Positions 1-64,000 of a stretch of DNA of 64,000 nt are shown here, in pieces. Under the pieces are notes generated by a model. That model saw nothing but the letters and a program-made list of their open reading frames with translations, was not told the DNA's origin and did not search any database. This DNA comes from Nordella sp. HKS 07 (GTDB lineage: Bacteria; Pseudomonadota; Alphaproteobacteria; Rhizobiales; Aestuariivirgaceae), in contig NZ_CP049258.1 in NCBI RefSeq assembly GCF_011046735.1, positions 310,001-374,000 on the forward strand, written 5' to 3'. How positions within the stretch are numbered: position 1 is the stretch's first letter; every line of letters starts with the position of its first letter. Made by a program: the position numbers and the translations under genes.

Positions 1-138
1 GACCTGCAACCTTAAGGTTTGGGCATCCCTGATTTCCAGAACGGCCTCGAAATGGGCGGCTTCCGCAAGACGGGCCTGGCGCAGCGCCCCGTTCAGACCC
101 TGCTCTCCTGGCAATCTTGTCGACCGGGGGGAAACCAC
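1..138 (-). CDS. Unknown protein, N-terminal part only (runs off the left edge)
   Basis: An open minus-strand frame begins with GTG at 136-138 and stays open to the window edge, giving 46 residues that start VVSPRSTRLPGEQG and continue with an Ala/Leu/Arg-rich helical stretch. An AGGAG ribosome-binding site (plus-strand ctcct at 146-150) lies 7 bases upstream of the GTG, which is the main support for a real start. No motif is recognised in the visible part. It is divergent from the YbaK-type gene that starts at 242. Confidence 0.5.
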   Translation of the reverse strand, partial: MVSPRSTRLPGEQGLNGALRQARLAEAAHFEAVLEIRDAQTLRLQV

Positions 139-241
139 TAAAATACTCCTGAACTATGAATCGGTTGTGCCAAAATAGTCCGAGAAAAGAGTCGTTCCTT
201 CAGCTATCTCCATATCTTGCAACTCCCGCACCAGCAAGGCC

Positions 242-730
242 ATGACCGATTTGGACAATCCACTGCCTTCCAGCGCCCGGCGCGTCGCCGATGCGGCCCG
301 CCTCCTGGGCCTTTCCCCGCACATCGTCACCATGGCGAACAGCACGCGAACAGCCGAGGAGGCAGCCGCATCCTGTGGTTGTACGGTCGCCCAGATCGTC
401 AAGTCCCTGGTGTTTCGCGGCGCCCAGTCGGGCACCCCTTATTTGCTGCTGGTTTCGGGCAAGAACCGGGTCGATGAACGCAAGGCCGCGGATGTGATCG
501 GCGAACGCCTGGCACGCCCCGATGCCGCCTATGTGCGCGGCACGACCGGTTATGCGATCGGCGGCATCCCGCCTTTCGGCCATGACGTGCCGCTCAAGAC
601 CTACATGGATGCCGATCTGCTCGCTTTCGCGAGCGTATGGACGGCGGCTGGCACACCGCACTGCGTGATGCGCCTTTCCCCTGAGGAGCTGCGCGCCAAG
701 ACCGGCGCCGAGACGATCAACGTCTATTGA
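242..730 (+). CDS. YbaK/EbsC-type aminoacyl-tRNA deacylase
   Basis: A 162-residue single-domain protein matching the YbaK/ProX (prolyl-tRNA editing) fold: it hydrolyses mischarged aminoacyl-tRNA in trans in the cytoplasm. Typical features are the early ADAARLLGL helix, the IVKSLVF strand carrying the conserved lysine, LVSGKNRVD near residue 73, and the glycine-rich GTTGYAIGGIPPFGH segment around residues 101-115 that forms the editing pocket. The length is normal for the free-standing family. The ATG at 242 is preferred over later in-frame ATGs because it keeps the whole first helix. The end lies tail to tail with the gene ending at 724, overlapping it by 7 bases. The exact substrate (Cys-tRNA-Pro, Ala-tRNA-Pro or other) cannot be told from sequence. 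Confidence 0.88.
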   Translation: MTDLDNPLPSSARRVADAARLLGLSPHIVTMANSTRTAEEAAASCGCTVAQIVKSLVFRGAQSGTPYLLLVSGKNRVDERKAADVIGERLARPDAAYVRGTTGYAIGGIPPFGHDVPLKTYMDADLLAFASVWTAAGTPHCVMRLSPEELRAKTGAETINVY

Positions 731-1437
731 GTCTTGGCCGGCTGCGCCGTCCCGCCGCAGACCGTCGGCAGTGGCGCGTTGCCGAACCATAATTCGAAAG
801 TATTGGGACGGACCTTCTTGGCGCCGTCCCAGATGGTGGTCAGGTTGATGACCTTGAGCTCGAGGCCGAGCGCGCCGAACATATTGGCGATGCCCTGGCC
901 GCGCTCCACGTCGCTGTCCTTCAGCACCCGCAATTCATGCTGCTTACCGTCCCAATTCACCTGGGCGATCAGCGGCACCGAGATCTGCGAGCGGTCGGCG
1001 TCCTTCAGAGACAGGAGCATGGTGGCGATGCAGGCGCGCTGCTGGTCGTTCATGGCGTGGACGAAAAGCCGGCTCGGCAGGCGTTCGAGCGCCTTTCGGA
1101 AGGTCTCGGCGACCGCCGGATTCTCGTCCGACGCCTTCATCAGAGCAGCCTCCATCAAGGGCAGCATCTGCTTGTCGGCGGACGAATTGGCGTAATCGAG
1201 CTGGGCCGCTACGAATTCCACCGGTACCTTGTCGTTCTTGAGCAAATATTCGAGCATGGCGATACCGAACTTGCGCTTCTCGGCATTCTCGTCGCTGACG
1301 AGATCGATCATCGTCTTGAGGTCGGCAAGATTCTGCTGCCAGCGCGTGTAATAGAGGCCGGTGCCCGCCACGGTGAGCGGGATCATGACCGTCGCCAGGA
1401 GCTGGACCATAATCTCGCGCATGGGCCGTATCGACAT
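724..1437 (-). CDS. Membrane-anchored protein of unknown function
   Basis: A 237-residue protein with one hydrophobic N-terminal segment at about residues 9-28 (VQLLATVMIPLTVAGTGLYY). This suggests a membrane anchor with the rest in the periplasm or cytoplasm. The body is helical (residues 35-140, with many Glu/Lys/Ala) followed by a beta-rich part that ends FELWFGNAPLPTVCGG. No catalytic motif or known family is recognised. It is the last gene of the minus-strand run that begins at 7565, 87 bases after the AbrB-type gene, so co-transcription is possible but not certain. Confidence 0.7.
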   Translation of the reverse strand: MSIRPMREIMVQLLATVMIPLTVAGTGLYYTRWQQNLADLKTMIDLVSDENAEKRKFGIAMLEYLLKNDKVPVEFVAAQLDYANSSADKQMLPLMEAALMKASDENPAVAETFRKALERLPSRLFVHAMNDQQRACIATMLLSLKDADRSQISVPLIAQVNWDGKQHELRVLKDSDVERGQGIANMFGALGLELKVINLTTIWDGAKKVRPNTFELWFGNAPLPTVCGGTAQPAKTQ

Positions 1438-1524
1438 ACTTCAACTCCATCGATTTCCGCCTTGCACCATCCCAATGAGGCGGAACGGTGGCCGTATACA
1501 GCGCGAGTCGATTCGCCGGAATCG

Positions 1525-2532
1525 CTATTCGCCGGACGGCGGCGGCAGTCTTGGGCGCAGCATATAGGCGGCCAGGGGCGGGATGGCGAGGCTCATGACA
1601 AAATAGCGCACCAATTGATGGGCGCCGACATAGGCCGGATCGAGATTGAGGGCGAGCGCGATGATCGCCATCGCATCGAGCCCACCCGGTGAAAAGGCGA
1701 GAAGCGTCAAGGTGAAGGGCAGATGGGCCAGGAGGCTGGCGAGCACGGCGCCCAGGATCGAGATCGCCAGCGCGATGGCGAAGCCCGCCAGACCGTCGGC
1801 CAGGCCGTAAAACAATTCGCCCGGACTGAAATCCTGGAATCGGCTGGCCATCGATGTGCCGAGGATCACATTGGCGAGGATCAAGGCGGGTGACGGCAGG
1901 ACGCCATGGGCGATGTCTCCGAGAAAGAAGCCGGCGCTCACCAGGATGGGACCGATGAACAGCCCGGCGGGAAATCTGAGACGTTCGAGAAGCAGCGCCG
2001 CCGCGGCGCTCGCCACGAATACGAGGACGATCTCCCACCAGATGATTGCTGTGCTTGTCATTCGGGGCGCCGTCCCGGGCGACAGGCTGGTGACGACGAG
2101 CGGCAGGGCCGCGACAAGGAAGAACAGCCTGATGCTCTGGGCGATGATGACCCGGCGCATGTCGGCCTTGGCCTCGTCGGCCATGACGACGACCATGGCG
2201 AGGGCACCCGGCACGCTCGAGAACAGCGCATCGGGCACCGGCCAGCCGCGCACCCGCCGGTAGAAGACATAGCAGGCGGCCGTCACCGCCACGACCGTCA
2301 GCAACAGCATCGCCAGGCTCAAGGGCCAGCGCGCCGCTGTCGCCAGCGTCTCCGGTGTGACGCTGCTGCCAATCTGCACGCCGAGGATGATGAAGGCGAT
2401 GACGCGCAGATAATGCGGCACCGAGAGCTTGACGCCGGACAGCACCGCGACGATCGCGACGATCATGCTGCCCGCGAGCCACGGGGCCGGCAGATGCAGA
2501 TAGGCGAAGAGGGCGCCGCCCAAGGCACCCAA
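1525..2532 (-). CDS. AbrB-family membrane protein (putative transporter)
   Basis: About 335 residues with some ten hydrophobic helices arranged as two similar halves, the pattern of the AbrB duplication family (older name: putative ammonia monooxygenase). GALGGALFAYLHLPAPWLAGSM at the N-terminus is the family hallmark; a related segment recurs near residue 175 (LLERLRFPAGLFIGPILVSAG). The start is uncertain. TTG at 2532 is the first usual start, but the same frame runs upstream through VIEAFVLIRILFTF, overlapping the kinase gene, and family members often begin in that stretch. Transport substrate is unknown. Its place directly after the sugar kinase suggests, by inference only, a role linked to that pathway. 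Confidence 0.78.
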   Translation of the reverse strand: MGALGGALFAYLHLPAPWLAGSMIVAIVAVLSGVKLSVPHYLRVIAFIILGVQIGSSVTPETLATAARWPLSLAMLLLTVVAVTAACYVFYRRVRGWPVPDALFSSVPGALAMVVVMADEAKADMRRVIIAQSIRLFFLVAALPLVVTSLSPGTAPRMTSTAIIWWEIVLVFVASAAAALLLERLRFPAGLFIGPILVSAGFFLGDIAHGVLPSPALILANVILGTSMASRFQDFSPGELFYGLADGLAGFAIALAISILGAVLASLLAHLPFTLTLLAFSPGGLDAMAIIALALNLDPAYVGAHQLVRYFVMSLAIPPLAAYMLRPRLPPPSGE

Positions 2533-2555
2533 GGCAAACGTGAAAAGGATACGGA

Positions 2556-3998
2556 TCAGAACAAAGGCCTCAATGACTCGAAGAGCTGACGATAGCGCCG
2601 ATACGCATTGTCATAGGCTTCCCGATGCCGAACAAGCGGCAAAGTCACATCCGCGACAGGATTGAGGTCGCTTACCGTCCGGCCGACATCCTCAAGCTGC
2701 CCGGCCGCCTTTCCGGCGAGCACCGCCGCGGCGATGGCGGACGTGTCGGTATGAAGCGGCGTTTCCGCCGGGAGCCCGATGAGATCGGCGCGGATCTGCC
2801 GCCATAAAACGCTGCGTGCGCCGCCGCCGGCGATGCGCAAAGCCTGCGTTTCGACACCGAGCGCATGTACGCGTTCGAAGACGTCGCGCATGGCGAAGGC
2901 GAGCCCCTCGAGGAGTGCCCGCGCCAGATGCGGCGTCCCATGCGCGGGGGTGAGACCATAGAAGGCGCCGCGCGCCGAAGCGATCCATTCGGGCGCCATG
3001 GCCCCCGATAGCGCAGGCAGGAAGGTCACGCCCTCGGCGCCGGGCGGGACCTGCCCCGCCAGCGCCGTCAGCTCGTCGAAGCTCGCAAGCCTGAACGTGT
3101 CGCGAAACCAGACCAAGGCGCCGCCCGAGAGCCAGCCCGGATTCTCGATGAAATAATGACCGTCGAGAAAGGCATGCGTTTCAACCAGCCGGCCGGGATC
3201 GATGACGGACACGGGATGCAGCGCGCCCGTCACCTCCGCGGTGCCCAGCACATTGATGAAGCGGCCGGGTGTCACGAGCCCTGCTCCCAGTGCCGAGGAG
3301 AAATCATCCCCCGTGCCGGTCGCGACCGGGATTCCTTTGGGAAGGCCGGTCAACGCCGCTCCCTCCCCCGACAAATGACCGGCTCTGTCGGCCATATCCA
3401 GCACCGCCGGCAGTTCATCGGCGCCGATTCCGAATGCCGTGAGCAAGCCCTCGTCGTACGAGCGCTCCTTGAGCCCGTAGACCATGCTGGTCGAGGCGGT
3501 GGCATGATCGATGGCATGAGAGCCGGTCACACGCGAGACCAGATAGGATACCGGCACATGAAATTTCACCGCCTGGGTGACGGCGGGCGCATGCCGCTTG
3601 AGCCATCTGATCTTGGCGGCGAGGTGGGTCGCATCGAGCACCACGCCGCAGCGCCGATGCACCTCGTCGGCGTCGATGCCATCGGTCTGCGCGCGCCGGT
3701 CCATCCAGATCAGGCAGGAATGCAGGGGCTTGCCATGCCGGTCGATGGCGACGCAGCCATCGAGCTGGCCGCCGAATCCGAGCGCCGTCACCTCGTCGGC
3801 CTTGCGCCCGGCTTTCGCGAGCGCGCCGTCAATAGCCGGACCCAGCGCCTCTTCCCACTGACGCGGATCCTGCTCCGCCCAGCCGGCTTGCGGAAAATAG
3901 GGGGCGTAGGGGATGGCATGCTGGCCGATGATCTTCATGTCCGGCGACAGCACGACCGCCTTCAGACTTTGCGTGCCGATGTCGATGCCGACGATCAT
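2556..3998 (-). CDS. FGGY-family carbohydrate kinase (xylulokinase-like)
   Basis: A 480-residue FGGY kinase, which uses ATP to phosphorylate a ketose or polyol in the cytoplasm. The N-terminal phosphate-binding segment GIDIGTQSLKAVVL is at residues 4-17. AGWAEQDPRQWEEA near residue 39 is typical of the xylulokinase branch. GTGDDFSSALGAG near residue 228 and AGGGARSVLWRQ near residue 389 (adenosine site) complete the fold, and the length is normal for XylB. The ATG overlaps the DeoR stop by 4 bases (ATGA), so the two are translationally coupled. The neighbours (polyol-phosphate dehydrogenase-like, HAD phosphatase, TIM barrel) make an unusual polyol or pentulose as likely a substrate as xylulose. 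Confidence 0.87.
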   Translation of the reverse strand: MIVGIDIGTQSLKAVVLSPDMKIIGQHAIPYAPYFPQAGWAEQDPRQWEEALGPAIDGALAKAGRKADEVTALGFGGQLDGCVAIDRHGKPLHSCLIWMDRRAQTDGIDADEVHRRCGVVLDATHLAAKIRWLKRHAPAVTQAVKFHVPVSYLVSRVTGSHAIDHATASTSMVYGLKERSYDEGLLTAFGIGADELPAVLDMADRAGHLSGEGAALTGLPKGIPVATGTGDDFSSALGAGLVTPGRFINVLGTAEVTGALHPVSVIDPGRLVETHAFLDGHYFIENPGWLSGGALVWFRDTFRLASFDELTALAGQVPPGAEGVTFLPALSGAMAPEWIASARGAFYGLTPAHGTPHLARALLEGLAFAMRDVFERVHALGVETQALRIAGGGARSVLWRQIRADLIGLPAETPLHTDTSAIAAAVLAGKAAGQLEDVGRTVSDLNPVADVTLPLVRHREAYDNAYRRYRQLFESLRPLF

Positions 3999-4789
3999 GC
4001 GGCGATGCCGGTCTTCCCCTGTTCCGCGATGCGCAGATCGACTTGCGCCTCGGCGAGCGCCTCGACCAGCGCCTCATCGGGCCGCGCGTCAGTAACGAGG
4101 CCGTCGATGGCGCCGAGCGCGCAGATCGTCGCGAACTGCGTGATGCCGGCCTTGGTCTGGTCCGCCAGGAGATATACGCGTTCCGCCCGCGCGATGATCT
4201 TGCGCTTGACGGCCGCACCCGCCGCATCCGCATCGCTGATCTCGTTCGCCGTGAAGCCGCCGGCGCCGATGAAGGCGATATTGGCGTGATAGCGGTCGAG
4301 GAAGTCAAGCGTTTCAGGACCGAACACGCCCTCCTCGGTGAGCCGCAGATCGCCTGGGCAGAGCAGCACCGACGCGGTGTCGGAGTGGCCCAGTATGCGC
4401 GCCACACCGATCGAGTTGGTGATCGCCTTGAACTCGATCGGTAGCTGCGCCAGGACCCTGGCCAGATGCGATGTCGTCGAGCCCGCATCGATGATGAGGA
4501 CGTCGCCGGATTTGACCAGTTGCGCGGCATTCTGGGCGATGCGTTCGCGCTCGGCGACATAGGTCTGGGCGCGCGCCGCGATGCCGGGCTCATCGGTAAG
4601 CGCGCGCATCGCTGCGCCGCCGTAGGTGCGCGCCAGGAGGCCGCGCTCGGCCAAGGCGTCGAGATCGCGCCGGATCGTTTCGGTGGTGACGTCGAATTCC
4701 TCGGCGAGATCGGAGATGCGCACCGCCACCGTCGTGTTGAGGCGTGTGACGATCCGGTCCTGTCTCTCGCGCTTCGACAGCTTATCCAT
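3995..4789 (-). CDS. DeoR/GlpR-family transcriptional regulator
   Basis: A 264-residue repressor of the DeoR family. Residues 6-60 form the winged helix-turn-helix (ERQDRIVTRLN, then ISDLAEEFDVTTETIRRDLDAL and the GLLARTYGGA wing). The C-terminal DeoRC sensor starts with GDVLIIDAGSTTSHLARVL near residue 95; this domain normally binds a sugar phosphate. It overlaps the HAD gene by 8 bases upstream and the kinase by 4 bases downstream, so it is embedded in the operon it presumably controls. Likely operators are the phased inverted repeats at 7577-7616 in front of the first operon gene. Confidence 0.9.
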   Translation of the reverse strand: MDKLSKRERQDRIVTRLNTTVAVRISDLAEEFDVTTETIRRDLDALAERGLLARTYGGAAMRALTDEPGIAARAQTYVAERERIAQNAAQLVKSGDVLIIDAGSTTSHLARVLAQLPIEFKAITNSIGVARILGHSDTASVLLCPGDLRLTEEGVFGPETLDFLDRYHANIAFIGAGGFTANEISDADAAGAAVKRKIIARAERVYLLADQTKAGITQFATICALGAIDGLVTDARPDEALVEALAEAQVDLRIAEQGKTGIAA

Positions 4790-5594
4790 GACGGGCCTCC
4801 AGCAGAGCCTTGGCGAGTTCGGCGAAGCCCTCCCCGCCTTCGGCCTCGGTCACATAGCGCGGCAAATGCGCCATGATCTCCTTGTAGGGCTTGATATTGG
4901 CGACGCCCACCGAATTCGGGAAGAAGGCGAACATCGGCGCATCATTGGGGGAGTCGCCCGCATAGACAATATGCCGGCGCTCGCTTTCTGTATCGATTCC
5001 GAAACGCTCCTGGAGCAGGCGCTTGCTCATGGTCAGCTTGTCATGGCGGCCGAACCACGCATTGACATGGATGGAGCTCACCTTGGCCACCGCCCCTTCG
5101 CCTTCAAATGCCTGCCTGATGCGCTCGGCCGTGGCGAGCGGCAAGGCCGGAACATCCTCGCAGAAGTCGATGGCAATATCGATTTCGCGATAGGCCTGGT
5201 CGGACGCGATGGCGGTGCCGGGGAAATCCGCGAGGATGCGGGCGCCGATCTTGCCGAGCTTCTCGCTGTTGGCCCGCCGCTCCTCGGCCGGCTGGCCATA
5301 GACGCGTAACATTTTGCGGGCCTTGTCGTCGTAGCGGAAATAGAAGGCGCCGTTCTCCCCGACGATGCCATCCACCGGCCACATGCGGGCAATGTGATCG
5401 CACCATCCCGCCGGCCGGCCGGTGATGGGGATCACGACGAGCCCGGCGGCGCGCAGATCCTCCAGCGCCTGGTAGGCGATCGCCGGCAAGCGGCCATGCA
5501 GGGTCAGCGTGTCGTCGATATCGGTGAGGACCGCTTTCACCGCCCTAAGCTCACTTGAGGGGCAGGAAGCGAGCGGCGCAAGCGAGGTCGTCAA
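4782..5594 (-). CDS. HAD-superfamily hydrolase, C2-cap (Cof/sucrose-phosphatase-like)
   Basis: A 270-residue phosphatase of the HAD IIB type. Motif I is TDIDDTL at residues 25-31 (nucleophile Asp and acid/base Asp), motif II is PITGR near residue 56 and motif IV is GDSPNDAPMF near residue 213. The insert between motifs II and IV is the C2 cap found in sugar-phosphate phosphatases. It overlaps the upstream dehydrogenase gene by 4 bases and the DeoR gene by 8. Taken with the kinase and dehydrogenase it may remove phosphate from a pathway product or an inhibitory side product. The substrate cannot be read from the sequence. Confidence 0.85.
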   Translation of the reverse strand: MTTSLAPLASCPSSELRAVKAVLTDIDDTLTLHGRLPAIAYQALEDLRAAGLVVIPITGRPAGWCDHIARMWPVDGIVGENGAFYFRYDDKARKMLRVYGQPAEERRANSEKLGKIGARILADFPGTAIASDQAYREIDIAIDFCEDVPALPLATAERIRQAFEGEGAVAKVSSIHVNAWFGRHDKLTMSKRLLQERFGIDTESERRHIVYAGDSPNDAPMFAFFPNSVGVANIKPYKEIMAHLPRYVTEAEGGEGFAELAKALLEARHG

Positions 5595-6898
5595 TCGATC
5601 AGCCTTTCCGGTTCCAGCAGGCCTGAATCGGCCGCGAGGTCGAGGAAGGTATAGCGATTCCGGATTTCCCGTGCATGCAGGATCGCGTTCTTGAAGAACG
5701 CCCGGGGAAGTCCGATCGCCGGGTAGCGCCGTGGCGCCTCGACCTGGGCCAGCGCCTTGTCGATGACGGCCGCGGGCCGGCGCACCAGCTCGATCTCGCT
5801 CTTGAGGCCCGGCCAGATCGCCTGCAGCCTCTCATTGAGGCCTGCCAGCTTGGCGCCGTCGGCGAGCTTGGGCTGGATGTCCTGCCAGCAGGCGGCGCCG
5901 ACCTCGTCGCCGAAATGCGACTTGAGCGCCGCCGCGCTGAGCTTGCTCGCCTCGAGATGAGGCGCCCGGTCGCGCGCCAGGAGCTGGTCCTGGAGCTTTG
6001 CCATCACGATGGTGGTGACGGCGATCTGCTCGCCATGCAGCGCCGGCTCCCAACCCTGCGGCGGCATCATCTCGACATGGTGGCTGATCAGATGCTCGCC
6101 CTGGCTCGCTGGATAGGAGCCGCCGCAGATCGTCATGCCGAAGCCGGACAGAAGCAGTATCTGGATCAGGCAGCTGAGCGCCGCGCGATCGCCCTTCAGC
6201 AACGCGCCCGGATCGGTGACGAGCTGGTTCTCGAGGTCGGCGATAAAGGCGAAGGGTACGGTGCGATAGGTCTGGCCCAGAAGGCGGCTCGACATCAGCC
6301 AGTCCGCCTGCGCCGTCGATCGGCAGATCGCATCGCCGAAACCCGCCTGAATGAGGCGCTTCGGCGCCTTGGCGAGCACATCGAGATCGACGAAGACGCC
6401 ATCGGGCGAGATCGCGGCGAGCGACTTCTTGTGTCCGCGCACGGTGATGGCCGCATTGACCGATGTATAGCCGTTCATCGACGGCGCCGTGGCGAAGACC
6501 GCGCAGCGCTTGCCTTGCCGGGCGGCGGAATATTTGGCGAGATCGCAGATGCTGCCCGAGCCCACCGCGATATAGGCCCCTGCCCGCTCGCCCTCGCGCA
6601 TCACGCGCGCCGCGGTTTCGTCATCGGGATGTGGCCGCTTGCCGAGTCTGATCGGGATGATTTCGCCGAGGGAGGCGAGCGCCGTCTCGACCCGCTGTCC
6701 CAGGGCTGCATATGTGTCGTCGTCGGACAGGATCGCGAAAGGCTTCGGGAGATCGAGCGCCTTGACGAGTTCCGCCTCGCGTCCGGCCAGCGTTGCTTCG
6801 ATCACCAGCGCCTTCATCGGCACGCGGAGGGTTTCGCCCGTATCGGGATCGCGATAGGCGCCGGCCAGCAGCTTCCTCAGATTGTCCATTTCATGCAC
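5591..6898 (-). CDS. sn-Glycerol-1-phosphate dehydrogenase-like enzyme (AraM/EgsA family)
   Basis: A 435-residue metal-dependent dehydrogenase of the glycerol-1-phosphate/dehydroquinate-synthase fold. The NAD-binding part holds YIAVGSGSICDLAKY (residues 110-124) and the family-typical FATAPSMNGYTSVNAAI (near residue 135). Metal ligands are probably in AGFGDAICRSTAQADW and GEHLISHHVEMM (residues about 190 and 272). The family interconverts dihydroxyacetone phosphate and glycerol 1-phosphate with NAD(P)H; homologues occur in bacterial polyol and arabinose clusters. Two starts are possible, 6898 or ATG 6889; both overlap or touch the TIM-barrel gene. Catabolic use of a related polyol phosphate is an inference from the kinase, phosphatase and DeoR neighbours. 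Confidence 0.83.
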   Translation of the reverse strand: MHEMDNLRKLLAGAYRDPDTGETLRVPMKALVIEATLAGREAELVKALDLPKPFAILSDDDTYAALGQRVETALASLGEIIPIRLGKRPHPDDETAARVMREGERAGAYIAVGSGSICDLAKYSAARQGKRCAVFATAPSMNGYTSVNAAITVRGHKKSLAAISPDGVFVDLDVLAKAPKRLIQAGFGDAICRSTAQADWLMSSRLLGQTYRTVPFAFIADLENQLVTDPGALLKGDRAALSCLIQILLLSGFGMTICGGSYPASQGEHLISHHVEMMPPQGWEPALHGEQIAVTTIVMAKLQDQLLARDRAPHLEASKLSAAALKSHFGDEVGAACWQDIQPKLADGAKLAGLNERLQAIWPGLKSEIELVRRPAAVIDKALAQVEAPRRYPAIGLPRAFFKNAILHAREIRNRYTFLDLAADSGLLEPERLID

Positions 6899-7565
6899 CG
6901 GCCGCGCGCAGCACCGCCTTGCACTGATCGCGCACGCCCTTGATGCCCTGCGCGAATACCTCCTCGAATACCGCCGATCCGATCGTGAATGCGTTGGCGC
7001 CCGCCGCCGCGACCGCCTTGATGCGGGCGGGCGAGTCGATGCTGCCCGCGACGATCAGATAGCCGTCGTCGCCGACGCCCCGCCGCGCCGCGCGAATGAG
7101 GTCCAGCGGGTCGGCGTCGGTCGCGCGATAGGCCAGAAGGTCGACCCCCGGGCAGCCGGAGGCGACGGCGTTGCGGCAGTCCGTCTCGACATCGGCTGCC
7201 GTGCCGCCGAGCTTTGTCGGATGACCGGTGGGCTTGCCGGGAAAGGGATAATAGGACGGGCCGCCGGTCTTGAAAGTGTCCATGGCGAGCTTGATGTCCT
7301 GCCCCCCAAGCACCCTGTCGACACCAAGCTCCGCCGCGGTCGTGATCGACTGGCGGATGCTCTCCGGCGTCTGGCTGACGACTTCGACATAGGCGATGCA
7401 GCCATCGGCTTTGATGCGCCGGGTCAGTTCCTTGAGGGTGGCCTTGTCGACGCCGACATCCTTGAAGCCCACATGCTTGAGGCCGATGCCGGAGAGGGTA
7501 TCGTAGACGTCAAGACAGTTCTGGACCGTTTTGTCGTGATGCGTCAGCATGAAGATGAAATCCAT
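6891..7565 (-). CDS. HisA-like TIM-barrel protein of unknown function
   Basis: A 224-residue (beta/alpha)8-type protein. KHVGFKDVGVD, CIAYVEVVS, GVDRVLGGQD and the late phosphate-binding signature VAGSIDSPARIKAVAAAGANAFTIG (residues about 177-201) resemble HisA/TrpF/ribulose-phosphate-binding barrels. The conserved phosphate site suggests a phosphorylated substrate. It is the first gene of the seven-gene operon, 11 bases downstream of paired inverted repeats that are probable DeoR operators. I do not recognise the exact reaction. Aldolase or isomerase activity on a sugar phosphate is a reasonable guess. Confidence 0.78.
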   Translation of the reverse strand: MDFIFMLTHHDKTVQNCLDVYDTLSGIGLKHVGFKDVGVDKATLKELTRRIKADGCIAYVEVVSQTPESIRQSITTAAELGVDRVLGGQDIKLAMDTFKTGGPSYYPFPGKPTGHPTKLGGTAADVETDCRNAVASGCPGVDLLAYRATDADPLDLIRAARRGVGDDGYLIVAGSIDSPARIKAVAAAGANAFTIGSAVFEEVFAQGIKGVRDQCKAVLRAAGA

Positions 7566-7576
7566 GTCGCCACTCT

Positions 7577-7616
7577 ATATGTTGTACCCACAACAAATAT
7601 GTTGCATATCTAACAT
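7577..7616. promoter_or_regulatory. Paired inverted repeats, probable DeoR operator
   Basis: Two perfect inverted repeats lie just upstream of the operon's first ATG (7565): GTTGT-ACCC-ACAAC at 7581-7594 and ATGTT-GCATATCT-AACAT at 7599-7616. The octamer ATATGTTG also recurs as a direct repeat at 7577 and 7597, exactly 20 bp apart, so both sites face the same side of the helix. DeoR/GlpR-type repressors commonly bind such paired TGTT-rich sites. The assignment to the regulator at 3995-4789 is inference. Confidence 0.55.
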
Positions 7617-8029
7617 GGATGGCGCAAGCTATTTCCGTAGGGAGATGGCATGAGTTGGAAGAAATCTTTCCGGCCGGTCTATGCTGTAGGAACGTCTGAA
7701 CGGGCGGCGATCGACCTTGCCTGGCTTCAACTTGTCCCTCAATTAACGCCAGCAGCGAACGAGATCGCCGTCACCGAAAACAGGCCGCGTCTGATCTGGG
7801 CATCAGCCACACCCCGTGTGCCGGAATTTTTACCGGCCATACCGCGTCTTCCACAGTGCGCGGTCTGGCCTATGAAAGCTACAATGAGCCCTGTCGGGAA
7901 AGGAGGGTGTCAAATCGGGACGCTCGAAAGTCAAGCGATTGCCAGGGACCTGTCCTAGGCTGTCGAATGGGAAACGCCAGAACCAAGCCCACGATAAGTG
8001 ATGGGTAAAACAACAACGGAGGAAGTCGT
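7617..8029. other. Intergenic region without a supported gene
   Basis: About 410 bp between the divergent operons at 7565 (minus) and 8030 (plus). A 102-codon frame at 7650-7958 has no recognisable domain and looks non-coding. The sequence must hold the promoter of the ABC importer, but no clear -35/-10 pair stands out. A purine-rich GGAGGAAG at 8020-8027 is the ribosome-binding site for the gene at 8030. Confidence 0.5.
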
Positions 8030-9193
8030 ATGCTGAAGACACCCCTGTCGCGCCGGAATTTCATGCAACGCTCGACCGCATTCGCGGCAGCGATGGCAGC
8101 CGGCGCAAAATTCACCACCACCGCGGCTCATGCCGCGCGTGAGAAAGAACTGAACATCCTGTGTTGGGAAGGCTACAACTCGGCCCAGGTACTCGACCCC
8201 TTCCGCCAGTCGAAGGGCGCCACCGTCAAGGCGGAATCCCTCACCAACGATCCGACCATGGTCAACCGGCTGCGCGCCGGTGAAACGAAGATCTGGGACC
8301 TGATCAACGTCAACAATCCCTGGGCGCGCAAGATCATGGCGCCGGAAGGCCTGATCAAGCCGCTCGATCGCACCGCCTTCGAACCCTATTTCGACAAGAT
8401 GATGCCGGCCTTCAAGGCCCCCTATAAATGGGCGATGGACGAGAAGGGCGAGCAGCTCATCGGCATGGCGCAACGCTTCGGACCCTATTGCTTCGTCGTC
8501 AACACCGACAAGGTGAGCCGCAAGACCGCCGAGGATCAGGGCTGGAATCTCTGGAACGACCCGGCCAACGAGAAGAAATACGGCGTTCTCGAATCCGACG
8601 ACTGGAATGTCTTCAATCTCTGCTGCATCGCCGGCTTCGATCCCTTCAAGGTACATACCGACGACGAGGTCGCCAAGTTCACCGAAACGGCGAAGCGCGT
8701 CTTCAAGGGCGCCAAGGTCGTCGGTGACATCGCCACCATGAACCAGTCACTGGTGTCGGGAGAGATCGACTTCCATATGACCGGCGGCACCTATTCGGCC
8801 TCGCCGGCGCGCGCCGACGGTGCTGCGAATATCCGCGGCATCACGCCGAATTCCGGCCCCATGGAAGGCGGCAAGGGCGGCATCGTCTGGATCGAGATCA
8901 CCTCGCCGGTGAACAATCCGGAGCTGTCGCCGCTCGCCACCGAGTTCCTGCACTATGTGCAGGATCCGAAAGTCGCCCATACCGTCGCCTTCGCCGAAGG
9001 CACCTTCAATCCCGTCGCCCAGATGGGCAACAAGGCGTGCTTCGAACTCTTCAGCAAGGAGGAGCTCGACGCCATCCAGTGGGATTCGCTCGAGGAGGAA
9101 GTGGCGCGCTCGGTCGAGTACGACATCGTCCCCGACTACGACAAGCTGCTCGACATCATGACGGCGGCGAAGAAGGAAGCGTCCGCCGGCTGA
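8030..9193 (+). CDS. Polyamine-type ABC substrate-binding protein with Tat signal
   Basis: A 387-residue periplasmic binding protein of the PotD/PotF type (extracellular solute-binding family 1). The N-terminus has a twin-arginine signal: SRRNFMQRS, a hydrophobic stretch and AHA before the mature ARE start near residue 37. The mature part opens with ELNILCWEGYNSAQVLDPF, typical of spermidine/putrescine-like binders. It is the first gene of a five-gene plus-strand operon (binding protein, ATPase, two permeases, SDR). Tat export implies folding before export, which is not usual for Escherichia coli PotD. The ligand may be a polyamine or another small cation. Confidence 0.9.
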   Translation: MLKTPLSRRNFMQRSTAFAAAMAAGAKFTTTAAHAAREKELNILCWEGYNSAQVLDPFRQSKGATVKAESLTNDPTMVNRLRAGETKIWDLINVNNPWARKIMAPEGLIKPLDRTAFEPYFDKMMPAFKAPYKWAMDEKGEQLIGMAQRFGPYCFVVNTDKVSRKTAEDQGWNLWNDPANEKKYGVLESDDWNVFNLCCIAGFDPFKVHTDDEVAKFTETAKRVFKGAKVVGDIATMNQSLVSGEIDFHMTGGTYSASPARADGAANIRGITPNSGPMEGGKGGIVWIEITSPVNNPELSPLATEFLHYVQDPKVAHTVAFAEGTFNPVAQMGNKACFELFSKEELDAIQWDSLEEEVARSVEYDIVPDYDKLLDIMTAAKKEASAG

Positions 9194-9215
9194 ACCGGAT
9201 CGTCACGCCCAGCAA

Positions 9216-9243
9216 GGCCCCTCCCGCTCGAGCCGGAGGGGCC
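9216..9243 (+). terminator. Stem-loop between binding-protein and ATPase genes
   Basis: GGCCCCTCC at 9216-9224 pairs perfectly with GGAGGGGCC at 9235-9243 around a 10-base loop, followed by AAATCTTCTT. Hairpins at this place in ABC operons often stop part of the transcripts or protect the upstream message, so the binding protein is made in excess. The T-tract is poor, so an attenuator or mRNA-stabilising hairpin is as likely as a true terminator. Confidence 0.5.
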
Positions 9244-9273
9244 AAATCTTCTTAAGATGCTCCCAAGGATTGC

Positions 9274-10341
9274 ATGTCAAAGCGCCCGCCCATCTTGCAG
9301 CTTAGGTCCCTCACCAAGTCCTTCGGCACCTTCAACGCCGTGGACGGCATAGATCTCGACTTTGCCGAGGGCGAGTTCTTCACCATTGTCGGCCCCTCGG
9401 GCTCGGGCAAGACGACCCTCATCCGCATGCTCGCCGGCATGGAGCAGGCGACCGGCGGCGACATCATCCTGGCCGGCACGCGCATCAACGACCTGCCCGC
9501 CAACAAGCGCCCCACCTGCATGGTGTTCCAGTCGCTCGCTCTCTTTCCGCACCGTTCCGTCGGCGAGAACATCGAGTTTCCGCTCAAGATCAAAGGCGTC
9601 GATCCGGCCAGCCGCAAAACGCGCGCGCTGGCATTGCTCGATCAGCTGCGCCTGCCGCAGAATTATTACGACAAGTCCGTACTGCGCTGCTCTGGCGGCG
9701 AACGCCAGCGCGTGGCGCTCGCCCGGGCACTCGCCTTCGATCCTAAGATCCTGTTCTTCGACGAGCCCTTGTCGGCGATCGACTACAAGCTGCGCAAGAC
9801 GCTGGAGAAGGAACTCAAGGACATCCACCGCGAGACCGGCAAGACCTTCGTCTACATCACCCATTCCCTCGAAGAGGCGATGGTGATGTCGGATCGCATC
9901 GGCGTCATGCGTTCAGGCAAGCTGGTGCAGGTCGGCACTCCGAACGAAATCTATTCCGCGCCCAAGGACAAGTTCGTCTCCGAATTCATGGGCGACGTCA
10001 ATGTCATCCCGGTGAACATGAATGGCAGCCGGACGATCACCGCCGACACGTTCGACAAGACCTTCAATGTCGCCGCCATCCCGCCGTCCTTCAGCAAGGG
10101 CCATCTCGTCATAAGGCCGGAATTCGTCCGCTTCGTCGACCAGGCGAAGGACGCCGAGAATGTGCTGGAAGGCAAGCTCTATAACGAATATGCGCTGGGC
10201 TCGCGCATCCAGTACCAGGTGCGCGTCGGCGACAATGTCTTCATCGTCGAGAAGCTGCGCCAGCAATCCTCCAGTCTCCAGCGCGACCAGACCGTGCTTA
10301 TCGGCTGGGACGCGAAGGATTCCATCCTGGTGACAGGCTGA
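9274..10341 (+). CDS. ABC transporter ATP-binding protein, PotA type
   Basis: A 355-residue ATPase that drives import by the two following permeases. Walker A is GPSGSGKTT near residue 39, the Q-loop lies in CMVFQSLALFPHRSV, the signature is [15 protein letters not shown] near residue 140 and Walker B is ILFFDEPLSAID. The last ~110 residues form the TOBE-like regulatory domain seen in polyamine and sugar importers. One oddity is CSGG in place of the usual LSGG signature start. The stop overlaps the next gene's ATG by one base (TGATG). Confidence 0.93.
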   Translation: MSKRPPILQLRSLTKSFGTFNAVDGIDLDFAEGEFFTIVGPSGSGKTTLIRMLAGMEQATGGDIILAGTRINDLPANKRPTCMVFQSLALFPHRSVGENIEFPLKIKGVDPASRKTRALALLDQLRLPQNYYDKSVLRCSGGERQRVALARALAFDPKILFFDEPLSAIDYKLRKTLEKELKDIHRETGKTFVYITHSLEEAMVMSDRIGVMRSGKLVQVGTPNEIYSAPKDKFVSEFMGDVNVIPVNMNGSRTITADTFDKTFNVAAIPPSFSKGHLVIRPEFVRFVDQAKDAENVLEGKLYNEYALGSRIQYQVRVGDNVFIVEKLRQQSSSLQRDQTVLIGWDAKDSILVTG

Positions 10342-11207
10342 TGGCGGCCCTTCACGAGAACGGCAAAATCCTCTCGCAGGGCGCGTGCAATGCGCTGCCG
10401 GTGATGATTTTCATGGCCCTGGGCTTCGCCGCCCCCCTCCTCGCGGTGATCGCCTACAGCTTCATGCCGCCGCGTTCCTTCGGCCTCACCCACACGCCGA
10501 CCCTCGCCAACTATGCCGATATTTTCACCAGCAACAGCTATATCTCCTTCGGCTGGTCGATGCTCTTTGCCGCCCTCACCGTGTGTATTCTGGCGGTGAT
10601 CTGCTACCCGATCGCCTACGGCCTGGCGTGTCTCTTCGGCCGTTGGTCGCCGATCCTGACGCTGCTTTTCACCATTCCGCTCTTCGTGTCGGAGAATGTC
10701 CGCCTCTATGGCTGGATCCTCTTCTTCATCAAGAACGGGGTGCTCCTGGGCACGCTCAAATCCTGGTTCGGCATCGAGCCGGAAAGCATTCTGTTTACGC
10801 CGGGCGTGGTGCTGCTCGGCATGGTCTATGTCTATCTCCCCTTCATGCTGTTCCCGATGACGCTCGGCGTCTCGATGGTGCCGAACGAGACCCGCGAGGC
10901 CGCACGCGATCTTGGCGCCTCCCGCTTCCAGGTCTTCCGCGAGGTCGATCTGCCTTTGTCGATGCCCGGCATCATGATCGGCCTCCTTCTCACTTTCGTG
11001 CTCGCCGTCGGCGCCATCGCCGAGGCGAAGGTGCTGGGCGGCCAGACCATCATACCGATCACCCATGATATCGAGATCGCCTTCACCTATGCGCAGAACT
11101 GGCCCCTGGGCGCCGCATTGGCCGTGCTCCTGATGCTCGTCGTCGGCACGCTGGTGATGCTGGTGCTCAAGCGGTTCGATCTCGACGCCATTCTGGGGCG
11201 GAGGTGA
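10341..11207 (+). CDS. ABC transporter permease, PotB type
   Basis: A 288-residue inner-membrane permease with six predicted hydrophobic helices. The cytoplasmic EAA loop that docks on the ATPase reads EAARDLGASRFQVFREVDLPLSMPG (about residues 186-210). This is the first of two permeases. The ATG overlaps the ATPase stop, and the next permease starts 4 bases after its stop, so translation of the set is coupled. Confidence 0.92.
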   Translation: MAALHENGKILSQGACNALPVMIFMALGFAAPLLAVIAYSFMPPRSFGLTHTPTLANYADIFTSNSYISFGWSMLFAALTVCILAVICYPIAYGLACLFGRWSPILTLLFTIPLFVSENVRLYGWILFFIKNGVLLGTLKSWFGIEPESILFTPGVVLLGMVYVYLPFMLFPMTLGVSMVPNETREAARDLGASRFQVFREVDLPLSMPGIMIGLLLTFVLAVGAIAEAKVLGGQTIIPITHDIEIAFTYAQNWPLGAALAVLLMLVVGTLVMLVLKRFDLDAILGRR

Positions 11208-11210
11208 GCC

Positions 11211-12002
11211 ATGACTGATCGTGGCCGCCGCGCATTGATCTGGACCTGGACGCTCGCCGTCCTGGTCTTTCTCTATCTGCCGGCGCTGTGCATCCTGCTC
11301 GCTTCGCTGACCTCGAGCCGCTACTTTCTGTTCCCCATCCAGAAATGGGGACTCGACTGGTGGCGCAAGACCTTCGAGTCGCTCGAAATCCGCCAGCTCT
11401 TCGCCAATTCGATCACCATCGCCTTCTGCGTCATGGTGATCGCCGTGGTCATCGCCTTCTTCGGGGCACTGGCCTTCGCCCGCTACAATTGGAAAGGCCG
11501 CACCACCTTCCAGAAGATCGTGCTGCTGCCGATCTTCTTCCCGCAATCCGTGCTGGGCCTCGCCCTGCTCCTCTGGTTCAACGCCCTCGGCATCCAGACC
11601 TCCTGGATGACCGCCATCTTCGCCCATCTCGTATGGATCATCCCGGTGGTGACGCTGGTCATCTCCATCCAGGTCTATAGCTTCGACCCGGCGCTCGAGG
11701 AGGCGGCATTCGATCTCGGCGCCTCGCGCTTCCAGGTTTTCCGCGAAGTGACGCTGCCCGTCCTCCTGCCGGGCATCGTCTCCGGCGCCTTCTTCGCCTT
11801 CCTTCTGTCCTGGGGCAACTTCCCTCTGTCGCTCTTCACGACCGGCGCCGACGTGACCATCCCCAAATATCTCTACGCCAAGATGGTCGCGGGCTACACG
11901 CCGGGTGTTCCGGTCCTCGGCACCGTATCGACCTTCGGCGCGGCCCTTCTTCTGCTGGGCGGCTACTGGCTGGTCACCCTGCACCGGCGCGCACAATCAT
12001 GA
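11211..12002 (+). CDS. ABC transporter permease, PotC type
   Basis: A 263-residue inner-membrane permease, the partner of the upstream PotB-type protein. Six hydrophobic helices are visible, and the EAA loop EEAAFDLGASRFQVFREVTLPVLLPG lies at about residues 163-188. Together with the binding protein and ATPase this gives a complete importer. An SDR gene follows after 24 bases with its own AGAGAGGAAAT ribosome-binding region. Confidence 0.92.
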   Translation: MTDRGRRALIWTWTLAVLVFLYLPALCILLASLTSSRYFLFPIQKWGLDWWRKTFESLEIRQLFANSITIAFCVMVIAVVIAFFGALAFARYNWKGRTTFQKIVLLPIFFPQSVLGLALLLWFNALGIQTSWMTAIFAHLVWIIPVVTLVISIQVYSFDPALEEAAFDLGASRFQVFREVTLPVLLPGIVSGAFFAFLLSWGNFPLSLFTTGADVTIPKYLYAKMVAGYTPGVPVLGTVSTFGAALLLLGGYWLVTLHRRAQS

Positions 12003-12026
12003 AAAAACGAGAGAGGAAATGCATTC

Positions 12027-12806
12027 ATGTTTTCGTCATTGAAGGACAGATCGGTTCTGGTCACCGGCGGCAGCAAGGGCATCGGGAAGGGCATTGCGCG
12101 TGTCTTCGCCAAGGCCGGCTGCAAGGTGCTGATCACCGCACGCAATGAGGATGTGGCCAAGGCCGCCGCTGCCGAACTGAGCGCAGGCGGAGGTACCGTC
12201 GCCGCCTTCGCCGCTGACGTCACCGACTACAAAAGCATGCAGAAGGCGGCCGACTTCGCGGTCAAGACGCATGGCGGACTCGACGTGCTCTGCGCCAATG
12301 CCGGCATCTTCCCGCAGGTGAAGATCGAGGACATGTCGGACGAGACCTGGGACGTGACCGTCGACACTAATCTCAAGGGCACGTTTCTGTCGGTGAAAGC
12401 CTGCCTGCCGGCGCTGAAGAGAAGCGGCGAGGGCCGCATCATCATCACCTCGTCCATTACCGGTCCGGTGACCGGCTTCCCCGGCTGGACGCATTACGGC
12501 GCCACCAAGGCCGGCCAGCTCGGCTTCATGCGCACCGCCTGCATGGAGCTCGCCAAGTTCGGCATCACCGTGAATGCCGTCATGCCGGGCAATATCGCCA
12601 CCGAAGGCCTGGCCGGTCTTGGCCCCGATTACGAGAAGACCATGGCCGCCTCGATCCCGCTGAAGCGCCTCGGCAAGGTCGAGGATATCGGCTATGCGGC
12701 GCTCTACTTCGCGACCAAGGAAGCGGGCTATGTGACCGGCCAGACGATCATCGTCGATGGCGGCCAGATCGTGCCCGAGTCGATCGAGGCCATCAATCAG
12801 GCTTGA
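12027..12806 (+). CDS. Short-chain dehydrogenase/reductase (FabG-like)
   Basis: A 259-residue classical SDR, NAD(P)-dependent. The cofactor motif is TGGSKGIGKGIA (residues 13-24), NAG is in CANAGIF, and the active site is Ser in ITSSITG with YGATK (Tyr and Lys) near residues 155-159. The C-terminus has the usual GQTIIVDGGQ. It closes the importer operon, so it probably oxidises or reduces the imported compound or a product. FabG-like resemblance alone does not imply fatty-acid synthesis. Confidence 0.88.
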   Translation: MFSSLKDRSVLVTGGSKGIGKGIARVFAKAGCKVLITARNEDVAKAAAAELSAGGGTVAAFAADVTDYKSMQKAADFAVKTHGGLDVLCANAGIFPQVKIEDMSDETWDVTVDTNLKGTFLSVKACLPALKRSGEGRIIITSSITGPVTGFPGWTHYGATKAGQLGFMRTACMELAKFGITVNAVMPGNIATEGLAGLGPDYEKTMAASIPLKRLGKVEDIGYAALYFATKEAGYVTGQTIIVDGGQIVPESIEAINQA

Positions 12807-12816
12807 TCCTACGGAG

Positions 12817-12847
12817 GGTGATGTTCTCATTCACCATCACCTTCTCT
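12817..12847 (+). terminator. Probable terminator of the importer-SDR operon
   Basis: GGTGATG at 12817-12823 pairs with CATCACC at 12835-12841 around an 11-base loop, followed by TTCTCTT. It sits 10 bases past the SDR stop. The stem is short and the T-run interrupted, so it is a moderate candidate. Confidence 0.42.
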
Positions 12848-12857
12848 TCAAGGAAGT

Positions 12858-13229
12858 TTACGTGGCGATATAATCATCCTTCGGATATCGGGTTTCGTCG
12901 CGGCCCAATTGAAGGATCGAAACGATAGACAAGGGACCGACGGGCATGAGCGTGAGCATCGTCCTCGCCCGCCGATCACCAACGGAGAGTTCGCGGGCCG
13001 CGCCATGGCTTGGGGGCTTCGCTACCATCGGCCGCGACAGGCGAGCGGGCACCTGTGGCATGCGCCGGGCTTGCGTTCCATGAGGCCGCACGCCGCCTGA
13101 TGTGCCGAGCATATTGTCCACCAGCATCATGATGACCGCGACGATCGCCTCCAGGCTCCGCCCGATCTGTGCTGTCCATTGCCCGACCAAGTGGCGGAGC
13201 GTCCCTGGTTCGCCAGCGTTCTTGCTCAT
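12858..13229 (-). CDS. Small hypothetical protein (doubtful)
   Basis: A 123-codon minus-strand frame with ATG at 13229 and a fair ribosome-binding site (AAGGAATCTCCGAG just upstream). The protein starts MSKNAGEPGTLRHLVGQW and has one hydrophobic stretch (AIVAVIMMLVDNML). The second half is Arg/Pro-rich and looks like translated non-coding DNA. No family is recognised. It could be a small gene whose 3' half has been replaced, at the left rim of the repeat-rich region. Confidence 0.3.
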   Translation of the reverse strand: MSKNAGEPGTLRHLVGQWTAQIGRSLEAIVAVIMMLVDNMLGTSGGVRPHGTQARRMPQVPARLSRPMVAKPPSHGAARELSVGDRRARTMLTLMPVGPLSIVSILQLGRDETRYPKDDYIAT

Positions 13230-13734
13230 CTCGGAGATTCCTTTGTGGGTTTGAAGCGAACCGCGCCGGGTCATGAATATTTACGTGGCGAATATTCGGG
13301 AAAGGATTTGTTCGGCGACGCGTGCCCGCCACAATCCAAAGATCGGAGACACATTCCGGACCCTGACATTTCCAAACACCACGACCCGGCCCACAACTGC
13401 AAGAGGAAAATGCCGGAAATTACTTCTCGTGAAGAAACAGGCAGACCGGTCTTTGCTGCAGAATTTGGTCGCTATCGGGGCATAGCTGACATCGCCGGAA
13501 TTGTTGCTGGCGCGACCACGGCCGCGAATGACCCACACCGGACAAAGAAAACCCGCAACCAGGCAATCGGCAAATGTTGCCGCGCGTCTCTGTTGGTCAG
13601 AGCGCGTACTCCCTGGTCTTCTGAAGACCGCCTTGAGGTTGCGAAAACGGCTTTCTAGCGGGTCGAAATTACCTTAACTTGCAAAAAGTTCTCAACGGCT
13701 TACAATTGCATGATAAAACGGCGGCGAGACGGCG
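13230..13734. other. Intergenic region with one repeat-A copy
   Basis: About 500 bp before the oxidoreductase operon. No convincing gene is seen. Bases 13454-13545 match repeat A in shortened form (CGCTATCGGGGCATAGC core, then GCGAATGACCCA). The rest shows no structure I can name. Confidence 0.5.
13454..13545 (+). repeat. Repeat A, copy 1 (5' end degenerate)
   Basis: Shares GAATTTGGTCGCTATCGGGG, the CATAGCTGACAT block, TTGCTGGC and GCGAATGACCCA with the other repeat-A copies. The TGGCCCATCGCGTCA start found elsewhere is missing. Non-coding; it lies upstream of the 2-oxoacid oxidoreductase operon. Confidence 0.65.
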
Positions 13735-15588
13735 ATGGAGATTGCGCAAGACGCTGAAACAGCACCGTCCGATGCGGCGAAGGCCAAGTCCGGACGGCCG
13801 CCAACCGATATTTCGAATCCGGACTATTTCCACAAGGTCGTCGATTGCCAATGGGCCTGCCCGGCGCATACGCCGGTGCCCGAATATATTCGCCTTATCG
13901 CCGCCGGCCGCTACAGCGATGCCTATCTCGTAAATTGGTATTCGAACGTGTTCCCCGGCATTCTGGGGCGCACCTGTGACCGGCCCTGCGAGCCGGCCTG
14001 CCGGCGCGGAAGGGTTGAGGCGGAGCCGGTTGCGATTTGCCGACTGAAGCGCGTAGCGGCCGACAACAAGGGTGATGTCCGTACTGTACTGCCCAAGGCT
14101 CCGCGCCAGAAGAACGGAAAGCGCATCGCATTGGTGGGAGCCGGGCCCGCGTCGCTGACCGTCGCCCGTGATCTCGCTCCGCTTGGTTACGAGCTCATCG
14201 TTTACGACGGCGAGCAGAAGACGGGCGGCATGATCCGCAGCCAAATTCCCCGCTTTCGCCTGCCTGAGGAGGTGATCGACGAGGAAGTTGGCTACATCGT
14301 CGATATGGGCCATATCGAAATACGCACCGGCGAACCGGTGAGCAGCATGCGGACTCTGCTTTCGCAAGGCTTCGACGCGATTTTCGTGGGGAGTGGCGCG
14401 CCACGCGGCCGCGATCTCGATATTCCGGGCCGCCGCGAGGCAGCGGAGCACATCCATATTGGCATCGACTGGCTTGCCAATGTCTCATTCGGCCATAGCG
14501 AGCGGATCGGGAGCCGCGTGGTGGTTCTCGGCGGTGGTAACACCGCGATGGATTGCTGTCGTACCGCCAGGCGGGTAGGCGGCGAAGACGTCAAGGTGGT
14601 GGTGCGCTCGGGCTTCGAGGAGATGAAGGCTTCACCCTGGGAGAAGGAGGATGCTACCCACGAGGGCATCCCCATCCTCAACTATCACGTGCCCAAGGCC
14701 TTCACCCACGACGGTGGCCGCCTCACCGGCGTCCTCTTCGAAAAAGTTGCTGCGCAATGGGGACTGAACGGCGAGCGGCAGCTTGTCGCAACGGGCGAGC
14801 CCGATGTCCACATCGAATGTGACGATGTGCTGGTCGCCATCGGCCAGGAGAATGCGTTTCCGTGGATCGAGCGTGATGTGGGTCTCGAATTCGACCGTGC
14901 CGGCCTGCCGCGCCTCAACTCCAAGACCATGCAGTCGAGCCTCCCCAACGTCTTCTTCGGCGGCGATGCGGCCTTCGGCCCCAAGAACATCATTTGGGCC
15001 GTCGCCCATGGCCATGACGCGGCGATCTCCATCGATCGATACTGTCAGGGCATGCCGCTGACCGAACGCCCGCCCCCCATGGTCAATCTCGTCTCGCAGA
15101 AGATGGGCATCCACGAATGGAGCTACGACAACGAGATCTCCCTCGACCGGCGCTACAAGGTGCCGCTGCGCGACCAGAAGGTGACACTCTCAGACCTCAA
15201 GGCGGAGGTCGAACTCGGCTTCGATCGCGCCCGCGCGCTTGCCGAGACCCAGCGCTGCCTCAATTGCGATGTGCAGACGGTCTTCTCCCGCGAGCTCTGC
15301 ATCGAATGCGATGAATGCGTCGACATCTGCCCGGTCGACTGCATCAACTTCACCGAAAATGGGCCGGAGATGGAGCTGCGCTCGCGCCTGCGTGTGCCGG
15401 CAACGAACTTGAATCAGGACCTTTATGTTTCGGACACCCTGAAGACCCACCGCGTCATGGTGAAGGACGAGGACCTGTGTCTCCATTGCGGATTGTGCGC
15501 CGAGCGCTGCCCGACCGGCGCCTGGGACATGCAGCGATTCCTGCTCGACATGCGGCTTGCTTATGAGAATGGCGGGTGTCGATCGTGA
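13735..15588 (+). CDS. FAD/NAD(P)-dependent iron-sulfur oxidoreductase (GltD-like) with C-terminal ferredoxin domain
   Basis: A 617-residue protein fusing a glutamate-synthase-small-subunit-like flavoprotein to a two-cluster ferredoxin. Residues about 40-90 carry the N-terminal Cys sets CQWACPAHTPVPEY and CDRPCEPACRRG. LVGAGPASLTVARDL (near residue 135) is the first dinucleotide-binding loop and VVLGGGNTAMDC (near residue 263) the second. The C-terminal part has CIECDECVDICPVDC and CLHCGLCAERCP, two 4Fe-4S motifs. Its stop overlaps the next subunit start by 4 bases (GTGA). Such proteins pass electrons between NAD(P)H and the 2-oxoacid oxidoreductase encoded downstream. The direction of flow is inferred, not visible. 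Confidence 0.88.
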   Translation: MEIAQDAETAPSDAAKAKSGRPPTDISNPDYFHKVVDCQWACPAHTPVPEYIRLIAAGRYSDAYLVNWYSNVFPGILGRTCDRPCEPACRRGRVEAEPVAICRLKRVAADNKGDVRTVLPKAPRQKNGKRIALVGAGPASLTVARDLAPLGYELIVYDGEQKTGGMIRSQIPRFRLPEEVIDEEVGYIVDMGHIEIRTGEPVSSMRTLLSQGFDAIFVGSGAPRGRDLDIPGRREAAEHIHIGIDWLANVSFGHSERIGSRVVVLGGGNTAMDCCRTARRVGGEDVKVVVRSGFEEMKASPWEKEDATHEGIPILNYHVPKAFTHDGGRLTGVLFEKVAAQWGLNGERQLVATGEPDVHIECDDVLVAIGQENAFPWIERDVGLEFDRAGLPRLNSKTMQSSLPNVFFGGDAAFGPKNIIWAVAHGHDAAISIDRYCQGMPLTERPPPMVNLVSQKMGIHEWSYDNEISLDRRYKVPLRDQKVTLSDLKAEVELGFDRARALAETQRCLNCDVQTVFSRELCIECDECVDICPVDCINFTENGPEMELRSRLRVPATNLNQDLYVSDTLKTHRVMVKDEDLCLHCGLCAERCPTGAWDMQRFLLDMRLAYENGGCRS

Positions 15589-17422
15589 AGCTCACCGCTA
15601 CCAACGATTTCGTCGCAAAGTTCGCCAATGTAAATGGCTCGGGTTCAGCTTCCGCCAACCGCCTCTTTGCCCGCTCGATCCTACGCATGGGCGTGCCGGT
15701 CGCTTCGCGTAATATCTTTCCCTCCAATATCCAGGGGCTGCCGACATGGTATGAAGTGAGGGTGACCGAGGCCGGCTACCGCGGTCGGCGCGGCGGCAGC
15801 ATCGACCTCATGGTGGCGATGAATCCTCAGACCTGGGACCAGGATATGAGGGAGATCGAACGGGGGGCTACCTCTTCTACGATTCTACACGGGTGATCCC
15901 GGCGAGCAAGTTCCGTCACGACATCAACGTTATCGGCATGCCTCTCACTGCGATCTGCAACGAGCACTATTCCGACCCGCGCCAGCGCCAGCTCTTCAAA
16001 AACATCATCTATGTCGGAGCACTTGCCGAGCTTCTCGGCATCGATATCGCCGAGACCGAGCACCTCATTGCCGAGCAGTTCAAGGGCAAGGACAAGCTAA
16101 TCCCTGCCAATCTCGAGGCCTTACATATGGGCCACGACCACGCCGCTGCCCATCTTGTGGGAGCGTCCGGCCTCAAGGTGAAGCGCGCCAATGCCGTGGG
16201 CAACCGCATCATCATCGACGGCAATGATGCCGCGGCGCTGGGCGCGGTCTATGGGGGGGCAACCGTCGCCGCCTGGTATCCGATCACACCGTCAACCGCG
16301 CTCGCGGAAGCCTTCGCGAAGTATTGCAGGCGCTACCGCGTCGAACCCGAGACCGGCCTCAGCCGCTGCGCCGTCGTGCAGGCCGAAGACGAGATCGCCG
16401 CCATCGGCATGGTCATCGGTGCTTCATGGAATGGTGCTCGAGCATTCACCGCGACGTCGGGACCCGGCATATCGTTGATGCAGGAATTCTTCGGCCTTGC
16501 GTATTTCGCGGAAGTGCCGGCAGTCATCTTCGATGTCCAGCGCGGTGGACCCTCAACGGGCCTTCCGACACGCACCCAGCAGTCGGACATTCTGCTCACT
16601 GCCTATGCTTCCCACGGCGACACGAAGCATGTTTTGCTCTTCCCGGAAGATCCGAAAGAGTGCTTCGAATTTGCAAGCCTCGCCTTCGATCTAGCCGACC
16701 GGCTCCAGACGCCGGTGTTCGTCATGCTCGACCTCGATATCGGGATGAATGAATGGCTGTGCGAGCCACTGGCTTGGGACGATCGGCGCCGTATGGATCG
16801 TGGCAAAGTGTTGAGGGCAGAAGAACTCGAAGCGAGTCGCGATTTCGGTCGCTATTTTGACGTCGACGGCGACGGCATTCCTATGCGGACCTATCCGGGC
16901 GCCCATCCGGCGAAAGGCGCCTTCTTCACCCGCGGCACCTCGCACGATCGCTACGCCCGCTACAGCGAGGAGCCCTCGGTCTACACGGATAACATGCAGC
17001 GCCTGGCACGCAAGTTCGAAACCGCAAAGTCACTAGTTCCGAAACCCGTCATGCGACCCGCTGGCCAGCCCGCATCAATGGGCGCGATCTTTTTCGGATC
17101 GACGTCAGCAGCTATGGAAGAAGCGATCGCCGCGCTTGAAGCAAGGGGCATCTATTTAGACCACATGCGGTTGCGCGCCTTTCCTTTCTCGGAGGAGGTG
17201 ACCGACTTTATCCTCTCGCACGATCAGGTCTTCGTCATTGAGCAGAATCGCGACGCCCAGATGCGGGCGCTACTGAGTAACGAATGCGCCCTCGATCCCG
17301 CGCGCCTTATTCCTGTTACTCACTATAGCGGCGTGCCCATCACCGCGCGTTACATCACAGAGGAGATTGCCCGGCATTTCGTTGTCCGTGCCGGCGAACA
17401 TCAACAGAAAGCGGCGGAATGA
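15585..17422 (+). CDS. 2-oxoacid:acceptor oxidoreductase, fused gamma-alpha subunit, frameshifted
   Basis: Two frames together make one KorA-type subunit. Bases 15585-15867 encode the gamma domain (TNDFVAKFANVNGSGSASA, then WYEVRVTEAGYRGR). The frame then breaks in a G6 run at 15862-15867; seven G would restore EIERGGYLFYDSTRVIPASK and continue into the alpha part, read from about 15893 to 17422. The alpha part has ITPSTALAEAFAKY and the pyrimidine-binding-type GARAFTATSGPGISLM. The enzyme decarboxylates a 2-oxoacid with CoA and passes electrons to the Fe-S partner. Start GTG at 15585 overlaps the upstream stop, and the end overlaps korB by 4 bases. Without the shift the length and domain order are normal. 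The shift may be a sequencing error or a real lesion. Confidence 0.8.
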
Positions 17423-18474
17423 CTTACCTCGCCAAACCCAGGCTCCAGCATCCCAAGCTTTCGCAAAATGAGCTGGGACTAACCCACCGCGACTATGAAG
17501 GTGCGGTCTCGACACTGTGTGCGGGTTGTGGTCATGATTCGATCTCGGCCGCCATCATCCAGGCCTGTTTCGAGCTATCGATCCCGCCACACCGCGTCGC
17601 CAAGCTCTCAGGCATCGGCTGCTCCTCAAAGACTCCCAACTACTTCCTTGGTGCGAGCCACGGTTTCAACAGCGTGCATGGCCGCATGCCATCGGTGCTG
17701 ACCGGCGCTGCGCTCGCCAATCGCGACCTCATCTATCTTGGCGTCTCCGGCGACGGCGACTCGGCTTCGATCGGCCTCGGCCAGTTCGCCCATTGCCTGA
17801 GGCGCGGCGTCAACATGACCTATATCGTCGAGAACAACGGCGTTTACGGCCTGACCAAAGGCCAGTTCTCGGCGACCGCCGACAGGGAATCGAAATCGAA
17901 GAGAGGCGCTGCCAACCGCGACTCGCCGATCGATCTCGTGAGCCTCGCGATCCTGCTCGGCGCAACCTTTGTCGGCCGCAGCTTCTCCGGCGATAAGGCG
18001 CAGCTTGTTCCCCTGATCAAGGCGGCGATCGAGCATAAAGGCGCCGCGTTCATCGACAGCATCAGCCCTTGCGTCGCTTTCAACAATCATCCCGAGTCGA
18101 CCAAGAGCTACGATTATGTGCGAGCTCACAACGAGGCCATGAACTTCCTCGACGTGATCGAAGGCCGGGAGCCGGTTGTGGCCGATTACGCGCCGGGCTC
18201 GGTCGTGATCATCCGCCAGCATGAAGGCTCCTATCTCAGACTGCGCAAGATCGAGAGCGGCTATGATCCCACCGACAAGCGTGCGGCCCGCACGCTGCTT
18301 CAGGAGCATGAAGCGAAGGGCGAAATCGTAACGGGGCTTCTTTATCTCGATCCTGAGGCGCAGGATCTGCACGAGCGCTACGGCACCGTCATCAAGCCCC
18401 TCAACGCACTGATCGATGGCGATCTTTGCCCCGGTTCGGACGTCCTCGAGCGCATCAATGCGTCGCTGAGATGA
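17419..18474 (+). CDS. korB: 2-oxoacid:acceptor oxidoreductase, beta subunit (thiamine-diphosphate binding)
   Basis: A 351-residue beta subunit. CAGCGHDSISAAIIQA (near residue 34) and GIGCSSKTPNYF (near residue 75) match the cluster/TPP region. GVSGDGDSASIGLGQFAH...NNGVYGLTKGQ at residues 108-155 is the thiamine-diphosphate/Mg site (GDG...N). ATG overlaps the alpha-subunit stop (ATGA). It completes the three-gene oxidoreductase with the flavoprotein and alpha-gamma subunits. Substrate could be 2-oxoglutarate, pyruvate or a branched-chain oxoacid; the sequence alone does not decide. Its 3' 309 bases are duplicated at 26385-26693. Confidence 0.9.
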   Translation: MTYLAKPRLQHPKLSQNELGLTHRDYEGAVSTLCAGCGHDSISAAIIQACFELSIPPHRVAKLSGIGCSSKTPNYFLGASHGFNSVHGRMPSVLTGAALANRDLIYLGVSGDGDSASIGLGQFAHCLRRGVNMTYIVENNGVYGLTKGQFSATADRESKSKRGAANRDSPIDLVSLAILLGATFVGRSFSGDKAQLVPLIKAAIEHKGAAFIDSISPCVAFNNHPESTKSYDYVRAHNEAMNFLDVIEGREPVVADYAPGSVVIIRQHEGSYLRLRKIESGYDPTDKRAARTLLQEHEAKGEIVTGLLYLDPEAQDLHERYGTVIKPLNALIDGDLCPGSDVLERINASLR

Positions 18475-18720
18475 TAACCCCTTAGATTCGCTGGCCATTC
18501 ACCGCAAGGCTTCTAACCGGCATTCGGTGGCAGACGCACAAATCAGATATGGCGGTGCGCGCTTGATTTGGCGATGCTGAAAGAACCATTCTTCACGAAA
18601 GAGTGGCGCCCGAGTGAGATCGAACTCGTACAGTGAAGCAGTGCCCTGACGCGCGGCGCTAGCACCAATATTGCTGCCCATCGCCCGTCGCATCCTTTTG
18701 CTTCGAGCGATGTCTGCTGA
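18475..18720. other. Spacer inside the duplicated segment, no gene seen
   Basis: About 245 bp after korB. Short frames exist on both strands but none has a recognisable domain or ribosome-binding site. The same spacer follows the korB tail duplicate at 26694-26940 with a few substitutions and one or two indels, which do not preserve a reading frame. Confidence 0.5.
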
Positions 18721-18832
18721 TGGCCCATCGCGTCATTTCGCTGCGCTGCGGAATTTGGCCGCTATCGGGGAATAGCGGACATGGCGAGACATGCTGCTGG
18801 CTCGATCCGGTCGCGAACGACCCGTAGCGGCC
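18721..18832 (+). repeat. Repeat A, copy 2 (full length)
   Basis: Starts TGGCCCATCGCGTCATTTCG, then GCTGCGGAATTTGG, the CGCTATCGGGG block, GCTGCTGGCTCGATCCGG and GCGAACGACCCGTAGCGG. Its left neighbour GTCTGCTGA resembles the left flank of both IS copies, so this looks like an uninterrupted IS target. Confidence 0.8.
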
Positions 18833-18908
18833 ATGAGTCACGATAGACTCGCCACCGTGGCGTCTATACAATCGATTCCACTGCGGTCTCTGAAATCAGT
18901 CGCGCCAT

Positions 18909-20630
18909 ATGGTCGAAGAACGCACTCAGCGCCGTCTTGCCGCAATCCTCGCTGCCGACGTGGTCGGTTTCAGCCGGCTGATGGGAGCCGATGAGTCCGG
19001 CGCCATGGCCGCGCTCAAGGTCCGGCGCAAAGACGTATTGGACCCACTGGTCGCCAAGCATCAGGGGCGCATCTTCAAAACCACCGGGGATGGCGTGCTG
19101 ATCGAGTTCGCCAGCGCTGTCAATGCCGTGCAATGCGCCGTCGAGCTACAACAGGGGATGGCTATTGCCAATAGCGGTAAACCCGAGGATTACCACATCG
19201 TCCTGCGCATAGGCGTAAATCTTGGCGACGTAATTGTCGAAGGCAGCGACCTCTATGGCGACGGTATTAACATCGCGGCGCGATTGGAATCCGTCGCCGA
19301 GCCGGGCGGTATTTTGGTCTCAAGCGCAGTCCATGACCATGTCGGGACCAAGATCAAGGTCGGCTTCAAGGATATGGGCGTGCAGACGTTGAAAAACATC
19401 GCCCAGCCGGTGCGCGCCTATCGCGTCACTAACACTCCGACAATCGAAGTCGCGGCACCGAAGTCTGTACCAGATAAACTCTCGATTGCCGTGCTGCCGT
19501 TCACCAACATGTCGGGCGATCCAGAGCAGCAGTATTTTAGCGATGGCATCACCGAGGACATCATTACTGAGCTGGCGCGCGATCGCTCACTGCTCGTCAT
19601 TGCGCGTAACGCCTGTTTCCAATTTCGGGGCCCTGCAGCGGACATCGCTGCAGTACGACGAGCGCTCGGCGTGCGATACATCGTCGAAGGGAGCGTGCGC
19701 AGGACGGGAGATCGCATTCGGGTAACAGCACAGCTGATCGATGCTGTGAGTCAGAGCCATCTCTGGGCAGAGCGGTATGATCGCAATATTCAGGATATTT
19801 TCACCGTCCAGGACGAAGTGACCCGCGCGATTGTGGCAACGTTGCTTGGCCGCCTCTTAACCATCGGGGCCGAGTATTCCCGTCACAAGCCGACCAAGGA
19901 TTGGGTCGCCTACGACTACTTCCTGCAGGGACGGAACTGTGACTATCACTACGATCTCAAACAATCTGTCGAATTGTTCCGGCGCGCCACTGAGCTCGAT
20001 CCCGACTTCGCCCAGGCTCATGCCTGGTTGGCCAGTCAGTTGTGCTTCCGCTATTTGCTCGACGAAAGCCCGGAGACGATCGAGGAGGCGGCAGTACACG
20101 CTCAGAGAGCGTTGGCACTCAATGAGAATGATGCATACGCGCACAACAGCATGGGATGGGCTGCCCTTCGGAGGAGGGAATTCGATCTCGCCGGCCAACA
20201 CTTCGATCAGGCTGTCAACCTCAGCCCGCATGACGTGAGCATGGCAGTGGATTGGGCCAACTGGCTGATGTATGTGAACAGATTGGATGATGCACTGGGT
20301 TATCTGGGTGATCTCCTGCAGCGCGATTCCTATCCTCCGACCTACATCTGGGAGGTGCGCGGTCAGACGCAGTACTTTCTGAGGCGCCACGAAGAGGCGA
20401 TCGCCTCGCTCCGGCGGATGCACGGCAAGCACTTCTGGACGCCAATGTTTCGGGCCGCAGCGTTCGCTCAACTGGGGCAAGAAACAGAGGCGCGGCGCGA
20501 GCTGGGTGACTTTCTTGAGGCTAGGCCGAAAGCGTCGCTCGATTCTGTGGCAAAGAAACTGGGCTATGCCGACAAAGCGCTGGGCGATCACCTGCTTGAT
20601 GGACTGCGCAAAGCGGGGCTTCCGGAGTAG
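18909..20630 (+). CDS. Class III adenylate/guanylate cyclase with TolB-like and TPR domains (paralogue 1)
   Basis: A 573-residue soluble cyclase. Residues 7-175 are the catalytic domain: metal-binding Asp in AADVVGFSRLM and in TTGDGVLIEF, the purine-site Lys in GRIFKTTGDG, and YGDGINIAARLE with the ribose-orienting Asn and catalytic Arg. Residues 195-320 are a FlgO/TolB-like domain (IAVLPFTNMSGDPEQQYF, ITEDIITELAR). The rest is TPR-like helices ending GLRKAGLPE, a tail shared by all four paralogues here. It makes cAMP or cGMP and the TPR part probably takes a protein signal. The upstream 500 bp is the duplicated korB-tail spacer. It is the most divergent of the four in the TolB part. Confidence 0.9.
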   Translation: MVEERTQRRLAAILAADVVGFSRLMGADESGAMAALKVRRKDVLDPLVAKHQGRIFKTTGDGVLIEFASAVNAVQCAVELQQGMAIANSGKPEDYHIVLRIGVNLGDVIVEGSDLYGDGINIAARLESVAEPGGILVSSAVHDHVGTKIKVGFKDMGVQTLKNIAQPVRAYRVTNTPTIEVAAPKSVPDKLSIAVLPFTNMSGDPEQQYFSDGITEDIITELARDRSLLVIARNACFQFRGPAADIAAVRRALGVRYIVEGSVRRTGDRIRVTAQLIDAVSQSHLWAERYDRNIQDIFTVQDEVTRAIVATLLGRLLTIGAEYSRHKPTKDWVAYDYFLQGRNCDYHYDLKQSVELFRRATELDPDFAQAHAWLASQLCFRYLLDESPETIEEAAVHAQRALALNENDAYAHNSMGWAALRRREFDLAGQHFDQAVNLSPHDVSMAVDWANWLMYVNRLDDALGYLGDLLQRDSYPPTYIWEVRGQTQYFLRRHEEAIASLRRMHGKHFWTPMFRAAAFAQLGQETEARRELGDFLEARPKASLDSVAKKLGYADKALGDHLLDGLRKAGLPE

Positions 20631-20656
20631 CCTCAGCTCCGCGGTCGCTGTGGTCC

Positions 20657-20770
20657 GGTTGTGGCCCTAAGACGACATCCCAGCTAGCAAATGCGATGCC
20701 CGGTTCTGAGGGGAAAGCTGCCGTACAGCGGACATGGTCATGAAGTCCGAATCTGACCCGAAGCGGTCCG
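20657..20770 (+). repeat. Repeat B, copy 1
   Basis: GTGGCCCTAAGACGACATCCCAG, then GAGGGGAAAGCTGCCGT, AGCGGACATGGTCATGAAG and TCCGAATCTGACCCGAAGCGG (split here; contiguous in the sequence). It matches 21884-21993 in the same direction and shares the AGCGGACAT...TGACCC...AGCGG end with repeat A. It flanks the deacetylase gene. Confidence 0.75.
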
Positions 20771-20787
20771 CGCCGCGACAACGCGGC

Positions 20788-21783
20788 CTATTCCGCGGCG
20801 TCCCGCAATTCGGGAATTGTGTCCTCGTAGTAGGGAATCCGGTCGATCCGCGGCTGCCAGGTTCCCTCGGCAATGCAGGCCTGGGCGTGCCGTGCGATCT
20901 CCTCCATAGGGGCGAACCAGATGCGCTTCTTCGTTAGCATGTCCTCGATCATGCGGGCCATGCGAACGCAGCGCGATAATCGGCCGGTCACGAATGGATG
21001 CCAGACGCCGATCCATAGGCCGCCGTGGTCATAGGCCGCTTCGAATTCAGCCCAATAGCAGGCGAAGGCCTCGTCGGGAGACTTCACGGGCATCCGATAG
21101 TCGATGTCGAAGGAGTGGACGAAGTGCGGCCAATCGTCGAGCGCAACATGGGACGGCAGCTCCACGACGTCTCCGTTTTTCGTCCGCAGGACATAGGGCA
21201 CATCGTCGCCCATCAGGCTGGCGTCGTAGACGAGGCCCTCCTCGGCCAGCAGCTCGGGCGAATATTGCGAGGCCTTGTAGACCGGTGCCCGCCAGCCGCG
21301 CGGACGCCTGCCCGTCATCTTGGCGATGACGTCGATTTGGCGTCGCAGCCAGTAGTGTTCGCGCTCGCGCGTCAGCTTGTTCGGCTCCTCATGTAGGTAG
21401 CCGTGGGCGGCAATCTCGTGTCCGTCCTTCAGGATCATCTCGACCAGGTGCGGGTAGCGCTCCATGCACCAGGCCGGATAGAAGAAGGTCTGCTTCAGGC
21501 TGTAGTGCCGGAACACCTCCAGGATGCGTGGCACCGCAATCTCGTCGTAGCGCAACCAAGAGAGGGCAGAGAGCATCTTCGGCGCCTGCTCGGGCTGTTC
21601 GAGATGCAGGAAGCTGTCGGTGTCGATGTCGAAGGTGATGGCGACGGCGCATCGTGCTCCATTCGGCCAGGGCAAGGGATTGGCGATCAGCGATTTCACG
21701 GCGGCGCGTTGCGATGGCTTGCGGGCGATTTTACGGACCATGGGGGGCGATCCTTCGGTGGCAAATCCGTGCCAATTATCCAC
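20788..21783 (-). CDS. Polysaccharide deacetylase family protein
   Basis: A 331-residue NodB-fold hydrolase. AVAITFDIDTDSF (metal Asp pair, near residue 47), FFYPAWCMERYP, and GHEIAAHGYLHEEP (metal His pair near residue 127) mark the family. WRAPVYKASQYSPELLAEEGLVYDASL is the next motif. This layout matches the cytosolic PuuE/allantoinase-like branch that cleaves C-N bonds of small molecules, so it may not act on polysaccharide. No signal peptide is seen. Start may be 21783 or ATG 21741 (MVRKIARK). It is alone on the minus strand and flanked by two direct copies of repeat B. Confidence 0.85.
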   Translation of the reverse strand: MDNWHGFATEGSPPMVRKIARKPSQRAAVKSLIANPLPWPNGARCAVAITFDIDTDSFLHLEQPEQAPKMLSALSWLRYDEIAVPRILEVFRHYSLKQTFFYPAWCMERYPHLVEMILKDGHEIAAHGYLHEEPNKLTREREHYWLRRQIDVIAKMTGRRPRGWRAPVYKASQYSPELLAEEGLVYDASLMGDDVPYVLRTKNGDVVELPSHVALDDWPHFVHSFDIDYRMPVKSPDEAFACYWAEFEAAYDHGGLWIGVWHPFVTGRLSRCVRMARMIEDMLTKKRIWFAPMEEIARHAQACIAEGTWQPRIDRIPYYEDTIPELRDAAE

Positions 21784-22111
21784 GAGCGGAAAGAGTTAGC
21801 AATAGCGGCGGATGGCAGGCCCAGCCAAAGACAAGGCGTGGACGAGCCCCTGTTAGGATCCCTCGAAGGTGTGGAAATGGCCCTATAAGGCGACATCCCA
21901 GTTATCAATTGCCATGCCGGGTTTTGAGGGGAAAGCTGCCGTGCAGCGGACATAATCATGAAGTCCGAATCTGACCCATAGCGGACATAGTCCGTTCATC
22001 CCCAAGCGATCAATCTGCATCAATTTGCCTGGGTCTCGCTTCGTTTTGTACTTTGACGTAGCATTCCGTTGGGTTGACTCGGGCCACCGGCAAAAACAGG
22101 GACTGGGAGCG
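21784..22111. other. Intergenic region with repeat B
   Basis: About 330 bp. A repeat-B copy fills 21884-21993. The remaining sequence shows no gene. It separates the deacetylase from the truncated sulfotransferase. Confidence 0.5.
21884..21993 (+). repeat. Repeat B, copy 2
   Basis: Same order of blocks as at 20657-20770 (GGCGACATCCCAG, GAGGGGAAAGCTGCCGT, AGCGGACATAATCATGAAG, TCCGAATCTGACCCATAGCGG), with scattered substitutions. The two copies are direct repeats around the deacetylase gene. Confidence 0.75.
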
Positions 22112-22600
22112 ATGAATGGCGAGCGAGCCGTTGTTTTGGCATCTGCAACCGCGGACTACCGTGGAGATGTGATAACGCCCGAGCGTTGGTCCACATGGGA
22201 GCCGCGAAAAGGCGACATTGTGGTCTGTACTCCTCTTAAATGCGGCACAACGTGGACACAGACGATCCTTGCAATGCTCCTTCACGGCGGACGAAATATA
22301 CCAGACCATGTTCACGCGATCTCGCCTTGGGTAGATGCGGCGCTCGGCGACGCGGAAGAGGTGGCGAGCGCCCTCGCGCGGCAACGCGGTCGCCGGGTGG
22401 TGAAAACCCATACACCGGCAGATGGCTTTCCCGTCTGGGACGGTGTGACGGTTGTCGCCGTATATCGTCATCCGCTCGACATGTTCTTTTCTCTCCGCAA
22501 ACATGCCTTGAACAGGAAGAACGCTCCTGATCATCCCATGCAACGCACGAGTAGTCTACCCGGCGCAAGTCCTGATTATCTGTACAGGGGTGGATTTTAG
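22112..22600 (+). pseudogene. Sulfotransferase, N-terminal fragment
   Basis: An open frame of 162 codons from ATG 22112 (GGGAG upstream). KGDIVVCTPLKCGTTWTQTIL carries the 5'-phosphosulfate loop (usual form YPKCGTTW; here Pro-Leu-Lys replaces it partly). VVAVYRHPLDMFFSLRKH is the 3'-phosphate motif. Homology stops near DHPM (about base 22545) and the last ~20 residues are unrelated. Family members are 250-300 residues, so about half the protein, including the PAPS-binding C-terminal part, is missing. It is probably non-functional. A longer frame upstream to 22025 exists but the extra residues do not look coding. Confidence 0.75.
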
Positions 22601-22825
22601 CAAGCGCAAGAGACCGCTGGCGGACAAACTGAGAATTTATCTTCGCAATCCGCAAGCGAAGAAAGGGTCATCTCGCCTTTTTTCATGGGCACGATCTTGC
22701 CGGCAGTCTTCGGCTCGCAGAATGCTGCCCAGGTGTCCATAATGCTGACCGAGGCTGCTGACGGGGCACCCTCATGCGAGAAGCCACCAGCCGACGAATT
22801 TGCCATCCGACACTGGTTTCTTCGT

Positions 22826-23326
22826 TCACTGTCCAGGATTGATACCGTCGGTCAGAATGAAATTCAACGGGCCCTTCTTGATCGTGAGCGACTTGGAGTG
22901 CTTAGGCCTAGGTTTGTTGTTATTGCTGTTGTTGCCGCTGTTGTTGCTGTCGCCGTTGTTGTTGCTGTTGCCGTTGTTGTTGGCTGCTCCCGTGGAGTTC
23001 CAGCCAAAGGACCACTCAATGCCAGGAGTGGAAGCTGGCGGCGGCCCCTTTTTCGAAACCGTCTTCTGCCCCGATTTCTTCTTGGCGGTCCCCTTGGGAG
23101 GCTTGCTGCTTACGGCAGTGTCCTTCTTGAATTCAAATCGGAATTCAAAGAGCCCGTTCTGTTGGGCATAGGCGGGGGACAGAAAAGCGGGGGCGACTAG
23201 AAAAGCGGCTACCACAGACGCGCAGCTCCAGCATTTGAATGCCGGACGGAAGTGCCAAATCGCGCTATGGGTCATCGATCTGAATATGGTGAGATTTGCC
23301 AGATGCTTGAGCATGACAGTCTCCAT
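22826..23326 (-). CDS. Secreted Asn-rich low-complexity protein
   Basis: A 166-codon frame; the likely start is one of the Met codons at 23326, 23311 or 23272. A signal peptide is visible (VVAAFLVAPAFLSPAYA, cleavage before QQNG near residue 54). The mature part has a Lys-rich FEFRFEFKKD segment, Lys/Ser/Pro stretches, a run of Asn/Gly/Ser repeats (residues about 112-136) and a basic tail. The Asn run is encoded by GTTATT/GTTGCT-like triplets on the plus strand at 22914-22984, a microsatellite able to change length. No known domain is recognised. It sits between gene fragments, so recent arrival is possible. Confidence 0.55.
   Translation of the reverse strand: METVMLKHLANLTIFRSMTHSAIWHFRPAFKCWSCASVVAAFLVAPAFLSPAYAQQNGLFEFRFEFKKDTAVSSKPPKGTAKKKSGQKTVSKKGPPPASTPGIEWSFGWNSTGAANNNGNSNNNGDSNNSGNNSNNNKPRPKHSKSLTIKKGPLNFILTDGINPGQ
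22914..22984 (-). repeat. Triplet microsatellite (AAC/AGC/GGC units)
   Basis: About 70 bases made of imperfect triplets (plus strand TTGTTGTTATTGCTGTTG and so on). They encode the Asn/Gly/Ser tract of the secreted protein at 22826-23326. Unit number may vary by slippage without breaking the frame. Confidence 0.7.
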
Positions 23327-23476
23327 TTCAAGACTTCGAAAACGGATAGATCATAAGGCGTGATGCTGGAGAGCGCTGTGGGCAAAGTCACAAGAGGAAT
23401 GGCTCTGCGTTGCCTTGCAGAAATGGCGGGGAATAGCTCTCTTCGGGGCCGCCCGCCCCTCGTCCTAGTCCCCGCG

Positions 23477-23947
23477 CTACTCCACGACCAAGGCTGGCAC
23501 CGCGTGGACACGTGTCACGGGCGGCAGGTTCCATTTGCCGGTAAGAGCGTCCGCCTTCGGGCTGTAGAGCCGCACGGTCAGGTTGAACCCGCTGGTCGGA
23601 GCTGGCAGCCAGTTGGCCTCCAAATCCTTTCCCGGGCTCTCGTTTTGGAAGTAGAGGTCGAGCGAGCCATCGGCATTGAACTTGAACGGCATCCAACTGC
23701 TAACGGCAAAGCGGTTGAGCTCGTTGGGTACCTGGAAGCCGTCGAGATCGTACAGCGTCACCGACTAAAATGCGTTCACCGGCGGGAGGCCGGCCTGCTC
23801 GAAGTGAAGTATGTACTTGTTGGCTCCCTTGAGTGGCTTGCTTGTCTCATCACCAAGGTTCAGGGGGTAGATCGCATCCTCCGGGAGGTTTGCGCCGAGC
23901 CCAATCTGAGCGACGATGGCCCGCTTCAGATACCGTTTATTGTACAG
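23477..23947 (-). pseudogene. DUF1254/DUF1214 protein, C-terminal fragment with in-frame stop
   Basis: The minus frame reads KRAIVAQIGLGANLPEDAIYP, LNLGDETSKPLKGANKYIL, HFEQAGLPPVNAF, then TAG at 23765-23767, then SVTLYDLDGFQVPNELNRFA and NESPGKDLEANWLPAP, ending with a Val-Val-Glu tail at 23477. This is the C-terminal DUF1214 half of a DUF1254 protein, where PPVNAFWSVTLYD is the usual reading, so TGG has become TAG. A stop at 23948-23950 also closes the frame upstream. The N-terminal DUF1254 half is absent. It is a double-damaged remnant. Confidence 0.8.
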
Positions 23948-24071
23948 TCAATAACGATCTCGTAAGCCTTTGATCTGCCTCGGCCTGGCTCAGGGATTTT
24001 CGAGAGGGTTTTCTGTACACGTCAAAGTTTGTCCATTATCGTCACAAGAGGTGCTTGGAGGGCTCCCCCCA

Positions 24072-25820
24072 ATGACCACCAACCGCCGCCTCGCCGCGAT
24101 CATGGTAGCCGACGTCGTCGGCTACTCGCGATTGATGGAGGCTGACGAGACAGGGACGCTGGCGACGCTACGAGAGAGACGAAAGGCGGTACTGGAGCCC
24201 GTGGTCAAGGCGCATGGCGGTCGGATCGTCAAGGTCATGGGCGATGGGGTATTGGTTGAATTTGCGAGCGCCGTGAATGCGGTTCAGGGAGCGCTTGAAC
24301 TCCAGAAGAAGATGGCAGAGGCAAATGAAGGGGTGGCCGAGGGGCGCCGCATTCTGTTGCGCATCGGCATCAATCTTGGCGATGTTATCGGCGAGGGTTC
24401 CGACATCTATGGCGATGGCGTCAATATCGCGGCGCGGCTGGAGCCACTGGCGGAGCCCGGTGGGGTAGTGATCTCGGGCGCCGTGCATGATCAAGTTCGC
24501 GGAAAAGTAGATGTTATTTTCGAAGATGCGGGTACGCAGCAACTCAAAAACATCGCCATGCCAGTTCGCGTTTCTCGGGTTCAGGCTGGCGCACAAAAGG
24601 TGCTGACCAAGCCTGCATTGGCACTTCCCGATAAGCCGTCGATCGTTGTATTGCCGTTTCAAAATATGAGTGGCGATCCTGAGCAGGAGTATTTCGCCGA
24701 TGGCATGGTAGAGGAGATCATCACCGCACTCTCACGCTTTAAGGCACTATTCGTCATCGCCCGGAATTCGAGTTTCACCTACAAGGGTCGCGCCGTTGAT
24801 GTGAAGCAGGTTGGGCAGGAACTCGGCGTGCAATACATGCTCGAAGGCAGCGTCCGTAAAGCCGGCAACCGAGTACGCATCACGGGACAGCTGGTTGATA
24901 CTACGACAGGAGCGAACCTCTGGGGTGACCGCTTTGAAGGTGGCCTCGAAGATATATTTGAACTCCAGGACCAGGTCACCGCGAGCGTTGTCGGTGCCAT
25001 TGCCCCGAAGCTTGAGCAGGCAGAGATGGCGCGGTCCAAGCGCAAGCCGACCGAAAATCTCGATGCTTACGACTACTATTTGCGCGGAATGGCGGCACTA
25101 TTCAAATGGACGAAAGAGGCGAACCAAGAGGCACTTGATTGTTTCAATCGGGCCATCGAGAACGACCGAACGTTTGCGTCCGCCTATGGCATGGCAGCGC
25201 GCTGTATGGCTCAACGAAAAACCAGTGGCTGGATGATTGCGGAAAGCGAAATTTCCCAGACCGCTGAGCTGGTCAGCCGCGCAGCTGATCAGGGACGGGA
25301 CGACGCGGTAGCGCTTTGCAGCGCGGGTTTTGCGCTAGGCTATGTCGTTGGCGATATTGAGGGCGGTAATGCGATGATCGATAAGGCGCTCGATCTAAAT
25401 CCCAACCTGGCCTGGGCTTGGTATTTTGGTGCTTGGGCAAAGATCTGGCTCGGGCAATTGGAGACGGCCCTGGATCGGGCTGGTCGAGCATTGCGCTTGA
25501 GCCCTTATGACGCTCACAGTTTTAACATGAAGGGTGCCGTGTCCTATGCTCATTTTTTTGCTGGCCGTTACCCCGAGGCGCTATCATGGGCAGAAGCTGC
25601 GCTCCGGGATCGGCCCAATCATCCTGCCGCTTTGCGAGTGTTGGCAGCAACCCACGCCTTGATGGGAAGGAAAGAGCAAGCAGCGCAGGCGATCCAACGG
25701 ATCCACGAAGTGGATCCCAATTTCAAGCTATCTAATCTGCGCTACATTATACCGGTTCGGCGACCCGAAGATATCGCCAGAATTGAGGCGGGTCTACGGG
25801 AGGCGGGGTTGCCGGAATGA
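24072..25820 (+). CDS. Class III adenylate/guanylate cyclase with TolB-like and TPR domains (paralogue 2)
   Basis: A 582-residue protein from ATG 24072 (MTTNRRLAAIMVADVVGYSR); the frame is open 34 codons further upstream but those residues are unlike the family. Catalytic features are ADVVGYSRLMEAD, VMGDGVLVEFASAVNAV and IYGDGVNIAARLE. The TolB-like domain starts IVVLPFQNMSGDPEQEYFADG (near residue 195) and includes VIARNSSFTYKGRAVDV. TPR-like repeats follow KPTENLDAYDYYLRG, ending GLREAGLPE. It is close to paralogues 3 and 4. It follows the DUF1254 remnant by 124 bases with no other gene between. Confidence 0.9.
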   Translation: MTTNRRLAAIMVADVVGYSRLMEADETGTLATLRERRKAVLEPVVKAHGGRIVKVMGDGVLVEFASAVNAVQGALELQKKMAEANEGVAEGRRILLRIGINLGDVIGEGSDIYGDGVNIAARLEPLAEPGGVVISGAVHDQVRGKVDVIFEDAGTQQLKNIAMPVRVSRVQAGAQKVLTKPALALPDKPSIVVLPFQNMSGDPEQEYFADGMVEEIITALSRFKALFVIARNSSFTYKGRAVDVKQVGQELGVQYMLEGSVRKAGNRVRITGQLVDTTTGANLWGDRFEGGLEDIFELQDQVTASVVGAIAPKLEQAEMARSKRKPTENLDAYDYYLRGMAALFKWTKEANQEALDCFNRAIENDRTFASAYGMAARCMAQRKTSGWMIAESEISQTAELVSRAADQGRDDAVALCSAGFALGYVVGDIEGGNAMIDKALDLNPNLAWAWYFGAWAKIWLGQLETALDRAGRALRLSPYDAHSFNMKGAVSYAHFFAGRYPEALSWAEAALRDRPNHPAALRVLAATHALMGRKEQAAQAIQRIHEVDPNFKLSNLRYIIPVRRPEDIARIEAGLREAGLPE

Positions 25821-25853
25821 GCGCCAACCGCCGGGTGACCGAGCCACCGGAAA

Positions 25854-26384
25854 CTATGCGCTTATCCCTCGGCTGACGATAGGCGTTGGTATCTTGTATA
25901 TCCGGGCAATCTCCTCAGCTACGAGCTGCTGCAGTCGCCAGAGATTAGGATCCCGTATCCCAAGCGCTTCGAGGTGCGAGACCGTGTTGTAAAGGTACTC
26001 CGCACACGATCCGCCGTGCCCGCAAGCTCTTGCAAGCACGAATGCGACCTTATCCAGCGGGAGCTTCAGCGAAATACCGTCGCCTTTTGGACCGGCCCAA
26101 AAGACAAGTGCCCGGAGCCTTCCTGCTTCAGTCTGCAGCTTAATCCAGCGCACCATGCCCACATCTTCTCGGGCCAGGATCTCACGGCGCACCATTCGTT
26201 TAAGCTCAGCCAAGCGGTTGTCATCCAACAACCGAAACGCCATACCACTACAGCGACCGCCTCGATCTAGCGCCATCATCAGGCCGGGTTGCTCGGGAGT
26301 GCCCCGCCAGTTGGTCAGTTCTATGCAGAATGACCGATGCCAGCCAATGGCCGTGGCGCGCCGAGCTTCGACGGGGTCAAAGGT
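25854..26384 (-). pseudogene. ChaC-like gamma-glutamylcyclotransferase, N-terminally truncated
   Basis: The minus frame encodes VEARRATAIGWHRSFCIEL, TNWRGTPEQPGLMMALDRGG, GMAFRL, and CGHGGSCAEYLYNTVSHLEALGIRD. These are the C-terminal blocks of the bacterial ChaC family, which cleaves glutathione or gamma-glutamyl peptides. The first 40-50 residues, including the YGSL substrate loop, are missing. At 26385 the sequence switches to the antisense of the duplicated korB tail, and the frame stays open through it by chance to 26717. It is therefore a chimeric open frame, not a fusion gene. Confidence 0.78.
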
Positions 26385-27052
26385 CGGGAGCCGGTTGTGG
26401 CCGATTACGCGCCGGGCTCGGTCGTGATCATCCGCCAGCATGAAGGCTCCTATCTCAGACTGCGCAAGATCGAAAGCGGCTATGATCCCACCGACAAGCG
26501 TGCGGCCCGCACGCTGCTTCAGGAGCATGAAGCGAAGGGCGAAATCGTAACGGGGCTTCTTTATCTCGATCCTGAGGCGCAGGATCTGCACGAGCGCTAC
26601 GGCACCGTCATCAAGCCCCTCAACGCACTGATCGATGGCGATCTTTGCCCCGGTTCGGACGTCCTCGAGCGCATCAATGCGTCGCTGAGATGATAACCCC
26701 TTAGATTCGCTGGCCATTCACCGCAAGGCTTCTAACCGGCGTTCGGTAACAGACGCACAAACTCAGATATGGCGGTGCGCGCTTGATTTGGCGATGCTGA
26801 AAGAACCATTCTTCACGAAAGAGTGGCGCCCGAGTGAGATCGAACTCGTACGGTGAAGCAGTGCCCTGACGCGCGGCGTTAGCACCAATATTGCTGCCCA
26901 TCGCCCGTCGCATCCTTTTGCTTCGAGCGATGTCTACTGATGGCCCATCGCGTCATTTCGCTGCGCTGCGGAATTTGGCCACTATCGGGGAATAGCGGAC
27001 ATGGCTGGACTCGCTGCTGGCTCGGCCCGGTCGCGAATGACCCATAGCGGAC
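26385..27052 (+). repeat. Duplicated segment, copy 2 (korB 3' end plus spacer)
   Basis: Matches 18166-18832. It contains 102 codons of korB (GREPVVADYAPGSVV onward, up to the stop at 26693), the same spacer and a full repeat A. There is no korB promoter or 5' part, so no product is expected. It lies directly against the broken end of the ChaC gene. Confidence 0.9.
26941..27052 (+). repeat. Repeat A, copy 3 (full length)
   Basis: TGGCCCATCGCGTCATTTCG start, CACTATCGGGG block, GCTGCTGGCTCGGCCCGG and GCGAATGACCCATAGCGG. It is part of the duplicated segment but differs from copy 2 at several bases in its second half. The left flank is GTCTACTGA. Confidence 0.8.
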
Positions 27053-27087
27053 CTAGACCCGGTCTAGCCGATCTAGACCCGCTCTAG
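27053..27087. promoter_or_regulatory. Tandem CTAGACC palindromes upstream of cyclase 3
   Basis: CTAGACC-C-GGTCTAG at 27053-27067 is a 7-bp palindrome with a one-base centre. A related CTAGACCCGCTCTAG follows at 27073-27087, 20 bp further. CTAG is normally scarce in such genomes. They lie 60-93 bp before the ATG at 27146, right after repeat A, and have no equivalent before cyclase 1. A regulator site is likely; which protein binds is unknown. Confidence 0.45.
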
Positions 27088-27145
27088 GCCCGAACGTGAT
27101 ATTCCCTTATCATTGACTAGGCGTCGCTCTGCGTCCGGAGCCAGC

Positions 27146-28891
27146 ATGGAGCGAAAACTCGCAGCAATTCTCGCCGCCGACGTTGTCGGCTACAGCCGGC
27201 TGATGGGCCAGGATGAGGCTGGCACGCTGCAAGCTCTAAAGGCCGTTCGAGCCGAGTTGATCGATCCCAGGATCGCCGAGCACAAGGGCCGCGTGTTCAA
27301 GGCGACCGGCGACGGCTTGCTTGCGGAGTTCCCGAGCGTAGTTAACGCAGTTGCATGCGCCATTGACATCCAGCGCGGGATGCATTCGCGCACCGCCGAA
27401 CTGCCCGAGGACCGCGCGATTCGCTTGCGCATTGGAGTCCATGTTGGAGACGTAATAATCGAGGCCGACGACATCTTCGGCGACGGGGTAAACGTGGCGG
27501 CTAGGCTTGAGGGGATGGCACCTCCCGGCGGGGTCGTAGTGTCGGGGACGGTTCGCGACCACCTGGGTAATCGCCTTGACGCCCAGTTTCATGACATGGG
27601 CGAGCATACGCTCAAGAACATCGACCATCCGATACGGGTTTTCCAGGTACAACTCGATCGCGCACCCGCATTTCAACAACCTACCTTGGCCCTGCCCGAC
27701 AAGCCATCGATCGCCGTCTTGCCATTCGACAACCTGAGCAGCGATCGCGACCAAGATTATTTCGCTGATGGCATAGTTGAAGAGATTATCACCGCCCTGA
27801 CACGTATGCGTTGGTTGTTCGTCATCGCGCGGAACTCCAGTTTTGCTTACAAGGGCCGAGCCGTGGACGTAAAGCAGATCGGGCGCGAATTGGGCGTCCG
27901 TTACATCCTTGAGGGCAGCGTCCGCAAATCAGGCGACAAGGTTCGGATCACCGGGCAACTCATCGACACCTCTACCGGAGCGCACCTCTGGGCGGACCGG
28001 ATTGAAGGGGGACTGGAGAACATCTTCGATTTTCAGGATCAGGTGACCACAAGTGTAATTGGCGCGATTTCTCCGAGATTGGAGGAGGCCGAGATCGAGA
28101 GGGCCAAGCGCAAGCCGACAGAGAACCTGGACGCCTATGACTACTATCTGCGCGGCTTGGCTGGTGTTCATCAATGGACCAGACAGAGTTGCGAAGAGGC
28201 ACTGTCGAATTTCTACTGCGCTATCCATATTGATCCTAGTTTCGCGGCCGCTTATGGCATGGCAGCGCGGACCTTTGTTCTGCGAAAGGGGAGTGGATGG
28301 GTTGCGGATCGCGAGGCTGAAGTTGCCGAGGCGGTTCGATTGGCAAGGCGAGCAGCCCAGTTGGGCAAGGATGATGCCGTTGCGCTTAGCACTGCAGGGA
28401 TCGCGTTTTCCTTCATGGTTGGTAACCACGAAGAGGGCAAAGTCCTCACGGATCGAGCTATAGAACTCAACCCCAACTCGGCATGGGCTTGGCTTTGGAG
28501 CGGTTGGATCCGAATGTGGCTTGGCGAGCCCGAGGCGGCCATCGATCGCGTGTCCCGCGCCCTGCGTTTGAACCCAACCGACCCTCACAGTTATAGTATG
28601 TACGGCGCCCTGGCGCATGCCCATTTCTTTGCCGGCCGATTTACAGAAGCTCTATCCTGGGCGGAAATGGCGGTGCGCGAGAAACCCGATTTTCTTCTCC
28701 CCGGCTGCATGGCAGCGGCCAGCAGTGCGCTAGCGGGGCGCATTGCAGACGCGAGGAGAGCCATGGGACGAGTGCATCAACTTGACCCCTCCCTCAATGC
28801 ATCCAACCTACAGTTCCTTTTTCCTCTCAGGCGACCGGAAGACCTCGCCAGGCTGGCGGAGGGGCTGCGACTGGCTGGCCTGCCGGAATAA
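27146..28891 (+). CDS. Class III adenylate/guanylate cyclase with TolB-like and TPR domains (paralogue 3)
   Basis: A 581-residue protein, taken from ATG 27146 (MERKLAAILAADVVGYSRLM); an 11-codon extension to 27113 is possible. Catalytic motifs are AADVVGYSRLMGQDE, KATGDGLLAEFPSVVNAV and IFGDGVNVAARLEG. The TolB-like part begins IAVLPFDNLSSDRDQDYFADG, and TPR-like repeats follow KPTENLDAYDYYLRG. The tail is GLRLAGLPE. It is downstream of the second korB-tail duplicate, as paralogue 1 is downstream of the first, yet the proteins themselves are clearly diverged, so the duplicated flank is younger than the gene split. Confidence 0.9.
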   Translation: MERKLAAILAADVVGYSRLMGQDEAGTLQALKAVRAELIDPRIAEHKGRVFKATGDGLLAEFPSVVNAVACAIDIQRGMHSRTAELPEDRAIRLRIGVHVGDVIIEADDIFGDGVNVAARLEGMAPPGGVVVSGTVRDHLGNRLDAQFHDMGEHTLKNIDHPIRVFQVQLDRAPAFQQPTLALPDKPSIAVLPFDNLSSDRDQDYFADGIVEEIITALTRMRWLFVIARNSSFAYKGRAVDVKQIGRELGVRYILEGSVRKSGDKVRITGQLIDTSTGAHLWADRIEGGLENIFDFQDQVTTSVIGAISPRLEEAEIERAKRKPTENLDAYDYYLRGLAGVHQWTRQSCEEALSNFYCAIHIDPSFAAAYGMAARTFVLRKGSGWVADREAEVAEAVRLARRAAQLGKDDAVALSTAGIAFSFMVGNHEEGKVLTDRAIELNPNSAWAWLWSGWIRMWLGEPEAAIDRVSRALRLNPTDPHSYSMYGALAHAHFFAGRFTEALSWAEMAVREKPDFLLPGCMAAASSALAGRIADARRAMGRVHQLDPSLNASNLQFLFPLRRPEDLARLAEGLRLAGLPE

Positions 28892-29132
28892 AGCGGGATG
28901 CCTCCGCACGCGTATTGATGACAAAACTGTCCGCCCCGCACACTCAAAGCAAGGATGACGCTTGGTTCGTCGATTTCCCTACCCCCCGGCACCTTCACGG
29001 TAATACCATTGACGGTTAGCGCCAGGGCACGGACAATGTCCGCATTTGATGCTGTGGACGGCTCCTCCACCTGGTGCGCAAGTGCCATAGGATTGGTGGC
29101 CAAAAGGTGACCACGATTCGGAGGAGCTCGAT

Positions 29133-30164
29133 ATGCAAGCGGTGACGACAATCGGTTTCGACATTGCGAAGTCTGTTTTCCAGGTTCACGGCATTGACGC
29201 AGACGGCCAGGGGGTTATTCGCCAGCGTCTCAAGCGGTCACGGGTTCTCGGTTTCTTCAGGAAGCTTTCGCCTTGTGTGGTTGGTATCGAGGCATGCGCG
29301 TCCTCGCACCACTGGTCGCGCGAGTTGCAGGCACTCGGGCACACGGTTCGATTGATGCCGCCGGCCTATGTGAAGCCGTATGTGAAACGCCAGAAGAACG
29401 ATGCGGCCGATGCCGAGGCCATTTGCGAGGCGGTGCAGCGGCCAAGCATGCGGTTCGTGCCGACCAAGACACCCGACCAGCAAGCCTGTCTGATGCTCCA
29501 CCGTACGCGGCATCTGTTCATTCGCCAGCAGACTGCGCTGATCAATGCGATCCGCGCCCACCTTGCCGAGTTTGGCATTGTCGCACCAGTCGGCCGCAAT
29601 GGCGTCGAGAAGCTGCTCGATGTGGTTGCCGATCCCGACGATGGACGCGTGCCCGAGATTGCGCGCGAGTGCCTGGAGGCACTGGGCCGTCAACTATGGC
29701 AGCTGAAGCGGCAGATCCTGACGTTCGACCAGCATATCAACGCCTGGCATCGCTCAAACGAGACCAGCCGTCGGCTCGACGAACTCCCCGGGGTCGGTCC
29801 GGCGCTGGCAACCGCGCTGGTCGCCAGTATTCCCGATCCGAGGGCGTTTCGCTCGGGACGCGACTTCTCAGCCTGGATTGGGCTGGTGCCGAAGCAGAAC
29901 TCCAGTGGAGGCAGGGAGAGGCTTGGCAATATCACCAAACAGGGCGATCGATACCTGCGCTCGCTGTTCTGTGCTGGCGCGTTGGCGGTGATCCGATACG
30001 CGAAAATCCACGGCACCAAGCATCGGCCATGGCTTGCCAAGCTGCTGGAGCGGCGGCCGACAAAGGTGGCCGCGATCGCGTTCGCCAACAAGATTGCCCG
30101 CATGGCCTGGGCGATGATGGCCAAGGGCGAGCGTTACAGGGAACCCGTCGCGCTGGCTCGCTAG
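29133..30164 (+). CDS. IS110-family transposase (copy 1)
   Basis: A 343-residue DEDD recombinase. The RuvC-like N-terminus has IGFDIAKSVFQVHGID (Asp), GIEACASSHHWSREL (Glu) and QKNDAADAEAICEA (Asp-Asp). The C-terminal Tnp20 domain has ELPGVGPALATAL and PKQNSSGGRERLG with the catalytic Ser. GGAGGAG lies 8-14 bases before the ATG. It cuts and joins DNA, guided in this family by a non-coding bridge RNA made from the element. It is intact and identical to the second copy. Confidence 0.93.
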   Translation: MQAVTTIGFDIAKSVFQVHGIDADGQGVIRQRLKRSRVLGFFRKLSPCVVGIEACASSHHWSRELQALGHTVRLMPPAYVKPYVKRQKNDAADAEAICEAVQRPSMRFVPTKTPDQQACLMLHRTRHLFIRQQTALINAIRAHLAEFGIVAPVGRNGVEKLLDVVADPDDGRVPEIARECLEALGRQLWQLKRQILTFDQHINAWHRSNETSRRLDELPGVGPALATALVASIPDPRAFRSGRDFSAWIGLVPKQNSSGGRERLGNITKQGDRYLRSLFCAGALAVIRYAKIHGTKHRPWLAKLLERRPTKVAAIAFANKIARMAWAMMAKGERYREPVALAR

Positions 30165-30440
30165 GGCACGGCGACTTTGGACGAGATCGCGCCGGCAACG
30201 GCGTGATGTGAAGGCTGGAAAGGACTGACAGCAGGTAACGCAGAACCGGTCGATCCGGCGATCAGGACAACCCACATGGGCCACAGCATTGTCGAATGCG
30301 AGCTTTTGACCGGGACCTGATCCGCGGAAGGCATTATGGCCAGCGGCCCTATGAGCCGCGCTCAAAGGCCGAACACATGGCTGCTACGACCAGCGCTGCG
30401 ACATGCAAAAGAACCTTGACAGCCCGGAGCCGTCCACACA
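30165..30440 (+). ncRNA. Candidate bridge RNA region in the IS right end (copy 1)
   Basis: In IS1111-type elements the guide RNA lies in the non-coding right end, and this 276-bp region has no gene. ATGGGCCA at 30276-30283 is the exact complement of TGGCCCAT, the sequence next to the element's right end and the start of repeat A. That is what a target-binding loop would carry. RNA boundaries and fold are not determined here. The same sequence is in copy 2 at +1474. Confidence 0.4.
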
Positions 30441-30446
30441 TGGCCC

Positions 30447-30520
30447 ATCGCGTCATACAATCGCGACGCCGTCGAGCACCAAAATTCTAACGTTTCTTTC
30501 GTCAGCCGAAGGTCCGCTCA
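30447..30520. other. 74-bp spacer between the two IS copies
   Basis: Begins ATCGCGTCAT, which with the preceding TGGCCC restores the start of repeat A, then diverges. It ends GTCCGCTCA, like the GTCCGCATT left of copy 1. No gene. Confidence 0.6.
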
Positions 30521-31920
30521 TGATGCTGTGGACGGCTCCTCCACCTGGTGCGCAAGTGCCATAGGATTGGTGGCCAAAAGGTGACCACGATTCGGAGGAG
30601 CTCGATATGCAAGCGGTGACGACAATCGGTTTCGACATTGCGAAGTCTGTTTTCCAGGTTCACGGCATTGACGCAGACGGCCAGGGGGTTATTCGCCAGC
30701 GTCTCAAGCGGTCACGGGTTCTCGGTTTCTTCAGGAAGCTTTCGCCTTGTGTGGTTGGTATCGAGGCATGCGCGTCCTCGCACCACTGGTCGCGCGAGTT
30801 GCAGGCACTCGGGCACACGGTTCGATTGATGCCGCCGGCCTATGTGAAGCCGTATGTGAAACGCCAGAAGAACGATGCGGCCGATGCCGAGGCCATTTGC
30901 GAGGCGGTGCAGCGGCCAAGCATGCGGTTCGTGCCGACCAAGACACCCGACCAGCAAGCCTGTCTGATGCTCCACCGTACGCGGCATCTGTTCATTCGCC
31001 AGCAGACTGCGCTGATCAATGCGATCCGCGCCCACCTTGCCGAGTTTGGCATTGTCGCACCAGTCGGCCGCAATGGCGTCGAGAAGCTGCTCGATGTGGT
31101 TGCCGATCCCGACGATGGACGCGTGCCCGAGATTGCGCGCGAGTGCCTGGAGGCACTGGGCCGTCAACTATGGCAGCTGAAGCGGCAGATCCTGACGTTC
31201 GACCAGCATATCAACGCCTGGCATCGCTCAAACGAGACCAGCCGTCGGCTCGACGAACTCCCCGGGGTCGGTCCGGCGCTGGCAACCGCGCTGGTCGCCA
31301 GTATTCCCGATCCGAGGGCGTTTCGCTCGGGACGCGACTTCTCAGCCTGGATTGGGCTGGTGCCGAAGCAGAACTCCAGTGGAGGCAGGGAGAGGCTTGG
31401 CAATATCACCAAACAGGGCGATCGATACCTGCGCTCGCTGTTCTGTGCTGGCGCGTTGGCGGTGATCCGATACGCGAAAATCCACGGCACCAAGCATCGG
31501 CCATGGCTTGCCAAGCTGCTGGAGCGGCGGCCGACAAAGGTGGCCGCGATCGCGTTCGCCAACAAGATTGCCCGCATGGCCTGGGCGATGATGGCCAAGG
31601 GCGAGCGTTACAGGGAACCCGTCGCGCTGGCTCGCTAGGGCACGGCGACTTTGGACGAGATCGCGCCGGCAACGGCGTGATGTGAAGGCTGGAAAGGACT
31701 GACAGCAGGTAACGCAGAACCGGTCGATCCGGCGATCAGGACAACCCACATGGGCCACAGCATTGTCGAATGCGAGCTTTTGACCGGGACCTGATCCGCG
31801 GAAGGCATTATGGCCAGCGGCCCTATGAGCCGCGCTCAAAGGCCGAACACATGGCTGCTACGACCAGCGCTGCGACATGCAAAAGAACCTTGACAGCCCG
31901 GAGCCGTCCACACATGGCCC
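30521..31920 (+). mobile_element. IS110-family (IS1111 group) insertion sequence, copy 2
   Basis: Identical to copy 1 over 1400 bp at a constant offset of 1474. Subterminal repeats are at 30527-30539 and 31900-31912. Its right end joins a complete repeat A (TGGCCCTTGGCG). Same direction as copy 1. Confidence 0.88.
30607..31638 (+). CDS. IS110-family transposase (copy 2)
   Basis: 343 residues, identical to the product of 29133-30164, with the DEDD residues and the C-terminal Ser motif. Both copies are intact and have the same upstream ribosome-binding site. Identity at the DNA level means a very recent second insertion or a tandem duplication. Confidence 0.93.
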   Translation: MQAVTTIGFDIAKSVFQVHGIDADGQGVIRQRLKRSRVLGFFRKLSPCVVGIEACASSHHWSRELQALGHTVRLMPPAYVKPYVKRQKNDAADAEAICEAVQRPSMRFVPTKTPDQQACLMLHRTRHLFIRQQTALINAIRAHLAEFGIVAPVGRNGVEKLLDVVADPDDGRVPEIARECLEALGRQLWQLKRQILTFDQHINAWHRSNETSRRLDELPGVGPALATALVASIPDPRAFRSGRDFSAWIGLVPKQNSSGGRERLGNITKQGDRYLRSLFCAGALAVIRYAKIHGTKHRPWLAKLLERRPTKVAAIAFANKIARMAWAMMAKGERYREPVALAR

Positions 31921-32010
31921 TTGGCGTCGCTTCGCTGCGGTGCGGAATTTGGTCCGCTATCGGGGCATAGCCGACAGGCGCGACCTGATAGCGATAGTGA
32001 CCCAAAGCGG
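31915..32010 (+). repeat. Repeat A, copy 4 (at the IS copy 2 right end)
   Basis: TGGCCCTTGGCGTCGCTTCG, then GCGGAATTTGGTCCGCTATC, GGGGCATAGCCGACA and GTGACCCAAAGCGG. The second half is shorter than in copies 2 and 3. It abuts the IS. Confidence 0.75.
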
Positions 32011-33821
32011 CTATTCGGGCAGCCCGGCCCTGCGCAGCCCTTCAGAAAATCTGGCCCTATCCTCTGGTCGTCGCAAAGGGAAGAAGTTCTGCAGCTTTGA
32101 GATGCACATTGTCGGGTCCATTCGAGTGAGTTTCTCGATCCCCTCGCGCGCCCGGCCAAGATCACCCAACAGGGCGGCGCTTGCCGCAACCATCGAAATC
32201 GAGTTGGCGAAACCGCTCTGTTCCCCCCCGCACACAGCGTTCTGCCCATAATAAAGCCTCCTCATAGCGACCGTTGAAGAAATGCCCGCACGCCATACCT
32301 GCATGCATGCTGCTCCTATAAGGGTCCTGCGGGTTGAGCCGGATTGCCCGCCCGAAGTGATCAAGAGCCAAGTCCGGTTGTCCGAGCCAAGTTCGTATCC
32401 ATCCGCTGAAGAGCCATGCCCAGGCCATATTCGGATCAATGGCGGTAGCCCGATCGACAAGGTCGCGACCACCATCCAAATCGCCGACAACGAAGCCCAG
32501 AGCAATCCCAGCCGTGGCCAGGGCCACGGCATTGTCTGGGCCCAGTTGGACTGCCCGGCGTGACAGTCGCTCGGCTTCGGCCCGTTCAAATAACCGATCG
32601 AGTTCCCAGCCACCAACCTTGCGCTGCGAATAACAGCGGGCCGCCATGCCATAGGCTGCGGCGTAGTTGGGATCAAGGTCAATTGCCCGGTAGAAATGCT
32701 GGACTGCCTCAGCGTTGGCCTCCTTCGTCCACTGATGGGTAGCGGCTAGGCCGCGAAGATAATAGTCATAGGCATCGAGGTTTTCGGTTGGCTTACGCCT
32801 TGTCCGCTCAATTTCCGCTTGTTGAAGTTTGGGTGCGATCGCGGAGATCACGCTTGCGGTCAGCTGATCCTGCAGACCGAAGATATCTTCCAGTCCGCTA
32901 TCAAATCGCTCAGCCCACAGATGAGCGCCGGTCGTCGTATCGATCAGCTGCCCAGTTATGCGAATCCTGTTTCCAGCTTTCCTGACGCTTCCTTCGAGTA
33001 CATAACGAACTCCCATTTCGCGTCCGACCTGTCTCACGTCGACAGCCCGATGCTTGTAGGTGAAAGTCGAGTTGCGGGCGATAACGAATAGCCAGTGCAT
33101 GCGCGACAGCGCAGTGATGATCTCCTCCACCATGCCATCGGCAAAGTACCTCCTGCTCGGGATCGCCGCTCATGTTTTGAAAGGGCAGGACCGCGATCGA
33201 TGGCTTTGAAGGCAATGGCAGGAGGGTTGGGGTATCGCTGATGCTCGAACTGACCCCAGCGTGGGCCCAGTAGGCCTTCACCGGCCGGGCGATGTTCTTG
33301 AGTTCAACCTCACCCAGGTCTTCGACAGCGAAATCAAGCTTTCCCCGCACTTCCTCGTGCACCTTGCCGGTGATGCAGATGCCGCCTGGCTTCGCCAGGC
33401 TCTCAATCCGCGCCGCGATGTTGATGCTATCGCCATAGATGTCCGAACCCTCACCGATGACGTCGCCAAGATTGATGCCGATGCGCAGGTAGATGCGACG
33501 GTGGTCGGCAAGAGCTTCGTTGGCTTCGGCGAACCTGCCCTGAAGTTCAAGTGCCGCCTTAAGTGCATTCACCACGCTTGCGAACTCGACCAGCACCCCG
33601 TCACCTGTGAACTTCACAATACGGCCGGCATGCTGGCCGACCAGCGGCTCGACGATCTTTCTTCGGCGGTCCTTGAGGGCTGCAAGCGTTCCCGCCTCAT
33701 CCGCCTCCATGAGGCGCGAGTAGCCGACGACATCGGCAACGAGAATGGCGGCGAGGCGGCGGTTCACAGACGTTCTCCCCGAAACATCGAGAATAGCGCT
33801 TATTCTTGCTGAAAGCGACAA
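32011..33821 (-). pseudogene. Class III cyclase with TolB-like and TPR domains (paralogue 4), two frameshifts
   Basis: Three minus frames together encode a full paralogue. 33821 (or GTG 33767) to about 33150 gives the cyclase domain (ADVVGYSRLMEADEAG, FTGDGVLVEFASVVNAL, IYGDSINIAARIE) and the TolB start FQNMSGDPEQE. An extra C (plus strand 33149-33150) shifts the frame. It resumes as YFADGMVEEIITALSR through the TPR part to about 32230. A C7 run at 32223-32229, where six fit, shifts it again, into the final FANSISMVAASAALLGD segment ending GLRRAGLPE. Note YGDS instead of YGDG in the catalytic region. Probably inactive if the shifts are real. Confidence 0.85.
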
Positions 33822-34059
33822 CTAGGGCACTTTGTAGCATATTGGTTCACGCTCCCAGAGCGACACAATTGCGACGCCCGGTCTTGGCCCATCGCGTCAT
33901 TTCGCGGCGAGTCAGAATTCAGTCGCGATCGGGGTATCGCTGACCTGGTCGGACTTACCGCGAGCTCGACCTGGTAGCAAATGACCCAAAGCAGTCAGCG
34001 GTAGGCCGTTAAAGTCTCAACGGTCAAATACCTGCCAAGCGAATCGGCGTGGGACCTAT
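33822..34059. other. Intergenic region with repeat A
   Basis: Repeat A copy 5 lies at 33885-33994. The rest, between the cyclase start and the methyltransferase stop, shows no gene. Confidence 0.5.
33885..33994 (+). repeat. Repeat A, copy 5
   Basis: TGGCCCATCGCGTCATTTCG start, GCGATCGGGGTATCGCTGAC, GAGCTCGACCTGGTAGC and AAATGACCCAAAGCAG. More diverged than copies 2 and 3. Confidence 0.7.
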
Positions 34060-34899
34060 TTACTGCCGCGGTTTGGCCCCACTTCCGAGAGTGGCAGGCA
34101 TGGGGACCTGGAAGTGGTCCCCCTTTCGGAATAGCTGATCCATTCCTTCAGCGACGGCGACCTTGATCGCCGAGAGAGCTGCGCTATCTTGTGCAAGCAA
34201 AAGGGCCCTTAACCTTACTCCTCCCTGCAACACCAAATTGACCAATCCGGTCGCAGTTTTCAGCAGCAACGTCTGAGCCACAGTAGTTGCAGCGACATCG
34301 GAGAAGCCCGCTTGCGTAAGCGCGGCCTTCATATCCTCCTGATCGCTGAACTGGGAGAAATCGGGCCCGTGCGGCAATGGAACGTCAACACGCCCGTGAG
34401 CTTTCACCGCCCCCAAGAGAAGGCCGAAGCCATTGGCTGGTGAGGGTCGTTCCCAAACGCTGATCGCCACACGGCCGCCGGGACGAAGAACTCGACGCAT
34501 TTCCGCCAAAGCGCGGTCCGGCTCGGGCACATGGAGAATGCCGTAGCCGCAAACGACGGCATCGAACGTATTATCGGGATATGGCAGATCTTGCGCGTCC
34601 CCTTGGCGACAATCCATCGACGGAACGTTCCGACGGGCAGCGGCAACCATGGCCTCCGAGAAGTCGATAGCGGATACTTTCGCACCGCGCTCGGTGGCAG
34701 CTAGGGCCAGCACGCCGTGTCCTGTGCAGACATCGAGCACGTCACATCCGCCAATGACCCCAGCTGCATCGAGTGTGGCATCAACCGACTGCGCGGTCAG
34801 CGGACCAAAGACAGCTTCGTAACCCTCGGACACCGCGTTCCATCCGCTTCGCTCAAAGTCTCGAAAGGCGTCCGGCTGGTTCGACACCTGAATTGGCAT
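34060..34899 (-). CDS. Class I SAM-dependent methyltransferase
   Basis: A 279-residue methyltransferase with the Rossmann-like SAM fold. Motif I is DVLDVCTGHGVLALAA (residues 53-68), with the usual acidic residue SAIDFSEAMV following. The next segment is GDAQDLPYPDNTFDAVVCGYG and LRPGGRVAISVW. This arrangement is common in UbiE/ArsM-like and small-molecule methyltransferases; the acceptor is unknown. It is intact and isolated on the minus strand, between two repeat-A copies. Confidence 0.85.
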   Translation of the reverse strand: MPIQVSNQPDAFRDFERSGWNAVSEGYEAVFGPLTAQSVDATLDAAGVIGGCDVLDVCTGHGVLALAATERGAKVSAIDFSEAMVAAARRNVPSMDCRQGDAQDLPYPDNTFDAVVCGYGILHVPEPDRALAEMRRVLRPGGRVAISVWERPSPANGFGLLLGAVKAHGRVDVPLPHGPDFSQFSDQEDMKAALTQAGFSDVAATTVAQTLLLKTATGLVNLVLQGGVRLRALLLAQDSAALSAIKVAVAEGMDQLFRKGDHFQVPMPATLGSGAKPRQ

Positions 34900-35246
34900 A
34901 TCCCGTCCCCTGTCAGGGTTTATTGTCGCGTTTGGAAAGAGCCGCGGCAGTCGAAAATATCATCAACCTCTAGCGAACAGAAGCCGGTAGGTATCAGTAC
35001 CTCAGAAGGGCGAAAGACCGTTCATAGCCCATCGCGCCATTGCGCTACGCTGTGGATTTGGCCGCTAACGGGGCAAACCTGACATGACCGGAGTTGTTGC
35101 CTGGCTCGACCCGGTAGAGACTGACCCATCTGCGACATAAGCTGGATTGAAATGCCGCAGCGCAGCAATCCCCTGTGTACTATTCTTTTCGTTCGGAAGC
35201 AGCTCATCTCTGGTAAGATCATTGCCCGACAGTGCCTAAGGCGGAG
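34900..35246. other. Intergenic region with repeat A
   Basis: Divergent spacer between the methyltransferase and the molybdopterin oxidoreductase. Repeat A copy 6 is at 35025-35136; no gene is seen in the remainder. Confidence 0.5.
35025..35136 (+). repeat. Repeat A, copy 6
   Basis: AGCCCATCGCGCCATTGCGC, then GGATTTGGCCGCTAACGGGG, GACATGACCGGAGTTGTTGC, CTGGCTCGACCCGGTAG and CTGACCCATCTGCGACA. The most diverged copy, but every block is present. Confidence 0.65.
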
Positions 35247-37278
35247 ATGGCCATGACCGCTGGCGATGCTAAAGTCGTGCGGACTATGTGTCCCATGAAT
35301 TGCCATCCAACATTTTGCGGAATGTTGGTCGAGGTGGAAGGCGGCAAGCTGAACACTATCAGCGGCGATAAGGATAATCCAGACAGTCAGGGTTTTCTTT
35401 GCGTGCGCGGCCGCAGCACCAACGAGATCTTTGGCAATCCGAAACGATTGCTGTACCCCCCAAATTCGTGATGACCGCCGCACGAATGCCTGGCGCCGCG
35501 CGAGCTGGGATGAGGCGCTGGATTTCATCGTGGGGCGCATGCAGAAAGTCGGACCCGGCAGTGTGGGCCTGTGGGCAGGCCATGGCGGCTTCACGCCGGG
35601 TAGCGCAGTCACAATTCAGATGATGCAGCGCTTCTCCAATATCTACGGCTGTCAGGCTTGGCACCCAGCAATGATCTGCTGGGGGCTCGGCGGGTTCGGC
35701 GTGGGCCTGACGGGCGCGCTCAAGGTCAATACGAAAGAGGATATGGCTGAGAACGCAAGAATGATCGTTCTTTGGGGCTCAAACATTTCCAGTCAACCAA
35801 ACACAGCCCGACACATCATCTCGGCGCGGCGTCGCGGTGCCAAAGTCATTACGATTGATGTACGGAGAACGGAGGCGGCTGCTCAATCGGATGAAGTTTT
35901 GCTGATCCGGCCCGGGTCCGACGCTGCCCTCGCGTTGGTCGTCATGCACGTCATCGTCACCGAAAAGCTTTATGATGCGGCGTTCGTTGGATCTCACACC
36001 ACTGGATTTGAGGAATTGTCGACGCACATTCTGCCCTTCACCCCCACTTGGGGAGCAGAAGAAACGGGCGTTGAAGCAAACCAAATCATCTCGTTCGCCA
36101 GGGCGTACGCCTCCACGCGGCCAGCCATGATCTTGCTCGGCGGCAGTTCCATGCACAAGGGTGCCAACGGTTGGCATGCTGCGCGCGCAATCAGCTGTCT
36201 GCCGGCGTTGACTGGCGATTTCGGGCTTCGGGGTGGCGGACTTGGCCCACGTCATGGCGCGCAGAGCGCAGGTTTGCGGAACCTGAACGAAGGTCAAAAG
36301 CGTCCACCGGGGAACTACATTCCGAACCAAATGGTCGATATTGCAGAGGCGCTGTCCAACGGGCGGCTGAAGGTCTTGTTACTTCTGGGTACTAACATGC
36401 TGTCGTCATTCGCCGATGCCGGACAAGTCGCCGATGGCCTCGACAGGATGAACACGGTGGTCTGCGTTGATCTGTTCATGAATGAGACCGCTCGGCGGTT
36501 CGCGGATGTCGTACTGCCTGGGACCGCCTGGCTCGAGGAGTTGGGTTTCAAGGTAACAAACACGCACCTCTATCTCATGGAGCGCGCCCTCGAGCGAGAG
36601 GGTGAGACGCGTCCGATCCATGAAATCCTCAGATCACTCGCGAATTCCCTGGGACTCACTGATTTCTTTCCCTGGGGGTCGTTAGAAGAGGTACTCGATG
36701 CCATCTTGGATCACTCTACAACCGGGCATGCGACGGTAGCATCTCTGCGCGCCGCCGGCGGCTTCGTGCCGCTCAGAGTGCCCGCTGTCGCTTATGCAGA
36801 TCGAAAATTCGATTCACCGTCCGGAAAGATCGAATTCTACTCGCCTCAAGCGGAGAGATTGGGGTTACCACCACTCCCGGTGCACAAGGTTGACCAAGGC
36901 TCCCCGTATCCGCTGGCGTTGAGCTTCGGAAGGACACTGACACACTTCCATTCGTTCTACGACGAGGGACAAGCCCTGCCGTCGCTGGTAAAGCACAATG
37001 CTGCCCCACAACTTTGGATATCCAGGTTCGACGCAGATGCGCGTCGGCTCTCCGACGGTGACGCGATCAAGATTTACAATCAGCGGGGAGAGTTTCGGGC
37101 AAAGGCCCACGTTACTGACGACGTGCGCCCAGGTGTGGTCTGGATTCGCGATGGATGGGTCGGGCTCAATCACCTCACATGTGGCGATCCGGTTCTGACC
37201 GGAGACGCGCTCAGTTTGTTTCCGTTTTCGGTCGGTCAGGCGGATTATGGCGCCCAGGTCGAGGTTGCTCGGAGTTAA
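35247..37278 (+). CDS. Molybdopterin oxidoreductase (DMSO-reductase family), frameshifted
   Basis: Two frames join into one enzyme of about 677 residues. The first (ATG 35247 or 35253) holds the Fe4S4 motif MCPMNCHPTFCG...FLCVRGR. It breaks at a C6 run (35456-35461), where five C would give RLLYPQIRDDRRTNAWRRAS and lead into the second frame, read to 37278. That contains VLWGSNISSQPNTARHI (Mo-cofactor region), DVRRTEAAAQSDEVLLIRPG and the C-terminal molydopterin-dinucleotide-binding domain (ALSFGRTLTHFHSF, LSDGDAIKIYNQRGEF). The substrate is unknown; a formate-dehydrogenase- or BisC-like role is possible. No signal peptide. Shift may be real or a sequence error. Confidence 0.8.
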
Positions 37279-37305
37279 AGGGCTTTGAACTCTTGGGCAG
37301 GCCAT

Positions 37306-37611
37306 GTCTCCTTCTGGGCACACAGGAGAAGCTGATCGTCGATCTCGCCGCACGCGGCACAATCCCCGTCTTGTATCCCACACGTGACTATGCCCTCGCC
37401 GGCGGCCCGATGAGCTACGGCACGGACTTCAGGGATTCATACCGCCAGTGCGGCATCTACGCCGGGCGGGTGATCTGGGGAGAGAAGCCGGCCGACCTGC
37501 CGGTGCAGCTGTCGACCAAGTTCGAATTCGTGGTCAACCTCAAGGCCGCCAAAGCACTGGGGCTCTCGGTCCCCAACTCAAACGCAATTCCTGGCCAACG
37601 AGGTGATCGAA
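37306..37611 (+). pseudogene. ABC transporter substrate-binding protein (PF04392 type), C-terminal fragment
   Basis: The frame reads DLAARGTIPVLYPTRDYALA, GGPMSYGTDFRDSYRQCG, AGRVIWGEKPADLPVQLS, then KFEFVVNLKAAKALGLSVP. This is the last third of TrpX-like binding proteins. At 37590-37591 an extra C breaks the frame: with one C the end reads NSNAILANEVIE and stops normally. No 5' part or signal peptide is present. It lies 30 bp after the molybdopterin enzyme and is a remnant. Confidence 0.75.
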
Positions 37612-37993
37612 TGAGAGTGTTGCTTTGCTGCGATTGCTCACGGCCGGTTGTGGCCCATCGCGTCACTTCGCGGCTCTGCGGGATTTAGTCGCTATCGGGG
37701 CATAGCTGACATGGCTCGACTTGGCTGCTGGATCGGCCCGGTAGCGAATGACCCGAAGCGGATCATTTGGCCAAAGAGGCAACTGGTACGTATCTGCGCA
37801 TCGACATGCAGCGTTGCTGCGTGATAGCCGAGTTGGGTTTGAGAATTGGCGTTCAAGCCGCAATAATCGATCAAGCGATTTAAAGCATGCTATGCAGCGC
37901 GCAGGTTGACCTGGATTGATTGGACAGCTGCCTGACGTAATGCTCCTCTAATAAAAAGTCCACCGACACCTACTGTCGAAACTTAGGAGTGAG
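37612..37993. other. Intergenic region with repeat A
   Basis: Repeat A copy 7 is at 37652-37762. The following 230 bp shows no gene; ACTTAGGAGTGAG at 37980-37992 is the ribosome-binding region of the next gene. Confidence 0.5.
37652..37762 (+). repeat. Repeat A, copy 7 (full length)
   Basis: TGGCCCATCGCGTCACTTCG, then GGGATTTAGTCGCTATCGGG, GCATAGCTGACATGGCTCGAC, and GTAGCGAATGACCCGAAGCGG (listed in blocks). It is close to copies 2 and 3 in its outer parts. Confidence 0.8.
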
Positions 37994-38510
37994 ATGAACG
38001 GTATGGCCGAGGATCGAATTCATCATCGATTCGAATTCTACTCCGCCCAATACGCGCGCCTTGGAACCGATACTGCAGCCGAAATATGGCGTGAGGTTTA
38101 TGGAGAGGACCTCGGCCAGCAGGGTTGGCGAACACTTGATGAGCAGGCTCAAATCGCTGAGCTGATCGGCACCTCGTCTTGTGATGTCCTTGATATCGCC
38201 TGCGGGTCCGGTGGACCTTCGTTAGCGTTGGTGGCCAGCACTGGATGTAAGCTCACAGGCGTCGATATCGAGGCCCCGGGTATTGAATATGCGCAACGCC
38301 TGGCCCTAGAGCGCGGTCTCGCCGACAGAGCGCATTTTGTCGTGTGTGATTGCCGTAACCGTTTGCCTTTCGAGGACGAATCCTTTGACTTCGCTGTCTG
38401 CATTGACGCGATCTCTCATCTTGGAGATCGGTTTGCCGCACTGTCGGCATGGAGCCGATTGCTTCGACCAGGTGGCCGATTGCTGTTCACGGATTCTGTG
38501 GTGCTGACAC
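37994..38510 (+). pseudogene. SAM-dependent methyltransferase, C-terminally truncated
   Basis: ATG 37994 follows AGGAG by a good distance. The product has CDVLDIACGSGGPSLAL (SAM motif I), TGVDIEAPG, FVVCDCRNRLPFEDESFDFAV and LLRPGGRLLFTDSVVLT. Homology then stops and the frame runs on through unrelated sequence (nine residues) to 38539. Full-length family members have about 260-280 residues, so the C-terminal third is gone. The break coincides with the start of an inverted aldo/keto-reductase fragment. Confidence 0.75.
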
Positions 38511-38514
38511 TCTT

Positions 38515-38699
38515 GGCACCGGATCATCGCCGACAGTGAAGGTGATCCAGCTGCCGAGGCCTATGGCGGGAAGCTGCTCCCCTGAGGACGGGATGGCCCG
38601 CATCGCGGGCGGCTGTGTCGCGCCGAGCGCGCTTTCGGCCAGGCCGAAAGCCGTGCCCGATGCCAGGGCCTTCACGAATGTCCTGCGGGTTATGTCCAT
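38515..38699 (-). pseudogene. Aldo/keto reductase, N-terminal fragment with Tat-like leader
   Basis: From ATG 38699 the minus frame reads MDITRRTFVKALASGTAFG (twin-arginine leader), then SSGEQLPAIGLGSWITFTVGDD. This is the start of a family of exported aldo/keto reductases; the rest (over 250 residues) is missing. The end is the junction with the truncated methyltransferase. It probably belonged to the backbone beside the microcompartment genes before the accessory region joined here. Confidence 0.7.
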
Positions 38700-38802
38700 C
38701 ACGGCAAAGCTTCGCAAGCCGGTGGCTTACAGGGCAATGCACAAAGATGTTACGCGTTCCCGATCCGAGACTATTGTTGTCACGCCCTATCGACGATGCA
38801 GA

Positions 38803-39429
38803 CTACCCTCTTCCCTTGACGGTCTTCAGCAGCGCCACGATATGGTCGCGCGCCTTTTCAAGTTCGCTTTTTTCGCCCGACATGAACAGTCGTCCCGAGG
38901 CGCCGATCATCTGGCAGTCGACCAGCGTGGCGCCGGGCGCGATTCTCTCCGCCTCGTTCGCCGCATAGGCCGCGAACAAAGCCGGCATCATCTCGATCAG
39001 CAGCAGCGATTCGCCGGGGAGGATCATCGACGCCTCGCGGTTGCGATTGAGGATGACGGCATGGCTGTCCGTCACCTCCGGCACGATCTCGGCGAAGAGC
39101 AACTGCGGCTTGAGCTGGTCCTCGGCCTTCTGGCCGATCGCCTTCAGCACCGCCGCGCCGGCCCGGTCGACATGATCCATATCGAAGGAATGCAGCTCGA
39201 GAATGCCGAACTGCCGCTCGGTATAGAGAATGCCGGGCTCGGCTTCGGGCACCGTTTTCAACGCCACATCGCTCACATGATGAATGGCGAGCGCAGGCGC
39301 GATCTCGATAATCAGCGAATGCATCCCTTCCAGCGGCACATAGCCCCGCGCGCGGGTCGGCGATCCCATATAGGCGGCGAACTGCCGCCTTAAGGATTCG
39401 AGCTTCAAATAGACGCGGAGTTCGGCCAC
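38803..39429 (-). CDS. Microcompartment shell protein, tandem BMC (BMC-T type), first
   Basis: A 208-residue protein with two BMC-like domains. The first has IIEIAPALAIHHVSDVALKT and GILYTERQFGILELHS (residues 40-85). The second has SHAVILNRNREASMILPGESLLLIEMMPA and IGASGRLFMSGE. Such proteins form pseudohexameric trimer tiles in the shell, often with a gated central pore. It is 9 bp downstream of the BMC-H gene and last in the shell operon. It is paralogous to the BMC-T gene at 40502. Confidence 0.88.
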   Translation of the reverse strand: MAELRVYLKLESLRRQFAAYMGSPTRARGYVPLEGMHSLIIEIAPALAIHHVSDVALKTVPEAEPGILYTERQFGILELHSFDMDHVDRAGAAVLKAIGQKAEDQLKPQLLFAEIVPEVTDSHAVILNRNREASMILPGESLLLIEMMPALFAAYAANEAERIAPGATLVDCQMIGASGRLFMSGEKSELEKARDHIVALLKTVKGRG

Positions 39430-39438
39430 GGCAGGCTG

Positions 39439-39714
39439 TTACTTCGCGGTGCCGAAATGCTTGAGCACATCCGGATGCGGACGCGGGATGACATGCACCG
39501 ACACCACTTCGCCGACATTGCGCGCCGCTTCGGCACCCGCTTCCGTCGCCGCCTTCACGGCGCCGACGTCACCCTGCACCACGACCGACACCAAGCCGGC
39601 GCCGACCTGCTCGCGGCCGATGATGGTCACATTCGCCGCCTTCACCATCGCATCGCCCGCGGCGAAAGCCGCCACGAAACCACGCGTTTCGACAAAACCA
39701 ATTGCGTTAGACAT
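39439..39714 (-). CDS. Microcompartment shell protein, BMC-H (PduA/EutM-like)
   Basis: A 91-residue single BMC domain: [46 protein letters not shown] and [14 protein letters not shown] at the C-terminus. Hexamers of this protein tile the shell facets and let small substrates pass. AAAAGGAGGAC is a strong ribosome-binding site just before the ATG, fitting the need for many copies. It is the only BMC-H gene in the window. Confidence 0.95.
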
Positions 39715-39747
39715 GATGTCCTCCTTTTCGCAACCTGACTATTCCAA

Positions 39748-40029
39748 TCAACTCTTCTTGCCGGATTTGGCCGGAGCGCTCTGCTCATCGAGAATGCCGA
39801 TGACCAGCGCATCGACGACATTTTTTCCGTCCTTGAACCACGCTTTGGCGACGGACCCTTGCGTGATCAGCACCCGCTCGCCCACGCCGGCGCCCAGGGG
39901 ATCGAACGCCACCATGCGCTCGTCCATCTCGTCTTCTTCCTCGATGGCGATTTCGAGCAGCGCCCCGCCCGGCAGTTCGTCGAGCCTCTTGGTGGCCCAC
40001 ACTTTTCCGACGACGATTCCTGTCTTCAT
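39748..40029 (-). CDS. Microcompartment vertex protein, BMC-P (EutN/CcmL)
   Basis: A 93-residue EutN/CcmL-fold protein: MKTGIVVGKVWATKRLDELPG, then an acidic EEEDEMDERMVAFDPLGAGVGERVLITQGS segment, KAWFKDGKNVVDALVIGILD. Pentamers cap the shell vertices. It overlaps the upstream 159-residue gene by 4 bases (ATGA). One BMC-P gene per locus is usual for the small RMM-type loci. Confidence 0.95.
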   Translation of the reverse strand: MKTGIVVGKVWATKRLDELPGGALLEIAIEEEDEMDERMVAFDPLGAGVGERVLITQGSVAKAWFKDGKNVVDALVIGILDEQSAPAKSGKKS

Positions 40030-40505
40030 GAGCGATCCCTCACGATTTCAAGCTTCACCTCGCGCGCTCTGTCGCGCGCCAGCGGCGTCACCACGACGCC
40101 CTTGCCGATAAGGAGCCGGTCATGGCTCTTGCCGATTTCGGTGACCATGATCTCCGTCACCACGCCTTTGGAAATCTGATGCGGGCTGCGCGGCGTGGCG
40201 GACGCCGCGACGCTCGCTGTGCCGCCAGCACGCGACGCAAGGCCGAACTGGATCTTGCCTGACAGAACGCCGGTTCTGACGTCCTCCTGCGCCTGCAGCA
40301 GATCGCGCGCGAAGGTATTGAGATCGCCGGCGGTCTCGATCCTGATCTCCACCGGCGCCGGTTTCGGCTCGACAAGAGCCGAGCGCAGCCGCGACAGGAG
40401 CGAGCCCCCGCCCCCGGTCGCGGGACTCGATCTGACGGCCGGCAGCAATTCACGCAAGGCTTCGCGCACCAGTTGCCGGATCTCGGTCGAGGACAAGCCG
40501 CTCAT
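40026..40505 (-). CDS. Microcompartment-associated protein of unknown function
   Basis: A 159-residue protein. It starts with an amphipathic helix, EIRQLVREALRELLP (residues 8-22), followed by a Gly/Ser linker (SSPATGGGGS), the layout of an encapsulation peptide. The middle (residues 50-90) is mixed. The C-terminal half, GVVTEIMVTEIGKSHDRLLI, GKGVVVTPLARDRAREVKL, is beta-rich. Overlaps of 4 bases on both sides lock it between BMC-T and BMC-P. A gene of similar size sits at the same place in mycobacterial RMM loci (from memory); its role is not established. It may be luminal or a shell-cargo adaptor. Confidence 0.82.
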   Translation of the reverse strand: MSGLSSTEIRQLVREALRELLPAVRSSPATGGGGSLLSRLRSALVEPKPAPVEIRIETAGDLNTFARDLLQAQEDVRTGVLSGKIQFGLASRAGGTASVAASATPRSPHQISKGVVTEIMVTEIGKSHDRLLIGKGVVVTPLARDRAREVKLEIVRDRS

Positions 40506-41113
40506 GCCGCCCTCCTCATCTCGAGCGCCTGCTCGGCCGCGTGGGCAGCGGCCCTGATATTGCTCTCCTCGCCCGAGAGATAGACGCGCCCGGTGGCGCC
40601 CATCATCCGGTAGTCGACCACTTTGACATTGGCCGCCTTCTCTGCCTCATTGGCGGCGAGGATGGCATAGGCGGCGGGCTGCATTTCGAGCACGAACAGC
40701 GACTCGCTCGGCAGGATCATCGAGCCCGACTTGTTCCGGTTGATCAGCAGCGCGTGATAATTGTCAACCCGCTTGACGATCTTCGATGCCAGGATTTCCG
40801 GCTTGAGCGCGTCCTTCTCACTTGTGCCGAGCTCGGCCATGATGGCATCGCCCGCCGCGCGCACCGCCGCCGTCGAATGCGAGTGGAATTCGAGATAGCC
40901 GAACTGTCGCTCGACCACCAGGATGCCGGGCTTCACGTCGACCGTCTTCACCGCGATGTCGGTCAGGGGCTCGATGTCGAGGCCGGGCGCCACTTCGATC
41001 ACGATCGCCGCCATATTGGCGCGCGGCAGGAAGCCCCGGCAGAACGTGCCGAGATAGCACATGGTGCCGGGCTGCAGCTGATCGATGAAGATATAGGAGC
41101 GAAGCTTGGCCAT
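40502..41113 (-). CDS. Microcompartment shell protein, tandem BMC (BMC-T type), second
   Basis: A 203-residue double-BMC protein: AAIVIEVAPGLDIEPLTDIAVKT and GILVVERQFGYLEFHSHS in the first domain, HALLINRNKSGSMILPSESLFVLEM and MMGATGRVYLSGEE in the second. It is 40-50 percent alike to the BMC-T at 38803 by eye, so the pair arose by duplication. It starts one base inside the aldehyde dehydrogenase stop (TGATG), so shell and enzyme are co-translated. Confidence 0.9.
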   Translation of the reverse strand: MAKLRSYIFIDQLQPGTMCYLGTFCRGFLPRANMAAIVIEVAPGLDIEPLTDIAVKTVDVKPGILVVERQFGYLEFHSHSTAAVRAAGDAIMAELGTSEKDALKPEILASKIVKRVDNYHALLINRNKSGSMILPSESLFVLEMQPAAYAILAANEAEKAANVKVVDYRMMGATGRVYLSGEESNIRAAAHAAEQALEMRRAA

Positions 41114-42684
41114 CAGCGCGCCGTCATTTCCTTTAGTTCTTCAAGGATGATGCGGCGGATTTCCGCCCGCATATCGGCATCCTGCGTTGCCTGTCGTGCC
41201 GGCGCCGGTGAAGACACGACGCTGTCAGGGTGATTGCCAAAATCGTAATCGATCTCGCCGCGCGGCGGCACGCCGATCCTGGGCTTCTCGATGCGATCGG
41301 TCGCCTGGAAGGACGGCATCTGGATGCGGTCGTCCTTGTTCCACGCCATCTTCACCCATTGCACCAGATGGCGCGGCTCGACATTCTCCGCCACCGAGCT
41401 CCTGCCGAAATAGCCGGTGCCGATCGTCATGGTCGGCGCCAGATGCGTCTCGAAGCCCGAGGCGCCGAGGCTGTTGCCGACATTCACGCTGATGCGCAGC
41501 ACATTCATCTCCTCGCCATAGCGCAGGATGATCTGCGGATCGCGCGCATGGATGGAGGCCGAATGGCCGCCGCCCGAGCGCCGGGTCATCGCCCGGCAGG
41601 CGATCATCGCGGCTTCGCGCGTCGCCGCCACATAGAGGCCGATGACCGGGCACAGCTTCTCGCGCGACAGCGGATAGTCGTCGCCGATGCGGGCGAGCGG
41701 CGCCACCAGCACCCGGGTGCGCGGCGGCACCCGGAAGCCGGCTTTCTGCGCGATGAGCTCGGCCGGCTTGCCGATTAGCGAGATGTCGAATTTGTCCTTC
41801 GGGAACAGAGTCTTCTCAAGCAGATCGCGCTCCTCTTCGCTGCAGATATGACAGCCATTGCGCTTGAGCTCGTGGGCGAGTCCATCGGCGATGGCGCCAT
41901 GGGCGATGATGGCACTTTCATTGGTACACAGAATGCCGTTGTCGAAGGACTTCGAGTCGGCGATCGCCTTGGCGGCCTCGGCCACATCGGCCGTCTCGTC
42001 GACATAGGACGGAACATTGCCGGGCCCGACGCCGATGGCCGGGTTGCCGGAACTATAGGCGGCGCGCACCACGGGCGTGCCGCCGGTCGCGAGAATCACG
42101 TCGATGCGGTCGGACTTCATCACTGTTTCGACGATCGGCAGCGAGGGTTCGTCGACGACCTGGATGATGCCGTCGGGCGCCCCGGCATCCTCGGCCGCCT
42201 TGGCGAGGAGCCTGGCCGCGTCGGCGCAACAGCCTTTCGCCATCGGGTGCGGCGAGATGATGATGGCGTTGCGGGTCATAAGACACAGCATGATCTTGTA
42301 GAAGACGGTGGCGACCGGGTTGGTCGAAGGGGTCAGCGCGAAGACGACGCCCGCCGGCCGCGCGATCTCCAGGATCTTGCGCGCGGCATCGAGCCTGACG
42401 CCGGTGAAGTCCTGGTCTTTGTAGAGCTCATAGAGGCCGCGCGAGCAGGCCTGGTTCTTGATCAGCTTGTGCTCGGCGACGCCGAAGCCCGTCTCCTCCA
42501 CCGCCCATTGGCCATAACGCTGGGCCTGGGCATAGCCCGCCTCACCGGCCGCCTTGGCGATCCGCAACACCGCAGCCCGGTCGAGGCCGGAAAAGGCTTC
42601 GGCCGCCCAGCGCGCCTTTTCCACCATCTGCTTGGCGTGAAAGCTGGTGAAGCCTCTATCTTCGAGAAGGGGATGTATGGCCAT
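41113..42684 (-). CDS. Microcompartment aldehyde dehydrogenase with C-terminal encapsulation helix
   Basis: A 523-residue aldehyde dehydrogenase, of the CoA-acylating PduP/EutE type by sequence feel. FALTPSTNPVATVFYK (near residue 115) binds cofactor, GTPVVRAAYSSGNPAIGVGPGN is the next block, and SFDNGILCTNES holds the catalytic Cys near residue 252. The extra C-terminal tail ends EIRRIILEELKEMTAR, an amphipathic helix of the kind that targets enzymes into shells; it resembles the N-terminal helix of the neighbouring 159-residue protein. It would oxidise a short toxic aldehyde inside the compartment. First gene of the shell operon, divergent from the AraC gene. Confidence 0.92.
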   Translation of the reverse strand: MAIHPLLEDRGFTSFHAKQMVEKARWAAEAFSGLDRAAVLRIAKAAGEAGYAQAQRYGQWAVEETGFGVAEHKLIKNQACSRGLYELYKDQDFTGVRLDAARKILEIARPAGVVFALTPSTNPVATVFYKIMLCLMTRNAIIISPHPMAKGCCADAARLLAKAAEDAGAPDGIIQVVDEPSLPIVETVMKSDRIDVILATGGTPVVRAAYSSGNPAIGVGPGNVPSYVDETADVAEAAKAIADSKSFDNGILCTNESAIIAHGAIADGLAHELKRNGCHICSEEERDLLEKTLFPKDKFDISLIGKPAELIAQKAGFRVPPRTRVLVAPLARIGDDYPLSREKLCPVIGLYVAATREAAMIACRAMTRRSGGGHSASIHARDPQIILRYGEEMNVLRISVNVGNSLGASGFETHLAPTMTIGTGYFGRSSVAENVEPRHLVQWVKMAWNKDDRIQMPSFQATDRIEKPRIGVPPRGEIDYDFGNHPDSVVSSPAPARQATQDADMRAEIRRIILEELKEMTAR

Positions 42685-42712
42685 GCAAGGAGGCTACGGC
42701 ATCGCGCCAGGC

Positions 42713-42744
42713 GCGGCTTGACACCAAACCCGGCCAGCTTGACA
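42713..42744. promoter_or_regulatory. Paired TTGACA direct repeats (probable AraC-type operator, shell operon)
   Basis: GCGGCTTGACA at 42713-42723 is followed by GCTTGACA at 42737-42744; the two TTGACA hexamers are exactly 21 bp apart, two helix turns. They lie in the 219-bp divergent spacer, 34-60 bp upstream of the aldehyde dehydrogenase ATG. The same arrangement, with the identical 11-mer, occurs at 47595-47626 in front of the aminotransferase operon. AraC-type activators bind such phased direct repeats. The second TTGACA could also act as a -35 box for the AraC gene. Confidence 0.6.
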
Positions 42745-42903
42745 TCAGTTCTCGGAAATTAAATTAGGGACATGATAAAGTAGGTACCCGAGGACGCTCC
42801 TCCACTCTATGGTGTCCCTGATTTTAACGCGCAGACCTCTGAGAAGTTGCCTCGCCGCTTTTTCCATGTCACGCTGCCGCCCAAAGAAAAATAAGGGCGT
42901 CTT

Positions 42904-43932
42904 ATGCGGCCTAGGGAAGAAAGCGCCAATCCGGGGATCCTGGCCTCGGCAGCGACCGGCATCGCCGATCATATCGCGCGCTGGGGCGGCGATATCGACC
43001 GGGTCTGCGGTGCGGCGGGCGTCGATCCAGCCTGCGTCGGGCAGCCCACTTTGAGTCTCGAGCTTGCCGCCTTCTGCTCCCTCTTCGAGGAAGCCGCCCG
43101 CGATACCCGCAATCCCAATTTTGGCCTTTGGTTCGGCAACAGCTTCAAGCCGCGCGATCTGGGCCTCATCGGCTATACGGCCGTCTCCTCCCCGACGCTT
43201 GGCGCGGCGCTGGAGAATTTCGTCGGCCTGTTCGGGCTCCACCAGCAGTCGACCCATATGGCGATCGCCGATGCCGGCAATGGCCTCGCCCGCCTCGAAT
43301 ATCAGATCCGCATGCCCGATATCCTGGCGCGCCGCCAGGACGCCGAGCTCTCGCTCGGCATGTTCCTCAACATCATCCGCGAATGCCTGGGCGCCAGCTG
43401 GGCGCCGGAGGAAGTGCATTTCGAGCACCCCAAGCCCGAGGCCTGGCGCGAGCATGAAAGCGCTTTCGACGCGCCCGTTTATTTCTCCCAGTCGACCAAT
43501 GCGCTGGTCTTCAAGCGCGAGCTGTTCGGGCGTCCGATGCCGGCGCCCGACCTGAAGCTTCTGTCAATCACCCGCATGTGCCTGATGAGCGTCGGTACCC
43601 GGCCGGTGCCGCGCCAGACGCTGAAAGACCAGATCCGTTCCGCCGTCCGCGCCCGCCTCGCCGAGGGCTATCCGGCCCTCGAAGCGGTGGCGGAGGCCAT
43701 CAAGTCCTCGCCCGCCGCCATCCAGCGCGAGCTCGCGCGCGACAATCTCAATTACAAAGACCTGGTCGAGGAGACGCGCCGCGACCTGGCGCTCGTTTAT
43801 GTAAACCAGCGCGAGCTTCCCTTCTCGGAGATCGCCTTCCTGCTCGGCTACTCGGAACTCTCCGCCTTCTCGCGCGCCTTCCACCGTTGGACCGGCACGT
43901 CGCCGCGCAATTACCGGGCTGAGAAGGCCTGA
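42904..43932 (+). CDS. AraC-family transcriptional regulator
   Basis: A 342-residue regulator. The N-terminal ~190 residues match the arabinose-binding-domain-like part of OruR/ArgR-type AraC proteins (FGLWFGNSFKPRDLGLIGYTAVSSPTLGAALENF). The C-terminal HTH pair has ALEAVAEAIKSSPAAIQREL and PFSEIAFLLGYSELSAFSRAFHRWTGTSPRNYR. The gene is divergent from the microcompartment operon and convergent with the aminotransferase-kinase operon. It probably senses the substrate and activates both through the phased TTGACA repeats. The long leader (about 160 bp from the repeats) leaves its own promoter open. Confidence 0.92.
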   Translation: MRPREESANPGILASAATGIADHIARWGGDIDRVCGAAGVDPACVGQPTLSLELAAFCSLFEEAARDTRNPNFGLWFGNSFKPRDLGLIGYTAVSSPTLGAALENFVGLFGLHQQSTHMAIADAGNGLARLEYQIRMPDILARRQDAELSLGMFLNIIRECLGASWAPEEVHFEHPKPEAWREHESAFDAPVYFSQSTNALVFKRELFGRPMPAPDLKLLSITRMCLMSVGTRPVPRQTLKDQIRSAVRARLAEGYPALEAVAEAIKSSPAAIQRELARDNLNYKDLVEETRRDLALVYVNQRELPFSEIAFLLGYSELSAFSRAFHRWTGTSPRNYRAEKA

Positions 43933-43947
43933 CTGTCGGGACTTGTC

Positions 43948-44463
43948 CTATGGAGTGCTGGGGTTGGTGCCCCGCGTCAGGCCCAGCAGGCCGGCCGAGA
44001 ACAGGACGATCATTACGAAGTAAAGCGCCCCCAGCACTGTTTCGCGCAAATAGATGGCGGTCTCCTCATAGACGCGCCTCGGATCGCTGGCGAAATTGAG
44101 CAGCAGGTCGGTGCAGGTGGCGCTCGGGCTTGTGGCGAGGACCGTGGCAGCTTCTGATTTCAACACCGAACCGATGACGACCCGGCCGGGTCCGACCTCG
44201 CATGACCAGACCTGCGACAGGTAAAAATAGATGATGAGCAGCACCACACCCAGGATGAACGGCCCGAAGATGGCAACCCGACTGCTGCTCGGGATTAACC
44301 TGGCCAGGAGAGCAGCGGCAACTGCAATTGTCGCCAGGAGCTTCCAGTTGAGCGCGCTGCCTTCCAGCGAATGTCCCGGCGGTGTGTAGATAAGAGGTGT
44401 GGCAATCGCCACGGCAGCCACAGCAACGGCATAAGCCCCCTTCCAGATGGCCAGCCACTTCAT
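43948..44463 (-). CDS. Four-helix membrane protein of unknown function
   Basis: A 171-residue protein from ATG 44463, whose ATG overlaps the upstream stop (ATGA); a longer frame to 44514 is less likely. Four hydrophobic segments are visible: IWKGAYAVAVAAVAIATPLIY, LLATIAVAAALLARLI, FGPFILGVVLLIIYFYLSQ and LGALYFVMIVLFSAGLLGL. Between helices 3 and 4 lies a loop with two Cys (SCEVGP and ATCTDLL). No family is recognised. Tight coupling with the next gene suggests the two products work together at the membrane. It is the last gene of the run beginning at 47553. Confidence 0.7.
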   Translation of the reverse strand: MKWLAIWKGAYAVAVAAVAIATPLIYTPPGHSLEGSALNWKLLATIAVAAALLARLIPSSSRVAIFGPFILGVVLLIIYFYLSQVWSCEVGPGRVVIGSVLKSEAATVLATSPSATCTDLLLNFASDPRRVYEETAIYLRETVLGALYFVMIVLFSAGLLGLTRGTNPSTP

Positions 44464-45179
44464 GGAATTCCGATCTCGATTCTCTCGACGGGTTGCCGGC
44501 CCAGGAGCGTGCATCTGTTCTTGATCACCAGCGCGTCCTTGGCGGTGCGGACATGAATGATGTAGTAGCCGGGCGGCATGAAGTCCTGCGTCGGCGTGGT
44601 CAGCTTGGGAAAGACCCTGAAGGGCGGGATGGAATCGCCGGTGCCAAGCATATAAAACTGAATGTAGAGGCCGTTGACCGGCTTTCTGTCGTAGGAAGTG
44701 ATCGTATTCACCTCAACGGCAACGTCTGTGCTCGTTTCGCCGCGCTGCAGTTGAAATTCAATGCCCCAGAGCTTGATCTTGATGTCCTCATGGCTGATCC
44801 GGATATAGTCCGTAGCCTTGTCCATGTCTTCTTCAGTGGCGGCTTTACGGAGCGTCGCCGCATCATAGTCGAGCATCTCGCCGTAGAATTTTGAGACTTC
44901 GAATTTAGGCAGGTAGCCGACAAGTCGGCTAATGTCATCGCCGAGCTGTTTGATCCATCCACTCTCAGACCGATCGGCGAAACGCGGCAGGAGCTCTTGG
45001 GCGGCACCTGTCAGACGAGCTGTGATCTGGGACAGGGTTTCATTGTCGATAAGATCCGGCTTTCCCTGAGAAAACGCGCGTTCACTCGCGAGTGCCAGAC
45101 TCGCTGCGAGCAGAGCAAACGATCTCCGGCTGATCAGACCCCTCATGATGCCGTCTCGTGGCGTTTTATCCCGGTCCAC
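44460..45179 (-). CDS. Exported protein of unknown function
   Basis: A 239-residue protein; start at 45179 or ATG 45146. ISRRSFALLAASLALASERAFSQ (about residues 16-38) is a signal sequence with a twin-Arg but without the full Tat consensus. The mature part is helical (IDNETLSQITARLTGAAQEL, then a region with SRLVGYLPKFEVSKFYGEML) and ends in a beta-rich domain (VEVNTITSYDRKPVNGLYIQFYMLG, FMPPGYYIIHVRTAKDALVIKNR) that resembles a small carbohydrate- or peptide-binding sandwich. No known domain is named with confidence. 47 bp after the kinase gene, so it may be read from the same promoter. Confidence 0.7.
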   Translation of the reverse strand: MDRDKTPRDGIMRGLISRRSFALLAASLALASERAFSQGKPDLIDNETLSQITARLTGAAQELLPRFADRSESGWIKQLGDDISRLVGYLPKFEVSKFYGEMLDYDAATLRKAATEEDMDKATDYIRISHEDIKIKLWGIEFQLQRGETSTDVAVEVNTITSYDRKPVNGLYIQFYMLGTGDSIPPFRVFPKLTTPTQDFMPPGYYIIHVRTAKDALVIKNRCTLLGRQPVERIEIGIP

Positions 45180-45226
45180 CCGACCGAAGAACGGCTAGCA
45201 TTACATATAACGTAAGGGAAATCTAG

Positions 45227-46224
45227 CTAGCTGAATTTCCGCAGATAGTCCTCGCACAGGGCGACAGTGTCCTGCGTATAGGCAATGCCCATCGACTTCG
45301 CGAGATCGGTTTCGGCATGCGACCCGATCCAGGCGACCAGCAGGAGCCGGCGGAACATCACGAAGGTCGGAATCTCGTATTCGTCCTCAGGCGACAGCGT
45401 CGCCACGCTGCGATAGCCCTTGACCCAGGCGGCGATCAGCTCAGGCACGTCGGGACGGTGCTCGATGAAGGAAAGCGCGGTCGCGCCGTCATAGAGATAC
45501 CAGCTGAAGCCGCAATCGTCGAAATCGATGACCTTCGTCTCATCACCGTCGATCAGCAGATTGGCGAGACGCATGTCGCAATGAATGAGGCCATAGCGCT
45601 CGGCCCCCTTGCCGAAGGCCAGAAGCCGCTTCTCGATGAGATCGACGGTGCGCTGAAAGAGCCGGGCCTTCCCGGCATCGAGTCCCATACCGTCGCGCCA
45701 CGAACCCCAATGCTGTACCTTGCCGAAGGCGCCGTCGAAATCCCAGGTCAGGCGCTCGAAGCTCACTGGCCTCTGCCACTGCCGCGCATGCCGGTGCATG
45801 CGCGCGGTCGCAGCACCCAGCACTTCGAAGGGCCCGAGCAGTTCGGCTTCGGAGGGCTCGGCGCCCGTTTCCCAGTCGAACAACACGGCATGCCGCTCAG
45901 CGAGGCCCGGCAGCGTTATGTTCTGAATGATCTCGCCGTCCTGGCCCTTGATCGGCACCGGCGTGGTCACGGCGCCATCCCGGCGCAGCGCCTGAAGCCA
46001 GGCGAGCTCGGAGCCGATGGCGGCCTTCGAGTGATAGCCCTCGCGGTGCACCCGCAGGGCCCATTTCTCTCCCCCGCATCGACGCGATAGGTCGCGTTCT
46101 CCGACAGGTTGATCATCGTCGCCCGGGCGCCGGCCGGCAGGTCATAGGTCTTGAGCGCCGCATCGGCGATGCGCTGCAGCTGAGCGAGCTTCTCCCGATG
46201 GGTAAGCGTATCCGATGATGACAT
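45227..46224 (-). CDS. Small-molecule kinase, APH family (amino-alcohol kinase-like), frameshifted
   Basis: Bases 46224 to about 46075 encode the N-terminus (MSSSDTLTHREKLAQL, ATMINLSENATYRVDAG). The frame then changes at a C5 run on the plus strand (46071-46075); one more base would give DAGGEKWALRVHREGYHSK and lead into the main frame ending at 45227. The main part has RYGLIHCDMRLANLLIDGD (Brenner motif, catalytic Asp, metal Asn) and TKVIDFDDCGFSWYLYD (DFG-like). Family members phosphorylate small amines, choline or hydroxylysine. Next to a class III PLP enzyme the likely pair is kinase plus phospho-lyase, as for 1-amino-2-propanol. The shift could be a sequencing slip. Confidence 0.8.
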
Positions 46225-46227
46225 GTA

Positions 46228-47553
46228 TCAGGCCGCCGACTGGCGCGAATGGGAAGGCTTGGAGCTCGTCATGTAGCTCTTTGCCCGGCCGCCGAACACC
46301 TCAGCCTGCGCCTGGGCGACGGAGGTGTCGAGGCGGGTCAGGATCTCGTCGCACATTTCGCGGTCGATCAGGAGACCCGGCTTGAACTGCAGCACCCGCT
46401 TGTCGAGCGTCGAGAAGATCGCCCAGATGCCGTTCTGATAAAGGTGCTTCATCACATAGACCGCACCCTGGTCATGGTTGAATTCGAGCCCCATGACGAT
46501 GCCGCGCTGGCGGATGCCGGTGAAGAAATCGGGATAGTTCGCCTGCACCTGGCGCAGGCCATTGGCGAGATAGGCCGAGATGTAATGGACCTGCGAGCGC
46601 GTTTCGGGGCGCGCGCAGATTTCCAGTACCTTGGCCGCGGCGAGGCAGCCGAGCTCGGCGCCGCCGAAGCTCGACATATGGCCGAAGCCGTCCTCGCTCA
46701 GCCATTGGCCGGCCTTCTCGCTCACCACCACCGCGGCGATCGGATAGATACCGCCCGACAGCCCCTTGCCGGTGACCAGGATGTCCGGATTAACCCCATA
46801 GGTCTCGATCCCCCACATCTCGCCGGTGCGCATGAGGCCGGTCTGCACTTCGTCCGCGATATAGAGCGTGCCGACCTTCTCGCAGGCGGCCTTGATGGCG
46901 GTCAGATAGCCGGGCTTCGGCATCGGGAAGCCATAGGTGGCGGGGATCGTCTCCATGATCACGCAGGCCGCATCGCCGACCGCGATGGCTTCGAGCATAC
47001 GCTCGAGATCGTTGAACGGCACCTTGACCACATTCTCGTTCGACGCCTCGGACAGGAACAGCTTGGAGAAACGATCATCGCCCACCTGGACCGCGAGGCC
47101 CGTATGGCCGTGATAGCAGCGCTCGATGCAGATGATCTTGCGGCGCTTGGTGGCGTTGCGGGCGCTCTTGAGCGCGATGTCGATCGCCTCGGCGCCGCCC
47201 GAGGCGAAGATGGTGCGCTTGAGGCCCGGCGGCGTCAGCCTTTCCAGCATCTCGGCCACATGAGTGCGCATGATCGACGGGAAATGGTGATTGCCGATGT
47301 CGAAATAGGCCATGCCCTCGCGCACCGCCTCGACCACTTCGGGATTGCGGTGGCCCAGCGAATAGGTGCCGCCATTGAGATGGACGTCGATCAGCCGGCG
47401 CCCGTCGACATCCCAGAGGTAATAGGCCTCGCGCCGGTCGATGACCAGATCGACACCCATGCGCTGCCATTCCGAGGTCTTGCCGGGATTCCAGAATTGC
47501 TTCGACCGGGCGATGAAGTCGTCTTTTTCCTTGCTCATCGAGCGGGGCTCCAA
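46228..47553 (-). CDS. Class III aminotransferase-family PLP enzyme (transaminase or phospho-lyase)
   Basis: A 441-residue class III PLP protein; start at 47553 or ATG 47538 (MSKEKDDF). Recognisable parts are RRLIDVHLNGGTYSLGHRNPEV, FASGGAEAIDIALKSARNAT, IICIERCYHGHTG, IADEVQTGLMRTGEMWG (PLP Asp) and LVTGKGLSGGIYPIAAV (Schiff-base Lys near residue 266). It is 3 bp before the kinase gene. Related proteins include transaminases and O-phosphoethanolamine/phosphohydroxylysine phospho-lyases. With a kinase next door, a phospho-lyase making an aldehyde for the microcompartment dehydrogenase is a strong alternative to a transaminase. Confidence 0.88.
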   Translation of the reverse strand: MEPRSMSKEKDDFIARSKQFWNPGKTSEWQRMGVDLVIDRREAYYLWDVDGRRLIDVHLNGGTYSLGHRNPEVVEAVREGMAYFDIGNHHFPSIMRTHVAEMLERLTPPGLKRTIFASGGAEAIDIALKSARNATKRRKIICIERCYHGHTGLAVQVGDDRFSKLFLSEASNENVVKVPFNDLERMLEAIAVGDAACVIMETIPATYGFPMPKPGYLTAIKAACEKVGTLYIADEVQTGLMRTGEMWGIETYGVNPDILVTGKGLSGGIYPIAAVVVSEKAGQWLSEDGFGHMSSFGGAELGCLAAAKVLEICARPETRSQVHYISAYLANGLRQVQANYPDFFTGIRQRGIVMGLEFNHDQGAVYVMKHLYQNGIWAIFSTLDKRVLQFKPGLLIDREMCDEILTRLDTSVAQAQAEVFGGRAKSYMTSSKPSHSRQSAA

Positions 47554-47594
47554 GGGATTCTGCCTGATGGGACCTTAGGCCCTCAGGCCTCGGA

Positions 47595-47626
47595 GCGGCT
47601 TGACAGAAGACGCACGGGATTTGACA
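47595..47626. promoter_or_regulatory. Paired TTGACA direct repeats (probable AraC-type operator, aminotransferase operon)
   Basis: GCGGCTTGACA at 47595-47605 and ATTTGACA at 47619-47626, with TTGACA hexamers 21 bp apart as at 42713-42744. It lies 47-62 bp upstream of the candidate aminotransferase start codons. No other such pair was noticed in the window by eye. Confidence 0.6.
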
Positions 47627-47631
47627 GGTTC

Positions 47632-47662
47632 AAGCGTGATGGCTTGAGTCGCCATCACGCTT
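47632..47662. repeat. Perfect 12-bp inverted repeat
   Basis: AAGCGTGATGGC (47632-47643) pairs with GCCATCACGCTT (47651-47662) around TTGAGTC. It lies between the aminotransferase operon start and the DegT-like gene end. It could end transcription of the DegT-like gene, though no clean T-run follows on the minus strand. Confidence 0.45.
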
Positions 47663-47675
47663 TATCTTCTTATTT

Positions 47676-47724
47676 GCGCATGATCTTTTTGGAAAACCGC
47701 TTCCCACTTTTCCGGATCATGCGC
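47676..47724. repeat. Interspersed palindrome of the rhizobial GCGCATGATC type
   Basis: GCGCATGATC (47676-47685) and GATCATGCGC (47715-47724) enclose GGAAAACCGCTTCCCACTTT. From memory, near-identical elements are scattered between genes of many Hyphomicrobiales, which supports the taxonomic guess. Confidence 0.6.
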
Positions 47725-47768
47725 ATGCGCCGCAAAGCTCATGCGAAACCTGCGCAAATCTTCCTAAA

Positions 47769-48998
47769 TTACTGTTTTGATTCGATCAATTCAGGGGCGA
47801 CCGGCTTCTCCGCGAGCCGCTTTATGACCTCTGCCTGGCGGACGAGTTCCGCATCCGGCATCGAGTCATAACAGGGAATGACCACGAGATCGCGCATCAC
47901 ACCGGCCGCCGTCCTGGGCTCGAGTTCCGGCCGGTCCTTGGGCGCCGCGATATGCTGCGAGCGCGGCAGGTCGGCGGCATCGAAGCCCTCGGCCCGGAGC
48001 CCGTCGATGAATTTGCGCGGCTCCTCCACCAGGAGCGGGAACACCCAGTAGTCGTGATGCACATTGGCCTGCGCCGGCATCGCCACAGCGCCGCCGATCA
48101 GATCGCGCAGCGTCTCGCCCTTGCTCGTCCGCACACGGATATCCTGGATGTCGAATTCCTCGAGCCTGCGGTTGAGCAGCGCCAGCATCGCGGTCGAGGG
48201 TTGGAAGCGCAGGTTCTTGGCCGTCTTGAGCGGGGCGACATCGCGCACCCGGTCGGCGAGCGAATCCTCATAGTCCTGGCCGCGCGCATTGTAATATTTG
48301 TAGATGGCGCCCAGCACCGGCCGCGACGTGACCAGCTTGAGCCCCATGAATTGCAGGATGCGCTTCAGATGTTTCTTGTCGGGCTGCAGCGGATAAGTGG
48401 CCTGGATGGCCCGCATGCGGCCGCGCAATTTGTCGTCGCGCACCCGGATCAGGGCGCCGCCCAGCGCGGTCGAGGTCTTGATCGGGCCGAAGGAGAACAG
48501 GCTCAGATCGGCCTTGTCGCTGCCCGGATAGGCCCTGCCGTTGAAGGCCTGTGCGCAATCCTCGACCGCGACAATGCCTTTGACCCGCACGAGGTCGAAG
48601 AGCGGATCGAGATCGAGCCTGGCCCCGAAGAGGTGCGCAGCGACGAAAACACGTGAACGCGGCGTAATGACCTTCTCGAGCCTTGCGAGGCTCGGGCCCA
48701 TCGAGCCCACATCGAGTTCGACCGGAACCGGCACTAGGCCGGCATCGCGCACCACCCGCACCATGCCGCGGACATTGAGGGCCGAGAAGATCACCTCATC
48801 GTCGGGCTTGAGCTCGAGCGCCTGGATCAGGAGATCGAAGCCGGAGCGTACCGAATAGGCGGCGATCGTGTCATCGGCATCGGAAAAGAAGCCTTCCACC
48901 GAGCACCGCAGGGCCTCGCGGTCGTTCGATTTAAAACAGTTCCAGGCTCCCGCCAGGAGATCCCCCCATCCGATCTTGAGTTGCGTTCTGACCCACAT
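47769..48998 (-). CDS. DegT/DnrJ/EryC1/StrS-family PLP protein
   Basis: A 409-residue sugar-aminotransferase-like protein. FSALNVRGMVRVVRDAGLVPVPVELD, FVAAHLFGARLDLDPLFDLV, VAVEDCAQAFNG and SLFSFGPIKTSTALGGALIRV (PLP Lys in the last) follow the family order. The central part (residues 195-260) is unlike typical sugar aminotransferases and contains basic helices (QPDKKHLKRILQFMGLK). Such enzymes usually transaminate nucleotide-sugars; the divergence makes the substrate uncertain. It is a stand-alone gene, 161 bp divergent from the hydroxylase. Confidence 0.82.
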   Translation of the reverse strand: MWVRTQLKIGWGDLLAGAWNCFKSNDREALRCSVEGFFSDADDTIAAYSVRSGFDLLIQALELKPDDEVIFSALNVRGMVRVVRDAGLVPVPVELDVGSMGPSLARLEKVITPRSRVFVAAHLFGARLDLDPLFDLVRVKGIVAVEDCAQAFNGRAYPGSDKADLSLFSFGPIKTSTALGGALIRVRDDKLRGRMRAIQATYPLQPDKKHLKRILQFMGLKLVTSRPVLGAIYKYYNARGQDYEDSLADRVRDVAPLKTAKNLRFQPSTAMLALLNRRLEEFDIQDIRVRTSKGETLRDLIGGAVAMPAQANVHHDYWVFPLLVEEPRKFIDGLRAEGFDAADLPRSQHIAAPKDRPELEPRTAAGVMRDLVVIPCYDSMPDAELVRQAEVIKRLAEKPVAPELIESKQ

Positions 48999-49159
48999 TT
49001 GCCTAAATACCCTTCGTCAACGGACATCCCTTAGCGCCAGAGCCAGCACGACGCCAGCCCGTGCCAACATCCGTTACACGAGATAAGGTGATATTCCGGG
49101 ACGGTATGTTATAGGCGGGGAATCCGTTAGGTTACCGTTATTGGTTAAAGAGGACTGCG

Positions 49160-49969
49160 ATGGCCAACACCGAGATGTCGCTCGGCGAAAAATTCAAGAA
49201 GGAACGCCGAAAGAAGGTTAAGCGGTTCGGCAAGAATTTCATCCGCGGCCTGGCGAACTTTCTCGGCCGCCAGTCGCTGGTGGGCGATATGCCCGTCCAC
49301 GACAATAAGGATTTCCCCTTCCTCAAGCCCTTCGTCGACAATTGGGAGGGCATGCGCGCCGAGGTGGTCGAGATCCTCAAGCATCGCGAGGCGGTGCCTT
49401 TGTTCCAGGACGTTTCGCCGGACCAGATGCGCATCGCCAAAGGCAACAACTGGCGCACCTTCATACTTTTTGGGTTTGGCGACAAGCTCGAGAAGAACTG
49501 CAAGCAGGCGCCGCTCACCACCAAGATCCTCGAGAGCATTCCCAATCTGCAGACGGCGTGGTTCTCGATACTGGGACCCGGCTATCATATCCCGGCGCAT
49601 CGTGGCGTAACCAAGGGCATCCTGCGCGCCCATCTGGGCCTGATCATTCCGAAAGACGCCGAAAAGTGCCGCCTCCGCGTCGGCGACAAGATCCAGGTCT
49701 GGCGCCCGGGTGAGATCTTCGTGTTCGACGACACCTATGAGCATGAGGTGTGGAACGACACCGACGAGGAACGCGTCATCCTGCTGTTCGACTTCGACCG
49801 GCCGATGAAGTTCTGGGGCCGCGCGCTCAACAAGAGCTTCGTCTCGCTTCTGAAGCTCACGGCTTACTATCAGGAGCCGAAGAAGAACATGCAGACGATG
49901 GAAGAGCGCTTCGAGGCGGCCACGCGCCGCGCCGACCAGAATCTGGAAAAGCTGTCGGACAACGACTAG
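49160..49969 (+). CDS. Aspartyl/asparaginyl beta-hydroxylase family protein
   Basis: A 269-residue Fe(II)/2-oxoglutarate dioxygenase of the AspH/LpxO group. A basic N-terminus (KFKKERRKKVKRFGKNF) comes first. The core has AWFSILGPGYHIPAHRGVTKG (first iron His), ILRAHLGLIIP, and GEIFVFDDTYEHEVWNDTDEERVILLFDF (second His and the 2-oxoglutarate Arg). LpxO-type members hydroxylate lipid A acyl chains; others modify small molecules or proteins. No membrane anchor is clear, so the target is open. An Asp equivalent to the usual HxD is not obvious. Confidence 0.85.
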   Translation: MANTEMSLGEKFKKERRKKVKRFGKNFIRGLANFLGRQSLVGDMPVHDNKDFPFLKPFVDNWEGMRAEVVEILKHREAVPLFQDVSPDQMRIAKGNNWRTFILFGFGDKLEKNCKQAPLTTKILESIPNLQTAWFSILGPGYHIPAHRGVTKGILRAHLGLIIPKDAEKCRLRVGDKIQVWRPGEIFVFDDTYEHEVWNDTDEERVILLFDFDRPMKFWGRALNKSFVSLLKLTAYYQEPKKNMQTMEERFEAATRRADQNLEKLSDND

Positions 49970-50450
49970 TTCCAGCCCCGGCACGTCGTCCGGGCTAGCG
50001 CGCTTCATGATGAGACTCAGAACTCACCACCATTCGCCTTCTCCCGCTTGCGGGAGAAGGTGCTCGATAGGGCGGATGAGGGTGTTGGTTCAGCTCACGA
50101 AAGCTCTTCAAGAGAATAAGATGACGAAGCTTCGATACTTTCGCATGCTTGCGGCGCCAAAGAAGCTGAGAGAACGCCCTCATCCGGCCTTCGGCCACCT
50201 TCTCCCGCAGGCGGGGGAAGGGGAAACCAGGTAAGGCCCTGCACGGGTCGACTGAATTTCCCCGGACAGCCATGCGCTTTAGCGGGGAGAGGGTAATGCG
50301 GCAGGTGACGGGGAATCGGCAGCGCAGACACGCGCAGCGGTATGAACTTCGTCCGCGCTTATGGAGCGCAACTCCGGTCGGGCTACGCCCTGCCTGCGTC
50401 GCGCTCCAAAAGCGTGTCACCACGAGAACGAACTTGAACCTGGCACTGCC
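49970..50450. other. Intergenic region with a large palindromic repeat
   Basis: About 480 bp between the hydroxylase and the polyamine-type binding protein. The first 250 bp is an inverted repeat (see 50036-50222). The remainder (50231-50450) has a GC-rich stretch and no supported gene. Confidence 0.5.
50036..50222. repeat. REP-like inverted repeat with 50-bp arms
   Basis: The left arm (50036-50086, starting GCCTTCTCCCGCTTGCGGGA) is imperfectly complementary to the right arm (50172-50222, ending CTCCCGCAGGCGGGGGAAGGG). Each arm itself folds into a CTCCCGC/GCGGGAG hairpin. A related element is at 55853-56001. Confidence 0.65.
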
Positions 50451-51494
50451 CTACTTCAGCAGTTCGGTCCAAAGCTTCGTGTAGAGTTCCTGAACGTCCG
50501 GCGGACAGGTGAGGTTGAATTTGCCTGCTGCCTTCAGCTCTTCCGGAATAACGATCTCCGGCGCGCCCCTCATATCTTCCGGCATGAAGGCCTCTGAGCC
50601 CTTGATGCCGTTCGCGTAGCGCGCGAAGCCGGACAGCAATGCCGCATTCTCCGGAGCCATGATGAAATTAAGGAAAAGCTTGGCGTTATCGACGTTCTTT
50701 GCATCCTTCAGGATCGCCGCATTGTCCATCCAGATTGGATAGCCCTCCTTCGGATAACCGAAGCGGACATCGGGGTTCGCCAGGCGGTAGCGGAACGTCG
50801 CGCCATTATAGGCAAAGCCAGCCGAATAGTCGCCCTTCGCGTATCTCTCGATGCTCCCGTAGTCTATGGAAATCCACTTCGGCTTGGCTTCAGCGAGAGT
50901 GTCGCGCACCTTCTTCAGCACAGTGAGATCGCCCGTGCACGGCTCGCCGCCAGCATAGGTCACGGCCATATGCATCACGTCGGCCATTTCCGGAACGACA
51001 TTGATCTTGCCGGCGAGCTCGGCCGGTGGATCAAGGAAGATTGACGAAGTGTTGATGTCGCCCTTGTAGACTTTAGTGTTCACGGCGACACCCGCCGTCC
51101 CCCAAAGCCACGGAACCGAGTACTTTCGACCCTGATCAAAGGGCACGCCCACCCACTGGGGATCGACGTTCTTGAAGTTCTCCATCTGGTCGGGACGCGA
51201 TTCGAGCAGGAGGCCTTCCGATATCCAGACCGGCATGACGCTGGCCGAGGGCACCACGACGTCGAAGCCGTGTCCGCCCTGCCGGACCTTGGCGATCGCC
51301 GTGTCGTTCGAGTCGTAATCGGTGATTGTCACCTTGATCTTGTAGGTATCCTCGAACTTCTTGACTAATTCGGGGCTCGTATAATTGCCAAAGTTGAAGA
51401 TGTTGAGCTCTCCCTCCGCCTTGGCAATGGCGGGAGAGGCAAGCAAGCCGACGGCAAGCGTACACAGTCCTAGTTTCGTTTTCATCAGTCGCAC
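50451..51494 (-). CDS. Polyamine-type ABC substrate-binding protein (PotD/PotF-like), second system
   Basis: A 347-residue periplasmic protein with a Sec signal ([21 protein letters not shown], cut before KAEGELN). The mature start [21 protein letters not shown] is typical for Pot[27 protein letters not shown] and [18 protein letters not shown] follow. Last gene of the minus-strand set potA-potB-potC-potD-like. Unlike the Tat-exported binder at 8030, this uses Sec. A role in taking up amine substrate for the nearby amino-alcohol kinase is possible but unproven. Confidence 0.92.
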
Positions 51495-51501
51495 TCCTTT
51501 T

Positions 51502-52314
51502 CTAGTTTTTGCCCTTCCGGGGCGTGTAGCTCAGGAAGAAGATGATGGTGACGATCGCCAGCGACAGGACGAGAAAGACCGTCGCTATGGCGTTCATCTC
51601 CGGTGTAGCCACGCGTCGCATTTGCCCCAGCATATAGGTCGGCAGCGTGTCCTGACCGGCCGACTTGACGAACTCCGTGATAACGACATCGTCGAGCGAG
51701 ACGACGAAGGCGAGCATCAGGCCGGCGAGAATGCCCGGCCAGAGCAGCGGCAGCGTCACGTAGCGGAGTATCTGGAAGGACGACGCGTAAAGGTCGGCCG
51801 CCGCCCTTTCCAGCGAGAGGTCCATGCTTTCGAGGCGCGCGCGGATCGGCATATAGGCGAAGGGCACGCAGAAGGCCGAATGGGCAATGATGAGGTAGCC
51901 AAGTCCGGAATAGCCGGTCCATATCTTGATGCGCGAGAAGAGGATCAGCAGCGCCACCGCCGTTACGATTTCCGGCACCAGAAGCGGTATATTGATCATC
52001 GAATATTTGAAGGTGAGGCCGCGATAGGGAGCGGTTCGGGTGGTGGCGATGGCCGCCAGCGTCGCGGATGCCGTGGCGATAACCGCGGCGACGGAAGCTA
52101 TCTGGAGAGAGCGCAGCGAGGCCTCGATGACCTTTTGATTGTTCCAGGCGCTCTCGAACCAGCGAAGCGAAAAGCTTTCCCAACCAGCGATCGACGCGCT
52201 CGAGTTGAAGGCATAGACGACAAGCGTAGCGATAGGAAGGTACAACAGGAAGAAGCAGAACACTGCGATCGTCGCGAAGCCCGGCTGGCGCTTTATCAGG
52301 AAGGATTCAGCCAT
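51502..52314 (-). CDS. ABC transporter permease, PotC/PotI type
   Basis: A 270-residue permease from ATG 52314 ([16 protein letters not shown]), overlapping the PotB-type stop by 8 bases; a frame extension to 52431 overlaps the upstream gene too far. Six hydrophobic helices; the EAA loop [27 protein letters not shown] is at about residues 155-180. It forms the transmembrane pore with the PotB-type partner. The binding-protein gene follows after 7 bases. Confidence 0.9.
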
Positions 52315-53233
52315 GGGCGCCACCTCCGGACCTCGATGTATTGCGGACATAGAGGAGCATCGCGACGAGAATGATGATGACAAGGGTAATCGATAGCGCC
52401 GCGCCGAGCGGCCAATTTCGTCCCTGGCCAAACTGCAGTTCGATCAGATTGCCGACCATGAGACCCTGGCCGCCGCCAAGAACGCGCGGGATCACGTAAG
52501 AGGATAGCGCCGGCACGAATACAAGGATGGAGCCGGCGATGATGCCGGGCTTCACCAGCGGAATGATGATCCGCCATAGCACGCCGAAACTCGACGCATA
52601 GAGATCATACCCGGCCTCAATCAGACGGAAGTCCAGTTTTTCAAGGCTGGCATAGAGCGGCAGAACCATGAGCGGCAAGAACACATAGGTCATTCCCAGC
52701 ATGATGGCGAAGTCGGTGAACATCATCTGGATCGGCGCCGAAGTGACGCCGAGCTTCATCAGGATCGTATTGATGATGCCTTCCGCGCGGATCACTTCCT
52801 GGATCGCAAAAGTGCGGATGAGCATGTTCGTCCAGGAGGGGATGGTGATGAGGAACAGCCATAGAGAGCGGCTGCGTGGGGCGCGTGTCGCGATGAAATA
52901 GGCTGTCGGAAATCCCAAGACGAGGCAGAGGATCATCGTGGCGAAGGCGAGCTTGGCGCTGCGCCAGAAGATCGAGAAGTGCGCGTCTGCGATCGAGACC
53001 GTGCCGTCGAATATATCGCGCGTGAAGAGGACGTCGAACCAGGCCTTCGTCGAAAATTCCCACCTCACGTCGCCATGGCTGCCCGGCGCGAGAAAGGAAT
53101 AGACCACCACGATGACCAGGGGGCCGGCACCAGCCGCCAGGATGAGGAGAAGGGCAGGCGCGCTGAGAAGCCAACGATCCCGGATTTCCTTCTTCTTCCG
53201 TCGTTCGCTGACTTTCTCGGTCCTGATCGACAT
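52307..53233 (-). CDS. ABC transporter permease, PotB/PotH type
   Basis: A 308-residue permease. A basic N-terminal tail (EKVSERRKKKEIRDRW) precedes six hydrophobic helices; the docking loop is LIEAGYDLYASSFGVLWRIIIPLVKPG near residue 207. Its start is 2 bases after the ATPase stop, and its end overlaps the next permease, so the set is one operon. Confidence 0.92.
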   Translation of the reverse strand: MSIRTEKVSERRKKKEIRDRWLLSAPALLLILAAGAGPLVIVVVYSFLAPGSHGDVRWEFSTKAWFDVLFTRDIFDGTVSIADAHFSIFWRSAKLAFATMILCLVLGFPTAYFIATRAPRSRSLWLFLITIPSWTNMLIRTFAIQEVIRAEGIINTILMKLGVTSAPIQMMFTDFAIMLGMTYVFLPLMVLPLYASLEKLDFRLIEAGYDLYASSFGVLWRIIIPLVKPGIIAGSILVFVPALSSYVIPRVLGGGQGLMVGNLIELQFGQGRNWPLGAALSITLVIIILVAMLLYVRNTSRSGGGAHG

Positions 53234-53235
53234 GA

Positions 53236-54333
53236 CTAGTCCTTCAATATCCGTGCGACGTCGTCATTGACGGCGATTCCGACGCGTTCCTGCCTGGAGA
53301 ATCCGCATGGGCCGCTCTTGGCGTTCTGCTGGCGCACGATGAATGTGCCGCCGCCATCGACTTTGACGTGGAAATGGTTGTCCGTGCCGAGATAAACGAG
53401 ATCGTCGAGCACGCCCTCCAGGACGCCCGAGCCCGGCGGGCCGAGACGTGCATGCTCCGGGCGAATGGCGATGGCGACTTTGCCCTTCGGTGTGAGGTCA
53501 TCCGGATAGGTCGCGCAGATAACTGCGCCGGAGCAGAGCCGCAGGCGAGCCTTGTTGCCGGAGACGGAGAGGACTTCAGCCTCGAGGAAATTGGTCTCGC
53601 CGATAAACTCGGCGACGAAGCGTTCGGCCGGACGATCATAGATATCCCAGGGCGTCCCGACCTGGCGAACCGTTCCCGCCGATATGACGGCGATACGGTC
53701 GGACATGGCGAGGGCTTCCTCCTGGTCATGCGTGACGAAGACGAAGGTGATTCCTGTTTCGAGCTGCAGTCGCTTCAGTTCTATCTGCATGGATTTGCGC
53801 AGCTTGAGGTCGAGCGCAGAAAGCGGCTCGTCGAGCAGCAGCACTTTCGGCCGCGGCGCGAGCGCGCGGGCCAGTGCCACGCGCTGCTGTTGGCCGCCGG
53901 AAAGCTGAGTCACCGGATTATCCCCACGCCCTTCCAAATGCACGAGCCTCAGCATGTCCTTGACGGCAGCATCGATCTCCGCCTTCGGCTTGCCGAGCAT
54001 CCTGAGGCCGAAGCCGATATTCTCGGCGACCGTCAGATGCGGAAAGAGAGCGTAATTCTGAAAGACGGTATTGACCGGGCGCTGGTTCGGCAAAAGGGCG
54101 GAAATGTCGGTTCCGTCGAGCAGGATTTGCCCTTCGGTAGGCAGCTCGAAGCCAGCGATCATCCGCAGAAGGGTGGTCTTTCCACAGCCCGATGGACCAA
54201 GAAGAGTGAAGAATTCGTTCGAGTGGATATCCAGCGTCACGTCGTTGACGGCCTGGAAAGTGTCGAAACATTTCTTGACGCCGCGCATGCCAATGGCGCC
54301 GCCATGGGCTGCGGTCGGCCGGATATCAGTCAT
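53236..54333 (-). CDS. ABC transporter ATP-binding protein, PotA/PotG type
   Basis: A 365-residue ATPase: Walker [10 protein letters not shown] near residue 46, Q-loop [13 protein letters not shown], signature [15 protein letters not shown], Walker [13 protein letters not shown], and a C-terminal TOBE domain ([15 protein letters not shown]). First gene of the importer operon. All motifs are canonical, unlike the CSGG variant in the first system. Confidence 0.94.
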
Positions 54334-54582
54334 CGGCTCCCCGTTTCTCGACCGGCGCCCGAGCTTTCTCTGCCCAATCTGCCGACTGTGTTCTGTTCAG
54401 CCGCTGATCGCGGCTTTACGTGGTAGGCTTGTCAGTTCTGTATAAAAACAACCTCGGGCTCGTGCTTTTGATGGGTGCTGCCGATGGGGAAGCAGACTTC
54501 TGGAGCCGCGGAGCCGTCTGCTTATTCAGGCTGCCGACGCATAGTGGTCAACGCCATCCTGACATGATTTCGCGTTGTTCGC

Positions 54583-55404
54583 TCATCGAGACAAGCCTGG
54601 GAACCTGTCTATGATGAGAGCCGCCCGATACGGCGTCTCGCCATACCAGCACATTCGTTCAAGCATGGAATCCCGGATCGGCAGATCAACGACATCGACC
54701 GGAGCTTCAAGCCCGTCAGGCTGGAACCAAGGGTCGTTGACGATGAAGTGGTCACCATCCACTGCATGTACCAGTATCCAATGGGGTACCACCCGACCGT
54801 GTGTCTCCATCTGATCAATCAAGACGATGGCGGTCGAGCCCCTCTCGATCGTTTGCCTCAACTCGGCGATCGCGAACGCACGAATATCCACCTTGACGCC
54901 CGCGGCCAATACACGCCGCTTGAACTCAGACTGGACGAATCCGATCAGCTCGCGGTCCTTTTCCGTGTCGTCCCGCTCAATAAGGACAGGATCGTCGGTG
55001 CTCATCAGCATGTGCAATCGATATCCACGAGATGCGGCGGCAATGGCCAGACCATATGGATCGCACCCACCGGGCCCGTCCGACGACGCTATGGTCGTCG
55101 CCTCGCGCCAAAGCGCCAATTCCAGGGATCGGTCCATGGCCACGGCACTGCTGCAGCTGGCGAAAGCCATCATCAGACATGCCGGTCCGCAGGTAAAACC
55201 CGTCGACTGCGTATAAATCGGCACTACGGAGTTTGCCGTCGATTTGTAGTCCCCGATCGAGCGTTGGGAATACACCGCTCCCGGCGCCGCAGGAGGGATC
55301 CCAATGAGCGACCGAAAGCTCTCCGGAACGTCGTCTTCCTTGGTATCCGAGCTTATGCGCCACACCCGGACGTCGTTGTCACGCGATGCCACCCTCGGCA
55401 TCAT
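54583..55404 (-). CDS. Peptidase C39-like protein (DUF3335 type)
   Basis: A 273-residue protein with a papain-like C39 fold. SVVPIYTQSTGFTCGPACLMMAFAS (near residue 57) holds the catalytic Cys, and VVPHWILVHAVDGDHFIVNDPW (near residue 202) the His and Asn/Asp. The N-terminal 45 residues have no clear family. Relatives in other bacteria occur beside GNAT or ATP-grasp enzymes, hinting at peptide processing, but none is adjacent here. It overlaps a small upstream frame at 55379 by 26 bases. Start could be 55404 or the GTG further in. Confidence 0.8.
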   Translation of the reverse strand: MMPRVASRDNDVRVWRISSDTKEDDVPESFRSLIGIPPAAPGAVYSQRSIGDYKSTANSVVPIYTQSTGFTCGPACLMMAFASCSSAVAMDRSLELALWREATTIASSDGPGGCDPYGLAIAAASRGYRLHMLMSTDDPVLIERDDTEKDRELIGFVQSEFKRRVLAAGVKVDIRAFAIAELRQTIERGSTAIVLIDQMETHGRVVPHWILVHAVDGDHFIVNDPWFQPDGLEAPVDVVDLPIRDSMLERMCWYGETPYRAALIIDRFPGLSR

Positions 55405-55627
55405 CTGGATTGATCCACACGCAGGCGATCCTGAGCATCGTGGTCGTGCGACGTCGGCATCCTACAATCAAGCCGACGACGACGGCCCCCTCAAGCGCCG
55501 TCCAGACCAGTCGACCGCGTGCCGATAGCGTTGACGCCAAGCGTGCCCTCACTGCTGCGGGCACTGTCGCCGGGACCGAGACTTCCTGGCCATCAGAATG
55601 TCGCACGACAATTACGGACTTCGCCAT
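55379..55627 (-). CDS. Small hypothetical protein upstream of the C39-like peptidase
   Basis: An 82-codon frame from ATG 55627, with AAGGA about 8 bases upstream. MAKSVIVVRHSDGQEVSVPA opens the product; a hydrophobic segment ALEGAVVVGLIVG is followed by CRRRTTTMLRIACVW and a short acidic tail. The stop lies inside the peptidase gene, so the two would be translationally coupled. A leader-like hydrophobic GxxxG stretch followed by a basic region makes it a possible peptidase substrate, but this is speculative; chance coding is equally open. Confidence 0.38.
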   Translation of the reverse strand: MAKSVIVVRHSDGQEVSVPATVPAAVRARLASTLSARGRLVWTALEGAVVVGLIVGCRRRTTTMLRIACVWINPDDAEGGIA

Positions 55628-56041
55628 CCTCGCGTCCTTGTGGCCGGACCGACCAGTCGTCGCATTCATCCAGCGCCCCCGTATTACCAAGCGGCAGAAA
55701 TAGTGGGGTCCGCTCCAGGCCGTCAAACGACTTATAGGCATGAATTCATTCCACCAGGGAATGCGGTTCATCCTCCGAAATCACCCGTGCCTCGGCGAGA
55801 ATCCATCGCGAAGCATCTGGAGCTGTCGGACCACGAGACGGCTATTGAGGATCCCTCTCCCCCAGCGGGGGAGAGGGTTAGGGTGAGGAGGAACCAGCGG
55901 CACAATCTTGATGCGATGTCGGAACGATTGCCGTCAGTTCCCCCTCACCCTCCCGATGCTTCGCATCGGGTCCCTCCCTCTCCCCCGTTGGCGGCGAGGA
56001 GATAAACGCACCCGACACAAGATGTGTGAATCCGATAGCGA
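55628..56041. other. Intergenic region with REP-like element
   Basis: About 410 bp. A palindromic element fills 55853-56001. The rest (55628-55852) shows no supported gene on either strand. Confidence 0.5.
55853..56001. repeat. REP-like inverted repeat
   Basis: CCCTCTCCCCCAGCGGGGGA (55853-55872) with GGGTGAGGAGG after it pairs imperfectly with CCCCCTCACCCTCCC (55940-55954) and the CCCTCTCCCCCG near 55976. An inner hairpin CCCGATGCTTCGCATCGGG lies at 55952-55970. Same general design as 50036-50222. Confidence 0.6.
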
Positions 56042-57049
56042 CTATGTGGGTCCGTAATTCACGCTCACCGTCCTACCGGTGCGGATCGATCCGAAGGCCG
56101 CATCGGCGATGATGAGCGCCTTGCGGCCGTCCTCGAAATCGACCGTCGGCGGCAGGCCCTTGTTGGTGCGGTCTATGAATTCATTGAGCTCGTCGAGATA
56201 GGCCTGCATATAGCGCTCGATGAAGAAGTAATGGAGCGGTCCGAGCGCCTGGGTCGCGGCAGCACCGCTGCGCTTCAGCATATTGGGCATCGGGTTGTCC
56301 GACTGCACCATGCCCTTCGAGCCGAAGGCTTCGACCCGCTGGTCATAGCCATAGACGCAGCGCCGCGAGTTGTTGATGTGGACAAGCGCGCCGGACTGCG
56401 CCTTCATCGTCACCATGACAGTGTCATAGTCGTTGAGCGTGGCGACCACCGGATCGACCTTCACGCTGCCGGTGGCCGAGACCTCCACCGGCTCCTCGCC
56501 CAGGATGAAGCGCGCCAGGTCGAAATCATGGATGGTCATGTCGCGGAAAATGCCGCCCGAGCCCTGGAGGATCGGCATGGGCGCCAGCTCCGGGTCGCGG
56601 CTGGTGATGATGAGCACTTCGAGCGTCCCGATCTCGCCGGCGGCCACCGCCTGCCGCACCGCGCGATGCGTCGCGTCATAGCGCCGATTGAAACCGATCT
56701 GCACCGGCACCTTGCTTCCCGCTATATCCCGGCGGCATTGCTCCACTTTCCGGATGTCGAGATCGATCGGCTTCTCGCACAGGATCGACTTGCCGGCTCT
56801 GGCGGAGGCGGTGATCAGGGGCACATGCGTGTCGGTCGAGGACGCGATCAGCACGGCGCCCACGGACGCATCAGCAAGAGCCGCCTCGATGCTCGCCGCC
56901 GTCCTGGCGCCATGCCGGGATGCCACTTTTTCCGCCGCGTCCTTGTTGACGTCGAATACCCAGGCGAGCTCCGCCTGCGGATTGGCGGCGATATTGGCCG
57001 CATGCATGGCGCCGATGCGCCCTGCTCCAAAAAGCGCGAACTTCAGCAT
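56042..57049 (-). CDS. Gfo/Idh/MocA-family dehydrogenase (inositol 2-dehydrogenase-like)
   Basis: A 335-residue NAD(P)-dependent oxidoreductase. ALFGAGRIGAMHAANIA (residues 4-20) binds the dinucleotide, CEKPIDLD near residue 92 holds the conserved Lys, and GGIFRDMTIHDFDLARFI (near residue 165) the catalytic Asp-His type residues. Close to IolG in layout. The gene is divergent from a ribose/fructose-type importer, so it probably oxidises the imported cyclitol or sugar. The true substrate is not set by the sequence. Confidence 0.88.
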   Translation of the reverse strand: MLKFALFGAGRIGAMHAANIAANPQAELAWVFDVNKDAAEKVASRHGARTAASIEAALADASVGAVLIASSTDTHVPLITASARAGKSILCEKPIDLDIRKVEQCRRDIAGSKVPVQIGFNRRYDATHRAVRQAVAAGEIGTLEVLIITSRDPELAPMPILQGSGGIFRDMTIHDFDLARFILGEEPVEVSATGSVKVDPVVATLNDYDTVMVTMKAQSGALVHINNSRRCVYGYDQRVEAFGSKGMVQSDNPMPNMLKRSGAAATQALGPLHYFFIERYMQAYLDELNEFIDRTNKGLPPTVDFEDGRKALIIADAAFGSIRTGRTVSVNYGPT

Positions 57050-57231
57050 GTCCGAAGCCTCATCCGAATGGCTGATGGATTGATGGGAAAATCTTAAGGA
57101 TTGCCTTTAGTATGACAAATATGCCTATCGCGTGTGAAGGCGCTCGACAAGCCCGTCGAAGCTATGCAAAATCCCGGCCGGGTAGTTTTTCGTGAAGCCG
57201 GCCGCCAGAGCAGGCACGATGGGAGGTCCCC

Positions 57232-57972
57232 TTGGCTTTGCTCGACATACGTGACGTGTCGAAGAACTTCGGTGCCATCCAGGCCCTGAGCGAGGTCAGC
57301 TTTTCGCTCGAGCCGGGTGAGGTGGTGGGCTTGATGGGCGACAATGGCGCCGGCAAATCCACCATGGTCAAGCTCATCGCCGGCAATTTCCCGCCAAGCG
57401 AAGGCGAGATCGCGGTCGAGGACGAGGTCTGCCATTTCCACAAGCCGATCGAGGCGCGCGGCAAAGGCATCGAGGTCGTCTATCAGGACCTGGCAATCGC
57501 CGACAATCTCACCGCCGCCGAGAATGTGTTCCTGGGTCGCGAGGTGAAGAAGGGCGTCTGGCCCTTTCGCGTCCTCGACAAGCAGGCGATGATCGAGCGC
57601 TCCGCCGCCCTCTTCCAGGAGCTCAAATCCGAGACCCGACCGCGCGATCTGGTGCGCAAGATGTCGGGCGGACAGCGGCAGGCGGTCGCCATCGCCCGCA
57701 CCCGGCTCTCCCGGGCCAAGCTCGTTCTGATGGACGAGCCGACCGCCGCCATTTCGGTGCGCCAGGTGGCGGAAGTGCTCGAACTGATCCGCCGCTTGAA
57801 ATCGCAAGGCGTGGCGGTGATGCTGATCAGCCACCGCATGCCCGACGTCTTCGCGGTGAGCGACCGCATCATCGTTCTGCGCCGCGGCGCCAAGGTCGCC
57901 GACAAGCACACGTCAGACACCTCGCCGGAAGAGATCACCGGCCTCATCACGGGAGCGATCCGTGTCGCCTAA
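57232..57972 (+). CDS. Sugar ABC transporter ATP-binding protein (single-domain, FrcA/XylG-like)
   Basis: A 246-residue ATPase with one nucleotide-binding domain: Walker A GDNGAGKST near residue 37, Q-loop VVYQDLAIADNL, signature KMSGGQRQAVAIAR, Walker B LVLMDEPTAAI. Most ribose-type importers have a double-domain RbsA; this single-domain form is like the rhizobial fructose FrcA. Note the Ala in DEPTAA where Leu/Ala varies. The start is TTG 57232, with GGGAGGT 5 bases before it; the only nearby ATG (57219) is out of frame. Confidence 0.9.
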   Translation: MALLDIRDVSKNFGAIQALSEVSFSLEPGEVVGLMGDNGAGKSTMVKLIAGNFPPSEGEIAVEDEVCHFHKPIEARGKGIEVVYQDLAIADNLTAAENVFLGREVKKGVWPFRVLDKQAMIERSAALFQELKSETRPRDLVRKMSGGQRQAVAIARTRLSRAKLVLMDEPTAAISVRQVAEVLELIRRLKSQGVAVMLISHRMPDVFAVSDRIIVLRRGAKVADKHTSDTSPEEITGLITGAIRVA

Positions 57973-59074
57973 AACCGCTCAAGCCACCGCCGAAACCGAC
58001 CACGCCGCGATCTCTGATGTCGCCGAGAGCCGCGAGCAGACCTGGCTGAACAAGCTCTTCGCCAGCCAGTCCTTCTGGGTCTCGGTGGCGCTCGCTATCC
58101 TTTACATCGGCATGGCGCTCTACGAGCCCAACGCCTTCGGCACGGTCGAGAACTTCGCCAACATGACCCGCAATTTCGCGCCCTTCGGCATTATGGCGAT
58201 CGGCATGACGGTGGTCATCATCACCGGCGGCATCGATCTCTCGATCGGCTCGATCATGGGCCTCGTCGCCATCGTCGCCGGGCTTTTCCTCACCTGGGAG
58301 TATCCCTGGTACGTCGCCTTCGGCGCCGGCCTCGCCGCCGGTCTGATCTGCGGCGCCGTAAGCGGCTTCTTCGTGGCCTATGTCGGCATGTCCTCCTTTG
58401 TGGTGACGCTCGGCATGATGGCGATCGCGCGCTCGCTGGCGATCGTAATTTCCGGCAACCAGATGCTCTACAAATTCGGTCCCGACGCCCCGATCGTGAA
58501 GGCGATCGGCCAATGGCGCTGGCCCTTGCATACCGCCGACAGCTGGCTGCCCACCTGGATCCCGCAGCTGTCCTCGCATTTCTGGACCATGGTCGTCTTC
58601 GCGCTGGCAGCCGGCTTCGCTTTCAATTTCACGGCCTGGGGCCGCCACCTCTTCGCCATCGGCGGCAATGAGCAGGCAGCCCGCCTCACCGGCGTGCCCG
58701 TAGATCGCATCAAGTTCCTCGCTTATGTTTTTTCTGCCTTCACCGCCTCCATCGCCTCGCTCCTGATCCTCGGCTATAGTGGCTCGGCCATCAACGCGCT
58801 CGGCCAGTCCTATGAGTTGCGCGTCATCGCCGCCACCGTCATCGGCGGGGCCAATCTGATGGGTGGTGCGGGCACGGCCTTCGGCGCGGTGATCGGCTCG
58901 GCCCTGCTCGAAGTCATCCGCAACGCGCTTCTCATGGCGGGCATCGATTCCAATTGGCAAGGAGCCTTTGTCGGCGCCTTCATCATTCTCGCGGTTCTTC
59001 TCGGCATGCAAAGCGGCGGCAAATCCCTGATCGCCGCCACGTTTGAGAAAATTCTGCCCCGGAAGCACCGCTAG
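57962..59074 (+). CDS. Sugar ABC transporter permease (RbsC/FrcC-like)
   Basis: A 370-residue permease with about ten hydrophobic helices. MTVVIITGGIDLSIGSIMGL (near residue 80) and VVTLGMMAIARSLAIVISG are hallmarks of the RbsC group. The GTG start at 57962 overlaps the ATPase stop by 11 bases, which gives tight coupling. The N-terminal 35 residues are cytoplasmic and acidic (ETDHAAISDVAESREQ). Confidence 0.92.
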   Translation: MSPKTAQATAETDHAAISDVAESREQTWLNKLFASQSFWVSVALAILYIGMALYEPNAFGTVENFANMTRNFAPFGIMAIGMTVVIITGGIDLSIGSIMGLVAIVAGLFLTWEYPWYVAFGAGLAAGLICGAVSGFFVAYVGMSSFVVTLGMMAIARSLAIVISGNQMLYKFGPDAPIVKAIGQWRWPLHTADSWLPTWIPQLSSHFWTMVVFALAAGFAFNFTAWGRHLFAIGGNEQAARLTGVPVDRIKFLAYVFSAFTASIASLLILGYSGSAINALGQSYELRVIAATVIGGANLMGGAGTAFGAVIGSALLEVIRNALLMAGIDSNWQGAFVGAFIILAVLLGMQSGGKSLIAATFEKILPRKHR

Positions 59075-59152
59075 AACAACGGTTCGCGAAGGAGAGAAAA
59101 CACGGACCGTCGGGTTTGACATAACTCAGCAAGAGCAAGTGGAGGATCCCGA

Positions 59153-60163
59153 ATGTTGAAATACCTGACTGGTACGGCGATCATCGCCGGACTTCTCGCT
59201 GTCGGCGCCGCAGGCGCCATGGCGCAACAGAAACTCACTTTCGCGCTGGTGCCAAAGAACATGAACAACCCGTTCTTCGATCAGGCGCGCGACGGCTGCA
59301 AGAAGGCCGAGTCCGAATCGAACGGCGCCTTCGAATGCATGTATATCGGCCCCGGCGAGCATGGCGGCGGCGAAGAGCAGGTGCAGATCGTGCAGGATCT
59401 CGTTGCCAAGAAGGTCGACGGCATTGCCGTGTCGCCCTCCAACGCGGCGGCCATGGCCGTTGCGCTGCAGGCGGCGAAGGAAGCCGGAATTCCGGTGTTC
59501 ACCTGGGACTCCGATGTGCTGCCCGAGAACAAGGACCTGCGCATCGCCTATGTCGGCACCAAGAACTACGATATCGGCGTCAATCTGGCGAAGATCGTGC
59601 AGCAGCTGAAGCCCAAGGGTGGCACGATCTGCATCCAGTCGGGTGGTGCGGCCGCCGCAAATCACAATGAACGCATGCAGGGTATCCGCGACACGCTCTC
59701 CGGCAAGAAGTCGGCGGCGTCGCCCGGCGATCCGCTCAAGGGTGAGAATGGCTGGACCGAGGCGCCGGGCTGCCCGCTCTATACGGACGATGACTTCCCG
59801 CGCTCGGTGCAGCAGCTCGAGGACACGCTCGGCAAGCTTCCCGACCTCGACGCCTTCGTGCCGACCGGCGGCTTCCCGCAATTCATCCCCGACGCCTATC
59901 GAGCGACCGTCACCAAATACAAGGACCGTATCGATTCAGGCAAGCTGGCGCTGGTCGTCGCCGACACGCTTCCCGTTCAGATGGAGCTGATGAAGGAAGG
60001 CCTGTCCAAGGGCCAGGTCGGTCAGCGGCCTTTCGAGATGGGTTACAAGACCATGATGTTCTTCAAGGATATGAAGGACGGCAAGGGCAATCCGACCGAC
60101 CCGACCTATACCGGCCTCGATGTCTGCACGCCGGACACCGCCGACACCTGCATCGGCAAATAA
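59153..60163 (+). CDS. Sugar ABC transporter substrate-binding protein (RbsB/XylF-type)
   Basis: A 336-residue periplasmic protein with a Sec signal (LTGTAIIAGLLAVGAAGAMA, cut before QQK). The core is FALVPKNMNNPFFDQARDGCKKA, VDGIAVSPSNAAAMAVALQAA and IPVFTWDSD. Two Cys pairs (CKK/FEC, and CTPDTADTC at the end) suggest disulfides. It follows the permease by 78 bases with its own GTGGAGGATCC ribosome-binding region. The sugar is not specified by sequence; inositol, fructose or a pentose are candidates from the neighbours. Confidence 0.92.
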   Translation: MLKYLTGTAIIAGLLAVGAAGAMAQQKLTFALVPKNMNNPFFDQARDGCKKAESESNGAFECMYIGPGEHGGGEEQVQIVQDLVAKKVDGIAVSPSNAAAMAVALQAAKEAGIPVFTWDSDVLPENKDLRIAYVGTKNYDIGVNLAKIVQQLKPKGGTICIQSGGAAAANHNERMQGIRDTLSGKKSAASPGDPLKGENGWTEAPGCPLYTDDDFPRSVQQLEDTLGKLPDLDAFVPTGGFPQFIPDAYRATVTKYKDRIDSGKLALVVADTLPVQMELMKEGLSKGQVGQRPFEMGYKTMMFFKDMKDGKGNPTDPTYTGLDVCTPDTADTCIGK

Positions 60164-60174
60164 TCGCGCCTCAT

Positions 60175-60203
60175 GAGCAGGCGGGCTAGTCCCGCCTGCT
60201 CTT
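60175..60203 (+). terminator. Terminator after the sugar importer operon
   Basis: GAGCAGGCGGG (60175-60185) and CCCGCCTGCTC (60191-60201) form a perfect 11-bp stem with a 5-base loop, then TT. It sits 11 bases past the binding-protein stop. Confidence 0.65.
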
Positions 60204-60211
60204 CCCACCTA

Positions 60212-60324
60212 GAGCGCTTCCTGCGAAAGTTACTCGACTTTCGCGAGAAGGAAGCGCTCCAGATATATGTAATCGAGCCTTTTTGTCCCGTTTTGATCGA
60301 ATCTATTGATTCGATCAAAACGGG
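60212..60324. repeat. Two nested palindromes before the SDR gene
   Basis: GAGCGCTTCC (60212-60221) pairs with GGAAGCGCTC (60250-60259), with GCGAAAGT/ACTTTCGC inside. A second perfect 17-bp stem, CCCGTTTTGATCGAATC (60287-60303) and GATTCGATCAAAACGGG (60308-60324), has a TATT loop. Its end is 27 bp before the ATG at 60351. Confidence 0.6.
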
Positions 60325-60350
60325 AAAGGCGCTAGTCTCAAAAGAAGAAC

Positions 60351-61100
60351 ATGACCGATCGTTTTTCCCTCCAAGGCCGCGTGGCGCTGGTGACCGGCGC
60401 TTCGCGCGGGCTCGGCTTCGCTATGGCCGAGGCCCTGAGCGAGCATGGCGCCAAAGTCATCCTCAATGCGCGCGATGAGGTCTCCTTGCGTGCGGCGGCG
60501 GACCGGCTGAAAGCGGGACATCTCGCTTTCGATGTGACGGACCCAAAGCAATGCCATGAGGCACTGGCGAACATCGTCGCCAACCACGGCAAGCTCGACA
60601 TCCTCGTCAACAATGCCGGCATCCAGCACCGCCGCCCGCTGATCGACTGGGAGGATGCCGATTTCGACCGCGTCGTCGCCGTCAATCTCTCCGCCTGCTT
60701 CAGGCTCGCGCGCGATGCGGCACGGCTCATGCTGCCCAATAAATATGGGCGCATCATCAATACCGGATCGGTGGCGGCGATCCTCGGCCGCCCGACCATC
60801 CATGCCTATGCCGCGGCCAAGGCCGGTCTCCATGGCCTCACCCGTTCGATGGCCGCCGAGATCGGCCGGCACGGCGTCACGGTGAATGCCATCGCGCCCG
60901 GCTATTTCGCGACCGAGTTGAACACCGCTCTCCTCGAGGACAAGGCCTTCACCCAATGGGTCGAGAGCCGCACCCCGGCGGGACGCTGGGCCAAGCCCTC
61001 GGAGCTTGGCGGCGCGGTCGTGTTCCTCGCCTCCGACGCCGCCTCCTATGTGAACGGCCATGTTCTGGCCGTCGATGGCGGACTGTCGGTCAGTCTCTAG
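60351..61100 (+). CDS. Short-chain dehydrogenase (gluconate 5-dehydrogenase-like)
   Basis: A 249-residue SDR: VTGASRGLGFAMAEAL (residues 13-28), cofactor choice at LNARDE (Arg, NADP preference likely), NNAGIQHRRPL, TGSVAAILG and YAAAKAGLHG (Tyr-Lys active site). This FSLQGRVALVTGASRGLGFAMA start is typical of gluconate/ketogluconate-type SDRs. It may handle a product of the imported sugar together with the Gfo/Idh/MocA enzyme. A hairpin at 61110-61133 follows. Confidence 0.87.
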   Translation: MTDRFSLQGRVALVTGASRGLGFAMAEALSEHGAKVILNARDEVSLRAAADRLKAGHLAFDVTDPKQCHEALANIVANHGKLDILVNNAGIQHRRPLIDWEDADFDRVVAVNLSACFRLARDAARLMLPNKYGRIINTGSVAAILGRPTIHAYAAAKAGLHGLTRSMAAEIGRHGVTVNAIAPGYFATELNTALLEDKAFTQWVESRTPAGRWAKPSELGGAVVFLASDAASYVNGHVLAVDGGLSVSL

Positions 61101-61109
61101 CGCGCATCC

Positions 61110-61201
61110 CGGCGAAGTGAAATCACTTCGCCGAAAAGGATTCGCGCCAAATCATTATCTTGGAGCAAATCCTTATCGCCAAACTTTGGCGGGATTTGCT
61201 C
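61110..61201. repeat. Hairpins between the SDR and GNAT genes
   Basis: CGGCGAAGTGA (61110-61120) and TCACTTCGCCG (61123-61133) form an 11-bp stem with a 2-base loop. Next, GAGCAAATCC (61163-61172) pairs with GGATTTGCTC (61192-61201) around an inner CGCCAAA-C-TTTGGCG stem. The first could end SDR transcription; the second resembles an interspersed repeat. Confidence 0.5.
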
Positions 61202-61239
61202 GACTTGACATTTCGTGCGGCACAGGCTGGTTACGCGGC

Positions 61240-61857
61240 ATGTCGCTCTCTCGTCCGCCCCTGCCCGAAGGCTATTCGGCCGTTCCGCCCGGTCACGTCG
61301 CCAATGTGGCGACCTTCCTCGAAATGACGGCGCCGCCGGCACACCGGCCGCCGCATATCTTCGCACCGGAGCTTGCTCTCAAGCCCTGGCGCGATCCCGA
61401 TCTCGCCGCTTACCGCACGCTCTTCAAGACCATCGGCGAGGAATGGCTATGGTATTCGCGCCTGATGATGGCGGATGAGAAGCTCGCCGAAATCCTCAAG
61501 CATCCCGATATCGGGCTCTATCGCCTCTTCCGCGGCGAAGCCGTCGCGGGTCTCCTCGAGATCGACTTCCGCACTGCCGGCGAATGTGAACTGACCTTCT
61601 TCGGCCTGGTGCCGGCGGAGATCGGCAAGGGTGCCGGCCGCTTCCTGATGTCGGAAGCCATAAGACTTGCCTGGGCCAAACCGATCAAGCGCTTCTGGGT
61701 GCACACGTGCAGCTTTGATCACCCAGCCGCCCTTTCCTTCTATCGCCGTTCGGGCTTCACGCCCTATCAGACGGCGATCGAAATCCATCCCGATCCGCGC
61801 CTGACCGGCCACATGCCGCGCGAGGCGGCGCCGCAGATCCCGATCATAGAAACATAG
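61240..61857 (+). CDS. GNAT-family N-acetyltransferase
   Basis: A 205-residue protein from ATG 61240 (MSLSRPPLPEGY); an upstream extension to 61060 is unlikely because it runs through hairpins and the SDR 3' end. The acetyl-CoA region is ECELTFFGLVPAEIGKGAGRFLMSEAIRLAW (motif A with G-x-G-A/G), and HPAALSFYRRSGFTPYQTAIEI is motif B. It acetylates an amine; the target is unknown. A small membrane-protein gene follows 11 bases after its stop. Confidence 0.87.
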   Translation: MSLSRPPLPEGYSAVPPGHVANVATFLEMTAPPAHRPPHIFAPELALKPWRDPDLAAYRTLFKTIGEEWLWYSRLMMADEKLAEILKHPDIGLYRLFRGEAVAGLLEIDFRTAGECELTFFGLVPAEIGKGAGRFLMSEAIRLAWAKPIKRFWVHTCSFDHPAALSFYRRSGFTPYQTAIEIHPDPRLTGHMPREAAPQIPIIET

Positions 61858-61868
61858 GAGCCGCAGCG

Positions 61869-62087
61869 ATGCTCGCCTTCACAGGTTTTGCCTTCCTGTA
61901 TCTGGCGGCTCTCAACGGCGTCCTGCCCTTCAATTTGGGGACCTGCACCCAGGGCGGCGCCGATAGCCTGCTGGGCGGCGTCATCTTACTGGCGCTTTAT
62001 CTCCTTGGCGCCCTTTGCCTGGTTATCGCCAAGCCAACCCACCGGGCCTATCTTGCCATCATAACGCCGCTGCCTCTCTTCGCATGA
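61869..62087 (+). CDS. Small membrane protein of unknown function
   Basis: A 72-residue protein with two hydrophobic helices (FTGFAFLYLAALNGVLPF and LLGGVILLALYLLGALCLVIA). TAGGAGCCGCAGCG just upstream supplies a ribosome-binding site. It is coupled to the GNAT gene and lies tail to tail with the MalG-like gene. No family is recognised. Confidence 0.6.
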   Translation: MLAFTGFAFLYLAALNGVLPFNLGTCTQGGADSLLGGVILLALYLLGALCLVIAKPTHRAYLAIITPLPLFA

Positions 62088-62097
62088 CAGCTGCAAT

Positions 62098-62943
62098 TCA
62101 TTTCGAACCAAACGAAAAGCCTTCGACGATCTTGTCCTGCGCGAACACGAATATAACAATCAGCGGAATTGCTGAAAGCAAAATGCCCGCTGCCATCGCT
62201 GGCCAATTGGTTGCATACTGAGCCACAAAGCTTGCAGCTAAGCCCGGGGGCAAAGTGAACAACTTCTGGCTCGGCAAGAGGAATGCCGCGAGCAAATACT
62301 CATTCCAAAGATTGAATGTATTGAAGACCGCGACTACAACAATGCCCGGCCTCGTGAGAGGGATAATGACATGCCAGATCACCAATAACGTGTTGCAGCC
62401 ATCGATCCGAGCCGCATCTTCGATTTCGGTGGGAATTGACCGGAAATAGCTTCTCAACACTAAGATTGATATCCCGAGACTGGCAGCAGTATAGGCGAGA
62501 ATGAGCGAGAGGAGCGTCCCCCCGAGACCGGTATTCGCAAGCAGCACGTAAAGGGGCAGCAGGATCAGGAAGAGCGGGATAACTTCACCAAACAGATACG
62601 CAACAAAAAGCAGGCGATTTCCCGCAAAATCAAGCCGCGCAAGCGCGTAAGCAGCAAGAGTCGACAATACGAGAATGATGAACACTGAGCTGGAGGTTAC
62701 GAGCAAGCTGTTCCACGCAAAGCGAAGGAATTCAGAGTTGGTGAGGATGAATAGATAATTGTCAAATCTGAGCGAAGTCGGAACGCCGAATGGAGAAGCT
62801 GCGTACTCGCTTTTGCTCTTCACGGAGACAGAGAAAAGCCAAATGACCGGCCCGATGGTCATCAGCGCAAGCGCAATCGTGAACGCGACACTCCCGATAC
62901 GGCCAGCGATCGGGAACCTGCTAGCCGTGACTGCTCGGCTCAT
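62098..62943 (-). CDS. Sugar ABC transporter permease, MalG type
   Basis: A 281-residue permease with six hydrophobic helices. The EAA docking loop is EIEDAARIDGCNTLLVIWHVIIPLTRPG near residue 190. It overlaps the MalF-type gene by 4 bases (ATGA). The pair serves the binding protein whose end is seen at the right edge. GC content is visibly lower than in the flanking genes, with many AAT/TTC-type codons, so this operon may be acquired. Confidence 0.92.
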   Translation of the reverse strand: MSRAVTASRFPIAGRIGSVAFTIALALMTIGPVIWLFSVSVKSKSEYAASPFGVPTSLRFDNYLFILTNSEFLRFAWNSLLVTSSSVFIILVLSTLAAYALARLDFAGNRLLFVAYLFGEVIPLFLILLPLYVLLANTGLGGTLLSLILAYTAASLGISILVLRSYFRSIPTEIEDAARIDGCNTLLVIWHVIIPLTRPGIVVVAVFNTFNLWNEYLLAAFLLPSQKLFTLPPGLAASFVAQYATNWPAMAAGILLSAIPLIVIFVFAQDKIVEGFSFGSK

Positions 62944-63857
62944 GCGTATTCGAGCCTAGTTCGCGCAATTCGCACGATGGGCCAAATAACGATCGACAGC
63001 ACGACGGCAAGAATCACGACGGTGATTGCACTCGCAAGACCGAACCGTCCGGCTCGAAATCCCATTTCAATGGCGTAAAGACCGAGCAACTCGGTGCTAC
63101 CGGCTGGCCCTCCGTTCGTAAGGATAGATACAAAGCCGAGCACGTGGCCGAACGATCCGGCAATGACGAGCACAAATGATACCAAAAACTGCTCTCGCAA
63201 AAGGGGAAGCGTTACATGAATTAGCTCGTCACGAAGGCGGTTCGTACTCAATCTGAGGACCTCGTAGTATTCTCGAGGAATCCCAGACATCCCGGCCATG
63301 AAAATTAAAGTGTGTAGACCGAAATAGTACCAGTTGGTAGCGAAAATCACGGCACCCAAGGCTGTGTAAGATGAGCCGAGCCAGGCGATTTTTACGTCTA
63401 TCGGCAGGATGAAAGTGAGAGCGTTGTTCAGGAGGCCTCTCGTCGGATGGTAGATCATAAGCCATAGCAGGCTGGCTGCACCGATTGACAAAACTTGCGG
63501 AAACAACACAAGCGAGCGTAGCAATTTCGTTTGGTGACGGCGCTTAAAGAGAATCAGGGCCACAAAAAATGCGAGGGGTACTTGAGTAATCAAAGTGAAA
63601 CCGGCCAGAGCCACGTTGATCCAAAACGCGTGCCAAAATCGCGCGGAATGTAAAAGCTCTCGGAAATTTTGTAGTCCTATGAAGGTTGGATCGGTAAGGC
63701 CGTTCCAATCGCGGACAGAAAACCACAGGCTTATTGCCGCCGGAAGCAGAAAGAAAAAGGCGAGGACACCAAGCGCCGGCAGATTCAAAAGCGCGGCCGC
63801 AACAAATTGCTGCCTTCCAAGGTCCCTCCCGCGACCGGTTCCTAAACCAATCAAGGA
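62940..63857 (-). CDS. Sugar ABC transporter permease, MalF type
   Basis: A 305-residue permease with six hydrophobic helices. TTG at 63857 overlaps the upstream stop (TTGA) and is the likely start. The EAA loop is degenerate: PREYYEVLRLSTNRLRDELIHVTLPLL replaces the usual EAA...DGA. The IRNW-like FSVRDWNGLTDPTFIGLQNF is typical of MalF/UgpA. The changed loop may reflect a partner ATPase outside the window. Confidence 0.9.
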   Translation of the reverse strand, partial: SLIGLGTGRGRDLGRQQFVAAALLNLPALGVLAFFFLLPAAISLWFSVRDWNGLTDPTFIGLQNFRELLHSARFWHAFWINVALAGFTLITQVPLAFFVALILFKRRHQTKLLRSLVLFPQVLSIGAASLLWLMIYHPTRGLLNNALTFILPIDVKIAWLGSSYTALGAVIFATNWYYFGLHTLIFMAGMSGIPREYYEVLRLSTNRLRDELIHVTLPLLREQFLVSFVLVIAGSFGHVLGFVSILTNGGPAGSTELLGLYAIEMGFRAGRFGLASAITVVILAVVLSIVIWPIVRIARTRLEYA

Positions 63858-64000
63858 CGAGCGGCTTTCTCGATCCGCGCGGCGGCCTCCTCAGGCGTCA
63901 CACTAAGCTCGCCAAGTGGTTGCGACAGGTTCAGCATTTCCTCCGCCGGAGCCGGCGGAAGCGCCCAATCCCACCACTGATATGTGTGCTTTGCCTTCGC
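63854..64000 (-). CDS. Sugar ABC transporter substrate-binding protein, C-terminal end only
   Basis: The minus frame from the right edge reads KHTYQWWDWALPPAPAEEML, NLSQPLGELSVTPEEAAARIEKAARP and stops at 63854. The EEAAARIEKA end is typical of family 1 sugar-binding proteins (UgpB/MalE-like). Its stop overlaps the MalF-type start. The 5' part lies beyond the window. Confidence 0.75.

Follow-up and report, generated by a model that had tools for sequence, protein, structure and literature searches.

Phased direct repeats as the probable operator of an AraC-family regulator at an RMM-type microcompartment locus of Nordella sp. HKS 07

Why should two operons of a microcompartment locus be headed by the same pair of hexamers at the same spacing, with an araC-type gene between them? 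In the window, the whole 64,000-nucleotide stretch of contig NZ_CP049258.1 analysed here (positions 310,001 to 374,000), TTGACA pairs lie at 42718/42739 and 47600/47621, both with the start-to-start distance of 21 reported in the initial annotation, which read them as marks of one regulon. The regulator gene (42904..43932, + strand, 342 aa; PF12625 2.7e-51, PF12833 (HTH_18) 9.4e-13; proposed activator) indeed lies between both pairs, divergent from the aldehyde dehydrogenase operon. We consider it highly likely, from sequence evidence, that the repeats are the operator of this adjacent AraC-family activator, which would drive three promoters here. The proposal of a single regulon is supported, the sites being gene-specific in the genus, conserved, and tracking AraC; both microcompartment operons belong to it, but the extent first given was incomplete, as the importer-dehydrogenase operon is a third member.

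The shell operon, on the − strand, begins with a CoA-acylating aldehyde dehydrogenase (41113..42684, 523 aa; its best families and solved relatives suggest the acylating type), followed by a BMC-T shell protein (40502..41113) whose nearest solved relative is the RMM shell protein MSM0275 (5l39), a 159-aa uncharacterised protein (40026..40505), a BMC-P vertex protein (EutN/CcmL; 39748..40029), a BMC-H shell protein (39439..39714), and a second, CcmP-like BMC-T (38803..39429) that scores below the CcmP model cut-off and has no Pfam match at 0.001. The second operon, also on the − strand, encodes a class III aminotransferase-fold PLP enzyme (46228..47538, with ATG 47538 as the conserved start), a probable amino-alcohol-phosphate phospho-lyase, and an APH-fold kinase (45227..46224) whose reading frame is broken in this assembly and intact in L027, L028, and L030; the best solved relative of the L027 copy is 6ef6. 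The third, on the + strand, comprises a PotD/PotA/PotB/PotC-like ABC importer (8030..12002; genes at 8030-9193, 9274-10341, 10341-11207, and 11211-12002, the solute-binding protein assigned by Pfam and the other three from reading the ORFs) and a short-chain dehydrogenase (12027..12806; best solved relatives 6ci8/6ci9).

We take 6ef6 to be the Mycobacterium smegmatis aminopropanol kinase and 6ci8/6ci9 the aminopropanol dehydrogenase of the same species. Judged by their sequences, the genes match the RMM/AAUM (Rhodococcus-Mycobacterium, aminoacetone utilisation) amino-alcohol microcompartment: the enzymes and the RMM-type BMC-T are present by homology (6ef6, 6ci8/6ci9, and 5l39 again being the best solved relatives), and the two share the SDR, APH-fold kinase, class III PLP enzyme, aldehyde dehydrogenase, and CcmP-like BMC-T. 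The proposed pathway substrate is aminoacetone or 1-amino-2-propanol. That kinase and PLP enzyme are functionally tied to the shell, as the initial annotation concluded from the repeats, was already known from RMM/AAUM microcompartments; the repeats therefore corroborate it rather than reveal it. Some related loci carry a diol dehydratase, like RMM2. According to PMC4207490, actinobacterial RMM1 is regulated by a GntR protein and includes an amino-acid permease; in contrast, the window has AraC and a polyamine-type ABC importer.

Exact TTGACA-N15-TTGACA occurs only at 42718 and 47600 in the genome (7,184,314 bases, one contig), where the same scan of 7.18 Mb finds no match to a backwards-read control pattern. 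Few matches, all at these operons, had been expected, and many unrelated ones named as the finding that would tell against a regulon; both exact matches are here. Relaxing the pattern to at most one mismatch gives 18 genome matches. Among these, one at 7908-7934, with one mismatch, heads the ABC importer/dehydrogenase operon. When the 18 are scored with a matrix built from sites outside the genus, only the three in the window come out high (30.8-33.5); of the remaining 15, none exceeds 19.4 (G000:C1:4248804). The host diol dehydratase at 3.27 Mb has no nearby site among the 18.

The shared 11-mer GCGGCTTGACA, also pointed out in the initial annotation, is real insofar as GCGGC precedes TTGACA at both window sites, and such identity would fit chance or the duplication of one promoter within this genome (shared ancestry). 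Yet GCGGC precedes the box in just 8/60 distinct related sites, which rules out the 11-mer as the motif and makes its sharing mostly coincidence; the near-fixed flank is a single base adjoining the box, a gene-ward G28 in 57/60. Across sites and families, the spacer is poorly informative at most positions, in contrast to the flanking G and −10, which persist; the exact pattern, found twice in the window, is absent from 100 dinucleotide shuffles of it and recurs across families. When 36 AraC-positive stretches are pooled (622 kb), moreover, 41 TTGACA pairs stand at offset 21 and none at any of 54 other offsets (6 to 60), with ∼0.03 expected per offset, which refutes chance or duplication; we regard that explanation as having next to no probability.

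The operator itself thus stands, but its direction has to be reversed: TGTCAA-N15-TGTCAA(G), not TTGACA, reads toward each operon. Operator 1 (42718..42744, −; TGTCAA-N15-TGTCAA gene-ward) lies ahead of the aldehyde dehydrogenase-shell operon and is kept in L027, L028, L029, and L030; 21 bp past it is a −10-like TAGCCT (42691..42696, −), 6 bases from the ATG at 42684. Operator 2 (47600..47626, −; same form), ahead of the PLP enzyme-kinase operon and kept in L027, L028, and L030, is followed after 22 bp by TAAGGT (47572..47577, −). Operator 3 (7908..7934, +; TGTCAA-N15-AGTCAA), outside 42713-47626, is kept ahead of the same importer in L027, L028, and L030 and has TAGGCT (7956..7961, +) 21 bp onward.

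The same geometry holds across the related sites. The set comprises 62 sites (60 distinct) with one box TTGACA and the other TTGACA/C/T; one-mismatch matches in L127, L132, L138, L140, and L142, plus one within the L133 dehydrogenase gene, are excluded, and the box letters, which the search pattern itself dictates, do not count as evidence in the site profile. With a consensus match as the sole −10 criterion, TANNNT lies 20-22 bp past the proximal box in 49/60 distinct sites (20 bp in 2, 21 bp in 37, 22 bp in 10), any other spacing occurs in at most 3 sites, and 11/60 have no TANNNT at spacers 20-22. Because of this spacing, the proximal half-site falls at about −39 to −34. Close downstream, 57/62 sites point at importer, PLP enzyme, dehydrogenase-shell, kinase, or SDR genes and the remaining 5 at fused diol dehydratase genes; none of the sites examined points at the AraC gene itself.

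These facts bear on another reading, that TTGACA, the consensus −35, marks −35 boxes of tandem sigma-70 promoters directed away from the operons, the 21-bp repeat being incidental; one window pair does lie upstream of araC, which is transcribed in the TTGACA direction. However, in that direction all 60 sites lack TANNNT at spacers 16-19 past the second box, which rules out TTGACA as a divergent −35, and it is the gene-ward side that carries the conserved −10. At 47600, the next gene in the TTGACA direction (47769-48998) is oppositely oriented, and, whatever the position of araC, sites precede the genes for PLP enzyme, kinase, and importer. We therefore judge outward promoters very improbable.

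The reading of the repeats as an AraC operator gains from their distribution. Conservation in orthologous loci had been set as a test, and the repeats are conserved there, with all nine exact genome-wide matches of the five genus genomes at these operons; sites also recur in other families and in another order-level sample of Alphaproteobacteria. Of the genomes that carry both the AraC and pathway genes (31), exact sites at these genes are present in 25 and one-mismatch sites in 5; the remaining one, G208, has none, and its AraC is alone on a 4.8 kb contig. Microcompartment loci lacking such an AraC show a site in 0/15 genomes (locus stretches of 3.6-20 kb, mismatches allowed), and none lies beside related AraCs without microcompartment genes (0/6 stretches, 6 genomes). 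AraC presence thus tracks site presence at the locus, although 14 of the 15 AraC-negative genomes, sampled within the order, are from one genus (the other being G185), so that the co-occurrence is based on few independent events.

Outside the genus, the exact pattern also occurs elsewhere in genomes, so the bare pattern alone is not specific. In the AraC-negative family genomes, 23/59 have 1-3 exact matches elsewhere (30 in total, ∼0.5 per genome), 6 of the 14 AraC-negative microcompartment genomes among them; the AraC-positive G042 and G052 have 1 and 3 away from the locus, and the backwards control gives 11 matches in all 69 family genomes. Within ∼1.5 kb of exact matches (30 loci, L047-L076), the AraC-negative ones show only weak relatives of pathway genes (24-29% identity, or PotD2).

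Might the sites be real but bound by another co-distributed regulator, or might AraC repress rather than activate? A distribution read from sequence alone could be common to another protein, but, broken contigs aside, the AraC gene always has one or more sites no further than 10 kb away, and second AraC copies bring their own site, before the diol dehydratase. Direct repeats at two helical turns, beside or over the −35, are moreover typical of AraC-family activators, as passages in PMC4514859 and PMC5481539 indicate. We consider this alternative improbable, if less so than outward promoters.

Very probably, then, the TTGACA/TGTCAA repeat is the landing site of the neighbouring AraC protein. 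We infer binding and activation rather than repression, as well as the inducer and the enzyme steps, whereas the sequence shows directly where the sites lie, how constant they are, which way they point, how far off the −10 is, and that they co-occur with AraC. Two AraC monomers, or a single dimer, would occupy the two directly repeated TGTCAA half-sites, which at 21 bp, two helical turns, would face the same side of the DNA. The proximal TGTCAAG, at about −39 to −34, would substitute for a good −35 element, and AraC, once it senses a compound of the amino-alcohol pathway, would help a sigma-70-type RNA polymerase to use the −10 located 20-22 bp onward. Acting at three promoters, those of importer plus dehydrogenase (7908), aldehyde dehydrogenase plus shell (42718), and PLP enzyme plus kinase (47600), it would jointly turn on import, dehydrogenation, phosphorylation, phospho-lysis, CoA acylation, and the shell.

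Such a switch is of an ordinary kind, yet an unusually clean example. Sites of XylS/Pm, MekR, AraC, and MtlR likewise consist of a direct repeat of two half-sites that overlaps the −35 or ends shortly before it, and AraC/XylS activation likewise places the proximal one at about −39 to −34. As quoted in PMC4514859, in the parts that give the site strings, XylS binds TGCA-N6-GGNTA-N6-TGCA-N6-GGNTA and MekR a similar site, from which we computed a 21-bp period. The locus shows three features of AraC/XylS class II direct-repeat operators: a double-HTH regulator nearby, same-orientation ∼21-bp half-sites, and a proximal half-site at the −35 with fixed −10 distance. Unlike in AraC/XylS sites, one hexamer, TGTCAA(G), dominates the half-site here and the second box is weak, the B-box part being weakly conserved beyond the hexamer and flanking base; the regulator also differs in its PF12625 N-terminal domain, and the regulon in being a microcompartment.

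The regulator scores 311.7 bits against the QhpR model (NCBIfam NF049968; cut-off 250). We dropped this label as too broad and lacking a linked amine dehydrogenase: the model matches all 10 further wider-clade proteins given, and related AraCs without microcompartment genes are among its matches. One of the 10, encoded near a quinohemoprotein amine dehydrogenase gene in L192, is 26% identical to our regulator. PF08992 (quinohemoprotein amine dehydrogenase) has no match in the host genome, and in five PF08992 stretches a close AraC is absent, the best being 26% identical and confined to one stretch, and no site comes below two mismatches.

A search of open-licence papers found no earlier description of the operator and regulon through which an AraC clade controls an RMM-type microcompartment; the present analysis would provide one. 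Regulon membership would indicate which transporter and dehydrogenase serve the pathway, the inducer, hence the true substrate, becomes testable with a simple reporter, and the promoter, with its defined predicted operator, is usable for alphaproteobacterial work.

From the predicted −10, the shell operon ATG falls at about +1 in 5/5 genus members, and we predict a leaderless shell-operon mRNA in this genus. To a broader reading we give an even chance: that in Alphaproteobacteria one dedicated AraC clade has come to control the entire RMM-type regulon through a single operator, with leaderless shell-operon mRNA in this genus. Its regulon would take in importer, dehydrogenase, kinase, PLP enzyme, aldehyde dehydrogenase, and shell, and the diol dehydratase with a second AraC copy. 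A leaderless mRNA from the dehydrogenase ATG would mean that shell and enzyme operons answer one signal and are translated differently. The operator would stay though the transporter behind it changes (ABC importer or amino-acid permease). Two further observations, made later and outside the counts, concern transporters: a blind family scan placed another exact match before PotD in G045:C174, and behind the third site of G057 an amino-acid permease, as found in RMM1, takes the place of the ABC importer.

Both TTGACA direct repeats spaced 21 bp apart that the initial annotation had placed ahead of two operons are present in the window, at 42718-42744 before the aldehyde dehydrogenase-shell operon and at 47600-47626 before the operon of a class III PLP enzyme and a kinase; the exact pattern TTGACA-N15-TTGACA has two matches in the window versus none in 100 shuffles. 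That annotation had further anticipated few matches genome-wide and conservation in orthologous loci, and both expectations held: the 7,184,314 bases of the genome contain exactly two exact matches, both in the window (backwards control, 0), and all 9 exact genome-wide matches of the five genus genomes lie at these operons. Allowing up to one mismatch yields 18 matches across the genome, among them a third site at 7908-7934. The bare pattern is non-specific in some genomes. Exact matches occur in 33 of 69 family genomes, with 30 in 23 of the 59 genomes that lack the 342-aa AraC regulator encoded at 42904-43932 (Arabinose_bd N-terminal domain and HTH_18), compared with 11 backwards-control matches in all 69. 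The 23 include 6 of the 14 AraC-negative microcompartment genomes, in none of which a match lies at the microcompartment locus; the AraC-positive G042 and G052 have 1 and 3 away from the locus, and an off-locus match in G045 (contig C174) stands before PotD. The case is therefore carried by placement, spacing and flanks, not by rarity alone.

Across 36 pooled AraC-positive stretches (622 kb), TTGACA pairs number 41 at offset 21 and 0 at each of the remaining 54 offsets in the range 6-60, with ∼0.03 expected per offset. Allowing TTGACA/C/T for one box gave 62 sites, 60 of them distinct, and a gene-ward motif, TGTCAA-N15-[T/G/A]GTCAAG, whose final G is present in 57 of the distinct sites (46 of 49 outside the genus). 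Downstream of the proximal box, the -10-like element TANNNT starts at a spacer of 20, 21 or 22 bp in 2, 37 and 10 sites, respectively (38/49 outside the genus), other spacings being represented by at most three sites each; 11 of 60 have none at 20-22. In the opposite direction TANNNT is absent at spacers 16-19 from every site, which together with the gene-ward spacing rules out TTGACA as -35 boxes of outward promoters; the proximal TGTCAA instead covers roughly -39 to -34 of promoters that face the genes. Most sites (57/62) precede genes for the importer (18), kinase (16), PLP enzyme (14), dehydrogenase-shell operon (8) or short-chain dehydrogenase (1). The other five lie beside second AraC copies (L136 14068, L171 8664, L173 16708, L175 8614 and L176 7781), before divergent genes for a fused large-medium diol dehydratase, the additional enzyme of RMM2 loci (PMC4207490); an AraC gene and an operator of this kind have been duplicated as a module next to that enzyme. 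In some loci the PLP-enzyme and kinase genes diverge from a common intergenic region that holds a pair of oppositely oriented operators, one per gene (L080 5695-5789, L130 4648-4741, L133 11723-11816, L127 11770-11847 and L182 2631-2946). A long inverted repeat, seen by eye at 47631-47662, adjoins the second operator in the window; in L027, L028 and L030 the 25 bases preceding the site show no such repeat.

The AraC was sought in 69 genomes of the family (E up to 1e-60), 397 of the order and 385 of the class (both 1e-75), which are overlapping samples, and was found in 37: 31 with pathway genes, including G208, where it stands alone on a 4.8 kb contig, and 6 without microcompartment genes, as judged on the fetched 10.8-20 kb. 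An exact site lies at pathway genes in 25 of the 31 and a one-mismatch site in five (G069, G081, G386, G420 and G607); the AraC-only contig of G208 has none, nor do any of the six without microcompartment genes (G117, G309, G488, G496, G608 and G705). The microcompartment dehydrogenase occurs without this AraC in 15 genomes, and no site with up to one mismatch was found in the 3.6-20 kb of locus fetched from each; since 14 belong to one genus (g2; the other, G185, is from another family), these represent few independent events. The g2 loci (L082-L094 and L010) have the same microcompartment genes, with neither this AraC nor the operator at the locus. G069, G386 and G420 have the AraC, kinase, dehydrogenase and one-mismatch operators without the microcompartment aldehyde dehydrogenase, so the same regulator and operator apparently serve a shell-less version of the pathway too. 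Their loci (L138, L132 and L131) show no microcompartment genes beside AraC, kinase and dehydrogenase.

The third site, with one mismatch, precedes a PotD/A/B/C-like ABC importer and a short-chain dehydrogenase. In L027, L028 and L030 this operon is only a few kilobases away from the shell genes and retains the site; in the window the two are ∼26 kb apart (12806 to 38803), so the site has survived a rearrangement. When any base is allowed at the end of the first box, all three sites are found in four of the five genus genomes, each genus genome having one or two additional matches elsewhere. The same search of the fragmented G057 finds the shell site and one on contig C168 (L199 1501-1527; TANNNT at spacer 21), which precedes an amino-acid permease (PF13520, L199 1722-3026) instead of the ABC importer of its genus relatives. 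Homologous upstream genes show that this site occupies the same neighbourhood as the third site of the window; the operator is thus retained in front of a different transporter.

Divergent from AraC, the shell operon encodes an aldehyde dehydrogenase of predicted CoA-acylating type, BMC-T, a 159-aa protein, BMC-P, BMC-H and a second BMC-T; the other operon encodes the class III PLP enzyme and an APH-fold kinase. The closest solved structures are 5l39, an RMM shell protein, for BMC-T; 6ef6 (298 bits) for the L027 kinase; and 6ci8/6ci9 for the third-operon short-chain dehydrogenase. We take 6ef6 to be the Mycobacterium smegmatis aminopropanol kinase, and 6ci8/6ci9 the aminopropanol dehydrogenase of that species. 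Judged from sequence, the locus is an RMM/AAUM-type amino-alcohol microcompartment, a type proposed to convert aminoacetone to propionyl-CoA (PMC8156839). Neither the RMM genes nor their association is new. Actinobacterial RMM1 differs in having a GntR regulator and a permease (PMC4207490); by term count, the 2021 catalogue (PMC8217296) does not contain ‘AraC’ in its main text, and no published operator for this AraC was found in the open-licence literature. The NCBIfam name QhpR is over-broad for it. The kinase frame (45227-46224) is broken by a frameshift in this assembly, with 85 codons to the first stop, and is intact (331-332 aa) in L027, L028 and L030; the diol dehydratase of the genome (G000:C1:3266434-3268072) likewise matches as two separate pieces, hinting at indel errors in this assembly.

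The operator resembles AraC/XylS activator sites in its anatomy, and its 21-bp period is shared with XylS and MekR sites (PMC4514859; XylS is also described in PMC5481539). In the presence of the inducer, for which the imported amino-alcohol or a near product is the likeliest candidate, AraC would occupy both half-sites and contact polymerase at promoters that lack a good -35.

In all five genus members, only 6-7 bases separate the -10 of the shell operon from its ATG (window 42684), so that a leader could be accommodated only if transcription began at a different promoter, and the TAG/TAA of the -10 itself is an in-frame stop in four (L029 excepted). Pairwise differences in codons 2-19 fall mainly at third positions (47 vs 8 and 4), which argues that this region is translated; the shell-operon mRNA is thus predicted to be leaderless in the genus. 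Outside it, the distances are longer (85, 86 and 122) in the three shell operons that have a site of their own. Elsewhere in the window, a near-perfect direct duplication of 1420 bp (29035-30454 and 30509-31928; 99.6% identical, 1474 bp apart) carries two identical 343-aa ORFs.
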